A DNA stretch of 64,000 bases from positions 1,940,501 to 2,004,500 of the forward strand of contig NZ_AP028156.1 of assembly GCF_033096465.1 (NCBI RefSeq). The letters run 5' to 3'. Below the pieces are notes generated by a model that saw only the letters and a list, made by a program, of their open reading frames with translations, did no database searches and was not told where the DNA came from. The translations under genes were made by a program, and so were the position numbers. This DNA is from Blautia luti. GTDB lineage: Bacteria > Bacillota > Clostridia > Lachnospirales > Lachnospiraceae. This document shows, piece after piece, positions 1 to 64,000 of the stretch; positions within the stretch are counted from its first letter, which is position 1, and the number at the start of each line of letters is the position of its first letter.

Positions 1-1431
1 CTGAATGCTGATAGCTGGACGTGACATTCGGGTGGCTGCACTGCGGTGAAAGTGGCTCATTTGCTCAATATCATTGTACATCAGAAAACTCATGATAAGA
101 TCACATTCACCGAGAAGATTCTCCCGTTCATTCTGTGTGATTTCCGGATGTTCAGAAATTCCCTGCATCAGAAGATCCTTTAGCTTCAACATTTCAGGGA
201 TTTTTTTCCAGTTAAACATATTACGCATCAGTACCAGTACAGATAATGGATGATTTTTTAGAAAAGATACAGGACACTGTTCTATAAGCTCTAATATAGC
301 AGAAGGATTTAAAGATGACAGAAGAATTCCTGCATCTTTTTGAATAATGCGGAGAACACCGTCATAATCTGTACTTTTCCGATAGGCTGACAATGCATGA
401 AGATACATATGATGTTTTTCATACCATGTGCCATAACGATTCAGATATATCTGTTGTTTTTTGGTGTCCAAAGTTGAAAATGTCTGTTGTGCACATTCCT
501 TCATCATATGATGAAAACGATATCTATTGTCAGACAGACGTTTAACAAATGCATTTTGTTCCGTCAGGATTCGGAGAATAGATTCAGTGTCAGGATTCCG
601 GGTAATTTCCCGTGCCATATCATCTGTAAATTCATCCGCAAGTCCCATTACAGTCAGGAATTCCTGCTGCATTTCCGGCAGAGGAAGAATCATGGCAGCA
701 GCAAACATTCTGTAAATATCTGATCTGTGGTTCGCAAATTCGCCTTCTTTTAGATAGACACATAAATTCAGATATACAGCAGAAAACCAGCCTTCGCTGG
801 AATCTGAAAGTATTTCCAGTGAAGACTCGTTCAGCATAATTCCACATCTGCGGGCATATATACCAATTTCTGATCTGTTCAGACGCAGTTGATCCACATT
901 GATCTGATAGAGATTCCTCCCCAACAGAAGAAGTGAGGCATCTGAAAAAATGCGGTCACGGCTGGCAAGGATCAGATGGATATTTTCGGGAAGTCTTTTG
1001 GCAAGACAGCCGAAAAAGTTTGCAATGTGTTTGTTTTTCAGCAGATGAAAATCATCGATAAATATGTAGCAGGACAGATCGCTTTGAAAGGAATGGATGA
1101 AATCATCAGCAATAAATTCTGCTGATGCAGTATCAGCGGGACAATCGTATTCGTTCAGAAGAGTTATCCCCAATCGTGAGAAACTGTTCCGAATTCCTTT
1201 CCAGAAAACAGACAGATTGTCTGAATAGACATTGATCCGGACAGAGACTGCTGATTCTGTTTTCATGCATTGGGACAAATACCAGTTTACTGCCGTGGAT
1301 TTTCCGTATCCCATAGGTGCTGTTATTACTGTCATAGGATATCTTGAAATAGAGCTCAGTAATTTCTGCAGTCTTTCTGGTATGTAAATAGTATTTAAAG
1401 AGTTTTCAGTTTTTTTCATAATTTCCGCCAT
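1..1431 (-). CDS. MalT/LuxR-family ATP-dependent transcriptional regulator, N-terminal part
   Basis: Partial gene running off the left edge, so the expected C-terminal LuxR-type helix-turn-helix is not visible. The translated part opens with IYIPERLQKLL and a P-loop APMGYGKST (about residues 38-46), then IFIDDFHLL as Walker B and LILASRD as a sensor-like motif, followed by helical repeats typical of the arm of MalT-type STAND ATPases. Such proteins usually activate carbohydrate genes after binding an inducer, and the two glycoside hydrolase genes upstream on the same strand are plausible targets (inference). The start is uncertain: in-frame ATGs lie at 1455, 1431 and 1419, none with an ideal ribosome site; 1431 is taken as a compromise. 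A terminator separates it from the amylase gene. Confidence 0.75.
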   Translation of the reverse strand, partial: MAEIMKKTENSLNTIYIPERLQKLLSSISRYPMTVITAPMGYGKSTAVNWYLSQCMKTESAVSVRINVYSDNLSVFWKGIRNSFSRLGITLLNEYDCPADTASAEFIADDFIHSFQSDLSCYIFIDDFHLLKNKHIANFFGCLAKRLPENIHLILASRDRIFSDASLLLLGRNLYQINVDQLRLNRSEIGIYARRCGIMLNESSLEILSDSSEGWFSAVYLNLCVYLKEGEFANHRSDIYRMFAAAMILPLPEMQQEFLTVMGLADEFTDDMAREITRNPDTESILRILTEQNAFVKRLSDNRYRFHHMMKECAQQTFSTLDTKKQQIYLNRYGTWYEKHHMYLHALSAYRKSTDYDGVLRIIQKDAGILLSSLNPSAILELIEQCPVSFLKNHPLSVLVLMRNMFNWKKIPEMLKLKDLLMQGISEHPEITQNERENLLGECDLIMSFLMYNDIEQMSHFHRSAATRMSRPAISIQ

Positions 1432-1472
1432 AAAAATTACAGCCGTTTCTTCCATGTTCCTGTACTTCGTAT

Positions 1473-1510
1473 AAAAGAGACGGCGGCTTCTATCGGCTGC
1501 AGTCTCTTTT
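1473..1510 (-). terminator. Intrinsic terminator after the GH13 gene
   Basis: Inverted repeat AAAAGAGAC / GTCTCTTTT with a further imperfect GC-rich inner stem. Read on the minus strand the hairpin is followed by TTTTAT. It sits just past the stop of the GH13 gene and upstream of the regulator gene. Confidence 0.7.
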
Positions 1511-1562
1511 GAACTAAGGGAATAAAATCATATGTTTTGTTGAGTTATTTTACGATATCTGA

Positions 1563-3293
1563 TCAGCGGAAGCTCTTAAACCAGTTTACCAGAGAATCAT
1601 GCCAGATGTTGTCATATACGGTTTTCTTCATCTGGTCTGTAACAGGACCATTATTTGCCATTTTGGCAAGGATAGCCTGCTGTAATTCTTCTACAGTCAT
1701 GTCTTCCGGAGATTTATTTGGATCTACTGTTACTGTCTTAACTGGTTCTTCAGGAACTGCGGCTGCCTCAGAAGTATGGTTTTCAGCTGTTTTTTCCGGC
1801 TGCTGTTCTTCAGCTTTCGCTGTTGCGGTTTCTGCAGCTGCGAGATTTACATCCTGTACAGGAGTTTCCGACTGGATGGAAACTGGCTCTGCTATTTTTT
1901 CTTCTGCTTTTGCAGTTTTAGTTGGAATTTCTGTTTTTATAGGTGTATATTCCGGCATTTCGCCTGCAGGAACCCAGATTTCTCCGCTGTTGGCAGCTAC
2001 TGTTACATTGATGCAGCCACCCTGGACGGATACTTTCTGACCTGTTAAGGTTCCGATGTATTCTGCGCAGTTTCCTGCCGGGAGGTTCATGCCTGCTGCG
2101 TTGTCATCATTATTTACAGTAACGATCACGCGAACTCCATCAAGGTCACGGGCAAATGCGAACTGGCGGTTGGTAAGCTGGAGTTCTGCATAGCTTCCGT
2201 AGCTTAACGCAGGTGTATGCTGTCTTACTTTTCCAAGGGCTGCGATCAGTGCAGTGCATGGATTCTTCTGTACAGCATCTGCATAATCTTCGAGGTTCAA
2301 CGCAGGTCTGAGACTGTCGTCTGAGAATTTCTCTTTCTTTCCCTCGATGCCGAATTCGGAACCATAATAGATGCTTGGTATACCTGGAAGTGTATAGAGT
2401 AATACATGGACAGGTGCAAAAAGTGCTTTATTGGAAAGCTTGGTATAAATACGTTCTACGTCATGGTTGTCCACAAAGTTGTAGAGATCCAGGTTTCCCA
2501 TATTCTGGAGATATTTTACAGTATGGGCGATCTCGAAATAGTTATGATCATTGTGTCCACTGTAGAGTGCTTTGTGCAGTGCGTAGTTTGTTACGCTGTG
2601 AAGAGTTTCTCCGTTTACCCAGCGGCTGTAATCTCCGTGGATGACCTCGCCCATAAGCCAGAAATCTTCTTTTACTTCTGCTGCTGTACGGCGCAGGGCA
2701 CGCATGAAATCGAAATCAAGAACGTCTGCTGCGTCAAGGCGGATTCCATCTACATCAAATTCGGATACCCAGAAACGGATCACATCGCAGATGTAATTCT
2801 GTACTTCCGGATTTCTTTGATTTAATTTTACCAGGAGGTTATAGCCACCCCAGTTTTCGTAGGAGAAACCGTCGTTGTATTCATTGTTTCCACCGAAGTT
2901 TACATTACAGTACCAGTTGAGATATCTGGAATGTTCACGGTTCTGCTGAATGTCTTTGAATGCGAAGAAATCACGACCTGTATGGTTAAATACGCCGTCG
3001 AAAATAACTTTGATTCCTTTTTCATGACATGCCTCTACGAAGTTTTTGAGATCTTCGTTCGTTCCAAGACGGGAATCCAGCTTCTTGTAATCAGTAGTTT
3101 CGTAACCATGTCCCACACTCTCGAATAAAGGTCCAATGTATAATGCTGTACATCCGATTTCTTTGATGTGGTCAATCCATGGAAGTAATGTGTTCAGACG
3201 GGAAACTGGAGCACTGTAGTCATTGTGTTTCGGTGCACCGGTTAAGCCCAGTGGATAGATGTGATAGAAAATTGCCTCGTTATACCAGCTCAT
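1563..3293 (-). CDS. GH13 alpha-amylase family glycosidase, cytoplasmic
   Basis: Glycoside hydrolase family 13 enzyme, probably acting on maltodextrins or malto-oligosaccharides inside the cell since there is no signal peptide. All four conserved GH13 regions are visible: DGVFNH (about 99-104), GIRLDAA with nucleophile Asp about 187, MGEVIHG with acid/base Glu about 216, and FVDNHD with transition-state Asp about 278. A normal beta-barrel C-terminal domain ends near residue 420. It is followed by about 100 residues rich in Ala, Glu, Thr and Pro, then a short helical tail ending NWFKSFR, which is unusual for this family. ATG at 3293 is preferred because GAGGTG lies 6 nt upstream; the in-frame GTG at 3302 is inside that ribosome site. 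It is followed by its own terminator. Confidence 0.9.
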   Translation of the reverse strand: MSWYNEAIFYHIYPLGLTGAPKHNDYSAPVSRLNTLLPWIDHIKEIGCTALYIGPLFESVGHGYETTDYKKLDSRLGTNEDLKNFVEACHEKGIKVIFDGVFNHTGRDFFAFKDIQQNREHSRYLNWYCNVNFGGNNEYNDGFSYENWGGYNLLVKLNQRNPEVQNYICDVIRFWVSEFDVDGIRLDAADVLDFDFMRALRRTAAEVKEDFWLMGEVIHGDYSRWVNGETLHSVTNYALHKALYSGHNDHNYFEIAHTVKYLQNMGNLDLYNFVDNHDVERIYTKLSNKALFAPVHVLLYTLPGIPSIYYGSEFGIEGKKEKFSDDSLRPALNLEDYADAVQKNPCTALIAALGKVRQHTPALSYGSYAELQLTNRQFAFARDLDGVRVIVTVNNDDNAAGMNLPAGNCAEYIGTLTGQKVSVQGGCINVTVAANSGEIWVPAGEMPEYTPIKTEIPTKTAKAEEKIAEPVSIQSETPVQDVNLAAAETATAKAEEQQPEKTAENHTSEAAAVPEEPVKTVTVDPNKSPEDMTVEELQQAILAKMANNGPVTDQMKKTVYDNIWHDSLVNWFKSFR

Positions 3294-3446
3294 AAATGAC
3301 ACCTCTGTTTGAAAAATTTATAATTTCAGGGAGTTTTTGGCACCCTGATTATATTCATGCAGTCTTTATAATAACAGATTTTTCGGACAGAATCCAGTTT
3401 TTTTCGATTTTTCTGACTTTTTCAGGAGCATATTGACATATTAACG

Positions 3447-3498
3447 AAAAACAACCGCTATACTATACAAAATGCTGTTATAGTATGACGGCTGTTTT
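3447..3498 (-). terminator. Long bidirectional hairpin terminator
   Basis: AAAACA.CCG..ATACTATA pairs with TATAGTAT..CGG.TGTTTT across a 10-11 nt loop. Each strand ends in a T-run, so it can stop transcripts from the beta-mannosidase gene on the minus strand. The rest of the 3294-3534 gap is AT-rich and should contain the GH13 promoter, which I could not place with confidence. Confidence 0.7.
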
Positions 3499-3534
3499 AT
3501 GCAATATTTAACCAAATCAGGTAAGTCCACTGCC

Positions 3535-6084
3535 TTAATTGCGAACGCCGTCCTTTACAGGAATCAATGTAAGAATTTCCAGTCTGTTTTTCATATTCTG
3601 AGCATTTTTAAATGAACCATTCCGGATGTCTTTTTTGTCTGCACGGATTACTTTTTCTTCAGTATCTGTAATATGGAAGAAATTATCTTCGAGTGTTACA
3701 TCAGCATCTTTGAAGTCCAGAGACAGGAATGGTACAAAGCAGTTTGCTTTTATTTTGAGTAAATAGGTATCTTTCTGCTCTTCTACATCTATATTGATCT
3801 CAGGAGTTTCGAGCTCCACATATTTGTATGGAACCAGTGTTTCTGTGTCTGTGAGAACTGTACCGTCAGAAAGCTTCAATACAGTTTCTACAAATACATA
3901 ATCTTCCTGTTTTTTCCAGTTTGATACATCAATCTGGATGATTTCTTCAGCTTTGAAAGGCGTAGTTGATCCGGCTGCCTGTACGGAATCAAGGATTTCA
4001 CATTTCATGTTTTTGACAGAAATTGTGGCGGTCCATTCCTGAGTCTGAGCAGTTTCGTTTTCCAGATATGCTCTGAAAATTTCTCCATCTTTTCTCATGC
4101 TCACTGCCAGCGGTGCATAGAATTTCTTTGCCATATAATGCAGTGCTTTCCAGCGTCCAAAGTAATCAATACTTGACCAGGAAGCTACCGGCCAGTTGTC
4201 ATTTACCTGCCAGTAAAGGGTTCCCATGCAGCGGCCTCTGTTTCGTCTCCAGTGGTCTACACCATATTTCATTGCCATTCCCTGAAGAATCTGGCTGACA
4301 TACAGCAGGTGGTTCAGGGAATGCGGATATTGGAAGTTCTCGGATAAATAATAGAGGATTTTACCGTTTGCAGCGTCATTTTTCTGATGGCTTTCCATTA
4401 CTCTGGAGAAAATGTTTCGATCTTTTTCTTCTGTATAGCTTTTTACTGTTTTCATGCATGGGAATGACTGAAAACCGAATTCTGAACAGAAACGGAAATG
4501 GTATTTCTGATAGTCTGTGAATGGTTTCTGTCCATGCCATACATCCCAGTAATGGGTGTCACCTCTGTTTTCATCATCCGGGTTGTCAAAGCAACCTCCT
4601 GATGACGGGGAAGACGGCCAGTAGAAAGTATCCTGATCTGTTTCTTTCACTGCATCCGGAAGGATATCTTCGAATAATTTTACGTAATCTGCGCGGAGAT
4701 AAGGGGTCTCTGTCTGGAAATCCTGCCAGTGATTCCAGGCAGATTCAATCTCATTATTTCCACACCATAAGCCCAGGCTTGCATGATGACGGAGACGTTT
4801 TACGTTATCCAGAGTCTCCTGTCGGCAGCTTTCTCCGAATGCTTTTGTTACGTCATATACATTGCAGGCATACATCAGATCCTGCCATACGATAAGCCCC
4901 ATTTCATCGCAGAGATCATAGAAATGATCGGATGGATAATAGCCACCGCCCCACACACGGACGCAGTTAAAGTTGGCTCTTTTGCAGGATTCCAGCAGAT
5001 ATTTCTGGGTTTCATGGGAAATTCTGGTGTACAGACAGTCTTCCGGAATATAGTTTCCGCCTCTTGTAAAAATTTTCAGACCGTTGACGCAGAATGCGAA
5101 CTCACTGCCCCACTGATCTTTCTCCTGACTTATGGTTAAAGTGCGCAGACCGATTCGTCTGTTGACTGTTTCCAGGATGTTATCAGTGTTGCTTCGGAGT
5201 GTTACGGTTACATTATAAAGAGGCTGTTTGCCGTATCCGTTAGGCCACCATAAATGTGGATTTTCAATATCAAATGTGAAAGTTACTCTACCGTTCTGGC
5301 CTGCTGTCAGTGTCTGATTCCGGGTATAGTCCGGACCGCTGATTTCAATATTTACGGTATAGTTTTCATATTTATAGTCCGGACTGACAGTATTGGAAAC
5401 TGTATGATCGCAGCAGTTGTTGAGGGAAATATTCTTTTTGCTAAGCTGTATCTCTGCTGTTACAGTAACTTTGCCGTCCTGATGTTTCTGATGGAATATG
5501 ATGTCTTCCATACGTGGGTGGCTGAATCCTTCCAGATAAATATCACGGAAAATTCCTGCATCAATGGTCTGTGGACCCCAGTCCCACCCGAACATGGAAT
5601 GTGCTTTTCGCAGGAGCTGATTGCCTTTCATTCCACCGCAGGGCACATAATGTATTTCCTTGTGTTCTGCATAAGTATAGTTTTCAATATACTGGAGAAC
5701 AGAGTGAAATATGATACGAATCTGGTTTTCGCCCTCTTTCAGATACTCTTTTACAGGAAATTTCCATGTACGGTGCATGTTATCTGTAGCTGCTATAAGA
5801 TGATCATTAATGTAGATATCTGTAAGAGTATCCAGACCTTCACAGATCAACAGAATCTGATCTTCCGTGAGCAGATCTGCCTCCACAGAAAAGCTGCGTT
5901 CAAATACATAATCTTTCCAGAATAATTTTCTGGTCTGCTCTTCATTAGTTCGGTAAAATGGATCCTCAATTTTACCTGCGTTCAGCAGTCCGGACAATAC
6001 AGTTCCGGGTACCTGAACCTGGCAGAGGGAATGATCGTTTCCTTCGCTTAGTTCCCAGATTCCGTTCAACTTTATGGTTTTCAA
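3535..6084 (-). CDS. GH2 beta-mannosidase
   Basis: Glycoside hydrolase family 2 enzyme of the beta-mannosidase type, releasing mannose from the non-reducing ends of mannans or mannosylated glycans. The layout is standard: N-terminal jelly-roll (WKDYVFERSF), Ig-like domain (HLWWPNGYG), then a TIM barrel with NCVRVWGGG and GLIVWQD. The acid/base Glu lies in WCGNNEIES (about 445) and the nucleophile Glu in FCSEFGFQ (about 535). No signal peptide is seen, so oligosaccharides are probably imported first. The start is placed at TTG 6084, 9 nt after a perfect AAAGGAGG; an upstream start at 6159 would place the promoter and operator inside the coding sequence. Length 849 aa fits the family. Confidence 0.88.
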   Translation of the reverse strand: MKTIKLNGIWELSEGNDHSLCQVQVPGTVLSGLLNAGKIEDPFYRTNEEQTRKLFWKDYVFERSFSVEADLLTEDQILLICEGLDTLTDIYINDHLIAATDNMHRTWKFPVKEYLKEGENQIRIIFHSVLQYIENYTYAEHKEIHYVPCGGMKGNQLLRKAHSMFGWDWGPQTIDAGIFRDIYLEGFSHPRMEDIIFHQKHQDGKVTVTAEIQLSKKNISLNNCCDHTVSNTVSPDYKYENYTVNIEISGPDYTRNQTLTAGQNGRVTFTFDIENPHLWWPNGYGKQPLYNVTVTLRSNTDNILETVNRRIGLRTLTISQEKDQWGSEFAFCVNGLKIFTRGGNYIPEDCLYTRISHETQKYLLESCKRANFNCVRVWGGGYYPSDHFYDLCDEMGLIVWQDLMYACNVYDVTKAFGESCRQETLDNVKRLRHHASLGLWCGNNEIESAWNHWQDFQTETPYLRADYVKLFEDILPDAVKETDQDTFYWPSSPSSGGCFDNPDDENRGDTHYWDVWHGQKPFTDYQKYHFRFCSEFGFQSFPCMKTVKSYTEEKDRNIFSRVMESHQKNDAANGKILYYLSENFQYPHSLNHLLYVSQILQGMAMKYGVDHWRRNRGRCMGTLYWQVNDNWPVASWSSIDYFGRWKALHYMAKKFYAPLAVSMRKDGEIFRAYLENETAQTQEWTATISVKNMKCEILDSVQAAGSTTPFKAEEIIQIDVSNWKKQEDYVFVETVLKLSDGTVLTDTETLVPYKYVELETPEINIDVEEQKDTYLLKIKANCFVPFLSLDFKDADVTLEDNFFHITDTEEKVIRADKKDIRNGSFKNAQNMKNRLEILTLIPVKDGVRN

Positions 6085-6102
6085 AATGTCGTTCCTCCTT
6101 TG

Positions 6103-6117
6103 AATGTCACTGACATT
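6103..6117 (-). promoter_or_regulatory. 15-bp operator-like palindrome upstream of the beta-mannosidase
   Basis: AATGTCA-c-TGACATT is a perfect 7-bp inverted repeat around one base. It lies directly downstream of the predicted -10 box and just before the ribosome site, the usual place for a repressor operator. The regulator is not identified. Confidence 0.45.
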
Positions 6118-6118
6118 T

Positions 6119-6147
6119 ATTTTACCACCAGAAAGTTTTTTTCGCAA
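6119..6147 (-). promoter_or_regulatory. Sigma-A-type promoter of the beta-mannosidase gene
   Basis: On the minus strand TTGCGA (6142-6147), a 17-nt spacer and TAAAAT (6119-6124) match a vegetative promoter. The transcript would begin within the palindrome at 6103-6117. Confidence 0.5.
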
Positions 6148-6262
6148 TGCAGGTGTCATATTTTCTCAGATTATGTTATTATGATAGAAAATTAATTTTA
6201 CAAAGATTATCAGATACAAGCTTATAATTTGTCTGGAATATGATTAACAGGAGAGATGAGAT

Positions 6263-6775
6263 ATGAAATATATAGACGAATTACAGATAGCAGGAACAGC
6301 CATTCTCCTTTGTGGTGCTATGATAGCAGTTTCTGTAGTTGCCCCGAAGGACAGTAGTGTTTCAAAAGGCGTAACAACCTTTACAGAGGCTCCGGAGACA
6401 GCTGCTGAGGCGCAGGCGCAGGCCGAGGCACAGGAGGAAGATTTCCCCATCTATACACAGGACAGTAATTATGATTACAATACTGATTACAGTGACGATA
6501 ACAGTGATACTTCTGCTGATAACAGTGATCAGGATAGTACGGATAACAGCGATGATGATAATTCCGGATATGATGATACGCAGCCGGACACTTCGGATGA
6601 CCAGATTGATTACGAGAATCCCGATGACGGAAACAGTTCCGATCAGGTAACATATCCTACAGACGACTCTGATGGAAATTATACAGAAGATCCGTCACTG
6701 GATGACAGCAGTGATAACAGCCAGGATGATACCTCCTGGGAAGATAATACAGATGATGCAGAACAGATGGAATAA
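6263..6775 (+). CDS. Membrane-anchored acidic low-complexity protein
   Basis: No family recognised. The 170-residue product starts with a short charged segment and one hydrophobic helix (about residues 9-27, AILLCGAMIAVSVVAP), an uncleaved anchor or signal. A short Ala/Glu/Gln stretch follows, and the last 110 residues are almost entirely Asp, Ser, Asn, Thr, Glu and Tyr in irregular DNSD/DDNS units. It should be an extracytoplasmic, very acidic, disordered tail; cation binding or a surface spacer role is only a guess. AGGAG lies 7-8 nt before the ATG and a strong terminator follows. It is transcribed away from the beta-mannosidase gene as a single-gene unit. Confidence 0.7.
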   Translation: MKYIDELQIAGTAILLCGAMIAVSVVAPKDSSVSKGVTTFTEAPETAAEAQAQAEAQEEDFPIYTQDSNYDYNTDYSDDNSDTSADNSDQDSTDNSDDDNSGYDDTQPDTSDDQIDYENPDDGNSSDQVTYPTDDSDGNYTEDPSLDDSSDNSQDDTSWEDNTDDAEQME

Positions 6776-6792
6776 TTAAAAGAACAGTTTAC

Positions 6793-6834
6793 CCCGGGTA
6801 CAGGCTTTTTACAGTCTTACCCGGGATATTTTAT
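6793..6834 (+). terminator. Intrinsic terminator after the acidic protein
   Basis: CCCGGGTA (6793-6800) pairs with TACCCGGG (6818-6825), followed by ATATTTTATT. Confidence 0.8.
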
Positions 6835-6876
6835 TCCATAGAAAATTCCTATGATATAAAAAAGATGGCCTTTCTG

Positions 6877-6910
6877 ACGTGCTTGATTTAATACAAAATA
6901 GTGTTATGAT
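6877..6910 (+). promoter_or_regulatory. Promoter with ACGTGCTTGATTT box, plus-strand copy
   Basis: TTGATT (6883-6888), a 16-nt spacer and TATGAT (6905-6910) drive the downstream HTH gene. The -35 region lies in the 13-bp block ACGTGCTTGATTT (6877-6889), repeated in inverted orientation at 8738-8750. GTTATGAT also occurs twice (6903 and 6937). Confidence 0.5.
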
Positions 6911-6984
6911 CAGACTTTCCTCTTTGGGTAAAAAATGTTATGATACAGATAATGAAAACAAAGTAATAGAGGTGTATAAAAGCT

Positions 6985-8466
6985 ATGTCAGAATTTTCCG
7001 ATCTGCTCAGTTCCTATATCGAAGAAAAAGAAATCAAAGTATATGCTCTCCTGGAATATTGTAATCTTGACCGTTCGACCATGTATAAAATCATTAATGG
7101 AAAACGCAATCCCACATCAGAAGCAGTATTTCAGAAAATAGCTGAATTTCTCCATCTGACTCCTGCGGAATATCAAAAATTCAAAGAGGCCTATACTATT
7201 TCAAAGATAGGCAGGGACCTTTATTATAAGCGGAAGTATACAGAGAATTATCTGGTGGATTTTCCCAAAACCTTTTCCGCAAAACCAGTATTGTTTCTGG
7301 ATGTTTTAAAGAAAATGAAGGCTGACGATGACTATAATATAGATATGATAAATACATCTGACTGTATTGCAGTTTCCACTCATCTGGAATTAAATCATCT
7401 TCTGTATTATATGGTTTCTTTGGAAATACAGAAATCTTCTGGAAAAATTGCTCTGTTATTACAGCCGGATTATGATTTTTTGCTGAATATGCTTTCCAGC
7501 CTGAAACCCAATGGAAATTTAAAAATCGAGCATATATTTTGTATGAGTAAGACGAATCAGATGTCAGATAATCATGAAATCTATAATCTGTTGTATCTGA
7601 ATAAAATCCTGCCACTGTATTTCTCAAACATGGATTATCATCCATATTTTTTTTATGAGGACATATTTGCCCACTATTACAGTATGAATGGTCTTTCCTG
7701 TATGATATTATCTTCAGAATATGCTATTACCTGTAATTCAGATTATACAATGGGAATCCTTCACAGAAATCCAGCGGTGGTTTCTATGCTCTGGAGTTTG
7801 TATGATTCGTATCAGGATAAATGTCATCCATTATTTTGCGCTACAGAATATCTGTCTATGGATGGAAATGATTTCAGCAGTCCTGTTTACAGTGAAACAC
7901 CAAGTTATGTACTTCAGCCGGAGGCATGTATGGTGCCATTTGTGGACAGGCAGATTCTGAATGGAGCAATTATACCGGAATTTCCCGACAGAGACATGGC
8001 AATCGAACAGATGACAGCACTTCTGAATGCGAATCAGACCAAAATGGAAAATGGTCTTGCTCATGTATATTTTACCAAGAGGGGATTGGCTGAATTCGCC
8101 AGACAGGGACGTATCAAGGAAATTCCGGACTGTTTTTACAGACCTCTTACTGTAAAAGAGAGAATCCATCTGATGGAACGGATCCTTCCCTGTTGTCAGA
8201 ATGGAAATTATCGTCTGTTGAAAAATCCTTTAAATCAGCTTTCAGATAATCTTCATCTGTGTGTAAATAAAAATTTCGGCTACCTGCTGTTTAACAATAT
8301 ACATAATCGTACCATCTGTCTGGTAATTAATGAATCCAGTATTCTTACTACTTTTATGGACTATCTGTCCAGTCTGGATGACAATACATTGTATACAGGC
8401 GAAGAGACGGCGGAATTTGTACAGATACTGATTGATGAACTAAAAAATACCTCTCTGTCAGAATGA
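6985..8466 (+). CDS. XRE-like HTH protein with a large unknown C-terminal region
   Basis: The 493-residue product starts with a Cro/C1-type helix-turn-helix (about residues 5-65: LLEYCNLDRSTMYKIINGKR, then PTSEAVFQKIAEFL). The remaining 420 residues resemble no family I can name: no membrane segments, no P-loop, and many Tyr, Leu and Asn. Large HTH proteins of this shape occur singly in Lachnospiraceae and are presumed transcription regulators. An AGAGGTG site precedes the ATG by about 10 nt. The gene has its own promoter and a terminator overlapping its last codons, so it is monocistronic. The same promoter box recurs in inverted orientation beyond the gene, which suggests but does not prove autoregulation. 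Confidence 0.7.
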   Translation: MSEFSDLLSSYIEEKEIKVYALLEYCNLDRSTMYKIINGKRNPTSEAVFQKIAEFLHLTPAEYQKFKEAYTISKIGRDLYYKRKYTENYLVDFPKTFSAKPVLFLDVLKKMKADDDYNIDMINTSDCIAVSTHLELNHLLYYMVSLEIQKSSGKIALLLQPDYDFLLNMLSSLKPNGNLKIEHIFCMSKTNQMSDNHEIYNLLYLNKILPLYFSNMDYHPYFFYEDIFAHYYSMNGLSCMILSSEYAITCNSDYTMGILHRNPAVVSMLWSLYDSYQDKCHPLFCATEYLSMDGNDFSSPVYSETPSYVLQPEACMVPFVDRQILNGAIIPEFPDRDMAIEQMTALLNANQTKMENGLAHVYFTKRGLAEFARQGRIKEIPDCFYRPLTVKERIHLMERILPCCQNGNYRLLKNPLNQLSDNLHLCVNKNFGYLLFNNIHNRTICLVINESSILTTFMDYLSSLDDNTLYTGEETAEFVQILIDELKNTSLSE

Positions 8467-8481
8467 CAGAAGGGTATTTTT
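8443..8481 (+). terminator. Intrinsic terminator overlapping the HTH gene end
   Basis: AAAAATACC pairs with GGTATTTTT, with an inner CTGTC/GACAG stem. The hairpin starts within the last codons of the gene at 6985-8466. Confidence 0.8.
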
Positions 8482-8489
8482 GCAGGCAT

Positions 8490-8704
8490 TTACTTACGGA
8501 TATAAACGGAACCGTCCATGATGCGTCTTGCAGTTCTCCGGACTGCTATGGATGGTACTTTGATCTCGCCCAGGCTGCTGTTCCACGGATTTTCTCGAGA
8601 ACTTCGCAGAGTTTTTTATTTGCATTGACTTCTTCCGGAAGTTCCATTCCGGTTGCCTGGATGTCTTCAGCTCTGATGCTGTCATTTATACTCTGTACAT
8701 TCAA
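8490..8704 (-). pseudogene. Short frameshifted gene remnant of unknown family
   Basis: Two minus-strand frames read on from one another if a single base is restored near 8570-8578. The first part reads SIRAEDIQATGMELPEEVNA then KKLCEVLEKIRGTAA; the second reads GEIKVPSIAVRRTARRIMDG then SVYIRK and a stop at 8490. Both look like real protein sequence, with a charged helix and a conserved-looking C-terminus, and neither overlaps a better frame. I do not recognise the family. TTG at 8704 could be a start. A promoter matching that of the neighbouring HTH gene lies directly upstream. It may be the 3' end of a deleted gene or a small gene with a frameshift. Confidence 0.4.
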
Positions 8705-8716
8705 AATATAAAAAAC

Positions 8717-8750
8717 AGTATATGCGATAATTTAACCAAATCAAGCACGT
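8717..8750 (-). promoter_or_regulatory. Promoter with ACGTGCTTGATTT box, minus-strand copy
   Basis: On the minus strand TTGATT (8739-8744), 16-nt spacer, TATACT (8717-8722). The -35 lies in the same 13-bp block as the promoter at 6877-6910, with the same spacing, but reads towards it. Confidence 0.45.
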
Positions 8751-8802
8751 ATCGAAGCGGATTGCGAATATCCACTTGAACATCTGATATTTCGCAAACA
8801 GA

Positions 8803-9282
8803 TCAGAACCCTTCATGTCTGCGGACTTTCCAGAGTTTCGCACGTTTCTGGGCAGACTCGTTCTCAATCTGCTGTGTGACTCCCTCAATGATAAGTCCCG
8901 GAACTTCTACAGGATGCTGGTTTTCATCTGTTCCCACCATTGTGAAATAGGCACGGTTGATCATGGTTCTGGTTCCATCGAGAGCTTCGCAGTAAGTATC
9001 AATGCGGACTTCCATGGAGGAACGTCCTACGTGAGTAAGGCGGCCGATCAAAACGATCGTGTCGTTTACTTTGGCACCGGCTTTAAAATACATATTGTCA
9101 ACAGCTACTGTCACAACATTCATTTCTGCATGACGTTTGGCAACGATCCCTGCTGTTTCATCGATCCAGGCCAGCAGCTGGCCTCCGAATAAATAGCCTG
9201 CAGCATTCAGGCATTTGGGCATTAATAAATGAGACTGTTCCGTCAATGAGTCCTCAACACGTTTCATTTTTCTTTCTGACAT
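8803..9282 (-). CDS. Acyl-CoA thioesterase, hotdog fold (YciA/BACH type)
   Basis: Single hotdog-domain thioesterase of 159 residues, expected to hydrolyse acyl-CoA to free acid and CoA in the cytoplasm. Recognisable features are the N-terminal MKRVEDSLTEQ, the core helix GYLFGGQLLAWIDETAG with the family's Asp in the helix, then VTVAVDNMYF and GRSSMEVRIDTYCE. The C-terminus carries a short charged tail (KLWKVRRHEGF). ATG at 9282 is chosen because AAGGAG lies 10 nt before it; the longer in-frame start at 9309 would include the ribosome site. It is a single-gene unit on the opposite strand to citrate synthase and has its own extended -10 promoter. Confidence 0.87.
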   Translation of the reverse strand: MSERKMKRVEDSLTEQSHLLMPKCLNAAGYLFGGQLLAWIDETAGIVAKRHAEMNVVTVAVDNMYFKAGAKVNDTIVLIGRLTHVGRSSMEVRIDTYCEALDGTRTMINRAYFTMVGTDENQHPVEVPGLIIEGVTQQIENESAQKRAKLWKVRRHEGF

Positions 9283-9321
9283 TTCTTTCGCACTCCTTTT
9301 TTCCTGCAATTACTGTTGCCT

Positions 9322-9330
9322 ATTATATCA
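9322..9330 (-). promoter_or_regulatory. Extended -10 promoter of the thioesterase gene
   Basis: Minus-strand TGATATAAT is a TGn-extended -10 box about 40 nt before the thioesterase start; the -35 is poor. Confidence 0.4.
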
Positions 9331-9400
9331 TATTTCCTGGTTTTATGTTATAATTACAGAAAAATATTCCTTGTATTTCTCACTGTCTCTGTATAATTTT

Positions 9401-9440
9401 AAAGTGTTACCACTTTGATTGTACAGAAAAAAGTACAATC
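9401..9440 (+). promoter_or_regulatory. Nested inverted repeats upstream of citrate synthase (operator candidates)
   Basis: AAAGTG-ttac-CACTTT (9401-9416) is directly followed by GATTGTAC-agaaaaaa-GTACAATC (9417-9440). A third GTACAATC half-site (9469-9476) covers the -10 box of the downstream promoter. A possible upstream promoter (TTGTAT 9371, TATAAT 9392, 15-nt spacer) ends just before them. Confidence 0.5.
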
Positions 9441-9446
9441 TTTAGC

Positions 9447-9475
9447 TTGCCTTTCCCGTTGCTTTCCTGTACAAT
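9447..9475 (+). promoter_or_regulatory. Promoter of the citrate synthase gene
   Basis: TTGCCT (9447-9452), 17-nt spacer, TACAAT (9470-9475). The -10 box lies inside a GTACAATC half-site matching the upstream inverted repeat, so an operator-bound protein would block polymerase. Confidence 0.5.
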
Positions 9476-9511
9476 CATTAAATAGGTAAAAACACAAATG
9501 TTCGCCATACC

Positions 9512-9563
9512 AAAACACTGATTGCAGAGATGCTGCTCATCTTTTCCTGTATCAGTGTTTTTT
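9512..9563 (+). promoter_or_regulatory. Leader terminator (attenuator-like) before citrate synthase
   Basis: AAAACACTGAT (9512-9522) pairs with ATCAGTGTTTT followed by TT (9551-9563), a canonical terminator 46 nt before the citrate synthase start. No plus-strand gene precedes it, so it can act only on the leader of the citrate synthase transcript. A 7-codon reading frame (ATG at 9498, TGA at 9519-9521, MFAIPKH) overlaps the first arm, but its ribosome site is weak. Confidence 0.55.
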
Positions 9564-9608
9564 AGCAGATATACTTACATAAATAATGGGGAAATGAGGA
9601 AAGATATT

Positions 9609-10988
9609 ATGGAAAAACATGAAATGATGAGTCTGGAAGACTCCAAACAGCTTCGTGAAAGAATGAGATTCTTTGAACAGGAACTGCTCAAAAATCATCA
9701 TATCAATCCAAATTTGTATGTAGAATATGATGTAAAAAGAGGTCTGCGTGATTCCGCAGGTAAAGGTGTCCTGACAGGTCTTACAGAGATTTCTGATGTT
9801 AATGGCTACAACCTGATCAACGGAAGACAGATTCCGGCTGATGGACGTTTATACTATCAGGGAATCAATGTAGAGGACATTGTCAGTGGTCTGAAAGGCA
9901 GACGTTTTGGCTTCGAAGAAACGATTTATCTTCTGATCTTTGGCAAACTTCCTGACAAAGATGAACTCGCCAGATTTCTGGATGTGATGTTCGATATGGA
10001 AGATCTGGGTGGCCGCTTTGTTCGTGATGTTGTTATGAAAGGTACCAATGCAAACATTATGAACGCCATGCAGCGCTGTGTTCTCGCCCTTTATACATAT
10101 GACGATAACCCGGAGGATATTTCTCCTGAGAATGTACTGCGCCAGTCTCTGGAACTGATCGCAAAGCTTCCTGAAATTGCCGTATATTCCTATCATGCAT
10201 ACCGTCATTTCCGTAAAGATGATACTTTATTTATCCGCAATCCACAAAGGGGACTTTCTCTTGCAGAGAACATTCTTCTTATGCTCCGTTCGGATGGGAA
10301 ATATACAGAACTGGAAGCGAAAGTTCTGGATATCGCGCTGATTCTTCATGCTGAGCATGGTGGTGGTAACAACTCCACTTTCACTACGCATGTGGTAACT
10401 TCTTCAGGTACGGATACCTACTCTTCTACTGCAGCATCTATCGGATCTCTGAAGGGACCACGTCATGGTGGTGCGAACCTGAAAGTCCAGAATATGTTCG
10501 CTGATCTGAAGGCACATGTAGAACATTGGGATAATGAAGATGAAATTATCGATTATCTCCAGAAAGTCCTGAATAAAGAAGCATTTGACCATGCCGGACT
10601 GATCTATGGTATGGGACATGCAGTTTATACACTTTCCGATCCCCGTGAAGTGATCCTGAAGCGTTTCGCTCAGGCACTGGCTGAGGAAAAAGGAATGACA
10701 AAGGAATTCGAACTCTATGACAGAGTGGAAGGCATTGCCGGTAAGCTGATCATGGAACATAGAAAACTGTTCAAGAATGTCTGTGCAAACGTGGACTTCT
10801 ACAGTGGATTTGTATACAGCATGCTTGATATTCCAGAAGAATTATTTACACCGATCTTCGCCATTGCACGTATGCCTGGCTGGAGTGCCCACCGTCTGGA
10901 AGAACTGATCAATGCCAATAAGATCATCCGTCCTGCTTACAAATATGTGGGACATCATACAGATTTCATTGCATTTGATGAAAGATAA
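9609..10988 (+). CDS. gltA: Citrate (Si)-synthase / 2-methylcitrate synthase family
   Basis: Condenses oxaloacetate with acetyl-CoA to give citrate, feeding glutamate synthesis in an anaerobe with a partial TCA cycle. The 459-residue protein carries the family blocks LILHAEHGGGNNSTFT, SLKGPRHGGAN, GMGHAVYTLSDPR (catalytic His blocks) and VDFYSGFVY near the catalytic Asp. The N-terminal 70 residues are longer than in short citrate synthases, as in the Clostridia group. The start at 9609 follows GAGGAAAG by 8 nt; an earlier in-frame ATG at 9594 has only a poorly placed site. Expression seems regulated: inverted repeats overlap the promoter and a terminator hairpin lies in the leader. A terminator follows. 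Confidence 0.92.
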   Translation: MEKHEMMSLEDSKQLRERMRFFEQELLKNHHINPNLYVEYDVKRGLRDSAGKGVLTGLTEISDVNGYNLINGRQIPADGRLYYQGINVEDIVSGLKGRRFGFEETIYLLIFGKLPDKDELARFLDVMFDMEDLGGRFVRDVVMKGTNANIMNAMQRCVLALYTYDDNPEDISPENVLRQSLELIAKLPEIAVYSYHAYRHFRKDDTLFIRNPQRGLSLAENILLMLRSDGKYTELEAKVLDIALILHAEHGGGNNSTFTTHVVTSSGTDTYSSTAASIGSLKGPRHGGANLKVQNMFADLKAHVEHWDNEDEIIDYLQKVLNKEAFDHAGLIYGMGHAVYTLSDPREVILKRFAQALAEEKGMTKEFELYDRVEGIAGKLIMEHRKLFKNVCANVDFYSGFVYSMLDIPEELFTPIFAIARMPGWSAHRLEELINANKIIRPAYKYVGHHTDFIAFDER

Positions 10989-11005
10989 AATATCTGTAAA
11001 ATATT

Positions 11006-11040
11006 ACCGGCTGCGGTTGATTCCGTAGTCGGTTTTCTTT
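11006..11040 (+). terminator. Intrinsic terminator after citrate synthase
   Basis: ACCGGCTGCGG pairs (two wobble pairs) with CCGTAGTCGGT around TTGATT, followed by TTTCTTT. Confidence 0.75.
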
Positions 11041-11090
11041 ATAATATACATACTATACATGAAATTCAGAGTTACAAAAGGAGGGATTTT

Positions 11091-12953
11091 ATGGCGAAAG
11101 AACAGATTGCAGTTGCAGAACTGGTTTTGAATATGATCCTTGGAAAAACTGGTGGTACACGGACAGATTATTTTCCACAGAAGCCGGATTTTCCATTTGA
11201 TGCACCTTATGAGCAGGCATTTGAACGCGCAACACCGGAGAGCCAGGGGATTTCTTCAGATCTCTTTGCTGCACTTCTGCGGGAGTTGGATGCTTCGAAG
11301 GATACAGAAATGCATCACTTTATGGCACTGCGTCACGGTAAGGTGATCTGTGAATGTAACTTTGCTCCTTATCCGAAGGGAATGTGGCATGTCACACATT
11401 CCATGTGTAAAAGTATCACAGGTATGGCAATTGGTATGCTGGTTGAAGAGGGAAAATTAAAGCTTGATGAAAATATCTATGATATTTTTTCAGAACACGT
11501 AAATGTTCTGTCAAAAATCTTCCGTCCCGTTGTTACAGTAGAAAATCTGCTGACTATGACAAGCGGTGTAACCTTTAATGAGTCAGGTATCGTATCCGGA
11601 AATGACTGGCTTGAAAGTTTCCTGAATTCCCCGGTAAATGGGAAACCGGGGACTGAATTTCAGTACAATAGTCTGAATACGTATGTGCTGTCTGCAATTG
11701 TAACGAAACGCACAGGAGAAACTTTGACAGAGTATCTGACACCAAGGCTGTTTGAGCCACTTGGCATCACGAAATACTACTGGGAGACCTGTCCGAAAGG
11801 AATTACGAAGGGTGGATGGGGATTATTTATCTGTGCAGAAGATATGGCAAAGCTGGGTCAGCTTTATCTGCAGAAAGGAAACTGGAAAGATCAGCAGCTG
11901 GTATCTGAATACTGGGTGGAAATATCCACCGCAAGACATCAGAAAACACAGAATGATACCTATGGATACGGTTATCAGATTTGGATGGAACAGCGTCCGG
12001 GAAGTTTCGAATATAACGGAATGCTGGGACAGAATGTTATGATTTACCCAGATATCGACATGGTTCTTGTTACCAATGCGGGAAATAAAGAACTGTTTCA
12101 GGACTGTATTATGCTGAACATTATCCGCAAATATTTCCCGGCAGATTATCATCCGGCTGAGGTTTTACCTGCAAATCCACTCTCCTATGGTCTTCTGAAA
12201 CGGTTATGCGGAGAACTGGAAAATGGAGAAAACATGAATCAGATGCTTTCTGAATCCAGAGCCTCTTTTATGCACAGAGGCTGGAAAAGAAACGCTGTTT
12301 CCAGAATAAAAAATCCTGGAAATAAATATAGCTGTCGTATTTTCAGACCAGCTGTTTTCCCATCCGGCTATCATAGTTTTATGCAGGCGGTAAACGGCAG
12401 AACTTACGTTATGGAACAACAGCACATTGGTATTGCACCACTGTTTGTTCAGGTGTTCCATAATAATATGACAGATGGAATTTCAAAAGTTTCTTTCGCA
12501 TATGAAGCAGGAATTTTCTATGTTTCTTTTACTGAGGGCGAGGTGACCCATAAACTTCCTGTTGGATTCCGTAAAGCTGAGAATGGGTGTGTTGACCTGC
12601 ATGGGGAGCATTATCTTGTAGCGACTCTGGGAGAATTTACAAAGGATGAAAATCATATTCCTGTGTTAAAACTGGAAATTACTTTTATTGAAGAATGTGT
12701 AAAACGAAAAGCACATATTTTCTTCCATGAAGATAGTGAAATTGAGATCAGATGGAACGAAACGCCGGGCAGGAAAATGATCCTGGAGGGACTTAGTTCC
12801 ATTACAGAAGAACTGTCCGGAAATTTTCTGTATCATTCTCTTCTGGGGGATAATAATATCACAACAGAATTGCTGCACAGACTTATGGAACAGACGATTG
12901 AGCCGGTTGTACAGGGAAAATTGGAGGAAAAAAATGCATTTCCCACTGAATAA
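11091..12953 (+). CDS. Serine beta-lactamase-like hydrolase (class C / esterase family)
   Basis: Beta-lactamase superfamily serine hydrolase of 620 residues. The nucleophile motif SMCK (SxxK, Ser about 104) follows HVTH, and EFQYNSLNTYVLSAI holds the Tyr motif (YNS rather than YxN). The N-terminal 370 residues form the hydrolase; the last 240 have no family I recognise and read like beta-rich accessory segments. There is no signal peptide, so it acts in the cytoplasm and is unlikely to be a drug-resistance enzyme; a peptidase, esterase or amide hydrolase is more likely. AAAAGGAGGG precedes the ATG. The last codons form one arm of a strong terminator shared with enolase, which runs in the opposite direction. 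Confidence 0.8.
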   Translation: MAKEQIAVAELVLNMILGKTGGTRTDYFPQKPDFPFDAPYEQAFERATPESQGISSDLFAALLRELDASKDTEMHHFMALRHGKVICECNFAPYPKGMWHVTHSMCKSITGMAIGMLVEEGKLKLDENIYDIFSEHVNVLSKIFRPVVTVENLLTMTSGVTFNESGIVSGNDWLESFLNSPVNGKPGTEFQYNSLNTYVLSAIVTKRTGETLTEYLTPRLFEPLGITKYYWETCPKGITKGGWGLFICAEDMAKLGQLYLQKGNWKDQQLVSEYWVEISTARHQKTQNDTYGYGYQIWMEQRPGSFEYNGMLGQNVMIYPDIDMVLVTNAGNKELFQDCIMLNIIRKYFPADYHPAEVLPANPLSYGLLKRLCGELENGENMNQMLSESRASFMHRGWKRNAVSRIKNPGNKYSCRIFRPAVFPSGYHSFMQAVNGRTYVMEQQHIGIAPLFVQVFHNNMTDGISKVSFAYEAGIFYVSFTEGEVTHKLPVGFRKAENGCVDLHGEHYLVATLGEFTKDENHIPVLKLEITFIEECVKRKAHIFFHEDSEIEIRWNETPGRKMILEGLSSITEELSGNFLYHSLLGDNNITTELLHRLMEQTIEPVVQGKLEEKNAFPTE

Positions 12954-12978
12954 TCAGATGGGAAATGCATTTTCATTT
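12931..12978. terminator. Bidirectional terminator between the hydrolase and enolase genes
   Basis: A perfect 15-bp stem, AAAATGCATTTCCCA (12931-12945) with TGGGAAATGCATTTT (12959-12973), has T-runs on both strands. It overlaps the last codons of the hydrolase gene. Confidence 0.85.
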
Positions 12979-13016
12979 TTTATGGCTTATTTATGTATGG
13001 AAGTAAGGGATATCTC

Positions 13017-14515
<1,499 letters not shown>

Positions 14516-14522
14516 TCTAACT

Positions 14523-14798
14523 CTATTGGTTAGTATATTCTAACTTTTGCGAAAATGCAAGAGGAAAATTAGGGTGATATTGAGAAAGTATTTCAGAATA
14601 AGAAAGGATTGCTTTTATATCCTCGATATGTCCCCGGTTAGCAACCACGGTAATATTTTCATCTCGATTTACGGAAAATGTTCCTACCACATCCGGTTCA
14701 CCTTCCTTATGACTTGATTCAGGTTTCCCATAAATACTTCCTGCAGCAATTATTAAGATGACTGCTCCTGAGATCACTGCAATTATCTTTTTCTTCAT
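14523..14798 (-). CDS. Small membrane-anchored protein, unknown function
   Basis: 91 residues: a lysine start and one hydrophobic helix (about 4-22, IIAVISGAVILIIAAGSIYG), then a short extracytoplasmic domain with GTFSVNRDENITVVANRG. I recall related small Lachnospiraceae proteins with the same core, but the last 30 residues here read less typically, so the C-terminus may be changed or shortened. AAAGGA lies about 14 nt before the ATG. It follows the 70-residue gene by 7 nt, so they form an operon behind the same palindrome-controlled promoter. The role is unknown. Confidence 0.5.
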   Translation of the reverse strand: MKKKIIAVISGAVILIIAAGSIYGKPESSHKEGEPDVVGTFSVNRDENITVVANRGHIEDIKAILSYSEILSQYHPNFPLAFSQKLEYTNQ

Positions 14799-14805
14799 AT
14801 TTTCA

Positions 14806-15018
14806 TTAATTTCCTTTTAATTGTTTTACTGCGTAATTGATTACTTCTTCCGGTGTAGGTCTGTCTCCTTTAAGATTTACCTTCTTCCATTCTGCCTGTA
14901 CAGCCGGATCTGGATTATCAAATCCAGCATCAATCGCTATCTGCATTTCCCGACGCACCTCTTCTGGTGTCGTATTGTACTTTTCTGCAATTTTCTCATA
15001 AATATTTTTTTCTCTCAT
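14806..15018 (-). CDS. Small Spo0A C-terminal-like protein
   Basis: 70-residue protein whose sequence (NIYEKIAEKYNTTPEEVRRE ... DRPTPEEVINYAVKQL) matches small Clostridia proteins usually labelled as Spo0A C-terminal-domain-like. The pattern of helix, TPEEVRRE, then a conserved PTPEEVI is clear, but the true activity of this short group is not known. Such genes are frequent near mobile elements. The ribosome site GAGGGCGG precedes the ATG. Its promoter has a TATAAT box (15066-15071, minus) touching an 18-bp palindrome, so it is probably repressed by the nearby HTH protein. Confidence 0.55.
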   Translation of the reverse strand: MREKNIYEKIAEKYNTTPEEVRREMQIAIDAGFDNPDPAVQAEWKKVNLKGDRPTPEEVINYAVKQLKGN

Positions 15019-15049
15019 TTACCCGCCCTCTGGTTTTAAAGAATTAATT

Positions 15050-15071
15050 ATAGTTCTTTAGAACTATTATA
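15050..15071 (-). promoter_or_regulatory. Palindromic operator next to a -10 box
   Basis: ATAGTTCTTTAGAACTAT (15050-15067) is a palindrome except at its centre, and the minus-strand TATAAT (15066-15071) overlaps its edge. Bound repressor would cover the start site of the 15018-14523 operon. A near-identical palindrome lies at 15575-15590. Confidence 0.6.
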
Positions 15072-15122
15072 TCATGATTATCACTATGAAAAAAGATTTT
15101 TTCACAAACGAATCCATAAAAA

Positions 15123-15153
15123 AGAATAAAAAAAGAAGAGCTTAATGCCCTTC
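15123..15153 (-). terminator. Intrinsic terminator after the HTH regulator
   Basis: On the minus strand GAAGGGC-attaa-GCTCTTC (one wobble pair) is followed by a long T-run (15123-15134). Confidence 0.7.
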
Positions 15154-15172
15154 GATTTCAATGCCTATTTCA

Positions 15173-15486
15173 TTAGTCTACCAAAGCTCTGACCGCATTT
15201 AAAATTCTTTTCTGCTCGTCCTTTGGCAATTTTCCTATCATATCAGATAATTCATTAGTAACACCTGTGACAGAATGTGTCACAACATCTATCAGTAGCG
15301 CATCAGCCGATACATCAAGTGCATTGGCAATTGCTACAAAGGTATCCAACTTTGTTACTTTCAGTCCTCTTTCTATCACACTGACATGTGTTGTACTTAA
15401 ATTTACCAGCGCCGCCAGTTCTTCCTGTGTAAGATTTTTTGCTTCTCTTGCTGCTTTGATTCGCTGACCAACCGCTTTTAAATCCA
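15173..15486 (-). CDS. XRE-family transcriptional regulator
   Basis: 104-residue regulator with one Cro/C1 helix-turn-helix (about residues 6-62: IKAAREAKNLTQEELAAL, STTHVSVIERG, LDTFVAIANAL). A helical tail (about 70-104) ends in EQKRILNAVRALVD, probably for dimerisation. ATG at 15486 follows AGGAGGTG by 5 nt; a longer frame continues upstream through a terminator and is not coding. The palindrome TAGTTCTATAGAACTA lies 89 nt upstream, and a 15-of-16 match sits at the promoter of the next operon. It therefore probably binds both sites, controlling itself and the 14523-15018 genes (inference). Confidence 0.85.
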
Positions 15487-15574
15487 TCGTAGCACCTCCT
15501 TCAGAACGATAATTCGGTCTAAAATTAGTATACTGATGGATAATTGAAAGATACAGAATCTGCAAATCAAGTTG

Positions 15575-15590
15575 TAGTTCTATAGAACTA
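15575..15590 (-). promoter_or_regulatory. 16-bp palindromic operator upstream of the XRE regulator
   Basis: TAGTTCTATAGAACTA is a perfect palindrome that differs from the site at 15051-15066 by one base. Confidence 0.55.
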
Positions 15591-15618
15591 GTTTTCATTT
15601 TTTTATACATGCAACACA

Positions 15619-15657
15619 CAAAAAAGCCACCAGAAGAATTAGTATCCCCTGGTAGCT
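15619..15657 (-). terminator. Intrinsic terminator after the Rpn-family gene
   Basis: On the minus strand AGCTACCAG pairs with CTGGTGGCT (one wobble), followed by TTTTTGTG. Confidence 0.75.
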
Positions 15658-15677
15658 CCATTAAAATTTATCATTTG

Positions 15678-16517
15678 TTAATGTGCAACACTCATGCTCT
15701 CATCAATCCATTTCTGCACCATTTGAACACTCACATTAAGATAGTGGGCTATTTTATCAACCTTCATTCCATCCGCAGCCATGGATAATGCTGAGGCTTT
15801 TGCTTTTTTCAGCTCACCACTTTCAATACCTTCACTATAAATCTGTTCCATCTCACGGCACATGAAATCCACCCCTTTCTGTGTTTTCTTCAATTCATAT
15901 ACTCTGTCAGCAAGTATCTTACTGTGCATATCTTCTGCATTCTTACAGTGAAGATCATGCATCAGTCTGCCTAATTCTGTATCCTCTTGTTTCTTAGAAT
16001 TTACATAGATAATATGAGCTTCATCCTTGAAATTCTCACTGACTTCTTCGATTTTCCTGTCTATATGATAAATCGGAAGTCCGTATCCAAGCGCATCGTC
16101 TCTGGTGATAAAAATCACGTAGGTTTCCGGAAGGTCATCAAAATCCTGTCCTGGATTTAATGTGTTCATATCCATCAGACCACTATGATACCTTGCTCTT
16201 TTTGGAGATGCCCCTTCGTTGTCCTGTTGGATTTCTACATCCATCTGCTTGCCTTCAGAATCTCTGGCAACACAGTCCAGAATAGCTGAACGCCCCTGCA
16301 AATTCTTATAGTCTTTCTGCAGAACTTGATCAATCACTTTCAGATCCTTTTTATTCATAATTACCTGCAGAACATATTCTGTACATTCCCGTTTCTTGAA
16401 TACATTCCGCATAAACACATCGCTCATGATGGTAAGGTCTTTTAAGATACCCTTGTATCTTTCGTAACGTGTTTCCAATTCTTCTGTTTTCACGATTTCT
16501 TCTTTCGCCACGTCCAT
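15678..16517 (-). CDS. Rpn-family / PD-(D/E)XK nuclease-like protein
   Basis: 279-residue protein of the group often annotated as Rpn recombination-promoting nuclease or PD-(D/E)XK transposase. The N-terminus reads TIMSDVFMRNVFKKRE, the core carries AILDCVARDSEG followed by MDVEIQ (the D...ExQ of the nuclease fold, about residues 80-100), and then GLMDM and TYVIFI. The C-terminus ends in a resolvase-like HTH segment (KVDKIAHYLNVSVQMVQKWI). These proteins cleave DNA and are common, often in many copies, in gut Clostridia. GGAGG lies 5 nt before ATG 16517; an earlier ATG at 16529 overlaps that site. It has its own terminator. Confidence 0.8.
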   Translation of the reverse strand: MDVAKEEIVKTEELETRYERYKGILKDLTIMSDVFMRNVFKKRECTEYVLQVIMNKKDLKVIDQVLQKDYKNLQGRSAILDCVARDSEGKQMDVEIQQDNEGASPKRARYHSGLMDMNTLNPGQDFDDLPETYVIFITRDDALGYGLPIYHIDRKIEEVSENFKDEAHIIYVNSKKQEDTELGRLMHDLHCKNAEDMHSKILADRVYELKKTQKGVDFMCREMEQIYSEGIESGELKKAKASALSMAADGMKVDKIAHYLNVSVQMVQKWIDESMSVAH

Positions 16518-16620
16518 TCTCGCCTCCATTCTTTGCTATGTCAGGATAGGTTCCTAAATGTCTCCTATCCCAATTTCATCTTAACATCAAAATCAGCTTT
16601 TCACAAGCCACTATTTTATC

Positions 16621-16918
16621 CTACACCACTTGAAAACAATAATTTCCAATCAGTTTCATCCAACTATTATATTTATTCTTTTCACACACCTTTCGGCAAA
16701 TTTCATTTTCCATCAATACACAGAACATCTTATCATAATCAAATGCCCAAACAGCACCATTCACATGGTTTTCCACTGCTTTCTGATCTATGCTCTTTAA
16801 GCGTGTGACCATTTTTTCAATTTCTCCATTTCCCAAGTTACCGATATTTTTGCAGATAAATCGAAAGAAATTCAACGTTGCATATTCGTCATGCCAATGG
16901 AACTCTTCTGGATTCAGG
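16621..16918 (-). pseudogene. 5'-truncated gene fragment of unknown family
   Basis: A minus-strand frame with convincing protein sequence (LNPEEFHWHDEYATLNFFRF ... GAVWAFDYDKMFCVLMENEI) runs from about 16918 to a stop at 16621. It has no good start: a TTG at 16875 and an ATG at 16812 are in frame, and the ATG has a distant GGAG. Sensible sequence stops where the S24 repressor frame on the other strand begins, so the 5' end was probably lost in the same event that cut the repressor. The family is not recognised. Confidence 0.4.
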
Positions 16919-17553
16919 TCACTACAAAAGCAATCTCCAAATGGGAGACCAATGCACGAGAACCAGCTTTACATGTTTTCCTGACACTTTGCCAGTTACT
17001 TGATATCGAAGATATATATGAATCCTTCTTTGGAGAAAACCCATATAACATTATGAATGGATTGAATGAAGAAGGCAGAAATAAATTGATTGAATTTGCT
17101 GATATTTTGAAAGCTTCTAAAAAGTTTTCTCCACTGTCTGCAAAGATTATCCCATTCCATCATCCTGTAGACATTACCTGGGAACCTGTTTCTGCTGGTA
17201 CTGGAAATTATCTGGAAGATTCTGTAAAAGAAACCTACGACGTAGGACATCTTGCTCCTGAGCAGACGGACTTTGGTGTACGGATCTCCGGTGACAGTAT
17301 GGAGCCACTTTATCATACAGGCGATGTTGCATGGATTCAGAAAAAAGATTCTCTTGCTAATGGTGAAATTGGAATCTTCTATCTCAACGGTAATACTTAC
17401 ATCAAGGAATTACACGATGAGCCAGATGGTGTTTATCTGATCTCTTTAAATCAAAAATATCGTCCTATCCAGGTTTTGGAATCTGACGCTTTTAAGATTT
17501 TGGGAAAAGTAATCGGGAAATGCAAAGGTGCAGAAATTCCGGGATTTCATTAG
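16891..17553 (+). pseudogene. LexA/S24-type repressor lacking the start of its HTH
   Basis: The C-terminal half is an intact S24 self-cleavage domain: GDSMEP with the nucleophile Ser, and YIKELH with the general-base Lys, preceded by VSAGTGN at the cleavage region. The N-terminal HTH starts only at VTTKAISKWETNAREP, the recognition helix; the first two helices found in homologues are missing. There is no ribosome site before the ATG at 16891. It was probably an SOS-type repressor of an integrative element and is now likely unable to bind its operator. The break lies at about 16905-16920, abutting a truncated gene on the other strand. Confidence 0.7.
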
Positions 17554-17609
17554 ATTTCAACAGCAGGTTTATGATCCTGCTGATAACAATAAGCAAAGGA
17601 AGTGATTGA

Positions 17610-17810
17610 ATGGCACTCAATAATACACTAAAAGATATTCGTGAAGAACGGAATCTCATTCAAGCAGATTTGGCTGAAGCCATAGGTTCCTGCAGCCAGA
17701 CTATAGGCCGCATCGAACGTGGAGAACGTAATCCCTCTCTTGAGATTGCAATCCGGCTGGCACATTACCTGAAAGTGCCTGTAGAAGATATTTTTCAAGT
17801 TGAAGACTGA
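17610..17810 (+). CDS. Small XRE-family transcriptional regulator
   Basis: 66-residue protein that is essentially one Cro/C1 helix-turn-helix: LKDIREERNLIQADLAEAIG, SQTIGRIERGERNPSLEIAI, then KVPVEDIFQ. This short YgzD-like class usually controls mobile-element genes or an adjacent membrane protein. AAAGGAAG precedes the ATG. It lies 56 nt after the S24 gene remnant on the same strand and ends in a terminator; no partner gene is coupled to it. Confidence 0.85.
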   Translation: MALNNTLKDIREERNLIQADLAEAIGSCSQTIGRIERGERNPSLEIAIRLAHYLKVPVEDIFQVED

Positions 17811-17824
17811 AGCACAACAGCCAG

Positions 17825-17856
17825 AAAACCGAGGAGTAAAATCCCCGGTTTTCCTT
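17825..17856 (+). terminator. Intrinsic terminator after the small XRE regulator
   Basis: AAAACCG-a-GGA pairs with TCC-c-CGGTTTT, followed by CCTTTTG. It may also serve the converging flavodoxin gene. Confidence 0.7.
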
Positions 17857-17867
17857 TTGCTCAAAAA

Positions 17868-18302
17868 TCAGTGTAATCCTTTTACAAAATCCGTTGCATT
17901 TTTCATATCTTCTTCATTCGGATGGCCTTTAGCAATACCTCCAACCAGTTTAAATGGTCCGAATGTGTCATACCCTTTACAGCCAAATTTTCCAACCACA
18001 CTGGCATGTTTTTTATCCAAAATCCGCTCTATTGATTTGTAATTCGCACTTCCACCATAAGTACAGATCAGAAATATCTTTTTGTCATCCGGTAGGTTCT
18101 TCTCTGCAAATCCCAATATCGACTGATGAAATTTTGAAAAATAGATTCCTGATGCAAATCCAATCATATCATAACTGTTCAGATCTGCATTTGGCTGTTT
18201 TACAGCATCAATCAAATCGACCTGGCACTCTTCTGCTATGCCCTTTACTAATTTTTCTGTATTTCCATGATGTACAGATGCATATACGATCGCTTTTCTC
18301 AT
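17868..18302 (-). CDS. Flavodoxin family protein
   Basis: 144-residue flavodoxin-like electron carrier or FMN reductase. The FMN phosphate loop is YASVHHGNTEKL near the N-terminus, and the YDMIGFASGIYF and ICTYGGSANYKS loops would contact the flavin ring. It overlaps the YjbR-family gene upstream by 4 nt (ATGA), so the two are co-translated. No redox partner gene is present nearby. Similar small flavodoxins are common in anaerobic Firmicutes. Confidence 0.85.
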   Translation of the reverse strand: MRKAIVYASVHHGNTEKLVKGIAEECQVDLIDAVKQPNADLNSYDMIGFASGIYFSKFHQSILGFAEKNLPDDKKIFLICTYGGSANYKSIERILDKKHASVVGKFGCKGYDTFGPFKLVGGIAKGHPNEEDMKNATDFVKGLH

Positions 18303-18673
18303 TTGTTTTCCTTTCTGCCTGCTCCATCAATCAGGTCATAACTCATATCCAAAAAGTCCAGTATCTTTGCTTCACTGACTGAACCATCCAGTAAAATCGT
18401 GATCCAGTGCTGTTTATTCATATGGTGTCCTGGTAAAAATCCATAAGTCTGAATAATCATGCTGGTCATTTCTGGATCGCACTTTACATCCATGATGTCA
18501 ACCAGATCATTTTCCTCTAATCCCAGTTTCGATTTTTCAACCGTCATGATCACTGCATACCATTTCCCATTTTTATGTCGGAGCACTGCACTGTCCGGTA
18601 GTTTACTCCATAAATATTCCGGCATTGTGCCATACTGTTTCTGCACATATTCAAAAATTTCTTCTTTCTTCAC
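18299..18673 (-). CDS. MmcQ/YjbR family protein
   Basis: 124-residue protein of the MmcQ/YjbR family (CyaY-like DNA-binding fold). The conserved end GHHMNKQHWITILLDGS is diagnostic, with KWYAVIMTV in the middle. The start is a GTG at 18673 with AGGAG 11 nt upstream. It is the first gene of a two-gene unit with flavodoxin. The biological role of the family is not settled. Confidence 0.8.
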   Translation of the reverse strand: MKKEEIFEYVQKQYGTMPEYLWSKLPDSAVLRHKNGKWYAVIMTVEKSKLGLEENDLVDIMDVKCDPEMTSMIIQTYGFLPGHHMNKQHWITILLDGSVSEAKILDFLDMSYDLIDGAGRKENK

Positions 18674-18813
18674 AATCTATTCAACTCCTGATTCTTCTGA
18701 TATCCTGCCCATAATCATACCACATTTTCACATCCCATACTACCTGCCAAATTCTTTTGCATTTTCCAGGTTCTCCTGACTTTAACTAATAGAGGGGTAA
18801 AACAGCAAGGACA

Positions 18814-18869
18814 GGAAGTGAGGATACACTTCCGGAAAATCCCAATTTAGGGTCCCCTTCCCTAAATTG
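18814..18869 (+). other. Putative origin of transfer (oriT) region
   Basis: Two hairpins precede the mobilisation genes: GGAAGTG-aggata-CACTTCC (18814-18833) and the perfect 10-bp inverted repeat CAATTTAGGG-tcccctt-CCCTAAATTG (18843-18869). An inverted repeat upstream of mobC-relaxase is the usual oriT layout; the nick site is not determined. Confidence 0.55.
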
Positions 18870-18923
18870 AAAAAGCACTGAAAGCAACGATACTACTGCC
18901 TCTCACAGAAAGGAGAAACTGCA

Positions 18924-19234
18924 ATGGCTGAGAAAAAGAGAAACAAAGAAATCCATTTTTATGTTACCGAAGAAGAAAGGAAACTTATCCGCAGGAAGAT
19001 GATAGAATCAAAGGGAGCTTATCTGCGTAAAATGGCAATCGACGGTTAATCGTCAACACCGACACTACTCCGCTAAAGAAACAGTATGAGGAAATGCACA
19101 AGATTGGCGTAAATATCAATCAGATTGCAAAAAAGGTAAATACCACCGGAGATCTGTATCCGGAAGAAATGCAAGAATTGAAAGAGATGGTGAAAGAATT
19201 ATGGCGTATCTTAAGATCTTCCCAATTAAAGTAA
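18924..19234 (+). pseudogene. mobC: Relaxosome accessory protein MobC, frameshifted
   Basis: The first frame gives MAEKKRNKEIHFYVTEEERK ... AYLRKMAIDG and then a TAA at 19047-19049. In another frame the protein continues as IVNTDTTPLKKQYEEMHKIG, VNINQIAKKVN and KELWRILRS. Restoring one base near 19048 (a Tyr codon) joins them into a typical MobC of about 103 residues, an RHH-type protein that helps the relaxase at oriT. AAAGGAG precedes the ATG. The second part overlaps the relaxase start, as in intact elements. Either the gene is inactivated or there is a single-base sequence error. Confidence 0.75.
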
Positions 19235-20580
19235 CAGACAAGAAAGCTCTGGACTACATCACGAATCCAGATAAAACAGATGAAAAACTGTTAGTTTCCA
19301 GTTTTGGCTGTTCTCCTGAAACAGCTGATCTGGAATTTGCCATGACGAGAGAACATGCAAAAAAGAACGGAATGGATAAAGGCGATAATCTGGCATTTCA
19401 CCTGATCCAGTCTTTTAAGCCTGGCGAAACAGATGCAGAAACCGCTCATCGCTTAGGACAACAATTTGCAGATGAAGTACTGAAAGGAAAATATGAATAC
19501 GTGATCAGCACCCATGTTGATAAAAATCATATCCATAACCACATCATCTTTAATGCAGCAAGTTTTGTTGATCATCACAAATATGTTTCCAATAAGCGGA
19601 GCTACCATAAAATCTGCCGGATCAGTAATCGCATTTGCCATGAAAACGGACTTGCCACCAGTATGCCAACCGGAGAAAAAGGAAAAAGCTATAAAGAGAA
19701 CATGGAATATCATCGTGGCACCAGTTGGAAAGCCAAGCTACGTGTTGCAGTTGATAAGGCAATCTGGACTTCCATTAACTATGAGGAATTTCTACAAAAA
19801 ATGCAGTTAGCCGGATATGAAGTCCGCCAAGGAAAACATCTGTCCTTCCGTGCACCGGCGCAGGAGAATTTCACTTATATGAAATCTCTCGGAAGCTATT
19901 ATTCAGAAGAAAATGTTCGCATTCGCCTGGCTAAAAATCGTAGCAAAGTGAAAACTCCAAAGCATCTATCCAGAGAAGCTCGCCTGTATATCAATATCTC
20001 CACGTATGTTACAACCGGCAATCGAGAAAGATTTGAACGTTGGGCAAAATTAAGTAATCTAAAAGAGGCAGCCCGCACCTTCAACTATCTTTCCGAAAAT
20101 AACCTGCTGAATTATGAAGATTTCAAGCAGCACGTTTCCGATATTGATGCTTCTGTTAAAACGGCTGATCAGAGAATAGCACAAATCAACAGTGAGCTGA
20201 GCACACAGAAAATCATTCAGAAACACTGCGATTCTTACCGACTCTGCCGTAAAGTAATTGAAGATTGCCAATCTGCTAAAAATCCAAAAGCATACCGCAC
20301 AAAACATCAGGCAGAATACCAGCTCCACGATTCACTAAAAAAAGAGCTTCAGTATCTCGGCGTTACCCAAATCCCAAGCTCTAATAAAATCCAGAAACGA
20401 ATTGAAAATCTTGAATCTGAACAGGCTGCTACCGTCCGGGAAAAACAGGAATTACAGAAAAAACAAAAGACACTGGAAATCATTCAGCAAAATTTCTCTA
20501 CACTGCTCGATGCTCCAGAGATCAGTTCAGACTTACTTCCGGCAAAAAGGGAACCTGTTTCTGTCACAAGAGATAAATAA
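19201..20580 (+). CDS. MOBP-type relaxase / mobilization protein
   Basis: 459-residue relaxase that would nick oriT and pilot single-stranded DNA during conjugative mobilisation. The metal-binding 3H region is visible (HVDKNHIHNHIIFN, about residues 101-114), followed by the family's SNKRSYHKICRISNRI and CHENGL. The C-terminal 180 residues are coiled-coil and rich in Lys, Glu and Gln. It has no helicase domain, so the element depends on another plasmid or ICE for transfer. The ATG at 19201 overlaps the end of mobC. No integrase gene is present in the window, so this is a remnant or one end of an integrative mobilizable element. Confidence 0.85.
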   Translation: MAYLKIFPIKVTDKKALDYITNPDKTDEKLLVSSFGCSPETADLEFAMTREHAKKNGMDKGDNLAFHLIQSFKPGETDAETAHRLGQQFADEVLKGKYEYVISTHVDKNHIHNHIIFNAASFVDHHKYVSNKRSYHKICRISNRICHENGLATSMPTGEKGKSYKENMEYHRGTSWKAKLRVAVDKAIWTSINYEEFLQKMQLAGYEVRQGKHLSFRAPAQENFTYMKSLGSYYSEENVRIRLAKNRSKVKTPKHLSREARLYINISTYVTTGNRERFERWAKLSNLKEAARTFNYLSENNLLNYEDFKQHVSDIDASVKTADQRIAQINSELSTQKIIQKHCDSYRLCRKVIEDCQSAKNPKAYRTKHQAEYQLHDSLKKELQYLGVTQIPSSNKIQKRIENLESEQAATVREKQELQKKQKTLEIIQQNFSTLLDAPEISSDLLPAKREPVSVTRDK

Positions 20581-20595
20581 GAGTACACTGGCAAA

Positions 20596-21039
20596 TCACT
20601 CATTTTCTTCCAAATCTTCCCAAGGTTTCAGACCCATTTCCTCCCAGGTGACACCATACGGTGCACCTCCGGAGGTATAACCGGCAATAAAGAAAAATCG
20701 GTCATCTTGCAAGATTTCTTCTTTAGTCAGATTATCTCTTGCTTCTTTTTTCCGTTTTGCTCGCTTCTGCTGCTTCTTTTGTTTCGCAACAGCTGCTTTT
20801 TCTTCCGGTGTTTTCTTATGTCCTTTTGACATAAGTGTTTCTAGTGTAATTCCACTCTGAATGTCTCTCAAGATACGTTCTTCATAACCCTTTTCACGCT
20901 TTTCGACAATTTTATAAAATTCTTCATATTCCGTTTTAGGAGCAAGCGATTGAATTACTGTAAACAACCTTTTCCATATATCATTCATTTCAGTAGCATC
21001 CGGCATTCGCCGATTTTCAAGATAAAACTTCAAATACAT
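20596..21039 (-). CDS. Conserved mobile-element-associated protein, unknown function
   Basis: 147-residue protein with a central Lys-rich basic stretch (about 90-103, QKKQQKRAKRKKEA) and a C-terminal block DDRFFFIAGYTSGGAPYGVT followed by WEEMGLKPWE. I recall such blocks in small proteins carried by Clostridia mobile elements, but know no function. The start is doubtful: ATG 21039 lacks a ribosome site and sensible sequence continues upstream (SAIADKTYKMYLKF) to a stop near 21100, so the true N-terminus may be lost. It converges with the relaxase gene 15 nt away. Confidence 0.5.
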   Translation of the reverse strand: MYLKFYLENRRMPDATEMNDIWKRLFTVIQSLAPKTEYEEFYKIVEKREKGYEERILRDIQSGITLETLMSKGHKKTPEEKAAVAKQKKQQKRAKRKKEARDNLTKEEILQDDRFFFIAGYTSGGAPYGVTWEEMGLKPWEDLEENE

Positions 21040-21124
21040 TTTGTATGTTTTATCTGCTATTGCACTCTTCTGTTTTTGTTTTAAGTCTTTATAGCTTCTG
21101 TCGTTTCTCTACATCTATAATTCC

Positions 21125-21580
21125 TCATCTGCCTTCTTTCTCCCGTGCCATCAAAAGCATTTTTTCAAAAGACTGAATGAATCTTTCATCATCTTCCGCC
21201 GTACGCTTCTTCGGTCCCTTGATATGGCATTTACGGGAACTTCTTCTAGCTTTTTTATTCAGGTGACGTTCCATGAGCATCTGATCAATATTATCATTGG
21301 TGTACCATTTACCTGATTGATGAATAGCATAAGCACCTTTTCCCAATGCCATTGCAGCTACACCGTAGTCCTGTGATACAACAATATCTCCTTTATGGCA
21401 GATACTGATCAGTTTATAATCTACTGCATCTGCTCCTGCACCGACAACAACTTCACTATAAGCTGATGACAGCACATGATTCGTATCACACAACAACGTT
21501 ACTGGGACACTATTTTCTTTTGCAATCTTTTCAATGATCGCAACCACTGGGCAGGCATCTGCATCAACAAATATTTGCAT
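21125..21580 (-). CDS. yaiI: YaiI/YqxD family (DUF188) protein
   Basis: 151-residue protein of the UPF0178/DUF188 family, a PIN-like fold with likely nuclease ancestry. The motif MQIFVDADACPV at the N-terminus, LCDTNH in the middle and DIVVSQDYGVAAMAL, then NIDQMLMERH, are characteristic. ATG at 21580 is preferred over longer starts because AGAGGAG lies about 10 nt upstream. It follows yedK by 23 nt on the same strand and is the last gene of the long minus-strand run. The cellular role of the family is not established. Confidence 0.88.
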   Translation of the reverse strand: MQIFVDADACPVVAIIEKIAKENSVPVTLLCDTNHVLSSAYSEVVVGAGADAVDYKLISICHKGDIVVSQDYGVAAMALGKGAYAIHQSGKWYTNDNIDQMLMERHLNKKARRSSRKCHIKGPKKRTAEDDERFIQSFEKMLLMAREKEGR

Positions 21581-21603
21581 CTTTCTATTTCTCCTCTGAA
21601 CCA

Positions 21604-22188
21604 TTATAAGAACAAGCTCTGCTGCTCGTATTCTGCCTCTCGCTTTAGCTGAACCGGTACCTGATGCAGAATCTGTTCCATTTTCTTGTCATCAAACCAA
21701 TCTTTCAACTGCTCTTTTTCTAATATTAACGGCATACGGTCATGCACTTTTATCATAGATTCATTGGCTGCTGTAGTCATGATTACAAATCGTCGTTCAT
21801 TCTCGAACCAATCACAGAAGCCAGCCATATACAATACTGGTACATCATATCTGGAAAATGTATTTTTCTCTTTTAACCGATTCCATTCATAGAACCCACT
21901 TGCCGGTATCAAAATGCGATGATAGAGGATTCCATTTTGAAAAGAAGGTTTGTCCATAACAGATTCTGCTCTTGCATTTATAACCAGATTCTTTCCTTGT
22001 GACAATGGATATCCCCACTTGCAAACATCCAGTTTCAATCCATGTTCTGATTTTTCAATAATCGGTGCTACATTAGTTGGAAAGATATCTCCTGCAAAAT
22101 GTTCCTGCCAGATTCGTTGGTCTATATCATGCACTACTTTTTCGATTTCATCTGCCATATCAGAGTCAATATAATATCTACCACACAT
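21604..22188 (-). CDS. yedK: SOS response-associated protein YedK (HMCES/SRAP family)
   Basis: 194-residue SRAP-domain protein. Family members use the Cys at position 2 to form a DNA-protein crosslink with abasic sites in single-stranded DNA. The catalytic Cys is present in MCGRYY, so the start must be ATG 22188 and not the ATG two codons earlier. Other conserved parts are NARAES, ILIPASGFYEW with the active Glu, and VHDRMPLIL with the active His. It starts inside the last codons of the large SF1 helicase gene (11-nt overlap) and is therefore coupled to the defence island. DNA repair or protection of single-stranded intermediates is a sensible role there (inference). Confidence 0.93.
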   Translation of the reverse strand: MCGRYYIDSDMADEIEKVVHDIDQRIWQEHFAGDIFPTNVAPIIEKSEHGLKLDVCKWGYPLSQGKNLVINARAESVMDKPSFQNGILYHRILIPASGFYEWNRLKEKNTFSRYDVPVLYMAGFCDWFENERRFVIMTTAANESMIKVHDRMPLILEKEQLKDWFDDKKMEQILHQVPVQLKREAEYEQQSLFL

Positions 22189-25100
22189 TATCATCACTTT
22201 CCTTTGAATGTTGATCGACTGTACATATTGCGTCAATTTCTTTTAATTTTAACTCTTTTCCGACATAATATCGTAAAAATTTGTCTTTTAACACATACTT
22301 GTCATCCCGAAGTACAACTGTGACAGGCTTATCAAAATGTCCATGTTCTTTATAATATTCAATCATAGAATCAATTTTCTTTTCTGCGGGCCTATTCTTT
22401 TTAAAACATGGTGGAACTTCAATTTGATTTATAGGAATGCTTCTTATACCATCAAAATGTTCTGGTTGTGTCGTTGTGATTTTTCTGTGCTTTTCAGTTT
22501 CACTATTTCTAAGATAAATCTCTGCATTCTTTATGTCCATTTCAATTTCATGCTTTTCTGATTCAGATAATTTCTCTGTAGCCGCAATATAAAAAACACA
22601 TTGTTCATCTTGAACACATCTTTTTCCTATATTTTCAACACAGTTAATATTGTAGCACTTATTTTTCTTCTCTTTGTATATACAGGATATATGGAGTAAT
22701 AGATCACTTGATTGTTGTTCAACTCTTTTTTCTTCATTTAGAGCACCAGGCAACAGCTCTTCTTTCTGCTCGGATAAATTCTTTTCCTGGTTTCTTTGAA
22801 TCTCATCCGTTTTTTTTATACAGATCGCATTTACTTTTTGCAGTTTTAGATTGCTGGCAACAACATATTGTGCATAATTATCTTTCAATAAATATTTTTG
22901 TCCATCTACTGCTACTCTTATGGGAAGATCAAGCTTTCCATACTTCTTATAGTAATTTTCAATATTCTCCAGTAATTCCTTTACAGGTTCTTTAAATTGA
23001 GATGAGTTTTCGACTTCTATTTGATTCAAAAAAATCTCTCTTTCTTCTGAAAACTCCTGTACTGATGACTTCTCTACTATTTCATCTTTCTGTAGTTTCT
23101 TTTTACCATCCCATTTTAACGCAGCAGACTTTCTTTTCTTGCTCTCTGTTTTATGCTCTTTTTTGTTAGTATTTATTTCTTGATTTTTGTTGGATTCTGT
23201 ATCATATTCTGCTATACTCTCATCCACAACAATAATCAGTTCTGATAATGCTCTGGTATAGGCTATATACTTTTCATTACGACGCATTTTGGCACTTACA
23301 ACAAAAACTTTATCAAATTCAATGCCTTTCACTTCATCAACATACATAACAGCTATAAAACCATTATCCATTGTTTCACCTATCATATTTCGTATGTTTT
23401 CTGGTAAAATATCCATATCAAGGTATTTCATTTTTTGTACAGTTCTTGGTAATAAAATAGCAACTCGTTCGGTTGTTACCATTAACCCTGCAAGTTCTTT
23501 CTCCAGATCTCTTCGTGAGATTTCTCGTACCTTTGGTCCGTCTACGCCTGTTTGCAGTGTTTTAAGTCCAAAATTATCGTTACAGAAACGAGTAATCTGA
23601 TTCGTATTTCTATAATTTTCATTCAACACATATTGTTCTGCCTGAAGCTCCGACAGTAACAGATTCCAATCTGATATACCTCTACCAGATTTCATTACCT
23701 GATTGGTGTCCCCGAAAATATTGAAAACCACATTATTTTGGTTTAATTCCGACAATAATCTATATTCATTTACTGCCAGATCCTGTCCCTCATCCACGCA
23801 TATAAACTGCATATTTCCAATTTTCTTATTAAAATACTTCATTGCAAACATCAGCTGTACATACAAGTCATATCTATGACATTTTCCTGTGATGCTTTTA
23901 ACACCATTTTTCTCTTTGAACACCTGCACGGATTCATCATATATTTGCTGATATATATTCACTAAAGAATATTTTTCTAATTGTTCGTACAGATATTGAA
24001 TTGTCTTTTTTATCTCTTCCGAATATTGTTCTGCTTCAACACGATGATATTCTTCGTAGGCTGCTTTAATATTATCATCAGATTCACTCAACTCATTGAA
24101 AAAACGACTATATTCATCTTTTGCATTACTGCATAATCGTACTTCATCCTGTATTTTTTTAACGTATACTGAGACTTGTTTCATCCATGCAAGGATTTCA
24201 TCATCTTCCTTTCCATCCTGGCTCATGGACAAAATCTTCTTTTGTTCATCCAATTGCGTCTGTAAAGGAATTACCTTGGCTTTGACTTCTTTAATATCTG
24301 CATCCAGTTTTTCCAGCTTTGCCCGTTTTCCAAAAATAATCAATGCACCTTGAATACGGGCATATTCTTTCTGTAACTCCTGAATTTTCTTATTAAGTGC
24401 TTCAATCTCCTGTTGCTTTTCCAATACGTATTCACCAATCTTGGTATTAACTCTTGGCAAAGATTCTTGTACAATGCTCTTTGCAAACTGTTCTGAAGCC
24501 GGAATTCGATCTTCCAGAAACGCCCTACGTTCTTCTGCTTTTGTAATTTTATCTTGGGCAGATGCAAAATCTTGTTCTTTTTTTCTTACCAGATCATTCA
24601 ACGCATCTACACTATATTTCATCTGGATTGTAAATCTGCTCTCTTCAGTCCAGGAAATAGTTTTCTTTTCCTGATTCATCGCCTCCTGCAGTTGAATCAG
24701 AATGTCTACTAATCCATTACGCTTTTCCAGAATATCGTTATATGCACGTTCAAAATCATTCTTAAATTGATCAGAATAAATGTAATCCACATAATCCTGA
24801 CGTACCTGCATTTCAGAAACAATTTTGTTTTCCGGTTTAAATGCAGAATCATATTGTAAAAGCATATCTAAATAGTATTGCTCAACAGATATTCTATGTA
24901 CAGATCCTATTTGCAAACCTTCTGCAAGTCCTTTAATATGCAAGCTGAATTGTTCGTTTGGTGTCAAAATCAAAGCATTCTGTGAAAAGTCAAAATACCG
25001 TTGCTTATATTTTAGTGCCGAAAGTCTATGCAGTAAAACCATTGTTTTTCCTGATCCTGCACATCCCTGTACGATAATATTCTTATTAAAATCTGTATTA

Positions 25101-26962
25101 ACAATCTTATTCTGATTTTCCTGAATGGTTACAAAAATATCTGTAAGGCTATGCTGTTTTTTACGCATATTAAGCACACGTACCAGAAATGGATCCGTAA
25201 TACCACTTTGAAATATTACATCCTCATCCGTTCGTAAATTCACATATCCATATAAAGACGCCTGATCAATATCAAATTGTCTGGATAATTTAATGCCATA
25301 TTCTTTTCCATCTTTATGAACCTTTATGGTCTGATAATTGATCAGCTCATATCCCAAATCACTATTAGCTGAAATTACCTTTTTACCATCTTTCAAAATA
25401 ACATCTGATGCACCGATATAATATGTTTCTGTCTCACCATCTGCTGAAATATCCACTCTGTATGAATATGGCTTTGGTATATAATTTTCTAACTCCTCTA
25501 ATCTTTTCCCGTATTTATTTGCACTGAGCGATTTTGCAAAGGATAAATTTCCGTCATCATAATCACCTACTGCATATGGATTTACGTAATCCGTGCTTCC
25601 ATGAATTTCTTTAATCTCACCAGTAATTCCTGACTCTATATTATTAAGGTGATTTCTTTCTAAATTAAATACTTCACCTGAAGTAATTTGATAATCTGCA
25701 TCATTTACATCACTTATGATTGTAACTTCTGGTCTTCCCAAAGGGTAAATCACATTATAATCATCAATATCCATATAATACTTCTGACACTGCGAGCAAT
25801 ATCCTACCACAAAAATATAAGATTTTCTGCCGCCTTTTTTTTGATTTACCCAAATCAGTACCAATACTTCCTCTGTTTTATGTCCTTCCAGCGAACAATA
25901 AATAGAATCTGATACTACTACGGTATCCTCCTCAGTCAACTTGAAGCAATCCGCAGCATGACTATACGTATATATCTCATGTTTACCGTTTTCAACGATA
26001 TAGTCCGGCTTTATTTCTCTCATTTTAATCAACTGTTTCTTCGGCCGCTTTTTAACTAATGATTCTGTTTCTATTACCGGAACACCATTTAAGGCACAGT
26101 TATCTTCTATTTCCGCAACAGAAGAACTTCTCATAAGAATTTTATTGCATTTGTCGCAAAAGTATCCTGTGAACTCTACTTTTCGATCTTTATATTTTTT
26201 TATACAAGGAATTTCAAAAAGTGCTTCCTCATGGACAGGACATAATGGATTGTCTTCTGTCCAGATTTCAGGTATATAGATTTTGTCCTGGTCTGCAATT
26301 TCGTAAGCCTTCATCTGACTTCTTAAATACTGGTTGCTAGTCTCCAAGGAATAAAAAGTATGAGCAATATTTCTTTTGGTTAATGCCTCATGAATATATT
26401 CTTTCCCTGATTCTTCCAAATAAATACGATTACATTGCGGACATATTTTCAAGACAACACCATATGTTGCCCCTTTCCCCGTATATCTAATTTGTTTCTC
26501 TTTGAATGGAACCCGATGTATGAAACATTTATCTGTCTTATCCGGAATCGCTAATGCCTCCAGCGGCTCCATATTATCCTTCAATATTTCTGCTAATCTC
26601 TTTCCTTCATAGTAATTATTCTGAATTGCTATAAACTCTTCATCTACTTCTTCCGGTTCATCAACATCCGGTTCCACATCCCCACTATTCCGTATGTCTT
26701 GTTTTTCTTCAAATACTGCTGATGATTTCGGGTTTCTTTCATCTTCCTGCACTATTTCACTAGAATCATCGGTAGTATTTACTGTATCTTGATTACTGCC
26801 TTCTACTGACACACCCAATACTTTAGCTATATCAGGTCTTGAAGCTAATAATCCTATTTTCCCAGCTTCATCTAATGTCTCTAAATAATTGATAAATTCT
26901 TCCGGAATATCATTTACGTCCATTTCATCAATATCCCGTTGTTTAAAGAAATTTAATGCCAT
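22178..26962 (-). CDS. Giant SF1 (UvrD-like) helicase with CxxC pairs and twin ParB-like repeats
   Basis: 1594 residues. N-terminal third: an acidic linker, then three CxxC pairs in similar contexts, CPQC (about 174), CDKC (about 267) and CSQC (about 387), probably parts of zinc-binding modules. Central part: an SF1 helicase with P-loop GCAGSGKT (about 632-639), a long coiled coil, Walker B FICVDEGQD (about 1052), FGDTNQVM and a final AYTRAL. C-terminal part: a Cys cluster and two copies of a module of about 50 residues (LPIRVAVDGQKYLLKDN at about 1325-1370; KPVTVVLRDDKYVLKDK at about 1530-1575), the second preceded by IPINQIEV, which looks like the ParB/sulfiredoxin N-domain without its usual GxxR. 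It starts 14 nt after the GHKL ATPase gene. Probably part of a DNA-targeting defence module (inference). Confidence 0.8.
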   Translation of the reverse strand: MALNFFKQRDIDEMDVNDIPEEFINYLETLDEAGKIGLLASRPDIAKVLGVSVEGSNQDTVNTTDDSSEIVQEDERNPKSSAVFEEKQDIRNSGDVEPDVDEPEEVDEEFIAIQNNYYEGKRLAEILKDNMEPLEALAIPDKTDKCFIHRVPFKEKQIRYTGKGATYGVVLKICPQCNRIYLEESGKEYIHEALTKRNIAHTFYSLETSNQYLRSQMKAYEIADQDKIYIPEIWTEDNPLCPVHEEALFEIPCIKKYKDRKVEFTGYFCDKCNKILMRSSSVAEIEDNCALNGVPVIETESLVKKRPKKQLIKMREIKPDYIVENGKHEIYTYSHAADCFKLTEEDTVVVSDSIYCSLEGHKTEEVLVLIWVNQKKGGRKSYIFVVGYCSQCQKYYMDIDDYNVIYPLGRPEVTIISDVNDADYQITSGEVFNLERNHLNNIESGITGEIKEIHGSTDYVNPYAVGDYDDGNLSFAKSLSANKYGKRLEELENYIPKPYSYRVDISADGETETYYIGASDVILKDGKKVISANSDLGYELINYQTIKVHKDGKEYGIKLSRQFDIDQASLYGYVNLRTDEDVIFQSGITDPFLVRVLNMRKKQHSLTDIFVTIQENQNKIVNTDFNKNIIVQGCAGSGKTMVLLHRLSALKYKQRYFDFSQNALILTPNEQFSLHIKGLAEGLQIGSVHRISVEQYYLDMLLQYDSAFKPENKIVSEMQVRQDYVDYIYSDQFKNDFERAYNDILEKRNGLVDILIQLQEAMNQEKKTISWTEESRFTIQMKYSVDALNDLVRKKEQDFASAQDKITKAEERRAFLEDRIPASEQFAKSIVQESLPRVNTKIGEYVLEKQQEIEALNKKIQELQKEYARIQGALIIFGKRAKLEKLDADIKEVKAKVIPLQTQLDEQKKILSMSQDGKEDDEILAWMKQVSVYVKKIQDEVRLCSNAKDEYSRFFNELSESDDNIKAAYEEYHRVEAEQYSEEIKKTIQYLYEQLEKYSLVNIYQQIYDESVQVFKEKNGVKSITGKCHRYDLYVQLMFAMKYFNKKIGNMQFICVDEGQDLAVNEYRLLSELNQNNVVFNIFGDTNQVMKSGRGISDWNLLLSELQAEQYVLNENYRNTNQITRFCNDNFGLKTLQTGVDGPKVREISRRDLEKELAGLMVTTERVAILLPRTVQKMKYLDMDILPENIRNMIGETMDNGFIAVMYVDEVKGIEFDKVFVVSAKMRRNEKYIAYTRALSELIIVVDESIAEYDTESNKNQEINTNKKEHKTESKKRKSAALKWDGKKKLQKDEIVEKSSVQEFSEEREIFLNQIEVENSSQFKEPVKELLENIENYYKKYGKLDLPIRVAVDGQKYLLKDNYAQYVVASNLKLQKVNAICIKKTDEIQRNQEKNLSEQKEELLPGALNEEKRVEQQSSDLLLHISCIYKEKKNKCYNINCVENIGKRCVQDEQCVFYIAATEKLSESEKHEIEMDIKNAEIYLRNSETEKHRKITTTQPEHFDGIRSIPINQIEVPPCFKKNRPAEKKIDSMIEYYKEHGHFDKPVTVVLRDDKYVLKDKFLRYYVGKELKLKEIDAICTVDQHSKESDDNVW

Positions 26963-26976
26963 TTTTCTAATCCCTT

Positions 26977-29900
26977 TTATTTTTCATCGGCAAATATTTT
27001 GAATGCCTCTTTCAATGCCATAAAATGTCTTGGGCTGTATCTAATCCTGCGTGCTTTACCTTCAGGCATCTCTATTCCAATATCTAAAGTTTCCTCAGAT
27101 CCTGGTTCAACTTCCATCTGCATTACCTGATCATATAAAGAAGATATCTTCTTAGAGCAATAATTATATTCTGCCGCACAGTTTGGACATAAGCACAACG
27201 AATTCCATCCGTATTTCCCGCTATTTGCCAACCTCTCTGGTAGCTTACTAAATTTTATAATGTTGATTGCTTCAAAGTAATGTTCTCCATTATATTTTCG
27301 TATCTGTTTTAAACAGATCTGGCAATGTCCATCATATTCTTGCTCCAGGAATATTCTTTCTTCTTTATTACTTGGTCTACTTGAAAACGAAAGACCTCTT
27401 GCAACACTTATGAAATTATCCATAGAATCGGCTAATTGGCGATCCAAATTTTGCTCTCTTTTCAGTTTTCCTTTCTCAGATATCGGTGAAATTTCCAACT
27501 CCATGTCATCTTTTCCCGATTCTCTCTGTTTTCTATCCCCTTGTTCAATTAGTTCTTTTGCTGATTTTACCTTGTTTTTCTTTGCTTCCATCTGAGCTTC
27601 ATTCTTTGCCATTGCTTTCGCAACTTTAGCTAATGCTTCTGGATCCGCAAGGTAATGTTTTATCAGATTTAAATCAGACTTATCATCTATATTTGCATCC
27701 AGCCATTCTGTCAACGCACTTTTTACCTCTTTAAACGGTAAAATAGCCATCAGTCTTTTGGCTGTTTTATACTCAGGAAGTAAATCTTCTTTATCAATTT
27801 CAAGAGGCCTATGCGGAAAAGGATCTCCCTGTATATAAATCCATTTTTCGTAGCACAACTGCAGACCGAGCATAGAATAAGCCATCATGCTTTCTACATT
27901 TTTCCCACTAAAATGTTGATCGTCTGCTGCCACTAATTCCCCTTGAATATCAAAGTTCATTGCATTTGGATTTAAAAATCTGGCAATCGATAATGATTTT
28001 TCTTTTGTCATATCAGTAAAGATATCTGGAAATCCCTCATAATTAAAAGACCAGTCCAATTTCTTTGAGATATAAGTTTTAAAGAAAATGTTAGTTCGGT
28101 AATCAGACTCTGCCTTTGCTCCACAATACTTCCGAATAGCACGTAAATATTCGTCCCTTGAAGCAGGCATCATACGAATTCCTGCATTGCATCCAATCTT
28201 TTTAAAGAAGTCTTCATCTAATTTCAAGCTCCTTATCGTTCCATCGAAATAAGTATCTGCAAGATATTTGATTCTTATAATACCCTTAACTAATGCATAG
28301 CCGCTTCTTGTGTCATTGGAACAAAGATACATCTCCTCGGGTCGGTACCAGTTCTTACCGTCTGTAACGATGTATTTATCTTTTATCCGTTCCAAAATAG
28401 ATGTATTTGTATAAATAGCATCCTTAATAACTTTCAGATCGTCAATATTTTCTGTTATTGGATCCTTCGTTTTAAATTTTACATTTGCACTTTCATATTT
28501 AGGAAGTATGTTTTCAATCGTTTCCTGTTCAATATTGTATTCCGGTATTTCGAGGGCACGTCTATAAAAGCTCCGGATGCACTCATTTTTTATAAATGTA
28601 CTTTCTATTCGATACTTTGCAATGTCTGGATTGTTCAAATAAACCTGTAATTTTCCATGTTCATCACGGGCACAAATTTGTTCCTGACTTACAGTTCTTA
28701 CAAAAGGTATCTGAGAAACATCAATATAATGACTATCGTAGGTTGCCCTTTTTATACAGTAGCTTTCAATTCTTGACATTAGTGCTTCCATCCAGGACAA
28801 CTGTTTCTGGCTCAGGAAGAATGCATCCATATTCAAGACTAAATCTTTCCACTCTAACGTCTCAAGTTTAAAGTTTTGATTCAAAAAGGCTCTGGCATCA
28901 CGATATGCTTCCGTAGAAAATTCCTTTGCCAGCCAGCTTATATTTCTCTTTCTTCTTAATGCTCTGAGATCATTATCGTCAAAAGTATCTACTATAATCC
29001 CCCATAGTGGTACACAGATTTCCTGAATTTTTTTAAACTCTCCAGGAACATTTGTTGGTAACAAAGCCTCTTCACGGATCATGTCTATACTGTTCTGGTA
29101 TATCCCATACAATACATCATCTGCTTCGTACTCATAGACAGGAAAAACTGTATTAAATCCAGATACTGATAAATACTGATGATTTTTCATCCATTGGAAT
29201 GCAAACCATATCAATTCTCCTACTGCTTTTATCAATTCAATATTATGCTTGCCATATTCTGCACCTTCTTTGAAATTATCCCTTGCCGGTGTCGTATCAA
29301 ATGGTGCATGTATATAAAAATTCTGATGTGCTTCTTTTGCAGTCGGGAAAAACGCATAAATTTTACTATTTTGGATTGCTTTCAGCTCTTTCCCTTCTAC
29401 CCGGAATATAATTGCTGTTGCTTCCGCATTTGCATCTGTAAAAAACAAATAATCTGCATCTTTTGTTCTAGTTTGTTTAGAACGAGTATTCGTTATCGTC
29501 GTGTTCATATTCAATCCAAATACATTATCTGCGTATGCTTTTTTATCTAAAGAGTATTTTGCTTTATTTATTTCTATTTCTTCCGGATATCCGTCAATTT
29601 TTATCCTCACATCCGAAATCTGATTTAACATAATGATGCTTTCAGCCGTTATTTTCTTCGTTAAAGCATCTCTAATTTCCTGATATGCAATACTAGAAGG
29701 AACTTCCCCCTTATCAAAAGGCAGAATCATGCATGTTTCATCGTAAGCAATCTCTTGACTTCCTGGTACTTCCTTTGGAAATAACTGATTCTGAATTACA
29801 AAATGATATTCGCCGGAATAAATATATGGGTGTTCCGTATAACAATACACCGACTTGAATCCTATTCCAAAATGTCCTATTCTGGTTCCATCTTCCTTTG

Positions 29901-30153
29901 TACCGTTTGCAATACCGCACACGCCTTCAATGTCTTTTTCATTAAAGGGACGTCCATCATGTTCAATAACCAGTTTTTCTTTCTTCAAATGAAATTGTAT
30001 TCTTGTAGCTCCAGCATCTTCAGCATTTTGCAGGATTTCATAAATAAAATGCGTTCTATCACTGTATTGGTTAATAATGATCCGCAGAATCTTTTCAGCC
30101 TCTGTACCGTACTTGATTCTATTCGCATCACTAATTTGTTTATATAACTCCAT
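26977..30153 (-). CDS. Sacsin-like GHKL ATPase with C-terminal HNH-like zinc domain
   Basis: 1058 residues. The N-terminus is a GHKL ATP-binding domain of the sacsin/Hsp90-like kind: N-box YEILQNAEDAGA (Asn about 43), G1 motif EHDGRPF (Asp about 66) and G2 motif GHFGIGFKSVY (about 93-103). A long middle of no known fold follows. Near residue 870-910 is a Lys/Glu-rich coiled segment, and the end holds HCQICLKQI (about 941) and CLCPNC (about 985), an HNH-type or related zinc domain. Such large GHKL proteins are frequent next to helicases in defence islands. It overlaps the SNF2 gene by 14 nt and lies 14 nt before the SF1 helicase, so the three are translated together. Confidence 0.82.
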   Translation of the reverse strand: MELYKQISDANRIKYGTEAEKILRIIINQYSDRTHFIYEILQNAEDAGATRIQFHLKKEKLVIEHDGRPFNEKDIEGVCGIANGTKEDGTRIGHFGIGFKSVYCYTEHPYIYSGEYHFVIQNQLFPKEVPGSQEIAYDETCMILPFDKGEVPSSIAYQEIRDALTKKITAESIIMLNQISDVRIKIDGYPEEIEINKAKYSLDKKAYADNVFGLNMNTTITNTRSKQTRTKDADYLFFTDANAEATAIIFRVEGKELKAIQNSKIYAFFPTAKEAHQNFYIHAPFDTTPARDNFKEGAEYGKHNIELIKAVGELIWFAFQWMKNHQYLSVSGFNTVFPVYEYEADDVLYGIYQNSIDMIREEALLPTNVPGEFKKIQEICVPLWGIIVDTFDDNDLRALRRKRNISWLAKEFSTEAYRDARAFLNQNFKLETLEWKDLVLNMDAFFLSQKQLSWMEALMSRIESYCIKRATYDSHYIDVSQIPFVRTVSQEQICARDEHGKLQVYLNNPDIAKYRIESTFIKNECIRSFYRRALEIPEYNIEQETIENILPKYESANVKFKTKDPITENIDDLKVIKDAIYTNTSILERIKDKYIVTDGKNWYRPEEMYLCSNDTRSGYALVKGIIRIKYLADTYFDGTIRSLKLDEDFFKKIGCNAGIRMMPASRDEYLRAIRKYCGAKAESDYRTNIFFKTYISKKLDWSFNYEGFPDIFTDMTKEKSLSIARFLNPNAMNFDIQGELVAADDQHFSGKNVESMMAYSMLGLQLCYEKWIYIQGDPFPHRPLEIDKEDLLPEYKTAKRLMAILPFKEVKSALTEWLDANIDDKSDLNLIKHYLADPEALAKVAKAMAKNEAQMEAKKNKVKSAKELIEQGDRKQRESGKDDMELEISPISEKGKLKREQNLDRQLADSMDNFISVARGLSFSSRPSNKEERIFLEQEYDGHCQICLKQIRKYNGEHYFEAINIIKFSKLPERLANSGKYGWNSLCLCPNCAAEYNYCSKKISSLYDQVMQMEVEPGSEETLDIGIEMPEGKARRIRYSPRHFMALKEAFKIFADEK

Positions 30154-33100
30154 TTCTACTATCCTTCTCCATAAAAACTGTCAGATATTGTATGTATTTT
30201 TTCATTTCTTCCTCAGTAAATCCTAACTCCGTTTCTGTCATTTGGATTACTCTTTCTATATTTTCCGGATTACTTTTTAACTGATCAACCACACCTATAT
30301 CAAATAACAGTTTTAATTTTCGTCTTTCATTAAACTGCTCAGGTGCCAAATCTGATATTAATCCAAGTAATCTTCTTGGTGACTCCAATAGTTCCAATCC
30401 ATATTGATCCCGAATATACTTCATAGTATCAAGCATCGACTGATTCACCGCTTTTTGTGAGTCGGGTTCTATATCAAGAACTCCATATGCCAATAATTCA
30501 AATAATATATCTGCTTTGCTTTTTGCATCTTCAAGCTGATGCATATGTAAATCATAATCTTCCTGAGCAATACGAATTTTTCCAGTCATCATCTGAATAT
30601 AGTTCTTCTTACCGCTATTATTCTTCAATGCATCTTCTAGTGACTTCATACGCGCAGTATGACTTGTACGCAGACTGGCTTCTTTATAATTGATCATTTC
30701 TTCTGTTTTTTCTTTATGTTCTTTTAAAGCCTCAGTCCAAAAGCTATGATGTGTTGCATCTACCGCTTTCCAACTTTCTTCTTTTATGTCAGCTAAATAG
30801 TTTACTCCACAACTTTGCTTTAACAATTCGAACAATATCCTATTTAAATTCGTATTGGAAGAAACCGGAATCATTTGAATATCTTCCCGTTCTCCGGATA
30901 ATTTCCATTGATAAATTGCAAACGGATACACCCCAGCAGCAAATTGATCCGATTCCACACGTAATGAGGTCACAACTTTCCCCTTACTCTGTAAATAATC
31001 TGCTGCAAATTTTACAAGGGGATGCGTAATTGAAAGCAACGTTGCTGACGGATTTTCTTTCCAACACTTACTCTCAAAAGTAATCTCCATTAACTGTTCT
31101 CCGGATTCCAACCATCTACGCCACGACCTATTGATTTCATTCCGTGGCAATTTTGCACGTTTAAAATCATCCAGGAGTGACATTCTGGCATCTTGAGATA
31201 GTCGTAATTTTTTCAATTCCTTTGTACCCAGAATATACTCTTTATCGGCTTCCAATCTTTGTTTTAAATAGCACTGTACTAAATTCTGTATATTTTCGGA
31301 TGAAAGCCAATAATTCGTAGCATTTTTCAACTCGCTGTCAAAAGCAGACTGCGGAACATGGATTCCAAACAGGTCCCTCTGTTTTTCTTCAAGTTCTTCC
31401 TGTTCCTTGAGAAACCGGACTTTATTATCTGTCATCTGCTGCATCTTCTCACGACGATCCTCATCAGATAATTGGAAATTATCAACCAGCTTCCTAATCT
31501 CACCTGTAATTTCTCCCAGAATATCTTCACAATCTCCAATTGAACTATGGAACACTCCGATTCTCATCAAACATCTTTCATATATATCTGCATCTACTGT
31601 TCCCGGCGTAACCATATTATAAATAGCAACACTTTCACTGGTCTGCCCGTTACGATCAATACGACCAATTCTCTGTTCCACTTTCATCGGATTCCACGGA
31701 AGATCATAATTCACCATACAATCGCAGAATTGATAGTCCAATCCTTCGCATCCAACTTCCGAAAACAATAGGATATCCAAGGCCGTTTTATCCTCGCAAG
31801 GTGTCTGATTCGGATTAAAACGTTTTCTCAATTCACGTCTTTCTTCATCTATGACATCTCCATGAATTAAGCCAACTCTCAAGCCTTGCTCTGTTAGTTT
31901 GTTATATAAATAGTGCAACGTATGCCGGAAACTACTAAAAATCATTAGTTTATTCTTAGTTTCCGTTTGTTTTTTCTTAACAATCTCCATTAACGCATCA
32001 AACTTAGGATCCTCATCCGGCAGTGCGTCAGCAATCTCTAAAATTTCTTCTATTTGTTCCTGAATTGAAAAAAGTGATTTATCATGATTCAATGCAGAAA
32101 GATCAATAGATTCATCATCATTGTCTGTAATTTCATACAGATGCCTATAAAGAATACTTCTCAACATTGGTGCCAATCCAAACAGGCAGCTAGCTGTCTG
32201 ACGTCGAATCGTTGTCATCATGAATTTTGTATTATCTGTACAATGAATCGTAGAGAAAATCTCGTGCACGACCTCCAATACTTTATCATGTAGCTCTCTC
32301 TGTTCAGGAGTAAATTCAACTGTAACTGTATAAGGCTTACGTATTGTAAATTCTCCAATATCCCGACGCCTTGTACGGCTGATTAAATTTGAAAATGTAT
32401 GCATATTTTCAATATCAGAAATCAGTTGTACTCTTTCTTCAACAGATATTTCGTTTTGATTTAGTACACGTATAATTCCTTCCATTGTCGGATTACCCTG
32501 AAATACTTTTTTCCCCCAGGAAGTATTACAGGCATTTATAATCTGTTCATAAGCGTTTTCTTTCCAGCCCTCTTTAAATCCCCTGACATACGTTGAAGCC
32601 ATATTGATAAACTGATTTGGCTCTGCCATATCCTGAAATGTCTTTCTGTCGATAATCAAATCTGGACGTAAAAGATTCAATAAAACAAATAAATCGTCGT
32701 ATTGAAGCTGAACAGGAGTTGCCGTTAATAAAACTACGGCTTCTGCTGCATCACAAAACCGACTAACGGCACGATAGCCATAAGTCGCTGTATTTCTAAT
32801 GTGATGTGCTTCATCGACGATTACCAGATCAAACTCCGGTGGATCCACTTCCATCAGACCTTTATGTTTTTTATTTCCAAATACATTACTTTCATCAAAC
32901 AAGGAATACGGGATAATCGCTTTCTTATATTTTTCAGGCCATTCTCCTTCCATATCAAGTTCATTAATACAATGGCGGAATAAATCTCCGTCCAATGCCG
33001 TAAATTCCTCGCCAAATCGTTTCATCTCCTCTTCCCATTTCCGTTCTGAGACTAACGGACGAGGACAGATAATCAATACTGAATCTAAATTTCTTCTAGC

Positions 33101-33505
33101 CTGCAGTTCTCGAAGAATCAATCCTGCTTCTATCGTCTTTCCGACACCAACACTATCTGCGATTAAAAGGCGTGGTCTGTCCGCACGTATAAATTTAAGA
33201 ACTGGTCGAAACTGGTGTGGAATAAAGTCAATCTTAGCTGTATTTAAAGAATACAATGAAGATATAGATGGATTGCGAATCAAAGACGCAGTCAGACCTG
33301 CATTGAATCTCTCTGCATCCACTTTCTCCATTTCTTCATCAGATTCCTGAATATCAATCTGTGATTCATAATATGTTTGTATACCGGCTGCTGTAAATAC
33401 CTGATATCTTGTTTCCGGATATCCTTCCATAATATTCACTATTGCACCGGTAATACTCTTATCAGACTTTAATGTAATTACCTGTCCCTGTTTAAATCTA
33501 CTCAT
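30140..33505 (-). CDS. SNF2/RapA-like DEAH helicase
   Basis: 1121-residue superfamily 2 ATPase of the SNF2/RapA (HepA) type. Motif I is DSVGVGKTIEAGL (Lys about 123), motif II DEAHH (about 231-235), motif III LLTATPVQ, and motif VI QRIGRIDRNGQ (about 611-621). An N-terminal SH3-like segment of about 60 residues precedes the motor, and about 450 helical residues of unknown fold follow it. RapA-like translocases in defence islands move on double-stranded DNA and often present it to a nuclease. Here the coupled neighbours are the GHKL/HNH protein and the SF1 helicase. It is not accompanied by the DUF1998, PLD or methylase genes of DISARM. The ribosome site before ATG 33505 is weak. Confidence 0.88.
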   Translation of the reverse strand: MSRFKQGQVITLKSDKSITGAIVNIMEGYPETRYQVFTAAGIQTYYESQIDIQESDEEMEKVDAERFNAGLTASLIRNPSISSLYSLNTAKIDFIPHQFRPVLKFIRADRPRLLIADSVGVGKTIEAGLILRELQARRNLDSVLIICPRPLVSERKWEEEMKRFGEEFTALDGDLFRHCINELDMEGEWPEKYKKAIIPYSLFDESNVFGNKKHKGLMEVDPPEFDLVIVDEAHHIRNTATYGYRAVSRFCDAAEAVVLLTATPVQLQYDDLFVLLNLLRPDLIIDRKTFQDMAEPNQFINMASTYVRGFKEGWKENAYEQIINACNTSWGKKVFQGNPTMEGIIRVLNQNEISVEERVQLISDIENMHTFSNLISRTRRRDIGEFTIRKPYTVTVEFTPEQRELHDKVLEVVHEIFSTIHCTDNTKFMMTTIRRQTASCLFGLAPMLRSILYRHLYEITDNDDESIDLSALNHDKSLFSIQEQIEEILEIADALPDEDPKFDALMEIVKKKQTETKNKLMIFSSFRHTLHYLYNKLTEQGLRVGLIHGDVIDEERRELRKRFNPNQTPCEDKTALDILLFSEVGCEGLDYQFCDCMVNYDLPWNPMKVEQRIGRIDRNGQTSESVAIYNMVTPGTVDADIYERCLMRIGVFHSSIGDCEDILGEITGEIRKLVDNFQLSDEDRREKMQQMTDNKVRFLKEQEELEEKQRDLFGIHVPQSAFDSELKNATNYWLSSENIQNLVQCYLKQRLEADKEYILGTKELKKLRLSQDARMSLLDDFKRAKLPRNEINRSWRRWLESGEQLMEITFESKCWKENPSATLLSITHPLVKFAADYLQSKGKVVTSLRVESDQFAAGVYPFAIYQWKLSGEREDIQMIPVSSNTNLNRILFELLKQSCGVNYLADIKEESWKAVDATHHSFWTEALKEHKEKTEEMINYKEASLRTSHTARMKSLEDALKNNSGKKNYIQMMTGKIRIAQEDYDLHMHQLEDAKSKADILFELLAYGVLDIEPDSQKAVNQSMLDTMKYIRDQYGLELLESPRRLLGLISDLAPEQFNERRKLKLLFDIGVVDQLKSNPENIERVIQMTETELGFTEEEMKKYIQYLTVFMEKDSRNGVI

Positions 33506-33533
33506 AACTCATTCTCTCTACTCTTATTTGTAC

Positions 33534-33770
33534 TCAATGCCAGCCAGCAGCCTTACCTACCTCATCCGCACAGATAAAGCCCAGTATTGCTGCGAGATAT
33601 TCTATCCTATGATTTACAATACCAACCATGCACAAAACTATAATCGCTCTGCTACCAACCCATATACCATTCGCTCCATGATTATGATTTTTCCGTAATT
33701 TGAAAAGCATATATTGAATCAGCAACGTGAATAAGAAAAAAAATAGTCCATAAATTGTTAATTCTAGCAT
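33534..33770 (-). CDS. Small two-helix membrane protein
   Basis: 78-residue protein, mostly two membrane segments: MLELTIYGLFFFLFTLLIQY at the start and RAIIVLCMVGIV followed by YLAAILGFICA near the end, separated by a short loop KLRKNHNHGANGIW. ATG at 33770 has AGAGGT 8 nt upstream; a longer frame to 33812 lacks this. It sits between the transglutaminase gene and the SNF2 helicase gene on the same strand. Its function is unknown; small membrane proteins in defence operons are sometimes effectors or anchors (inference). Confidence 0.6.
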   Translation of the reverse strand: MLELTIYGLFFFLFTLLIQYMLFKLRKNHNHGANGIWVGSRAIIVLCMVGIVNHRIEYLAAILGFICADEVGKAAGWH

Positions 33771-33783
33771 CTCTTTAACCTCT

Positions 33784-34803
33784 TTAAGATATTTCCATTC
33801 GATATATTCCAAGTTCTTTGTTGGAGCATGTTCTTATCCCGACACTATCTCTTCCCTGCTCATATAATTTCTGTACAATGTGATCAGCTACTTCCTTCTC
33901 TATGGCAACTTTATTTAGTCTGCCTTCTGCGCGAAATTCATATATCCGTTCATTGTTGTCAATCAACCTGTCTATATATGCCATAAGTCGATGTCTCATC
34001 CGAAAGGAACATCCTCTCTGAACAAAATAATTTGCTTTCTTACTTCTACATGCTGGCAAACTGCTGTCCGCTTTGTGATCCCGATTTATTAATTCATCTG
34101 TCAGATTAAAATAATTATATATCATGGACTGCTTATTCTGCCCTGTTGCACCTATATCCCAGGTAGCATCTAACTGATAGGGTTCTCCATCAATATCCAC
34201 AATATTCCATGCATGCGGCACGCACTGTCCGCTTTTTATTGAATCACCAGTTACAACGATACACTTCACATCGACTGCATTTAAAAGAACTTTTACTGCT
34301 TTAGCAATCCCTTCGCACTGAGCTTTATGATGTGCAAAAACACCGAGAATATTGTGTGAAGCAATCACTCTGGATACTTTATCCTTATCAGTTCCTTCGT
34401 AATCATATTCAACATTCTGACAAATCCAGTCGTGCACCCGAAGTTCTTTTTCATAATCATTACATTCCAGCAAATGCAGCTGTCCTGCCAGTTCATTTAC
34501 TACTTTTTCAATTTTACGATTATATTCTTTTACCTTCTCTTTCGTAAAAAAATACTGAGGACATATCGCAAGACGTCCAAACATATCACTGGCAGTGCTA
34601 CAAGCGGATTGATTCAAGAAATAAATCAATGGATTATCCCTCGTCATTGCCATGAATATACGCTCAGAACTCTCCTGGCTAAATTCTCCACGCACCGGAA
34701 TTGGAATAATCTCCTGATGTGACATTACACCTTTATAAAATGCCTTATAGATCGCCTGCTCTTGTTTATTCAGTTGATGATAATAATAGCGGTCTACAAT
34801 CAT
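33784..34803 (-). CDS. Transglutaminase-like cysteine protease-fold protein
   Basis: 339-residue protein with a transglutaminase-like core and a complete triad in the expected order: Cys about 163 in AQCEGIAKAV, His about 197 in VPHAWNIVDI and Asp about 212 in QLDATWD. It has no signal peptide or membrane helix, so it acts in the cytoplasm, perhaps as a protease or cross-linking enzyme on a partner. It follows the PP2C gene by 14 nt and belongs to the kinase/phosphatase/vWA cluster. Transglutaminase-like enzymes are not part of the basic TerY-P triad, so this is an accessory. Confidence 0.8.
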   Translation of the reverse strand: MIVDRYYYHQLNKQEQAIYKAFYKGVMSHQEIIPIPVRGEFSQESSERIFMAMTRDNPLIYFLNQSACSTASDMFGRLAICPQYFFTKEKVKEYNRKIEKVVNELAGQLHLLECNDYEKELRVHDWICQNVEYDYEGTDKDKVSRVIASHNILGVFAHHKAQCEGIAKAVKVLLNAVDVKCIVVTGDSIKSGQCVPHAWNIVDIDGEPYQLDATWDIGATGQNKQSMIYNYFNLTDELINRDHKADSSLPACRSKKANYFVQRGCSFRMRHRLMAYIDRLIDNNERIYEFRAEGRLNKVAIEKEVADHIVQKLYEQGRDSVGIRTCSNKELGIYRMEIS

Positions 34804-34817
34804 TTCCTGTGACTCCC

Positions 34818-35651
34818 TTACTCTCCTGTAAAATACACCATCACTACCGTGATATCATCTCCACACCCGAGTTCACTGGTCTCTGTCAGCCAGTTCTTCA
34901 GATTTGCCTGTACTGTCTCAGCTCCATGCTCTTGAATCATCTGCAGATAATCCTTACATGTCTTCTGATACTCTTCATCAGAAGTATAACTATTTGCAAA
35001 TCCATCTGTAGAAAGAATGTACATATATGGCTCTTTGCTTTCCATTTCCCGTCTCCGCACCGATGCCACAGCTTTTCTCCAGGCATCCGGTTTTGAAAGG
35101 GAATGTGTCTCTGTTCCAAGGAATTTCTCTGGTTCCACCAGCGGTGCCACTTCATCTTTTGTCACAACACTGATATCACCATCTCCGATCTGGAAAGAAA
35201 AAACAAAACTGTCAGTCACCAGCATTCCAAGCAGTGTCGTTCCATACAATGAAAATACAGACGACCACTTGATATTTCCATCTTCATCGGTCATTCCATC
35301 TACTTTATTTTTATAAAAAGACTGTTTCACTCTTGCCTGCCACTCTTCACATACATCCTGGGCAAACCGCATATCCCCTTCCCGGTTAAGGAAAGTAATC
35401 AGATTAGAAAGTCCTGCTTCATCTTCTCCATAAACTTTCAGGTAGTTCTTCATGACTTCATAGAAAGAATTAACAGCAATCATGGAACCTCTATCACTTC
35501 TTGGACATTTAGAACTTCCATGTCCGTCTGCAACTGCGATGATTGCAATTTTATCTGAAATCTCTACAATTCGTTTATTATCCTGGCAAGGCATTTGGTT
35601 TCTTACGTGAGTCGCACCCTTGACGATTTCGTCACATATATAGCGTTTCAT
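34818..35651 (-). CDS. PP2C-family Ser/Thr protein phosphatase (TerY-P triad)
   Basis: 277-residue PPM/PP2C phosphatase. Metal-binding motifs are complete: VADGHGS (Asp about 42), IGDGDISV, STDGFANS and the C-terminal CGDDITVVMV. It should reverse phosphorylation by the kinase encoded at 37111-38409. The start at 35651 follows AGAGGAGGAG; an in-frame start at 35696 lies within the vWA gene and lacks a site. With the vWA and kinase genes it forms the TerY-phosphorylation triad described in tellurium-resistance-like and defence loci. Confidence 0.92.
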   Translation of the reverse strand: MKRYICDEIVKGATHVRNQMPCQDNKRIVEISDKIAIIAVADGHGSSKCPRSDRGSMIAVNSFYEVMKNYLKVYGEDEAGLSNLITFLNREGDMRFAQDVCEEWQARVKQSFYKNKVDGMTDEDGNIKWSSVFSLYGTTLLGMLVTDSFVFSFQIGDGDISVVTKDEVAPLVEPEKFLGTETHSLSKPDAWRKAVASVRRREMESKEPYMYILSTDGFANSYTSDEEYQKTCKDYLQMIQEHGAETVQANLKNWLTETSELGCGDDITVVMVYFTGE

Positions 35652-35667
35652 CCGACTCCTCCTCTTC

Positions 35668-36468
35668 TTACCAGACAGCTCCTTCATCAAAATCATCTGG
35701 ATTTGGAATATTACTCATATCAAGTACCAGTGGTGCCCCATTGTTTGCCGGTGCAAACGGATCATCTGCCGGTACAGATGCTACGGAAGCTCCTGATGCA
35801 GCTGCAGGCGTGGATACGGATGCTGCAGGTGTAGATGCTGCAACCGAATTCATTGGCTTACTTGATGGTGCGGATACCATAGAAGCTGTGGTAGATGCCC
35901 ATTTAATCATTTTTGCAAGAGCTGTTGCATTGTTTGCCTGCAATACAAGCTCTTTATTTCCAGTAAATTCAATAAGAACCTCATCGTCTGCATCTTGTCC
36001 AATAGAAATTGCAATCTTCACTGCTTTTCTAAACCAAGGAAGCTTTTTCAACTTCTCCATACTCTTTTTATAATCATCTGTCGGCTGTCCGTCTGAAAGA
36101 AGCACAATAACCGGTGGTAATGCTCTCTCCGGCATTGGTGGAATACTTAACTGTGCTGCCAGAAGATCAAATGCTTTTCCAAGTTCTGTCAGTCCATTGG
36201 CATCCATATCTTCCCATCCATAATCCTCTACTGGCACTGGACTGGATGTAATCCAGCTTGCTCCTGATGAGAACTGTAATGCACGGATCAGAAGCTGTGC
36301 ATTTGGATTATTGTCCGCTGCAGAGCGCATTTCCGGTATGCACTCCTGAATCGTATTGTTTACGATTCCAATTTTTTCTCCATACATAGATCCAGAACAA
36401 TCTACTACCCAAAAGAAATGAATCGGTCTTGTTGCTAATTCTCCACCCGGTCTCTGTAATACTTCCAT
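35668..36468 (-). CDS. TerY-like von Willebrand factor A protein (TerY-P triad)
   Basis: 266-residue cytoplasmic vWA protein. The MIDAS metal site reads VVDCSGSM (about 21-28), with a threonine in ANGLTELG and the third loop in VLLSDGQPTDD. The last 75 residues are low-complexity Ala/Ser/Pro/Val (SSKPMNSVAASTPAASVS and similar), a flexible linker, ending in an acidic tail PNPDDFDEGAVW that may bind a partner or be phosphorylated. It is followed after 16 nt by the PP2C gene. In TerY-P systems the vWA protein is thought to be a scaffold or substrate controlled by the kinase and phosphatase. Confidence 0.9.
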   Translation of the reverse strand: MEVLQRPGGELATRPIHFFWVVDCSGSMYGEKIGIVNNTIQECIPEMRSAADNNPNAQLLIRALQFSSGASWITSSPVPVEDYGWEDMDANGLTELGKAFDLLAAQLSIPPMPERALPPVIVLLSDGQPTDDYKKSMEKLKKLPWFRKAVKIAISIGQDADDEVLIEFTGNKELVLQANNATALAKMIKWASTTASMVSAPSSKPMNSVAASTPAASVSTPAAASGASVASVPADDPFAPANNGAPLVLDMSNIPNPDDFDEGAVW

Positions 36469-36481
36469 GACTTTTCCTCCT

Positions 36482-37096
36482 TCATACTTCAGCTATACAC
36501 ATATAGTTTTCATTTCGATCTACGACAGTGAATTGGATCATATCTCCTACATGAACTCCAAAAGCTGCATCTGGTTCAGTTAAAAGCATGCCAACTAGTT
36601 GTCCATTCTTTATCCCTTCACATCGAACCCAGCATCCTTCAGGTCTACGGCCGCCATGAAGCAACATTACCAGAATATCATCTGGAAACTCACTATTTCT
36701 GCAACCATCCAAAACTGAAAGTCCTCTAGTGATTTCTACTCCATCACTGTATTTATATCCAATTTTTATTTTAGCTATTTTATCTAAATGTCTAAACTCA
36801 AATCCTTTACAGTCTTTTACAATAAACAAATCGCAATCTTTTACTGAAGCAGAACGATATTTTGCTGAAATGGTATTATCTCCGCTATATGATGTAAGTC
36901 CTTCATCTGTGAGTTTAGCACATGTGAGTATTTCATAAGTTAATCCCGCTTGATGATCCACATATCCATACGCCAATACCCCGTTTCCATTTTCATGATC
37001 TGGTAATTGCTGCGTTACTTTTTGATAGTTTTTACCCGCCGAAATAAAACAAATTCTATGGTAAACATCTCTATAAGTTATATCTTTTGCTTTCAT
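36482..37096 (-). CDS. Unknown protein in the TerY-P cluster, DUF2314-like C-terminus
   Basis: 204-residue protein, cytoplasmic, not recognised as a whole. The last 60 residues (EGCWVRCEGIKNGQLVGMLL, TEPDAAFGVHVGDMIQF) resemble the DUF2314 pattern of a WV start, a GxLxNxP-like turn and a GD.I.F end. The N-terminal 130 residues look beta-rich (GLTYEILTCAKLTDEG). The ribosome site is GGGGGAAACGGGG. It lies between the kinase (14 nt) and vWA (13 nt) genes, inside the triad, which points to a role in the same complex or as a substrate. Confidence 0.6.
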   Translation of the reverse strand: MKAKDITYRDVYHRICFISAGKNYQKVTQQLPDHENGNGVLAYGYVDHQAGLTYEILTCAKLTDEGLTSYSGDNTISAKYRSASVKDCDLFIVKDCKGFEFRHLDKIAKIKIGYKYSDGVEITRGLSVLDGCRNSEFPDDILVMLLHGGRRPEGCWVRCEGIKNGQLVGMLLTEPDAAFGVHVGDMIQFTVVDRNENYMCIAEV

Positions 37097-37110
37097 ACCC
37101 CGTTTCCCCC

Positions 37111-38409
37111 TTAGTTAAACTCCCCTATTGACTCTGGAAACAAAATCTTAACACCTTTTGCAATTCCAGCTGTTCTTCCTGGTGCAACCGGAATTTGTGT
37201 ACCATCTGCTTTCTGATAAGTCCAGTTCACTTTATCTTCATTCCGAATTCCCCAAAGTGCCGGGTTCTTCGGATTCTGAACCACTGAACCTACTACGGTA
37301 TCCATATCAAAATCATCGTAAACATGATGATGTAACAGCTTTGTATTCTGATGTAACAGCACTCGGTTCTTTCCAATGATAATCTTATTTGGTACTTGTA
37401 CTGTCTTTCCGCAGTTCCAACAAGTATGTGCCACACCCTTTGCTTCCAGATTCTCATCATAGAAAAGCTGAGCACCGCAGGAACACTGTAACATTCCGCT
37501 CATCATGTTAGAGAATAACGTCATCCATTCCGGCTCCGTAATACGTTTGCTCGGCTCATTCAGTCCGACTGTAAATGCTTTAGTAAACATCTGACGCAAT
37601 TTTTCCGGATACAGTGGCCAGTAAATCGTTGCATTATCATGAATTCCTTTTACCGGTCTGTTCGTCTTATTATTCGGATCAAAGATAAATACTGGATCTG
37701 TACCATACAGCTTCACTCTGGCAGCCATATCCATACATCGAATACTTGCTTCCAGTTTTCCTTCCAGTGGATGATTTACCATAAAAAGATAGAACAGTAG
37801 CACGGAAAGTGAATATCGGTCTGTATCTTTGGATGGTCGTTTTTCTCCTCTTACAATCTCTGGTGCCATAAATCCCGGTGTACCAAGAACTCCACCTGGC
37901 TTACTGTTATCAAAGGATACGTTGTCATTGTCACAAATCAATACATCTCCATTATCCGGATTAAAAAATAAGTTTCCGAAAGAAATATCCTGATACTTGG
38001 CTCCCATGGCGTGCAGTTTCTGGTAGCCTCTGGTCAGATTAAAAGCAGTTCTGCACAGTGTATAAAAAGATGGATTCACACGTTTCTTCATCAGATCCAC
38101 GATACTTTTATAATTTTTTGGTCGAAGAGGCATGATATAACCATACAGATCACTTTTCGCCGGCACAATCAGCTCCATAGGCCAGAGAAAACTTTCATCC
38201 GGTGAACCTTTGACAATGATTGTTTCCAGAATCTTTTTCTGACGCTCGGTCGCACTGCCTTTAAAGTACCATTTCAGAGCATAATGACTGCTGCCACATT
38301 TCACATCATAGACTTCTCCCTGTCCACCGGCTCCCAGGAGACTGACTACCTCATATTTATTTCCACTTTCTGAAGTGAGTATTGTTCCATTTTTTAATTG
38401 TCCTTCCAT
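37111..38409 (-). CDS. Ser/Thr protein kinase with zinc ribbon and FHA-like tail (TerY-P triad)
   Basis: 432-residue eukaryotic-type kinase. The glycine loop is GAGGQGEVY (26-34), the ATP lysine is in YALKWY (46), the catalytic loop reads YQDISFGNLFF (Asp 141, Asn 146), the DFG position is CDNDN (about 159-163) and APE is at 182-184. A zinc ribbon follows (Cys about 309, 311, 330, 333). The last 90 residues (LWGIRNEDKVNW, then VAPGRTAGIAKGVKILF) look like an FHA domain that would read phospho-threonine. Its start overlaps the stop of the PH-like gene (TAATG). HRD is changed to YQD and DFG to DND, but the essential Asp and Asn residues remain, so activity is expected. Confidence 0.9.
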   Translation of the reverse strand: MEGQLKNGTILTSESGNKYEVVSLLGAGGQGEVYDVKCGSSHYALKWYFKGSATERQKKILETIIVKGSPDESFLWPMELIVPAKSDLYGYIMPLRPKNYKSIVDLMKKRVNPSFYTLCRTAFNLTRGYQKLHAMGAKYQDISFGNLFFNPDNGDVLICDNDNVSFDNSKPGGVLGTPGFMAPEIVRGEKRPSKDTDRYSLSVLLFYLFMVNHPLEGKLEASIRCMDMAARVKLYGTDPVFIFDPNNKTNRPVKGIHDNATIYWPLYPEKLRQMFTKAFTVGLNEPSKRITEPEWMTLFSNMMSGMLQCSCGAQLFYDENLEAKGVAHTCWNCGKTVQVPNKIIIGKNRVLLHQNTKLLHHHVYDDFDMDTVVGSVVQNPKNPALWGIRNEDKVNWTYQKADGTQIPVAPGRTAGIAKGVKILFPESIGEFN

Positions 38410-38918
38410 TATGGTATCTGCCTCCTTTGTTTGATCAACTGCAATACCTGATTTACTACACTGCCATCCGCCACGATCATGCAATAGGATTTATTTCCAA
38501 ACTGCATCTCGCAGGCATTGCTGTATGGAGTAATTGCGGTCAGATAACGATAAGTCTTGTCAAATCCCCATTCCGTTGCCTGAAACACAATCCTTTGATT
38601 CGTTATGTATAGAATTCCCCGGTGCTGCACAAGTTCTGTATGCTCGACCGTTCTTCCTCTTCCGGAACTCCATCTGGTTCCATCAAATAATCCTGGGGCA
38701 CTTCCTCCCACATGACGGAACTCTTTCACTGTTTTCTGCTCCATATTGATTGCCTTATCAATAAAGTGAATCTTTTCTCCACGTTTCAGGAACAGTTTGT
38801 CTGTGTTTAAAATTGGAAGTCTGCCTGCAATGATCTCCTGTCTCGCTGCATCCGGCAAAATCGTTGTCACCGTAGGAATCTGGTTCCGATTTCCAAATAG
38901 TGCATCAAAAAGTCCCAT
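38409..38918 (-). CDS. Small PH/GRAM-like domain protein
   Basis: 169-residue protein. The C-terminal half (HRGILYITNQRIVFQATEWG, then TYRYLTAITPYSNACEM) matches the bacterial PH-like/GRAM pattern of 'G.LyiTN.R.vF'. The N-terminus MGLFDALFG is a short amphipathic helix that might associate with membrane. AGAGGTGAGAGG precedes the start, and the stop overlaps the kinase start by one base, so it is translated with the kinase. It is probably an adaptor that places the kinase or senses a ligand (inference). Confidence 0.65.
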   Translation of the reverse strand: MGLFDALFGNRNQIPTVTTILPDAARQEIIAGRLPILNTDKLFLKRGEKIHFIDKAINMEQKTVKEFRHVGGSAPGLFDGTRWSSGRGRTVEHTELVQHRGILYITNQRIVFQATEWGFDKTYRYLTAITPYSNACEMQFGNKSYCMIVADGSVVNQVLQLIKQRRQIP

Positions 38919-38999
38919 CCTCTCACCTCTTTACCCAGTCAATATACCGTAAATCTTCTCTTTCGTTGTCGCATAGCAGGCGACAATCTGAAACTCATG

Positions 39000-40067
39000 C
39001 TATACCAGCTGATATTTAAATTTGTTCTTTCTTGCATATTCTTCTGCATAAGACCCAAAAGAACATTGAATAATAAACTGCTTGTCTGTATTGGTAAATG
39101 CGTCCTGCCCGATCTGCTTTACACTGTCCGGAATTACAATGAAATCCAAAGAACTACAGCCGAAAAATGCACGTTCACCGATTGCTCCCAGTTTTTCATG
39201 TAACTCCACTTTTTTCAGACTCGTACAGCCTTCAAACATACGATCCGGGATTCTTCCTATATTCTCTGGAATCGTCACATGCTCCATTGACTGACAATCT
39301 GCCACCAGTCCATCGCCTAACCAGAACACACTCTTCGGAATCTCGATGGTCCGCAAGCCTGTTCCTTTCAATGTAGCGTCTCCGATTGTCTTCAATGCCA
39401 TCGGCAATGAGATTGATTTGAGACTGCTACAGTTTTCAAAGGCTGAATCTTCAATCTCCTCGATACTAATCGGCAATACCACCTGATGTAGTTTGTTGCA
39501 TCCAGAAAAAGCATTCCGTCCAATATACGCTATTCCTTCTGTCAGAATGGCTTCCTCTGTCGGAGAATTGCTGAAGCTATCATCTGCAATCTCCACTACC
39601 GGCATATTCCCAGATCTGTTCTGGAAAATAATCGTCTTGTTCTTATCCCCACGGAATCCAGTCACTGCAAGACCTTTTCCCCTACGGCTTTTCTCATATG
39701 TAAAAAGATCTCCATAAGATCTGCCAGAAGATGACTGTTCTCCCTGAATTGCCGGTCCGTTTCCCTGCTTCTGTATGGAAATGTCACAGGCTTTTCCCAG
39801 CACTCTTCCTCCATAGCAGGAACACCATATGGATACAATCCAGTCTGCATTGACACGGCTCATGCCAAAATCGTCCATAAGCTGCTTCACATAGCGGAAA
39901 GCAAAGGTATTATTGATATGGGAGGCACTCTGGATATCCTGTGCAATTCCCATGTTATATGCCATCAGCAATAAATTGACATTCTTCGCCTGATCTGGAA
40001 ATAAGTCTTTTACCAATGCAGTAAATTTCTTTCTATCGTCCAGAGATGCCTGGTGTCTCGTAAGCAT
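39000..40067 (-). CDS. BspA-like leucine-rich repeat protein
   Basis: 355-residue protein. Residues about 1-110 are helical and contain NADWIVSIWCSCYG, resembling the C-terminal helical block of TerY/vWA-associated and chaperone-like proteins. The rest is five to six LRR_5 repeats of about 23 residues (IGRNAFSGCNKLHQVVLP, IEDSAFENCSSLKSISLP and so on), usually a protein-recognition surface. It has no signal peptide, so unlike surface BspA proteins it works inside the cell. Sensible sequence continues in frame upstream of ATG 40067 (IFEQDFEE) without an ATG, and AGAAGG lies before an ATT codon, so the real start may be non-standard at about 40091. It may be the target sensor of the triad. Confidence 0.75.
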   Translation of the reverse strand: MLTRHQASLDDRKKFTALVKDLFPDQAKNVNLLLMAYNMGIAQDIQSASHINNTFAFRYVKQLMDDFGMSRVNADWIVSIWCSCYGGRVLGKACDISIQKQGNGPAIQGEQSSSGRSYGDLFTYEKSRRGKGLAVTGFRGDKNKTIIFQNRSGNMPVVEIADDSFSNSPTEEAILTEGIAYIGRNAFSGCNKLHQVVLPISIEEIEDSAFENCSSLKSISLPMALKTIGDATLKGTGLRTIEIPKSVFWLGDGLVADCQSMEHVTIPENIGRIPDRMFEGCTSLKKVELHEKLGAIGERAFFGCSSLDFIVIPDSVKQIGQDAFTNTDKQFIIQCSFGSYAEEYARKNKFKYQLV

Positions 40068-40133
40068 CTCTTCAAAATCCTGTTCAAAAATAACCCATCA
40101 CCTTCTTATCTGCTTTTGTACTGTTCTCAAGCC

Positions 40134-42212
40134 TTATTCCACACCAAGTGCTTTAAATACTGCTTCTTCTGCGGAAGAATAGAAAATTAGGCTAAATGCC
40201 CCCACCAGATCAGATGGTACAGTTCCAAGATCTCCTGCGGAAGTAATTGGCAATAATACTTTCTTTGCTCCACTGTTCAGACATACTTGCAGGGTACTTG
40301 CCAGCTCATCAACCTTAATCAAGGTGCCACCAATACTAATTTCACCTAGAATTGCAAGGCTGTTCAATGGTGTCTTTCCAAGTGCTGCGGAACAAATCGC
40401 AATCAATGTCGGCAATGCCAGATTTCCTGTCATTCCAATGCCCTGCATATCCTGATAGTTGATAATATAGTCCTTTGTTGTGGTACTGATCTGACCGGAA
40501 ATACGGTTTCCATTGGCTTTCAGATAATTAAATGCTGTATTGGTTGCCTCTTTCGGCTCTTTTCCTGATCCAATACCAGTACAGGTCAGCTTTCCATTAC
40601 CAGGCATCATCTGTGTTTCCAGCATATAGCATCCGATCATACCTGTCTTTGATTTGGAAACGGTATAGACAGATCCTGGCTTTCCCATGCCTTCTGGAAT
40701 CAGCTTGCCGCCACCCTGCTCTGGAACGGAAACATAATGCTCCTCAAAACTGTCATTATCTGTATAAGAGAAGTTTACATCATAGAACTCCATGCCGCCA
40801 ATCTTCTTCAGCTGTTCTTTTACTCTGCGACGAAGTTCCAGTGAAATCTCCACAATCTCACGTAATTCTTCTTTTGTTACCTCTCCATCTGGATACAACA
40901 GTTTCGTAAATCCAGAAATCATCTTACGAACCGCAATGGTATCACGCTGATTCAGGTTGTTTCCAAGACGGAAATACTTGTCCATCAGGTCACTGTAGCT
41001 GTCCTTACGAAGTTCACGCATAAATTCAGACAGATAATCTGTGATAAATCCATAATCGTTGGTAAAGGAAGCCGGTCTATATTTCGGAATCTCCCAGCCA
41101 GGAATATAACAATGCATACGATCCAGGAATGCTGTATCTGTTCCCATTTCTGGTGGGAATGGATCAAATAAGCTAGAAGTCTTTAAAAGAGTATCTACGC
41201 TCTGATTGATATTTCCTACAAATACCATAGAAGCCTTTGCCTGAATCTCTGCTTTTCCTCGTGAAAATGCTCCGGATGCCATGTATCCTTTCATGATCTG
41301 GATACCGTCTTTATCTTTGAATTTAATACCGGCAACCTCATCAAAAGCCACACAGTCCCACATACCTACAAGACCTACGGTATGGTTGGACATATTGTAG
41401 AAGAGGTTGGCAACGGTTGTCTGTCCTCCGGCAACCAGAATACTGTTTGGAGAAATCTGCTCATATATGTAAGATTTACCAGTAGAACGTGGTCCCAATT
41501 CACAAAGATTGAAGTTATTCTCTACAAGTGGGATCATACGTGCAATCAACAACCATTTTGCTCTCTCACTAAAGCTTTCAGGCTCCAATCCCGTAGAGCG
41601 AAGCAGGATATCCATCCATTCCTCTTTTGTAAATGCTTTTCTTCCATTTCTCACTTCATCCATATCCACATGTGGCATCTGGATTGGTGTCAGCTTACGA
41701 ATACGGATTGGCTGTGTATTCTTCTTATCTTCCTCAATAAATTCATACTCCATCTGCAGAATACACCAGATACCACCACAGAGCAGCCTGTCATAATCTT
41801 TCACATAATCCGGATGAATCGGAATTCCTTTTACACCTAGATTAGAGAAGGTAGCTTCATAGCGGTCTTCCTTTGTATTCAGCACAACTGTAATACGGTC
41901 AATTACTGTATAGCTGCCTCTTTCACGCAAAAGAGAGAGAATCTTCTGTGCCTCATCCGGACGCACATAGTTATCTCTCAAAATACGCTTTACGTTCTCT
42001 ACTCCCTCTTCAATGATCTCTTCATCATCGGAATTACAGTACTGTCCAAGGAGATATTCCAGTACATAGACCGGAACATTAGCCCCTTCACGGATGGATT
42101 TTGTTAAATCCTTCCGTACTATACGACCGTCATAGTATTGACGAAGTTTCTGTTTTATTTCTTCTCGCTTGTCTTCTGTTGTATTTTCTTGTACACTGCT
42201 AAACTCTTCCAT
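40134..42212 (-). CDS. brxL: BREX Lon-like AAA+ protein BrxL
   Basis: 692-residue AAA+ protein of type 1 BREX, needed for phage restriction rather than methylation. Walker A is GPRSTGKS (about 238-245), Walker B CVAFDEVAG (about 283-291), with VFVGNIN as sensor 1. The C-terminal 150 residues have the Lon-protease fold, but the region that should carry the catalytic Ser reads GMTGNLALP (about 591) and the dyad Lys position appears as Thr in TLQVCL, so proteolysis is doubtful. ATG 42212 follows AAAGAGG by about 9 nt; longer starts run into the previous gene. It follows the HEPN-like gene by 13 nt. In the usual order it comes directly after pglZ. Confidence 0.93.
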   Translation of the reverse strand: MEEFSSVQENTTEDKREEIKQKLRQYYDGRIVRKDLTKSIREGANVPVYVLEYLLGQYCNSDDEEIIEEGVENVKRILRDNYVRPDEAQKILSLLRERGSYTVIDRITVVLNTKEDRYEATFSNLGVKGIPIHPDYVKDYDRLLCGGIWCILQMEYEFIEEDKKNTQPIRIRKLTPIQMPHVDMDEVRNGRKAFTKEEWMDILLRSTGLEPESFSERAKWLLIARMIPLVENNFNLCELGPRSTGKSYIYEQISPNSILVAGGQTTVANLFYNMSNHTVGLVGMWDCVAFDEVAGIKFKDKDGIQIMKGYMASGAFSRGKAEIQAKASMVFVGNINQSVDTLLKTSSLFDPFPPEMGTDTAFLDRMHCYIPGWEIPKYRPASFTNDYGFITDYLSEFMRELRKDSYSDLMDKYFRLGNNLNQRDTIAVRKMISGFTKLLYPDGEVTKEELREIVEISLELRRRVKEQLKKIGGMEFYDVNFSYTDNDSFEEHYVSVPEQGGGKLIPEGMGKPGSVYTVSKSKTGMIGCYMLETQMMPGNGKLTCTGIGSGKEPKEATNTAFNYLKANGNRISGQISTTTKDYIINYQDMQGIGMTGNLALPTLIAICSAALGKTPLNSLAILGEISIGGTLIKVDELASTLQVCLNSGAKKVLLPITSAGDLGTVPSDLVGAFSLIFYSSAEEAVFKALGVE

Positions 42213-42225
42213 CTTCTTATCCTCT

Positions 42226-43233
42226 TTAATTGTCACTTTCCCTTGCACTGCTGTTCAAATACCCATCTTCTTTTAATCTTTCGACTATAGATATCAACTT
42301 TAAAATATAATTTTTCCTCCAGACATCATATTCTAAAATATGTTCTAATTTATACTTGTCATAACAAAAATCAAGATAATTTAGCAACAATCTCCGCACA
42401 TAATTTCTTAATATTTTTAATTCTTGCTGAGTAATATTTTCATTCTTTCCCTCGTGAGTTTCGTCAGATCTGTCTTTATATATTCTAATTGCATCATCAT
42501 ACACATTTTGCGCATCATCATCTGTTGCAATAGATGCAGCTAAACGATTTGCAAATTTTTGTTTTTTTGCTTTTTGTCTATCATCTGAATTATAACCTAT
42601 TAGAATCATTTCCGATAATGTAACCAAATTTTTATATGCATCATCAATTTTCGATGTACTATATCCCCTTTCAAATCTGCCAAAAATGACTTTCATTTTT
42701 TCATAAAAATCTTCCGGAAAATCCACAAGTTTTCTGAAAAGTTCAGCATTATCATTATTCCAATTATAAAAATCGTCATACACACTAATCGGTTCATCTA
42801 TACTCAGCTTCTTGCGCAAATTAACATTCATTATTCCTTGTTTGCTATGGAAAAAGAAAAATTTTTCTGCTACTTCGATATTACCATCTTGAACAACATG
42901 TAAAGCTTGGATAACACGAATCATTTCTAAATTTATTTTATGCACTATATTTTCAAACACTTCTTCTATTTTTGATGTAAGTAATCCAACAGATATTGAC
43001 TCCGTTATTCTTTTTTCTATAAATATAAATTCCGGATCTCCATCACTCGATAAATCACTTGAAATATATTTTTCATCTACTTGACCTCTGGCATTTAATA
43101 TTTCATCCTTTATAAGTGTATCTGAAAGTTTCATCTTCTTTAATTCAAAACTATATGGCATCTGTATTTGTAGTAAAGATTCCTGAGCTCCCAATACTAT
43201 TGCATATACTTCTAAATCATATGTTCTTTCCAC
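42226..43233 (-). CDS. Apea/HEPN-like protein inserted between pglZ and brxL
   Basis: 335-residue protein, not part of the canonical BREX set. The C-terminal 130 residues resemble Apea-like HEPN domains: a helical array with IRIYKDRSDETHEG (about 249-262), where R.....H matches the HEPN RNase pattern, followed by ILRNYVRRLLLNYLDF. The N-terminal 200 residues are of unknown fold and may sense a trigger. Start is GTG 43233 with AGGAGG just upstream; it lies 11 nt after pglZ. Its base composition is much more AT-rich than either neighbour (14 G+C in 60 sampled bases at 42541 against 26 in 60 at 42061), suggesting separate acquisition. It may be an abortive-infection RNase backing up BREX (inference). 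Confidence 0.65.
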   Translation of the reverse strand: MERTYDLEVYAIVLGAQESLLQIQMPYSFELKKMKLSDTLIKDEILNARGQVDEKYISSDLSSDGDPEFIFIEKRITESISVGLLTSKIEEVFENIVHKINLEMIRVIQALHVVQDGNIEVAEKFFFFHSKQGIMNVNLRKKLSIDEPISVYDDFYNWNNDNAELFRKLVDFPEDFYEKMKVIFGRFERGYSTSKIDDAYKNLVTLSEMILIGYNSDDRQKAKKQKFANRLAASIATDDDAQNVYDDAIRIYKDRSDETHEGKNENITQQELKILRNYVRRLLLNYLDFCYDKYKLEHILEYDVWRKNYILKLISIVERLKEDGYLNSSARESDN

Positions 43234-43244
43234 TATCCATCCTC

Positions 43245-45791
43245 CTAAAACCCAAAATCATCCACAAATGCAATATCAATCATAAATTCATACTGCTGTA
43301 GAATATTCTTCTCATCGTTCGCATCAGCCAGTACCAGATAATACTTATCACCATACTTATATTCTCTGGACTTCAGTGTAAATTTCTCATGGAATGTTCT
43401 CTTCTCTGGTGCATCTTCCCGGCTGTTTGCCACAATCGGCACATCAAAAGATATCTTTTCTCCCGCTTCTGTCGTAAAGTATGCCACCAGACTTCTTGCT
43501 TTCACGGTATCAGTCACTTTCTCTGTCTGGATAAAATCAAAGTAAGTAATCAGATTCGTTACTTTTCGGTTCACAGAGGTCAGAATCACATCTACGTAAT
43601 CATATGCAACCGCTCTAGTATTTGTTGTCAACTCAATTACCGGAATCAGCATTTCCTGAAGTGAAGAACCACCATGCACATAATTCTGTCCGCCACCAGC
43701 TACTTTAAAAATATCTGCTCCAATCGGTGTTGTCACATACAAGTTGTTCATGTATGTCATTAATCTAGACTTCATTCCCGGTTCGTTTACTTTCTGTGTT
43801 GTAAGCAGGAACCGTTTATTGGAATATGTACAGATTTCCCGGTCATAGGATACCTTATCAAATTCATGCAGCTTGTCTCTCTTATACAGGAAGCCATGGT
43901 CTGTTGTAATAAAGAATTTCGGCGCTGATATATAGCTGGTCAGTTTCTTGATTAGCTTATGAATCTCTTCAATTGCTTCTGAACACGCTGTAAATACTTC
44001 ATTTTCACTGGCAGTCTTATCACCACGGGCATCCACCTGATTGTGATAAATATATACGATATTTTTCTTCTGCAACAATTCTCGGATTTTCTCTTTATTA
44101 GCACTTGCTACTTCGTCAAAAGCTAATGCCACATTATTTTCATTCTGTGCTTTTAAGATTTTATCTCTGGATGCAAGATCACTGCAACTCTGTCTGTTTA
44201 CTGTGACATTCAACTTATCATCTACCTGTAATTCCTTATGTGGTAAAAGACTTGCCATTCCCACTGATGTTACAGATGGTAGTCCGCTAATCATACATTC
44301 CAGTTTCGGTGTGCACTTCTCATCCAGTTCCAGTCGTTCCATCAATTCCTTTGCACACTCATATCGGAATGCATCAGAAATAATAACAATGACACGATTC
44401 TTTCCTTCATAAGCCTTCAGGTAATTGCGATAAAAGTCTTCCTGACGTTTTAATCCGGTGTCAGCCATCAGATTATCTGTCAGTTCCTGATTCCACTTCG
44501 GTGTTACTTTCTGCAGATAAGTAAAGGAATACATATTCTCAATCCGTTCTCTTACCTTGGAAAATCTCTCTGCATCTTCTATACAGTCATAGGCACTGTA
44601 AAACCATCTATAATAAGAATCAATCAAATATGTCTGTTTCTGATAATCTTCCACCATAGCCTTGATATCGCTGGTCACTTCCAGAACAGATATTGCCTTC
44701 ATCATCTGATAAGCATATTTGATTGCCTGATATTCGTTTTTATATACATTTCCAAAATGACAGGACTTTGCAGTTCGCTGCTCTGCGATCTGTGCAAGGT
44801 TCATGCCATCAATCTGAGCATCCAGGATCTCATCATTCAACTGATCCAGTACCCAGGCAATTAAGATATTATCCAATTCTCTGAACGCATCACAATTTGC
44901 AATGTCCAAAAGCTGTGCGGACTGATCCTTTGATTTGTTCGCATCCTTTTTCAGTTCATCCCGGATTCTGCTTACTACTCGTAATGTCTTGTCGACTTTT
45001 TCTGATAATACATCATACGCATCCTGATAAAGCACATTGTCCATCAGATTACGGACAAATACGACCACATCATTCTTCTTTTTCAATACATACGATTGCA
45101 AAACAGCTGGCAATGTATCTTTCAATGCTACTGATGCATACGTCAACAGCATACATGCAGCCAGGTCATCCATGTTCGGATTTTCAGACTGATATCCAAA
45201 ATGCTTCTCACATAATTCCCAGAACTTTTCTAAAAGTCCATTATCCTCAAGTATTTTCATGTATGCTTCGCTGTCGTTTAATAATAACTGTCTTGTAATT
45301 TCTTCAAAGTTTGGAGTCTTCACATCTGTAAGCACAGCAATAAGACCAATATCAATAGTTTCCACATTGAAATGGTCTATGCCAAGCTCTTTAAATTTCT
45401 CAATACGAGTCTTGTTTTTCCAAAAGTTACTGTACTGTGCCAGATGTTCTTTAAAACGGTTATCAATTCCTATTTCCTGTGACATCTGGGATACTCGGTC
45501 CGTATAATACGGAACCGAGTAATAATACATATCTGCCAATGGATTTTCTGCATCACTTGGTTTTGGAAATGGTGCATATACAAGATACTTGTTCTCTGTA
45601 TCTGATTCATTTAATAACCATTTGGAATAAAACCAGTTCGTACCATCCAGGATATGTAATTTGGCGTTATCCAGTTGCAATTCTGATACCTCGTCTTCGT
45701 ATTCCCCTTTATCATCAAACCAGAATATAATACGAGTATCTTCTTTGGAAAACTCAGTATTTAACTGATCTTGTATGTTTTGTAAGTCCAT
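43245..45791 (-). CDS. pglZ: BREX alkaline-phosphatase-like protein PglZ (BrxZ)
   Basis: 848-residue PglZ of type 1 BREX. The core belongs to the alkaline phosphatase superfamily: VIVIISDAFRYE (Asp about 473), the likely metal and nucleophile region LPSVTSVGMASLLPH, VYIYHNQVDARGD and FFITTDHGFLYKR. The helical N-terminal half is typical. In other organisms PglZ is essential for both protection and methylation. A strong GAGGAGGGGAG site precedes ATG 45791. The gene is separated from the accessory genes upstream by 211 nt of AT-rich sequence, where a separate promoter would be useful. Confidence 0.95.
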   Translation of the reverse strand: MDLQNIQDQLNTEFSKEDTRIIFWFDDKGEYEDEVSELQLDNAKLHILDGTNWFYSKWLLNESDTENKYLVYAPFPKPSDAENPLADMYYYSVPYYTDRVSQMSQEIGIDNRFKEHLAQYSNFWKNKTRIEKFKELGIDHFNVETIDIGLIAVLTDVKTPNFEEITRQLLLNDSEAYMKILEDNGLLEKFWELCEKHFGYQSENPNMDDLAACMLLTYASVALKDTLPAVLQSYVLKKKNDVVVFVRNLMDNVLYQDAYDVLSEKVDKTLRVVSRIRDELKKDANKSKDQSAQLLDIANCDAFRELDNILIAWVLDQLNDEILDAQIDGMNLAQIAEQRTAKSCHFGNVYKNEYQAIKYAYQMMKAISVLEVTSDIKAMVEDYQKQTYLIDSYYRWFYSAYDCIEDAERFSKVRERIENMYSFTYLQKVTPKWNQELTDNLMADTGLKRQEDFYRNYLKAYEGKNRVIVIISDAFRYECAKELMERLELDEKCTPKLECMISGLPSVTSVGMASLLPHKELQVDDKLNVTVNRQSCSDLASRDKILKAQNENNVALAFDEVASANKEKIRELLQKKNIVYIYHNQVDARGDKTASENEVFTACSEAIEEIHKLIKKLTSYISAPKFFITTDHGFLYKRDKLHEFDKVSYDREICTYSNKRFLLTTQKVNEPGMKSRLMTYMNNLYVTTPIGADIFKVAGGGQNYVHGGSSLQEMLIPVIELTTNTRAVAYDYVDVILTSVNRKVTNLITYFDFIQTEKVTDTVKARSLVAYFTTEAGEKISFDVPIVANSREDAPEKRTFHEKFTLKSREYKYGDKYYLVLADANDEKNILQQYEFMIDIAFVDDFGF

Positions 45792-46002
45792 TAACTTCTC
45801 CCCTCCTCATTACTTTTATTTGTAAGTAAAATGTATGTCTTATAACGTCAGTACTTAAACTATTAAATATCTTACTACTACTTTTCGTTTGTAAGCTAAT
45901 AGTTACACATGAATTTATATAAATTATTGCAATTCTGTATCCAGTCTTCGCCCCATCAAAAAGAACTTTTTTAAATATTTTTATTATCTAACCAACATAA
46001 TT
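45792..46002 (-). other. AT-rich spacer before pglZ
   Basis: This 211-nt gap, the longest inside the island, has no open frame of note. It could contain a promoter giving pglZ-HEPN-brxL expression independent of the inserted genes, but no clear -35/-10 pair was found. Confidence 0.3.
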
Positions 46003-47043
46003 TTATTTTGGTGGAAATGCTAAAACTTGTTTCTGCAATATTCTGTTATCGTTCAAATAATAGTGTTCAATTTTATTATCCATTAACCACTCTCTTAAAG
46101 TAAAGAAAAATTTTCCATCCGTATTGTATATCGGAACATCTATATGAGCTTGTCCAATATCTGATTTACATTTTTTTACCAAAGTATCTGTATAAATTTC
46201 AAAATGGTACTTAACCTGACAGGATTCTTTTGGATAAATCGCTATCTGAAGGTGTTTGTCACTATTCGCACCCAATGAATGCTGAAGATTGATTTCAAAT
46301 TTTTGCGGTTCTTTCTCCATATTTTCTAGAAGAATTGCACCACTTTCAACATCTGCTGTACCACCTTGGCAAAAACTATAATTGAATTTATCTCCCGAAA
46401 TTAAAAGTGTACCCAAATACAACTCTGAAATCAGTTCTTCTCCCTCACTATATACAGTTCCCCAAAAAACTAACCAGTTATCTTCTATGTATTTTTTTAT
46501 AAAACAATCTTTATTTGGTTTCCACGATCCAAGTTTAAAAATTTCACCCGACTTAAGTTCGGATATATTATAATTTTCACAGAATTTCTCACCCAATAAT
46601 TCCTTAAGGTCATTTTCCGTGCAACCTTTAGAAAAAATTTTCACATTCAAATCATAACAATCGATATTACCATTATTAATTATATAAAAATGCATCAATC
46701 CATTTGCATAATGACAAATAATGTCTACTCTTTTATAACCTCTTGAAGATATTTTATCTATAACCACCAATGCCTTATTTACACCTATATTATGTGAGGA
46801 TATATTTCGATAAATACAATGTGCAACCGTTCCACAAAAAAATTCTTTATATTCTTTATTTTCTTCTAACACATAAGTTCCATCTTCTAACATTTGTTCA
46901 TCATACTTAAATGAAGAAAAAACTTTACTTTTTCTAATCGGGCAAATTACTCGCACTAAATATTTTGCAAAGAACATGATTGCTCCCGCAGCGACTGCAA
47001 TAAATATACCTTGCACTATTGAGTTACTTATAATAATTTTCAC
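46003..47043 (-). CDS. Membrane-anchored protein of unknown function
   Basis: 346 residues. One N-terminal membrane helix (about 9-30, VQGIFIAVAAGAIMFFAKYL) is followed by a basic stretch (RKSKVF) and a large beta-rich soluble domain with no motif I recognise. By the positive-inside rule the soluble part is cytoplasmic. The start is GTG 47043 with AAAGGT 6 nt upstream. It lies 54 nt after the PtuB-like gene and is AT-rich like the primase-RT genes (18 G+C in 60 sampled bases at 46561). It could be a membrane effector or an immunity-type partner of the preceding genes (inference). Confidence 0.55.
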   Translation of the reverse strand: MKIIISNSIVQGIFIAVAAGAIMFFAKYLVRVICPIRKSKVFSSFKYDEQMLEDGTYVLEENKEYKEFFCGTVAHCIYRNISSHNIGVNKALVVIDKISSRGYKRVDIICHYANGLMHFYIINNGNIDCYDLNVKIFSKGCTENDLKELLGEKFCENYNISELKSGEIFKLGSWKPNKDCFIKKYIEDNWLVFWGTVYSEGEELISELYLGTLLISGDKFNYSFCQGGTADVESGAILLENMEKEPQKFEINLQHSLGANSDKHLQIAIYPKESCQVKYHFEIYTDTLVKKCKSDIGQAHIDVPIYNTDGKFFFTLREWLMDNKIEHYYLNDNRILQKQVLAFPPK

Positions 47044-47097
47044 AATTTTACCTTTGTTCCTTTTTATTTATCTGCTAGCTTTCCTTTGAATTTATCT

Positions 47098-47775
47098 TTA
47101 TGATATCTTCAATTTGCACTCAAGCCAGGAAATGATAATTCCGCAATACGGAGTTAAATTTCTTTCCTGCACAAGACTCGCATAAGTGCGTTCCAGTTCA
47201 TGTATAAATGCATCTTGTGATTTGCCTTTGCATTTTCTCATGATTCTATTCTTCTCTGCCATCAAAACATTTTTCCGTGTCTGTGGTAACGAAAGTGCCT
47301 GGCAATTCAAATTCAATGTTTCTGTCACGTCTTTATTGATATCCGCATCATCCGAATAAATGCTTCCATCCGCTTTATACTTAATTTTTCTGACAGACAT
47401 TTCATCAAACGGATTCACAGTAAGCTCTATATTGCCCCTGTGTGCATCACAGGTTTTATCTTCTGGTTTCACACCTCGCACCAAACTGTTTCCATAGCAC
47501 ACGCCAAGCATCCATTTAAAATCCAGCGTTGCCTTTTTATCATGTTCCTGCTCATCCTGTGGATGTCTCGGCCTGCAATGTTCAATTCTCACAACACTTG
47601 GAGCCTCAATCTTCTTCATACAATATGCACACAGGCATCTCTGTTCTTCCCACATCTGTTCCCGGATGTCTTTTAACACATCTGTAGGCATATCAGACTC
47701 ATAATCCGCATCCGGATTTTCTTTACGGAATTTCAGAAGACTATTGGGTTCTTTTCCTCTTTTTATAACGATCAT
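47098..47775 (-). CDS. ptuB: HNH endonuclease-like protein, PtuB (Septu-type)
   Basis: 225-residue protein of the group commonly found as the small partner of PtuA-type ATPases (TIGR02646-like). The HNH/zinc region includes LCAYCMKKI, then VRIEHCRPRH, a middle N in VCYGNSLVRG, and CDAHRGN. It should cut DNA or tRNA/RNA substrates when released by the ATPase. It starts 3 nt after the stop of the ATPase gene, so the pair is tightly coupled. Septu pairs occur alone, and with a retron reverse transcriptase in retron Ec78; here the nearby reverse transcriptase is of a different type. Confidence 0.82.
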   Translation of the reverse strand: MIVIKRGKEPNSLLKFRKENPDADYESDMPTDVLKDIREQMWEEQRCLCAYCMKKIEAPSVVRIEHCRPRHPQDEQEHDKKATLDFKWMLGVCYGNSLVRGVKPEDKTCDAHRGNIELTVNPFDEMSVRKIKYKADGSIYSDDADINKDVTETLNLNCQALSLPQTRKNVLMAEKNRIMRKCKGKSQDAFIHELERTYASLVQERNLTPYCGIIISWLECKLKIS

Positions 47776-47778
47776 ACA

Positions 47779-49095
47779 CTATTCTCCCAATATTCTCTCC
47801 AAATCCAGAGATGTCCTTGCAGCTGCGATATCCGGATCTGTTGTTCCAACAATCGCCTCGATCTCCGTCAAAACCTTATCTGCTTCTTTGTAATTATTCT
47901 CATTCATATACGCATAGAATAAATCCATACGCTGCTTAATGTCAGCCGGACGTTCTGATACATTCATAACCTCACGTAATATGGAATTAGCATCTCTTCC
48001 ATAAGTCTGTGCCACAGGCATATAAATTTCTCCAGAATCTAAAATACGAATCTGCTCTCTTGGAACAGAATTAATAACTGCTGGAGCATGAGAACTGACA
48101 ACAAACTGAACTTCCGGGAAAATTGCATGGAGATCGCTCAGAATTGTCTGCTGCCACTGCGGATGCAAATGTAAATCTATTTCATCTATCAGTACAACGC
48201 CTGGTGTTTTTTCCAGTACTTGCTCGCCAAGTATCGGATTTAACACTGCCATGCGATAGGCAATATCACCAATCATGCTAAGTGTGTTCTTATATCCATC
48301 GCTCATTTCATCCATTGCGAATTTCTGTGCATTTCCATCTGCGGATTCAAATTCCAATACCAGTCTATGAGTATCAAGATCGAAGATAAGGCTGGCATTT
48401 CGTGCACCGCTGATTCTCTCAAAACTTCTGCAGATTGCTTTTTCTACTGTTCTCAGAAGCAGTGGTCTTTCCAATATACCTGTCTTCTGTTGTTCCTGAA
48501 GGCTTTTCATTGTCTGCATCTGGAACCAGTTCAGCATCAACTTTTCATTTGACTCTGCTGCCATACAATCCACGTAGCCAACCTGACGTTTAAACTCCGT
48601 TAAAGATTTCAGATTTCTCTTTTCTTTCTTCTGTGCATATAAACGTCCCGTTCCATAATAAGAGATCAAAGGAAGTACGAGAGATTTATCTCCTGTCATG
48701 ATCTGGTTCTGTGCTTTCTTCGCGAGTCCTGTCAATTCACCCGCATCTTTGATGGTTGTCTTGCCACTTTCAGAGTTCAAAGAACGAATCCACTTCACAT
48801 TTTTCTGTTCCAAACAATCACCAGTACTCTCAATAATTACCGGAAACTGGTGCTGCGGATCAATCGTTCCGTTTAAATCATGAAACTCATATCTGGCATC
48901 ATCCTTTAAGATACTTCTACTGACGCCACCATCTATCCCTAATAGAAAGGTACTGACCGAGACAGCTACTGCATCCAATATCGCAGTCTTACCTGCTCCA
49001 TTCTTACCAACTACCAGTGTTATATGGTCATCAAAATCAACCTCCGATTCTTGGAAGCATCTGTAATTTGAAATCTTAATTTTTTTTAACTTCAT
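47779..49095 (-). CDS. ptuA: SMC/ABC-like ATPase, PtuA (Septu-type)
   Basis: 438-residue ATPase of the AAA_15/OLD-like group without a TOPRIM domain. Walker A is GKNGAGKT (30-37), the ABC signature region reads MDEMSDGYKNTLSMIGD, Walker B VVLIDEIDLHLHP (about 298-310) and the His switch SSHAPAVINS. The central insertion is typical for PtuA-like proteins. AAGGTGAT precedes ATG 49095. The gene is 68 nt after the 908-residue gene. Base composition is like core BREX genes (26 G+C in 60 sampled bases at 48481), unlike the AT-rich primase-RT module upstream, so the two may have arrived separately. Confidence 0.85.
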   Translation of the reverse strand: MKLKKIKISNYRCFQESEVDFDDHITLVVGKNGAGKTAILDAVAVSVSTFLLGIDGGVSRSILKDDARYEFHDLNGTIDPQHQFPVIIESTGDCLEQKNVKWIRSLNSESGKTTIKDAGELTGLAKKAQNQIMTGDKSLVLPLISYYGTGRLYAQKKEKRNLKSLTEFKRQVGYVDCMAAESNEKLMLNWFQMQTMKSLQEQQKTGILERPLLLRTVEKAICRSFERISGARNASLIFDLDTHRLVLEFESADGNAQKFAMDEMSDGYKNTLSMIGDIAYRMAVLNPILGEQVLEKTPGVVLIDEIDLHLHPQWQQTILSDLHAIFPEVQFVVSSHAPAVINSVPREQIRILDSGEIYMPVAQTYGRDANSILREVMNVSERPADIKQRMDLFYAYMNENNYKEADKVLTEIEAIVGTTDPDIAAARTSLDLERILGE

Positions 49096-49163
49096 TCAAC
49101 ATCACCTTACTATTTCTATCATGAATTTCAACCCATTAATAATTTATATTTGTCATCTACTTT

Positions 49164-51890
49164 TTAACTATATACTTCTTTCTTTTTAACAAACATGCAT
49201 ATCGATTTTTTGGGATTTATCAGCATCTCCTCTGGAAAAACATTTCCTTTCGTCATATTGAATTCACGGATTACCGTATAAACATCACTATTCGCTCTTT
49301 TCCACTTCTCGCCAAGCCTTTGTAGTTCATCATTAATCTGTGATTCCTTCTTTATAATTTCTCTTCCATAAGATACGGTTAAATTTTTTATATCCTTCTC
49401 AACTAAAAACTGTTTTATTTCTTCCAAACCTTCTTTTGTTCCATAATAAGCATGTATTTCCAATGAACAACTATTCTTCTCAACAATATCGTCAATGTCT
49501 ACTAATATTTTATTACCAGTTTTATCCGTCATATAATATTTTTGACTTCTTTCCTTTGCATTCCTAACATATTGTTGTTCGTTTTCAGAATCATGAGATA
49601 TATCCATATTCAAATATGCTTTAATCATTCTTTTGGTGGAACCTCCTTTTTCAAAATTATCCGAAAGAAACACAATTTTTTTTATACATTTACCATTATG
49701 GTAATATTTATCATTTTTTAATTCTATCGAATCATCAAACAAATCATTTTTTTCACGAATACTTTTAGATTTCAAATACTTTTCATACATACTGCTAAGT
49801 ACACTATCGCTACGTCTTCCATCTTTTGGCACGTATAATGTATTTTCATCTTTTCTCATAAATTTTTCATCTTTACTTATTTCACTAAATTCCAATTGTT
49901 GATGATGTTCAAAAATTTTAAGATAACTCTCTACTGTATTTTCATTTACATTTGACCATATCATATTATGTATCAACCGATAGTATACTTGAGAATCAAA
50001 ATCTGAGAAAAACTTCTTCCCAACTTCATCTAAAGCCTCTTGCTGCAATTTCATTTTATTATAAATCTCTTTATATCGTATCAAAGTTACTTTAGAAGTA
50101 ATTTCCCAGTCTAGTCCATTTTTTTCTAAAATTTCTACTAACTTTGAAAAATTTTTCAAAAACTTATTTTCGTAAATTACAGCTTTTTGCTTTTTAGCAT
50201 CATACAAAAAATAGTATTCCAATTCTCCAACTTCTAACCCTTCTAGAAAAATATTATCAGGATCTTTGATGTTTTCCTTAGTTATAATTAATTGACGTAT
50301 TCCTGTTTCCTTTTGTAAAATTTTCCCCCAATAATCAAATACTACATCCCCAACTAAGATAGTTTCTTCTTCGTCTTCTTGAACTCTTCCAATCAAAACA
50401 TACGCATTTTCTGTGTTTTCAACCCCTAATATCTTATATATCCAATTACATTTGTCTCTCAAAGGGTAAAAGTCCAAAGCCTCTATATCATGATTTTCAA
50501 TGCTTTTATCTGATGAGCGTTTTGAAGTATTGGTTCTACGAATACAATATGCATTTTGTTTATACCATTCTTCTACAATAAACATCACCGCATCTATTTG
50601 ACTTCTACAACTCTTAACCCAGTTTTTCAAAAGTTGCTCTTGGTACCATTCATCTTCTCCAAATGAATTCAACTTTAAATTATCTACTCCAATATTTTCT
50701 CTTTCTAAAAGCAGTAATGCTAGACCAAAAGAAACTCTATTCAAAACATTATTTCGACTCTTTTTCAACGAAGAATTCCTATAAGATGATAATGCATCAA
50801 TAAATTCCTCTTTAATATATGCTTTCCCATGAATCGAATTAAGTTTTCCTTTTACAAATACCTTATCTTTATAACAAAACGGATTAATTGGACAGATATC
50901 ACCATTTACTTTTTTTATAAGCGAATTTTCTAATAAAATATTATATATTCCTTTATCATAAACCAATTTTAAGAATTCTTGCCGCCCTTGTTCATCTTTT
51001 AATATATCTGAATAATCAACTAAGGTATCTCCCTCATCTAATTTATATTCAATAAAATATCCCATAAGATTTTCATGATAATCTTTTTCTATTTCAATTT
51101 TTAAATCTTCTTTTTTGAATAATATTGATGATGTAAAATAGTTACTATTTTTATTTCTTATGAGAACACTATTTTTCCCCCTATCATAAAATATCATAAC
51201 ACCATTTTTCTGATGATTTAGTAGATCTTGTGTGTCAATTATATCTCCTGTTGATTGAAGGTAATTTATAAACTTCAAATTACACTCTTCAGTTAGTGTT
51301 CTAAAGATTTCCGGCTTATCAGAAATTGTTTTAAATAATCGCACAGCAAGCTGCAAAATATGAATCTGATACTCTCCTAATGGATTATTCACATCGACAA
51401 ATTCCGGATTCGTAATAACTTTTTGTAACATATCGTGTATTGGAAACACATATTTCCCATCTTCTTGGATTTCAAAAATAAAATAGATTTTTTCCAGTTC
51501 TTCTAAAAGTACGTATATCTTATCTTGCAAATATGTATCATCTATATGTTGTAATGTTCCCAATGCACCATGTGTTTTTAATTCATGAAGAAACCATAAA
51601 ATAGTTATGCTACTACAACTTTTTTCCTCTTCTGTAGCTTCTGTACTAATTTGCTCAATATTTTTTAATGTATTTAGTATAGGTTCTTTCAACTCTTCTA
51701 CTGTATTTGTTGTGTCATACAACTTTTGGCAATATTGTAACAACTGAAAAAAAACATCCGCTACTAATTTTCTATTTGCTGATAAATCTTGCAGACTACA
51801 ATTTTCTATTTCTGCAACAGTTCTTAATACAATTTCTTTTTCGTATTTTCCTACCTGCAACGCTTGCAGACAAATTTCAAGATTTTTCAT
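49164..51890 (-). CDS. Large unknown protein coupled to the primase-reverse transcriptase
   Basis: 908 residues, not recognised. The N-terminal 200 residues are helical. A later block VFLSDNFEKGGSTKRMI (about 739-755) has the shape of a phosphoribosyltransferase PRPP loop, a hydrophobic strand, acidic residues and GGST, and it follows LSSMYEKYLKS; this likeness is weak. A basic segment RRTNTSKRSSDKS lies near 455. It has no membrane helix, P-loop or nuclease motif I can identify. Its ATG lies inside the last codons of the primase-RT gene (14-nt overlap) with CGGAGG upstream, so the two proteins are made together. Composition is very AT-rich (15 G+C in 60 sampled bases at 50161). Function may be effector or RT partner (inference). 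Confidence 0.75.
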   Translation of the reverse strand: MKNLEICLQALQVGKYEKEIVLRTVAEIENCSLQDLSANRKLVADVFFQLLQYCQKLYDTTNTVEELKEPILNTLKNIEQISTEATEEEKSCSSITILWFLHELKTHGALGTLQHIDDTYLQDKIYVLLEELEKIYFIFEIQEDGKYVFPIHDMLQKVITNPEFVDVNNPLGEYQIHILQLAVRLFKTISDKPEIFRTLTEECNLKFINYLQSTGDIIDTQDLLNHQKNGVMIFYDRGKNSVLIRNKNSNYFTSSILFKKEDLKIEIEKDYHENLMGYFIEYKLDEGDTLVDYSDILKDEQGRQEFLKLVYDKGIYNILLENSLIKKVNGDICPINPFCYKDKVFVKGKLNSIHGKAYIKEEFIDALSSYRNSSLKKSRNNVLNRVSFGLALLLLERENIGVDNLKLNSFGEDEWYQEQLLKNWVKSCRSQIDAVMFIVEEWYKQNAYCIRRTNTSKRSSDKSIENHDIEALDFYPLRDKCNWIYKILGVENTENAYVLIGRVQEDEEETILVGDVVFDYWGKILQKETGIRQLIITKENIKDPDNIFLEGLEVGELEYYFLYDAKKQKAVIYENKFLKNFSKLVEILEKNGLDWEITSKVTLIRYKEIYNKMKLQQEALDEVGKKFFSDFDSQVYYRLIHNMIWSNVNENTVESYLKIFEHHQQLEFSEISKDEKFMRKDENTLYVPKDGRRSDSVLSSMYEKYLKSKSIREKNDLFDDSIELKNDKYYHNGKCIKKIVFLSDNFEKGGSTKRMIKAYLNMDISHDSENEQQYVRNAKERSQKYYMTDKTGNKILVDIDDIVEKNSCSLEIHAYYGTKEGLEEIKQFLVEKDIKNLTVSYGREIIKKESQINDELQRLGEKWKRANSDVYTVIREFNMTKGNVFPEEMLINPKKSICMFVKKKEVYS

Positions 51891-54405
51891 TTGCTACCTC
51901 CGCATCAACCAAAAGAAGAGCTTTTACAATAATGCAATCATTTTTCTTTAATTCAATATCTAAAATTTTTTTTAGATATTCTTCCTTTATTCGTTCAAAT
52001 ATTGGGGGTGAAATTGTCCTATCCTGTACTGCATAATACAATGTATGAATGAAATTGCTAAAATTCAATGATTTAAGAGGTATCAGCTTCAGTTCATGAT
52101 TATCCAAAATTATTTTTATATATTTTTCATTTTGAAATAAAAATTCATAAAATTTTCTGTAATTACTACCTCTGCCTTCACATGCACTCAAAATTTCTGT
52201 ACGGCAATTTTGCAAACACCATATTTGTGCTTCTGAAATTGTATACTTACCAAAAATGTAGCCCAATGAACCTACATTAAATGGGTTTTCTGTCAAATAT
52301 TCTTTTAATTTACTTTTCTTTTCTTCTTCTAGCAAATATCCGGTATAATCATTTTCGATTAAATCATAATTAAAACTATCTGTATGCAAAATTTGAACCT
52401 TTTCATTACCAGATAAATCACATATTTTTCCATAATATTTACTTTTATTTAAATTAACTGGTAGACCAACTAAAGGAAAAAAACTCATTAATTCATCGAA
52501 CAGCATTCTACTATCAAAATCTGGACGGCAAAAAAATACCATATCATCCACATAACGATACACATAAATTTTTTCCTGATCAAACTTCTTTAACACGGAA
52601 TTTAATAATTTGTCCAAAAACATTTCCGCTATTATCCTTGCATAAGCTGGTCCTTGAGGTACTCCAATACGATCACCATTTTGAATTTTTTTCATTAATT
52701 TATCATTATATTCGGTTAAAAAAACAAAAATATTTCTTGCCTTTTTGTCCAAAACATCTTCAAAACTTCTTAATACCGCCAAAAAATCTATATGATCATA
52801 AAAACCTTTTAAATCTATATAAAATACCTCATAATTATCCATAAATGGTACATCCATAAATACATGTATATAGTCTAAATATCTTCTCCAGGAGGAATAC
52901 CAATGATAGAAAATATATTTATTCGATGTATATGATATATGATAACTAAATGATTTCCAGCTTTCATTTATCAAGTCACATAATCGAAGGGCTAAATTAG
53001 TTGTAATGATACGCTCTTTTGCCGACAATGCAACTAATTTTCTTGTTTTTTCCTCACTTTCAATTCGGCTAAAAATTTTAAAATTTTTCGGTGTAAACTG
53101 TATTCTTTTCCCTTCTTCTATATCTTTAATTAAATCTTCATAAAAACGAAAATCATAATTTTTTAAGTTACAGAGTTGATTCCATATATAAACATCTGCG
53201 ACTTCATCATTTTCTTTTAAATAATTCTTCTCTTTTTTTGCAGTAATACTAATGTCATAAATCGTTTTTTTCTCATTTGTATTTTCAATTTGTTGTAATA
53301 TATTCGGTTCAACTCCACATCTCCGTAATAAATAATGCAATCCCGTCTCTTCTGGATCGATATTTTCTTCCAATGTAATCCCATAAATGCGGTAAAGATA
53401 CCCAAATGTTGCTGGGAAATATGACTTTCCTAATTTTTCGATATTACTGAATGTTTTTCTCTCATCATAATTGGGAAATCTTCTAAACACGTCCGTTACA
53501 AGTACTGCATCTGCATCACATAAATATAATGTTCCCAAAATAACCAGCCAATCTTGATGCAATGAATTTCCCTGTTGCATTCTTTGAAAAATTTCTCTAA
53601 AAACTTTGGTTTCCGATAAAATGTTAATAACTTGATCAGATGTCACATCTATATTTCCTTGCAACCAATATTTTCTATATTTTAACTTTGTTGTTTCAGC
53701 GTATGTTGTATCAATATTAAGTTTTCTAACAACTTCCGTTATCTCATTAGGCATATATGCTTTCATTATGCCTAATTGTGCATTCAAGAATACTTCCGAT
53801 TCTGTATCTTCTTTTTTTTGAAATTCGCCCTGGAAAATATAAGACCTTTCACCTGCTACATGACATGATAATGGAAATTTCACCTGTTTTCCTACTATAT
53901 TACCCCGGCTAGTATCTGTAGCCGGAAATCTATCCAGCTCCCACTCCTCATTATCTTTTATTTCTGATAAAATCTGACATTTTTTTTCTAATTCACATAC
54001 AATACGATATCCTAATTTTTTTTCAAAAACCGTTTTAAATATTATCCATACATGAATTCCTCTTCGTCCTGAAAATTCTGTTAAATATTTAATTTCTAAT
54101 TCATCCAACATATTTGTAAATGGGAGAATACAGTTTTTATATAACCCATAGACATTTGGATTTTTTTTATCTTTACAATCAAAATCAAAACAAATCCATT
54201 TTATCCGATTGGTTTTGTATCCCTGTTGATAGCACCCCATAGATCCATGTCTTAAAAGCATATTTTCAATCACAAATGGAGACATTGGAAAATATTTTGT
54301 AATATAACGACCATTCGGTTGCTGTATACCTGCTGCATAAGTATTTACCACCCACAACGAATATTCAATGTTTGCAATATCCTTAATAATCTGATTAATT
54401 ACCAT
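51877..54405 (-). CDS. Archaeo-eukaryotic primase fused to a reverse transcriptase
   Basis: 842 residues with two catalytic parts. N-terminal AEP primase: metal site WICFDFDCKD (Asp about 74, 76), FSGRRGIHVW (His about 118) and RFPATDTSRGN with QVKFPLSCH (about 150-170). C-terminal reverse transcriptase: motif A FYIDLKGFYDHI (Asp about 531), motif B GVPQGPAYAR (about 583), motif C YVDD (618-621) and motif D LPVNLNKSK. Both sites look complete. RTs with a fused primase have been described among the UG/Abi defence RTs (I believe UG10/DRT7; to be verified). It could start synthesis without an external primer. It lies 158 nt downstream of pglX and overlaps the 908-residue gene. AT-rich (17 G+C in 60 sampled bases at 52741). 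Confidence 0.88.
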   Translation of the reverse strand: MVINQIIKDIANIEYSLWVVNTYAAGIQQPNGRYITKYFPMSPFVIENMLLRHGSMGCYQQGYKTNRIKWICFDFDCKDKKNPNVYGLYKNCILPFTNMLDELEIKYLTEFSGRRGIHVWIIFKTVFEKKLGYRIVCELEKKCQILSEIKDNEEWELDRFPATDTSRGNIVGKQVKFPLSCHVAGERSYIFQGEFQKKEDTESEVFLNAQLGIMKAYMPNEITEVVRKLNIDTTYAETTKLKYRKYWLQGNIDVTSDQVINILSETKVFREIFQRMQQGNSLHQDWLVILGTLYLCDADAVLVTDVFRRFPNYDERKTFSNIEKLGKSYFPATFGYLYRIYGITLEENIDPEETGLHYLLRRCGVEPNILQQIENTNEKKTIYDISITAKKEKNYLKENDEVADVYIWNQLCNLKNYDFRFYEDLIKDIEEGKRIQFTPKNFKIFSRIESEEKTRKLVALSAKERIITTNLALRLCDLINESWKSFSYHISYTSNKYIFYHWYSSWRRYLDYIHVFMDVPFMDNYEVFYIDLKGFYDHIDFLAVLRSFEDVLDKKARNIFVFLTEYNDKLMKKIQNGDRIGVPQGPAYARIIAEMFLDKLLNSVLKKFDQEKIYVYRYVDDMVFFCRPDFDSRMLFDELMSFFPLVGLPVNLNKSKYYGKICDLSGNEKVQILHTDSFNYDLIENDYTGYLLEEEKKSKLKEYLTENPFNVGSLGYIFGKYTISEAQIWCLQNCRTEILSACEGRGSNYRKFYEFLFQNEKYIKIILDNHELKLIPLKSLNFSNFIHTLYYAVQDRTISPPIFERIKEEYLKKILDIELKKNDCIIVKALLLVDAEVANEKS

Positions 54406-54563
54406 AATGCTTTCTCATCTCCTTTATTCCGTCTATGTTCATCTTAATGTCTATCAGAAAATATCATCAACAGACAATACATTAAAAATTTCAATCATCT
54501 CAAAATTTTTTCGCTTTATGCTTTCAATATATATTCCATATCTATATACTACCTGTCATTATA
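54406..54563 (-). other. AT-rich leader between pglX and the primase-RT gene
   Basis: 158 nt without a gene. A short hairpin AAAAATTT/AAATTTTT can be drawn on the minus strand, and AAAGGAG lies before the RT start. It could hold a promoter or a structured RNA for the RT; nothing retron-like was recognised. Confidence 0.3.
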
Positions 54564-57500
54564 CTATTTTATTTTTGCCAAAAGATCCACTTTTAATGCT
54601 TTCTTTCCTTCCTGAGCAACTTCCACTCCCTGGAATTTCTCATAATTCACTTTCACACCATCATCCAGGTCAATCTCAATTCTCTTATTGGCAATATGAG
54701 CAATGGCTTCATCATAAATCTTCATTTCAGCAAGCTGCTTTGTATATTTGGTCACTGCTTTTGTTGCCTTTGATTTCTCCGATGCTGATGATGCATTGTC
54801 AATAGTATACTGAGCACTCTGCATAGCTGTCTCTACATATTTCTGTGCCCGGTGTAAATAATCTGTTCTTACACATCCCACGGTATCAGCATCGTAACGG
54901 TGCATGTAAATCAATGCTTTAAATCCATTTTGTTTTCCGCTATCAAACAACCAGTAAATTGGTCTCTTCTGATATACTTTCAGATGATCTGCATAAAAAT
55001 CTTTTAGGAAATAATTACGGATAACTTCTCTGGAAGTATCACCTTTGTTGCCTAATGCGTTTGCAATGAAATCCAGGTTTTCTTCTAAGGTATCTGCACT
55101 GTAAACCGTTTTTACAAATTCTACAAAACGTGCAACAATATCATCTGTGAAAAATTCTTCATCTGTTATTGGTATACAATTATCTTCATCTGGCAAATAC
55201 TCTTCATACATCCGTGTATCTAATATATCTCCAGAACATATTAAACCAGGATAATCGATACTATATCGCCCAAACATACATCCTACAAAATATGATACAA
55301 ATGCTTTACATGCCTCAGTCAAAGTACAGATTTTAAGAGATATACTTTCTTCTTTTACTTCCGCTGACATTTCTTCCTGTAGCTGGTATAATTCTATAAA
55401 TTTAAAATTAATTCGTTCTTCATTTCTTTTTAGTATTTTTCTTTTCTGTTTACTTTTTTTTACCCATGCTTGATAAGATTCTTTTAATGTATCATATTGA
55501 TCAATTAGTGGTGATCGTACAAAATCCCATGATTGCTCATATGAATCCCAATCATCCTTCATAATTTGCACATTTTCTTTTACCATCTCGATTACATTTT
55601 CTTTATCATTCTGTGGCATTTGCAAAATAGGTAATCGAGCAATATAACCGCAATTGAAATCTAAGGTAGGTGATAAAAATTCCAAATATTTCATTGCCAC
55701 ATTACTGTTTAAAAAACCTGCATAATAATTTAAATTATCTTCGCTATCCGCAAATAAACTTTCACCCTTATTATCAAAAATAAATCCATGTCCAAATCTT
55801 CTAACACCAATTTGTCCTCCCGAAATTGTAGACCAAGTAATTCCAGGTTCCATAAAATGCTGATAGTTTGCAATTACTGCACTAGGAATTGCTCTCATTT
55901 CTGCCGCATCATCTTTCCAGTCAACTACATATTCATTATTACCATACCACTTACGGTAACTTCCACCTTTATTATAAGGATACCAGCGTTTATAGTGTGA
56001 TTCATTTTTATCAATTTTCTTTGCCCCTAAATTCAATTTATCTTCGGATACCTCATGCCAAAATCTTAAAAACCTATCATTGTTTGATGTTGAATTACCT
56101 TTACGAGGTTCAGATACGTCACCTAATTTTTTAGATTTATTAAAAACATCTATTACAGCCTTCGATGCCCAATACGCTATAGGCATTCCTGGTATAACCT
56201 TATATGAGTCTTGCTTTGCTGAATAATCATTTTCTTCACTATGAAATGCGTTTTCTTTTTCAACGGCATTATCCATCTGAACTAGTCTTTTATATCGGCT
56301 AATAAAATCGTTGCAATATACATTACGAACTGTAAAAGTTGCTGTTTGAACAACTTCTCCACCTATTTCTTCAAATGCTTTTGTTCCTAAGTGAACTAAA
56401 TTCTCAAACAACATCTTGTACAAATCTTCTCGTAGAGTCAAAAAGCTGGACAAAAACATAAAAGAATGTTGAGTAATCATACTCATAACTCCATTATACT
56501 TTAACATTGTCGTTACTTTTTTTATAAAAACAGCATACATGTCTGCTTTATAAGCTTCATATTCTTTCTTTACTATTTTTAGCAGTGAAGAATTCATTCC
56601 CCGATTTCTCATATATGGTGGATTTGTCACAACTACATCATATTTCTGTTCAAGGTTTCGAGCTATTCTTATCAATTTTCTTAACAGCACCTGTGTTTCT
56701 TCACTTCCGACACTCTCAAATGAAATCTGTCCTGTTGTGCCTAAATCATCTACAAATTTTTCCAGCACATTCCAATCACAAGCATCTATATTCAAGATAG
56801 ATCCATACTCTCTGGCATTTTTAAATGTATGCAGTAATCCTTCAATCTGCATCGTAGCCAGATTTCGTTCCATTTCACTCAAATGTGTTCCAAAGAACTG
56901 CAGATGATTCCGATTAATTTCATTGCTCTCTACAATCGCATAGACTTTCGGCTCTGGCTTTCCATCTCTTCCGCGCAGAAATCGTCGGTTATATCCACGC
57001 CCCTTCATCATAACTGCAAAATATGCAAGCTGATATGCTCTCTGGTCAATATCCAGTCCGTGAATATTGTATTCTACAATCTCAAATGCTGCTTCTCTCT
57101 TGTCATATCCGGCACTTTCATAGATATCCATCAGTACATCAAACATTGCAATCAGGATATGACCGCTTCCCATACATGGATCAATACAGGTAATATCTGT
57201 AGGCTTCAGTTCTTTGTATGAAGTACGGATTTCTGCCAGTTTTACATTAACAGAATCTTCCTGCTCTGCCTCCGGAAGATAGTATTTCCATCCAAATCTT
57301 TCTGCAGTTGCTTTTTCATCTGTACCTGAATCAACCGCCCTTAAATGTTCAATCCAGATTCTTCCCACAGAGTTTTCTACCATATAGCGAACAATCCAGT
57401 CTGGTGTGAAAAGCTGAGTTGCCGCTGGAATTCTTTCTTTTGTGATTTTTACGTTCTTTTTCAGTTTTGCAAAGGTATCATCTTTTAATTCTGTGTTGTA

Positions 57501-58217
57501 ATACTGATACAGCCATCCAATGATCTCAACCTGTCCGGTTGGATTTCCTTCTGCATCCAATGTTGACACATCAAAGTCAGCTTCCGGAATACCTGTTTCT
57601 GGATTCACCAGCATATAGATAACATCATCTTTATTCGTATAAGAAATACCAAACAGCAATTCCATATAATCAGAATCTGCCTCAAAGAGTCCCGGCAGAA
57701 TATCATGCAACTGATGACACTGTTTTAGGAATAATTTGCAATACAATTTATCCGTATCTTCAGATGTACCACTCATTTTCCAGTTGATAATTTCTTCTTT
57801 TTCCTGTGCAGTCAGGTCTAAATCTACATCCGGTGCCTGTGTCACAAGATCCGGCTCCATCTTCCCTTCTTTTTCGGAAGAAAGTACACGAACTCTGGTT
57901 GGAAGATAGTCGTTCACTTCCATAAAACGGATCGCACAGATTCTGTTGAACCAGGTATAAGCTACTTCTTCTACAACTGCCTCAAATCCACGGGATTCAA
58001 TCTGGGATACCAGTCGTCTTCTCTGTTCACATTGTCTTTTATTCAATGTTACTTCTGTTCCTGCAACGGTCTGGTATACTTCAAAGTCTGATCCTTTTGT
58101 GATTGGTTCACTGCATGATTTTTCTGTAATTCCAAGCATACCGGCTTTATCTGTAACAGAATCAATCAGTTTTTTTCTTGCTTCTATGGCAAATTTCTTT
58201 ATCGCATTCTTGTTCAT
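54564..58217 (-). CDS. pglX: BREX adenine-specific DNA methyltransferase PglX
   Basis: 1217-residue type 1 BREX methyltransferase that marks host DNA at N6-adenine in a short asymmetric site. SAM motif I is DPCMGSGHI (about 345) and catalytic motif IV is TNPPYM (about 531). The second half contains the target-recognition region and a long helical end. GGGAGG precedes ATG 58217, and brxC ends 25 nt upstream. The middle part (about 55.2-56.6 kb) is visibly more AT-rich than the flanks (15 and 19 G+C in 60-base lines at 55441 and 55921 against 23 at 57241), consistent with exchange of the recognition segment. The reading frame is intact, so it should be active. Confidence 0.95.
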   Translation of the reverse strand: MNKNAIKKFAIEARKKLIDSVTDKAGMLGITEKSCSEPITKGSDFEVYQTVAGTEVTLNKRQCEQRRRLVSQIESRGFEAVVEEVAYTWFNRICAIRFMEVNDYLPTRVRVLSSEKEGKMEPDLVTQAPDVDLDLTAQEKEEIINWKMSGTSEDTDKLYCKLFLKQCHQLHDILPGLFEADSDYMELLFGISYTNKDDVIYMLVNPETGIPEADFDVSTLDAEGNPTGQVEIIGWLYQYYNTELKDDTFAKLKKNVKITKERIPAATQLFTPDWIVRYMVENSVGRIWIEHLRAVDSGTDEKATAERFGWKYYLPEAEQEDSVNVKLAEIRTSYKELKPTDITCIDPCMGSGHILIAMFDVLMDIYESAGYDKREAAFEIVEYNIHGLDIDQRAYQLAYFAVMMKGRGYNRRFLRGRDGKPEPKVYAIVESNEINRNHLQFFGTHLSEMERNLATMQIEGLLHTFKNAREYGSILNIDACDWNVLEKFVDDLGTTGQISFESVGSEETQVLLRKLIRIARNLEQKYDVVVTNPPYMRNRGMNSSLLKIVKKEYEAYKADMYAVFIKKVTTMLKYNGVMSMITQHSFMFLSSFLTLREDLYKMLFENLVHLGTKAFEEIGGEVVQTATFTVRNVYCNDFISRYKRLVQMDNAVEKENAFHSEENDYSAKQDSYKVIPGMPIAYWASKAVIDVFNKSKKLGDVSEPRKGNSTSNNDRFLRFWHEVSEDKLNLGAKKIDKNESHYKRWYPYNKGGSYRKWYGNNEYVVDWKDDAAEMRAIPSAVIANYQHFMEPGITWSTISGGQIGVRRFGHGFIFDNKGESLFADSEDNLNYYAGFLNSNVAMKYLEFLSPTLDFNCGYIARLPILQMPQNDKENVIEMVKENVQIMKDDWDSYEQSWDFVRSPLIDQYDTLKESYQAWVKKSKQKRKILKRNEERINFKFIELYQLQEEMSAEVKEESISLKICTLTEACKAFVSYFVGCMFGRYSIDYPGLICSGDILDTRMYEEYLPDEDNCIPITDEEFFTDDIVARFVEFVKTVYSADTLEENLDFIANALGNKGDTSREVIRNYFLKDFYADHLKVYQKRPIYWLFDSGKQNGFKALIYMHRYDADTVGCVRTDYLHRAQKYVETAMQSAQYTIDNASSASEKSKATKAVTKYTKQLAEMKIYDEAIAHIANKRIEIDLDDGVKVNYEKFQGVEVAQEGKKALKVDLLAKIK

Positions 58218-58242
58218 GTACTGTTTCCTCCCACTGGAATGA

Positions 58243-61200
58243 TTAGCTTAATGTAATAATCGTATTTTCATCCAGCTCGTTTAATAATTTTTTCTTCATT
58301 TCTGCCAGGAACTTATCAATATCCTGTTCATTCTCAATCGAATAGGTTCTCGCACCTGCCACACTGCTAAGAGATACATTCTTACGTTTCTTTTGCTGAA
58401 CTGGCGGATTTACTGGTTTCGGTGGCTCTGTATGACCGCCACCTGTTGGTGGTGTTACCGGATCAATTGGTGGTTTTGGAACTACTGGCGGACGATGTGT
58501 TTCTTCGTATTCTGTAATCTCATCCATGCAACGAAGCTTCAATGTGTCACTTTCCAGTCTGATATTTTTAACTGCCGCAATCTCATGGGATGTATCCAGT
58601 TTCTGTTTTAATTCTGCAAAGGCATTTACAAACTTGTCCCTGAATACAGATGCAAATTCTTTTTCATCCAACGTATGTAATACTTTTTCCAGATCATCAT
58701 CCACAATCGGACGCATCTCTTCTGCTTCTTTTTCAAGCAAAGCACCATACTGCTGTACAAACTTTATAGACATATCCGGCAGTTTCTGAATCTGGCTAAA
58801 TGGATTTTTCGCTGTCACAATAGCTTCCATCTGGGCAACATTATCCATGATTTCCTGTTCACGGATATAGGTTTTACTGTTTTCAAACATTTGAATCTGT
58901 TCCAGTGCTTTTTCGAAGATCTTTTTCTGACCGCCTTTAAAGAAGTCAAATACCGGTGCAGTATCATCTGCATCGTCTAACAGATCATCTCGCTTTTTAT
59001 CTACTGTTTTAAAGAACTCTACCGGCTCTTTGATAGCCAAAAGTTCTTCCAGATTTTTCTTCGCCTGTTCCATCAGGGATTTACAAGGCAGCTTCGGATT
59101 TACACGGTATTCAATCATGATTTCACCGAAAGTATCCAGCTTATCCTGTGCTTTATTCTTAAAGTTTCTCATAATAGTATCGTCATCATCGCTGGATACG
59201 GAGAAACCAAAATAATCTTTCAACACTTCTTTTACGGAACGGATCTGTCCGTCTGTCGCCCGTTCTCTGATATCAATCAGCAGTTTCTCGACAAATTCAC
59301 GTTTTGTCAGGTAACGTACCAGTTCCTCTTTCGTATTGGACCACATGGATAAACTTTGGCTGTTATAGGTAAGGGATACTCTTCCCATCTTAAAGAGCAT
59401 AGCAACCAGCCACTGTACATCTTTCGGATCAAAACCATACGGAGCTGCCCCGAATTTATCCTGCAGAGATTTCAGAGAAGTCTTCATATGTCTTGCATTG
59501 TTAAGACCGATGACCTGAATCACTTCTTCCAGTGCTAATTTATTCGGTGTAGTATCACTGGTTCCAAGGAAAGAAAGCTGTCCATCGTTGCCATTGAATA
59601 CTGCAGCGATATCAGAAAGCTCCGGAGCTGTTTCCATATAGGTCAGCTTGTTATACTGCATGGCTACTAACTTGCCAAGTGCTTCGTTGATACGACTTGC
59701 CGGTTCTTTGGCTGAGATATTTGCTTTATCTCCGTTCACATAGATATCTGCATGTTTCAATGCATCCTCAATAAAGATGCGGATACGGTCTTTCTTTTCA
59801 ATACGTTCATCTTCTTTTGCACGACGGATGCTGTCAAAGCTTCCTCTTGCACCAGAAGCATTTTTATTCAGGAACTTATAAATTTTAATGGAGTCAGTAA
59901 TCTCATCCAGGAAGGTACTATCGTTCGGTAATTTTACAATCACACTATGTTCCTGTGCAGAAAGCATACGCAGAGCAGAATCCGGATAATCTTCCCCATA
60001 TGGTGTGATGATGGATACTCCGATATCATTGGACTGATTTCCCTTGAAATAACGATCATCTACCTTCTGGTTGAATGGGAATAAATACCGGCTACTGTAA
60101 CGATATTTCTTATCTGTAAAGATTTCCTCGAAGATTACGGTAGATGCTTCTCCAATAATCTCACCCATTTCTACGGATTCGTTATTGATGGCATTATTGA
60201 TTTCCTGTTCTTCATTGGTCAGGAAGATATAGATTTCTCCATTTTTCTGTACCAGTGTCTCTCGGATCAGTTTCTTTAAGGATTCTTCTATCTTCCCACG
60301 GATTTCAATACGGTCATCGTCAATATTAGAGATCATCAGCGTAGTAAGGTTATCTACGTTTGCTTTGATTTCTTTGACGTATTTAATCATAAACAGCACT
60401 TTCAGCAATTCTACATCGAACTCGTCCAGTCTGCTATTGTCTTCTGCATCGGTAATAACCTGACTATGCTGATGATCAATAAATTTATGCAGTGGATCAT
60501 AGAAATAGCTAAACGGTACCAGTACACCTTCCTGGCTGTCTTTTAACCTGATTGCAGACTCCTGGAACAGTGCTAACATAGAACGGGACTGGTCAGATAA
60601 ATGCTTTCCACTGGCTCCATGGGTACGCACTGCCGTCAGTACCTGTCCAAGCAAGTTGAACTGATATGGAATAAACGGATAACAGTCTGCAAAATCTGTT
60701 TTATCTGTATATAATTTTTTATCTGCTGTATCTGCTGTAAATGTGATCAGATTCTTGATAATGGATTCTTTCTGCTCATATAACAGCTTCAATGCAGATT
60801 CTGCAATCTCATTTTTCTCCAGGATACGTTTCCGTATAACTTCATCCACGTTGGATGCAGACAGGGATAATCTGGTATCAAAACGTCCCTGAATCTTTGA
60901 GAAGTCATTTCCTTTTGTCTTTGTGATAGAATCAATATCTTCCTGGCTGGTAACGATGACCCATGCTTTTCCTCTGCAGGCAGTTCCCAGATCTTCTACG
61001 ATGGTCTGTAAGTTCAACATTAACTGAGTGTCGTCAGCAATGTACTGTCCGATCTCATCTACAAGAAAAATAACGTGATGGTTCGGTCCTTTTTTCTCAC
61101 AGTACTCTTTGACCAGAGATACAAACTTCTCAATACTGAGGTCATAGCTTCCCTTTGCATTCTTACACCAGTTGCGGGCAGCCTCCTCACTCATGAAATC

Positions 61201-61848
61201 CATATCCACGATTGTTTTTACGATTTTATCCTGAATAACTGCAAAAGCCTGTCTCTTTTTCTCCCAAGGTGCCCCTGCAATCTCTTCAAATTTCTCCTTG
61301 AACTCTTCAAATCTGCCTTCGTTATCCAGCTGGCGTTCAAATTCTGCAAGATATGGAATAGATCCGCAGTATCCCTGCATTTCATTAAATACCTTCATGA
61401 AAACTTCCACGATAGCTTCTTTCCCTGAGCCAACCTTTGCAGATCCTTTGGAATCAATATTAAAGAGCATAACATCAGAAGAAATGGTTCCGGAATTGGT
61501 CATCTTGGCAATCAGCATCGGATCATCGATTTTCTTTCCGTCTGTAAAGTACTCGATAGCTCTCTTTCCTTCTACCACACTGTTTTTTAACAGATAAGAA
61601 AGAATCTTTAAGAAGTGAGATTTACCACTTCCAAAGAAACCGGAGATCCAGACACCCATTTTGTCCGTATTGTTATTGATCCCCTTTTCATAGTTATCGA
61701 AAAAATCACGGAAATGTTTTAACAGTTCTTTTGTTACTACATATTCGTCCAATTCCTGATATACGTTTTCTTCATCAGACTGACCTACTTTGATTACGCC
61801 CTTAATATCACGGTCAATCTGTTTCTCAAACATCTCTTTAATCTGCAT
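58243..61848 (-). CDS. brxC: BREX P-loop ATPase BrxC
   Basis: 1201-residue ATPase of type 1 BREX (BrxC/PglY family). Walker A is GFFGSGKSH (about 70-78) and the Walker B-like VIFLVDEIGQY lies near 258-270, followed by WVIVTSQEDID as sensor. A Pro-rich linker (PPVVPKPPIDPVTPPTGG) lies close to the C-terminus and ends in a short basic helix. AAAGGAG precedes the start. It lies 17 nt after brxB and 25 nt before pglX. BrxC is required for BREX methylation and restriction in studied systems. Confidence 0.95.
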   Translation of the reverse strand: MQIKEMFEKQIDRDIKGVIKVGQSDEENVYQELDEYVVTKELLKHFRDFFDNYEKGINNNTDKMGVWISGFFGSGKSHFLKILSYLLKNSVVEGKRAIEYFTDGKKIDDPMLIAKMTNSGTISSDVMLFNIDSKGSAKVGSGKEAIVEVFMKVFNEMQGYCGSIPYLAEFERQLDNEGRFEEFKEKFEEIAGAPWEKKRQAFAVIQDKIVKTIVDMDFMSEEAARNWCKNAKGSYDLSIEKFVSLVKEYCEKKGPNHHVIFLVDEIGQYIADDTQLMLNLQTIVEDLGTACRGKAWVIVTSQEDIDSITKTKGNDFSKIQGRFDTRLSLSASNVDEVIRKRILEKNEIAESALKLLYEQKESIIKNLITFTADTADKKLYTDKTDFADCYPFIPYQFNLLGQVLTAVRTHGASGKHLSDQSRSMLALFQESAIRLKDSQEGVLVPFSYFYDPLHKFIDHQHSQVITDAEDNSRLDEFDVELLKVLFMIKYVKEIKANVDNLTTLMISNIDDDRIEIRGKIEESLKKLIRETLVQKNGEIYIFLTNEEQEINNAINNESVEMGEIIGEASTVIFEEIFTDKKYRYSSRYLFPFNQKVDDRYFKGNQSNDIGVSIITPYGEDYPDSALRMLSAQEHSVIVKLPNDSTFLDEITDSIKIYKFLNKNASGARGSFDSIRRAKEDERIEKKDRIRIFIEDALKHADIYVNGDKANISAKEPASRINEALGKLVAMQYNKLTYMETAPELSDIAAVFNGNDGQLSFLGTSDTTPNKLALEEVIQVIGLNNARHMKTSLKSLQDKFGAAPYGFDPKDVQWLVAMLFKMGRVSLTYNSQSLSMWSNTKEELVRYLTKREFVEKLLIDIRERATDGQIRSVKEVLKDYFGFSVSSDDDDTIMRNFKNKAQDKLDTFGEIMIEYRVNPKLPCKSLMEQAKKNLEELLAIKEPVEFFKTVDKKRDDLLDDADDTAPVFDFFKGGQKKIFEKALEQIQMFENSKTYIREQEIMDNVAQMEAIVTAKNPFSQIQKLPDMSIKFVQQYGALLEKEAEEMRPIVDDDLEKVLHTLDEKEFASVFRDKFVNAFAELKQKLDTSHEIAAVKNIRLESDTLKLRCMDEITEYEETHRPPVVPKPPIDPVTPPTGGGHTEPPKPVNPPVQQKKRKNVSLSSVAGARTYSIENEQDIDKFLAEMKKKLLNELDENTIITLS

Positions 61849-61865
61849 TTTTCTTCTCCTTTGTT

Positions 61866-62453
61866 TTACACAAGCCGGAATGCCCGGTAATAATTTCTGG
61901 AATCCATCGTTCCAAATAATTTCAGATCCTGTCCGCTGTATTCTCCAGGATAAAACATCACAACCGGCACACTGTCCAGTACCTGATGTAAATTGTTCAA
62001 AATATTATGGCTCGCAATGATTGGATGGCATTTACCTACTCCTGTCAAAAAGATTACGCTGTCTGTCAAATCTTCCTGTAGAATCTTAGAGATAATCAGG
62101 TTCAGTTCGTTCGTTTCATCCAGTCCTAATGTCTCTACCAGACTGTCTGCCATATCAAAAAAGCCATTGTCTTTTTCCAGATCAAAGAAGGCTTCCAGAT
62201 ATCCTTCTTCCTCCAATACCTGAATCATCGTGTGAAACAGGTCAAATTCTATGATTTTAAAATCTTTATTGCCATTATTGATTCTGTCTTTTAAGTATGC
62301 GATATGATTGCGTACTTCCAGCTCTGCTCTCGGATCGTAATCAAACACATAATATCCGACTTCATTTCCTAGTCCTTTATTTTCACGGAAAGACTTTTCA
62401 GAAATCTTATCCTCAATCCGGTTCAGTCTTTCTTCCAAACTTAATCTTGCCAT
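61866..62453 (-). CDS. brxB: BREX protein BrxB (DUF1788)
   Basis: 195-residue DUF1788 protein. Diagnostic parts are YYVFDYDPRAELEVRNHI, IIEFDLFHTMIQVLEE, VIFLTGVGKCHPIIASHNIL and the closing PVVMFYPGEYSGQDLKLFG. It begins 2 nt after brxA, with GAAGGGAG inside the brxA end as ribosome site. It is expected to assemble with the other core BREX proteins. Confidence 0.95.
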   Translation of the reverse strand: MARLSLEERLNRIEDKISEKSFRENKGLGNEVGYYVFDYDPRAELEVRNHIAYLKDRINNGNKDFKIIEFDLFHTMIQVLEEEGYLEAFFDLEKDNGFFDMADSLVETLGLDETNELNLIISKILQEDLTDSVIFLTGVGKCHPIIASHNILNNLHQVLDSVPVVMFYPGEYSGQDLKLFGTMDSRNYYRAFRLV

Positions 62454-62455
62454 CC

Positions 62456-63046
62456 TTAGACTCCCTTCACTGCTTTCAAGTATTCGCCAAGCCCATTTGC
62501 AGTCAGTAATTCTTCTGTCCGGTAATCAATATGAATTGGCTTGATTGTTCTTGGTTTTGCACTGCTTTCCAGTAATCCTGCCTCAAACATCATTCTGGTA
62601 AAGCACTGTTTTAACTTCCGTACTGCAGTATCCGTCCAGCCAGCAACCACATCACTCTGCATTGCCTTATCTGCAAAAAAGACATTCAGATCCCGGTCTG
62701 TGATCTCCTTTTCACCTAATCGAATCTTCTCGTCATAGACTTCATGTAAAAACTCAAAAAATAATCTGCTGTCCATCAGAATTGTAATCAGATTCAAAAT
62801 CTTTGCGGTTTCTACATCACATGTGATAAACACCTGTAATACTGCTTCCGGTAAGGCAGATACTCTTCGGTATGTTCCATTCAGCACCTCATAGGCACGA
62901 TATTCTGCTTTCACCTGATAGATATTTTCCTCCCAGGCAATCTTGCGGATGTCTGCCTTGCTAAGTCCTTCCAGAATATAAGCTGCTGTTTTTCTGGACT
63001 CTTGCAACCAAAATAATTTTGATGTAAGTCCTGCACTGTATTCCAT
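62456..63046 (-). CDS. brxA: BREX protein BrxA (DUF1819)
   Basis: 196-residue DUF1819 protein, a small helical DNA-binding protein of the BREX core. Conserved features are LWLQE-like FWLQESRKTA near the start, LYR-like TYRRVSALPEAVL, FEFLHEVYDEK and the helix-rich end with WTDTAVRKLKQC. Its start overlaps the stop of the XRE gene (TAATG), so they are translationally coupled. It is the first core gene of the operon. Confidence 0.93.
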   Translation of the reverse strand: MEYSAGLTSKLFWLQESRKTAAYILEGLSKADIRKIAWEENIYQVKAEYRAYEVLNGTYRRVSALPEAVLQVFITCDVETAKILNLITILMDSRLFFEFLHEVYDEKIRLGEKEITDRDLNVFFADKAMQSDVVAGWTDTAVRKLKQCFTRMMFEAGLLESSAKPRTIKPIHIDYRTEELLTANGLGEYLKAVKGV

Positions 63047-63267
63047 TACTGTCCACCATCCTTCGTCTCTTTTTCATAATGGACAATATCTCCGAAATCA
63101 CAATCTAACTTCTCGCAGATCTTTTCCAGAACCTTCATGGAAACCAGCTCGTCATTGGTCATTTTTGCCACGGTGCTGCTGCTGATTCCCACCTGGTTCA
63201 TCATATCCACTTTCTTCATTTTTTTATCAATCAATAACTTCCATAATCCATTGTATGATACTGCCAT
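63046..63267 (-). CDS. XRE-type regulator at the head of the BREX operon
   Basis: 73-residue protein, a single Cro/C1-type HTH of the short YozG/DUF739-like kind: NGLWKLLIDKKMKKVDMMN, GISSSTVAKMTNDE and VLEKICEKLDCDFGDIV. ATG 63267 follows GAAGAGGG by 8 nt. It is the first gene of the operon, so it probably represses its own promoter and thereby the whole island. This differs from the WYL-domain BrxR regulators found before some BREX operons. Candidate operators lie between the promoter and this gene. Confidence 0.88.
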   Translation of the reverse strand: MAVSYNGLWKLLIDKKMKKVDMMNQVGISSSTVAKMTNDELVSMKVLEKICEKLDCDFGDIVHYEKETKDGGQ

Positions 63268-63312
63268 ATGTATTCCCTCTTCGTTATACACAACTTATGG
63301 TTTTCCTGTATT

Positions 63313-63352
63313 TTGAAAGTATATTTTTTCATTTTCGGTCTTACACTTTCAA
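63313..63352 (-). promoter_or_regulatory. Inverted repeat in the BREX leader (operator candidate)
   Basis: TTGAAAGT (63313-63320) and ACTTTCAA (63345-63352) form an 8-bp inverted repeat 24 nt apart, immediately after the expected transcription start. They are plausible binding sites for the XRE protein. Confidence 0.4.
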
Positions 63353-63360
63353 TCCATATT

Positions 63361-63389
63361 ATTGTACCATACTGTATGTTTTTCTTCAA
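63361..63389 (-). promoter_or_regulatory. Promoter of the BREX operon
   Basis: On the minus strand TTGAAG (63384-63389), 17-nt spacer and TACAAT (63361-63366), about 95 nt before the first start codon. It is the only clear promoter found for the long minus-strand run. Confidence 0.6.
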
Positions 63390-63466
63390 TGATAAGTGCA
63401 AATGGGAACTTCGACTTTGCGAATGATTCATTTGAAAAATCTAAGGGAGTCGCATGACCTTTTCTT

Positions 63467-64000
63467 CTATTCTTCCAAATATATTTTCAGAGCATTGTAA
63501 CAATTCAGTGTCTCGTTATCTGCATCATTAAAATTCTGAGAATAGGTCTGCAGGCTTCCTGTTGGATCTGTTGCAAGATTTGTCAATGATATATACGCAT
63601 CATACAGTTTTGAAAGCGATTCATAAACGTCCTTATATTCTTCTGGTGGATTCTTTAATTTCTTCATCAAGGAATTGACGGTATCTTTGTTGTCATTGAT
63701 ATCTGCTATCTGACTGCTAAAACTGCTGTCAGAGAACAGATTTTGTAAGGCATCATTAAAATCAGACACATAGTATCCCTTTGGTTTTGTGTATTTATCT
63801 GTTTTGCTGTCACTTTTCTCATAAATTGCATTGTACCAAACCTGTTTAATCAGATTGCCGCAGGTTTCCGCATCACTGGCGCCAGAAAGCATAGAATATG
63901 CTGCCATGTTCAGATTTGTTCCATATTCCTCGCTCTGTTTCTGTGCCTCTGCCGCTGCCTTTGCTGCAACATTCTTCTTATGTGTCTGTACTCCAATAGC
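63467..64000 (-). CDS. C-terminal part of an unknown helical protein
   Basis: Runs off the right edge, so the start is not in the window. The visible 177 residues are helical and contain KKNVAAKAAAEAQKQSEEYG, an N-rich middle and a closing SQNFNDADNETLNCYNALKI. It has the look of an exported or cell-surface protein's soluble domain, but no signal can be seen. No family is recognised. It lies upstream of the BREX promoter on the same strand, with no clear terminator between. Confidence 0.6.
   Translation of the reverse strand, partial: AIGVQTHKKNVAAKAAAEAQKQSEEYGTNLNMAAYSMLSGASDAETCGNLIKQVWYNAIYEKSDSKTDKYTKPKGYYVSDFNDALQNLFSDSSFSSQIADINDNKDTVNSLMKKLKNPPEEYKDVYESLSKLYDAYISLTNLATDPTGSLQTYSQNFNDADNETLNCYNALKIYLEE

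Follow-up and report, generated by a model that had tools for sequence, protein, structure and literature searches.

The locus examined here raises the question of whether a gene for a primase-reverse transcriptase (RT) and the large gene overlapping its 3′ end belong to one system, and what the second protein would contribute to it. The two genes lie on the minus strand of the window, by which we mean the whole stretch of 64,000 nucleotides of Blautia luti DNA that was analysed. The features to which the text refers are the following (aa, amino acid positions in the respective protein; PRTase, phosphoribosyltransferase).

51877..54405, minus strand: UG10 (DRT7) primase-reverse transcriptase, 842 aa, ATG start (PADLOC RT_UG10_small)
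53812..54300, minus strand: archaeo-eukaryotic primase (PrimPol) domain, aa 36-198 (Pfam AEP-TOTE)
54178..54186, minus strand: primase DxD (D74, D76), invariant in five of five UG10 proteins
52432..52824, minus strand: RT core, aa 528-658 (Pfam RVT_1)
52543..52554, minus strand: RT catalytic YVDD, aa 618-621, invariant in five of five UG10 proteins
51877..51890, minus strand: 14-base overlap of RT end and partner start, common to the window, L036 and L037
49164..51890, minus strand: partner protein, 908 aa, ATG start, adjoining the RT in all three intact UG10_small loci found
51582..51890, minus strand: partner N-terminal helical region, aa 1-103, MIF4G/armadillo-like (predicted model)
49248..49916, minus strand: partner C-terminal PRTase-like domain, aa 659-881 (predicted model, good only at about 721-840)
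49635..49661, minus strand: PRPP-loop-like segment, aa 744-752, D-N-F-E-x-G-[GS]-[SA]-T, conserved in all three partners

The reverse transcriptase is a member of UG10

The 842-residue protein matched the PADLOC model RT_UG10_small with 1195.8 bits over residues 4-832, the second-best family being UG10_large with 392 bits and the remainder, among the best 25 of 36 families, reaching at most 52.6 bits. Both domains were recovered above the Pfam cut-offs, AEP-TOTE (PF22548) with 48.2 bits (cut-off 27) and RVT_1 with 45.8 bits (cut-off 29.6). When the UG10 proteins of the window, L036, L037, Peribacillus L034 and L039 were aligned, the primase residues D74, D76, R115, G116, H118 and D158 were invariant in all five, as were D531, GVPQGP and RYVDD (D620, D621) of the RT. 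The initial annotation had described a primase-RT fusion with both sites complete and had guessed at UG10/DRT7 as its class; both statements agree with these matches, and neither site shows decay. Judging from its profile match, the protein is a full-length member of UG10 (DRT7), an already known RT class.

The primase domain is also similar to those of the CRISPR-associated PrimPol and TOTE-type AEP primases, but with 63.5 bits the protein stays below the cut-off of 200 bits of NF040561 (NCBIfam), and an identity as CRISPR PrimPol was dropped on this score. Nine neighbour proteins were scanned, and for no one of them was the best match a Cas-named family.

The UG10 class is equated with DRT7 in the available portions of two sources (PMC13174585, PMC13314766). 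DRT7 is presented, as far as the accessible text goes, as one fusion protein (PMC13174585, PMC13213688), which makes a protein-primed, protein-templated, poly(A)/poly(T)-rich DNA and acts in phage defence (PMC13213688, in part). The window RT resembles it in its full-length match, in carrying primase and RT in a single chain and in its intact catalytic residues, but differs from the single fusion protein of that partly available literature in that a second, conserved, overlapping gene accompanies it. The window thus departs from the single-gene organization of DRT7, and this departure concerns the architecture of the system, not the class of the RT.

The overlapping genes form a conserved pair

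The stop of the RT gene overlaps the start of the partner gene, as had been remarked at the outset, and the overlap of 14 bases is the same in the Lachnospiraceae MAGs L036 and L037, where for L036 it was counted from the ATG aligned with that of the window, 15 bases past the first start of the listed ORF. A GGAGG is found at 51897-51901, 6 bases 5′ of the partner ATG, and GCGGAGGT precedes this ATG in all three loci. Conservation of the partner had been proposed as a check on the pairing, and in every one of the three intact UG10_small loci found (window, L036 and L037) the partner is present beside the RT. The pair is intact in L036 and L037, with BLASTP identities to the window of 69 and 65%, respectively, for the RT and of 52 and 50% for the partner; across the relatives, identity to the window was 65-69% for the RT and 50-53% for the partner, and pairwise among the three loci 51-63% for the partner versus 65-71% for the RT. 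Both genes look to be under purifying selection, with dN/dS at about 0.11-0.16 (RT) and 0.12-0.23 (partner), dS being near saturation.

In all three comparisons (window with L036, window with L037, L036 with L037), DNA similarity sets in at the RT start or slightly inside it and does not extend past the partner end. No flanking ORF of at least 100 aa in L036 or L037 resembled a window ORF at E 1e-4, within flanks of 1.1 to 9 kb a side. Since the same overlap recurs in two MAGs, with unrelated flanks and with similarity confined to the pair, RT and partner are, on this comparative evidence, a real unit that recurs in unrelated surroundings. The pair also has a GC content of 0.28-0.29 in the window versus 0.36-0.42 for the BREX genes, of 0.34 in L036 versus 0.49 upstream, and of 0.32 in L037 versus 0.36 downstream.

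In Eisenbergiella tayi (L038:9001-9195 and 9239-10234), a UG10 RT remnant of 63 in-frame codons (13-75) adjoins the region before a YhcG/DUF1016 nuclease gene. The alignment of this locus to L036 starts about 170 bases before the RT gene and runs up to roughly RT codon 75; it picks up again immediately ahead of the gene for the YhcG-type nuclease (93.6% protein identity), which in L036 lies after the pair. The stretch of about 5.1 kb in between, with the remainder of the RT and all of the partner, is missing. As both sides align to L036 with this stretch gone between them, E. tayi seems to have lost nearly the whole pair in one deletion.

The genome samples that we searched at the order, family, class and phylum level overlap, and the scan of genome contigs (96 stretches, 5 relatives, 4 loci) used two narrow conserved patterns; more loci may exist. 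Searched at E 1e-3, the partner was recovered in two of 392 order genomes, one being the window and the other L003, whose 117-residue piece at 28% identity was taken for chance; there were no partner homologues in the plasmid records or in the viral contigs. The RT search gave one of 397 family genomes, the window itself, and one plasmid record, from Peribacillus, with no homologues in phages and none in viral contigs with A1 or A3. The UG10_small model hit 50 of 398 phylum genomes at E 1e-10, with more than 78 bits in the window only, the UG10_large model hit one of 391 class genomes, again the window, and PF24390 (PRTase-CE) was found in four of 116 order genomes and in one of 289 phylum genomes; A5 had no match in viral contigs. 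The Peribacillus muralis plasmid (L034:1-2736) carries an unannotated RT of the UG10_large type, which runs off the start of the record (912 aa to the edge).

The BREX operon as genomic address

In the window, the pair sits between pglX and pglZ of a BREX type 1 operon, in which BrxC, PglX, PglZ and BrxL were matched, and where from gene order we read the places of BrxA and BrxB at 61866-63046. Besides the pair, the interval between PglX and PglZ holds a PtuA/PtuB pair and a 346-residue ORF. The PtuA/PtuB (Septu-like) genes (47098-49095) lie directly downstream of the partner, and two ORFs of the operon, of 335 and 346 aa (42226-43233 and 46003-47043), have a GC content of 0.29-0.30, as low as that of the pair, and no family match above cut-off. 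Homologues of the window's BREX proteins were absent from L036 and L037 within flanks of 1.1 to 9 kb a side, and for this reason the pair seems able to do without BREX, the operon being no more than its current address.

Further genes were observed elsewhere in the window. PP2C phosphatase, VWA and protein kinase genes lie close together at 34818-38484, with one ORF without assignment between them, a cluster which we take to be like a TerY-P triad, and genes for a SNF2 helicase, a sacsin-type ATPase and an SF1-type helicase (22178-33505) adjoin it. A MobA/VirD2-type relaxase is encoded at 19201-20580, so the island may be on a mobilizable element.

The partner has a predicted PRTase-like C-terminal part

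The initial annotation saw no recognisable domain in the 908-residue protein beyond a weak PRTase-like loop. The hint was a good one, as the C-terminal part adopts a PRTase fold in the predicted model, but the protein is not devoid of domains, since its N-terminus is helical in the model and its C-terminal part is predicted to be PRTase-like. Family models did not name it: there was no match of the window partner to the PADLOC-DB 2.0 (2023) models at E up to 0.1, nor again up to E 10, none to NCBIfam at E up to 0.1, and in Pfam only matches below cut-off, with GATase_7 at E 0.11 and, for the C-terminal part alone, Cauli_DNA-bind at E 0.43. Its relatives gave weak matches that were below or without a cut-off (MSV199 at E 0.0069 in L037 and PDC-M15A at E 0.0039 in L036).

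The partner is comparable to PRTase-CE (PF24390) in its predicted fold and in the apparent register of the loop, but differs in having no HMM match above 27 bits, either whole or as its C-terminal part, and in its loop residues, with DN for DD and G[GS] for TG relative to the PRPP loop in all three partners. The best unrestricted profile alignment to PRTase-CE ends at this loop (aa 744-752), with five of 400 shuffles as good, and for the C-terminal part two of 400 shuffles were as good; in eight control proteins, run as single sequences, it was 7 to 134 of 200. With hhalign, the best E for the partner was 0.064 against PRTase-CE sequences, at a probability below 4%, and 0.22 against A5. Of 18 pairwise tests against six PRTase-type sequences, the best had 0, 2 and 3 of 300 shuffles as good and most others were far from significance. 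These sequence tests being weak, the assignment comes mainly from the predicted fold, and the C-terminal part is accordingly described here as predicted to be PRTase-like.

A possible fused form in UG10_large

A Bacillota MAG (L039) encodes a single protein of 1864 residues, matched by the PADLOC model RT_UG10_large over 5-1856. The PRTase part of another locus, L042 (PF24390, 97.5 bits), matches UG10_large positions 1501-1686 at E 4.3e-8, and against the PRTase-CE profile none of 400 shuffles was as good as L039 itself. By contrast, PF24390 did not match L039, UG10_large matched none of the remaining five PRTase-CE proteins scanned (L041, L043-L046), and hhalign of the L039 tail to PRTase-CE sequences gave at best E 0.011 with a probability below 4%. 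Taken at the sequence level, the tail of UG10_large looks PRTase-CE-like.

L039 shares with the window a primase-RT half, and adds to it a tail that looks PRTase-CE-like, but it is one polypeptide, its RT half is 25% identical to that of the window, and the sequence similarity of its tail to the window partner is weak at most. For A2 and the L039 tail, hhalign gave E 0.63, and hmmsearch of the partner gave negative scores only. By Smith-Waterman, 63, 50 and 138 of 500 shuffles (window, L036 and L037, respectively) were as good for the last 320 residues, and 46, 0 and 82 of 200 for the whole length. Glocal tests of the C-terminal part, a region which for the shuffle tests was picked after inspection by eye, gave 0 and 1 of 300 at gap costs 11/1 and 54 and 52 of 300 at 8/0.5; over the full length, 33, 75, 44 and 102 of 300 shuffles were as good, and a free-end global test was degenerate. 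The UG10_large model, run at E up to 10 over the full genomes to which the window, L036, L037 and L039 belong, had no match in a partner region; a weak match in the L037 genome (E 0.08, positions 1394-1476) is on a contig other than that of the RT. Homology in sequence between partner and UG10_large tail was therefore not established by hhalign, hmmsearch, Smith-Waterman, glocal or pairwise tests. From domain order, we nevertheless infer that the window holds a split form of the UG10_large plan, that is, primase-RT, helical part and PRTase.

The locus had been put forward as a candidate for an undescribed mechanism. This is too strong, since UG10_large already appears to join a UG10 RT and a PRTase-like tail within a single chain. 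What may be new here is the conserved overlapping gene for a PRTase-like partner beside a UG10_small RT, the RT class itself being known; the pairing is not named in the literature that we found on UG10/DRT7, on RT with phosphoribosyltransferase or PrimPol, and on PRTase-CE, with partial coverage of the DRT7 literature.

A parallel in type III-A retrons

Type III retrons typically have a PRTase, encoded beside the retron RT, as their effector (PMC12548924), and such effectors are listed among those awaiting characterisation (PMC13158370), according to the available portions of both sources. Five PRTase-CE loci were found in four of 116 order genomes, three of them (L041, L043 and L045) beside a type III-A retron RT. 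The plan of type III-A (RT, PRTase and winged helix) is like that of the window in having a PRTase-type protein beside the RT in an operon, but the RT is of another class (27.4 bits to RT_III-A against 1195.8 to UG10_small in PADLOC), the window partner is about three times longer, and no conserved RNA element was seen upstream of the window RT. There was no Rfam match at gathering score within 40000-64000; the window, L036 and L037 shared no DNA similarity on the upstream side of the RT gene, and their partners had no PRTase_III-A match up to E 10. An identity as retron was dropped, given the other RT class and the lack of PRTase_III-A matches; since the RT of the window does not belong to the retron RTs, the likeness is one of plan, not membership.

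Two of the PRTase-CE loci have other neighbours: at L042:2-2295 and L044:640-2868, what we read as an HD-phosphohydrolase-like protein (weak HD_assoc_2 in Pfam) stands beside the PRTase-CE protein, and is fused to it in L044. PADLOC gave PRTase_III-A only for these proteins, plus UG10_large for L042, and the combination is possibly an unnamed defence system. At L046:1357-2343, a PRTase-CE protein lies between genes that by eye are DNA methyltransferase-like and P-loop ATPase-like.

Proposed function and alternatives

We think it probable that the pair is a two-gene DRT7 (UG10) anti-phage module, which moves as a unit, now inside a BREX type 1 operon, and in which the PRTase-type partner serves as effector or sensor. 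Infection would trigger or free DNA synthesis by the RT-primase, the partner would attach to the RT or to its DNA via the helical part, and its PRTase domain would act on, or sense, a phosphoribosyl or nucleotide ligand, whereby the infection would be stopped, probably together with the cell. The partner would then be the separate-gene counterpart of the UG10_large tail, with a mode of action like that of the PRTase effector in type III retrons. We prefer an effector role for the PRTase domain, to which we give about an even chance. The more specific proposal, that DNA made by the primase-RT of a bipartite DRT7 switches on the PRTase-type partner, which then modifies or drains the nucleotide or PRPP pool, is offered tentatively, and may well prove wrong.

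Within the same module, the PRTase-like domain could instead be a ligand sensor, which binds PRPP or a nucleotide and turns on the RT-primase when a phage disturbs the pools, the DNA being a toxic or decoy product. The conserved but altered loop of all three partners suits binding more than catalysis, and in DRT3 the DNA product itself is termed the effector in the available portion of one source (PMC13174585), but the PRTases beside retron RTs are termed effectors in that of another (PMC12548924), and we regard a sensor as somewhat unlikely. A partner that is a structural or template scaffold, shaping or templating the DNA of the RT-primase, with the PRTase fold as a relic, would agree with its size, with its largely helical model and with its faster evolution (51-63% identity against 65-71% for the RT); this is improbable, however, given that the PRPP-like loop is conserved in all three partners and that UG10_large seems to retain a PRTase-like tail too.

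The readings that separate the partner from the RT, or tie the pair to its neighbours, have much less to recommend them. Defence islands gather unrelated genes, and with BREX and PtuA/PtuB present here, the partner could be an independent defence gene beside the RT by accident, but order and overlap are the same in three loci with otherwise unrelated flanks, both genes appear to have been lost jointly in E. tayi, and no lone partner homologue was seen in the order genomes, plasmid records or viral contigs searched, which leaves very little probability to this explanation. The position between pglX and pglZ might suggest an accessory part of the BREX system, an idea in which we place least belief of all, as the BREX proteins of the window have no homologue in the flanks covered at L036 and L037 and as the GC content of the pair lies below that of the BREX genes.

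Implications

DRTs defend by making DNA, and for many of them the route from DNA to defence is open. If a PRTase-type domain goes with DRT7 both as a fusion and as a separate protein, one could test directly whether the DNA regulates a nucleotide-acting protein, as retrons do their effectors, or is itself the weapon, and in the two-gene form RT and PRTase-like protein are separately removable. For annotation tools, the partner is a possible missing second component of UG10_small loci. A DRT7 with a PRTase-like partner could link DNA synthesis to nucleotide-based defence and, if the two-gene module with a DNA-activated PRTase partner holds true, DRTs and type III retrons would have a PRTase effector in common, which UG10_large carries as a fusion and UG10_small as a separate protein.
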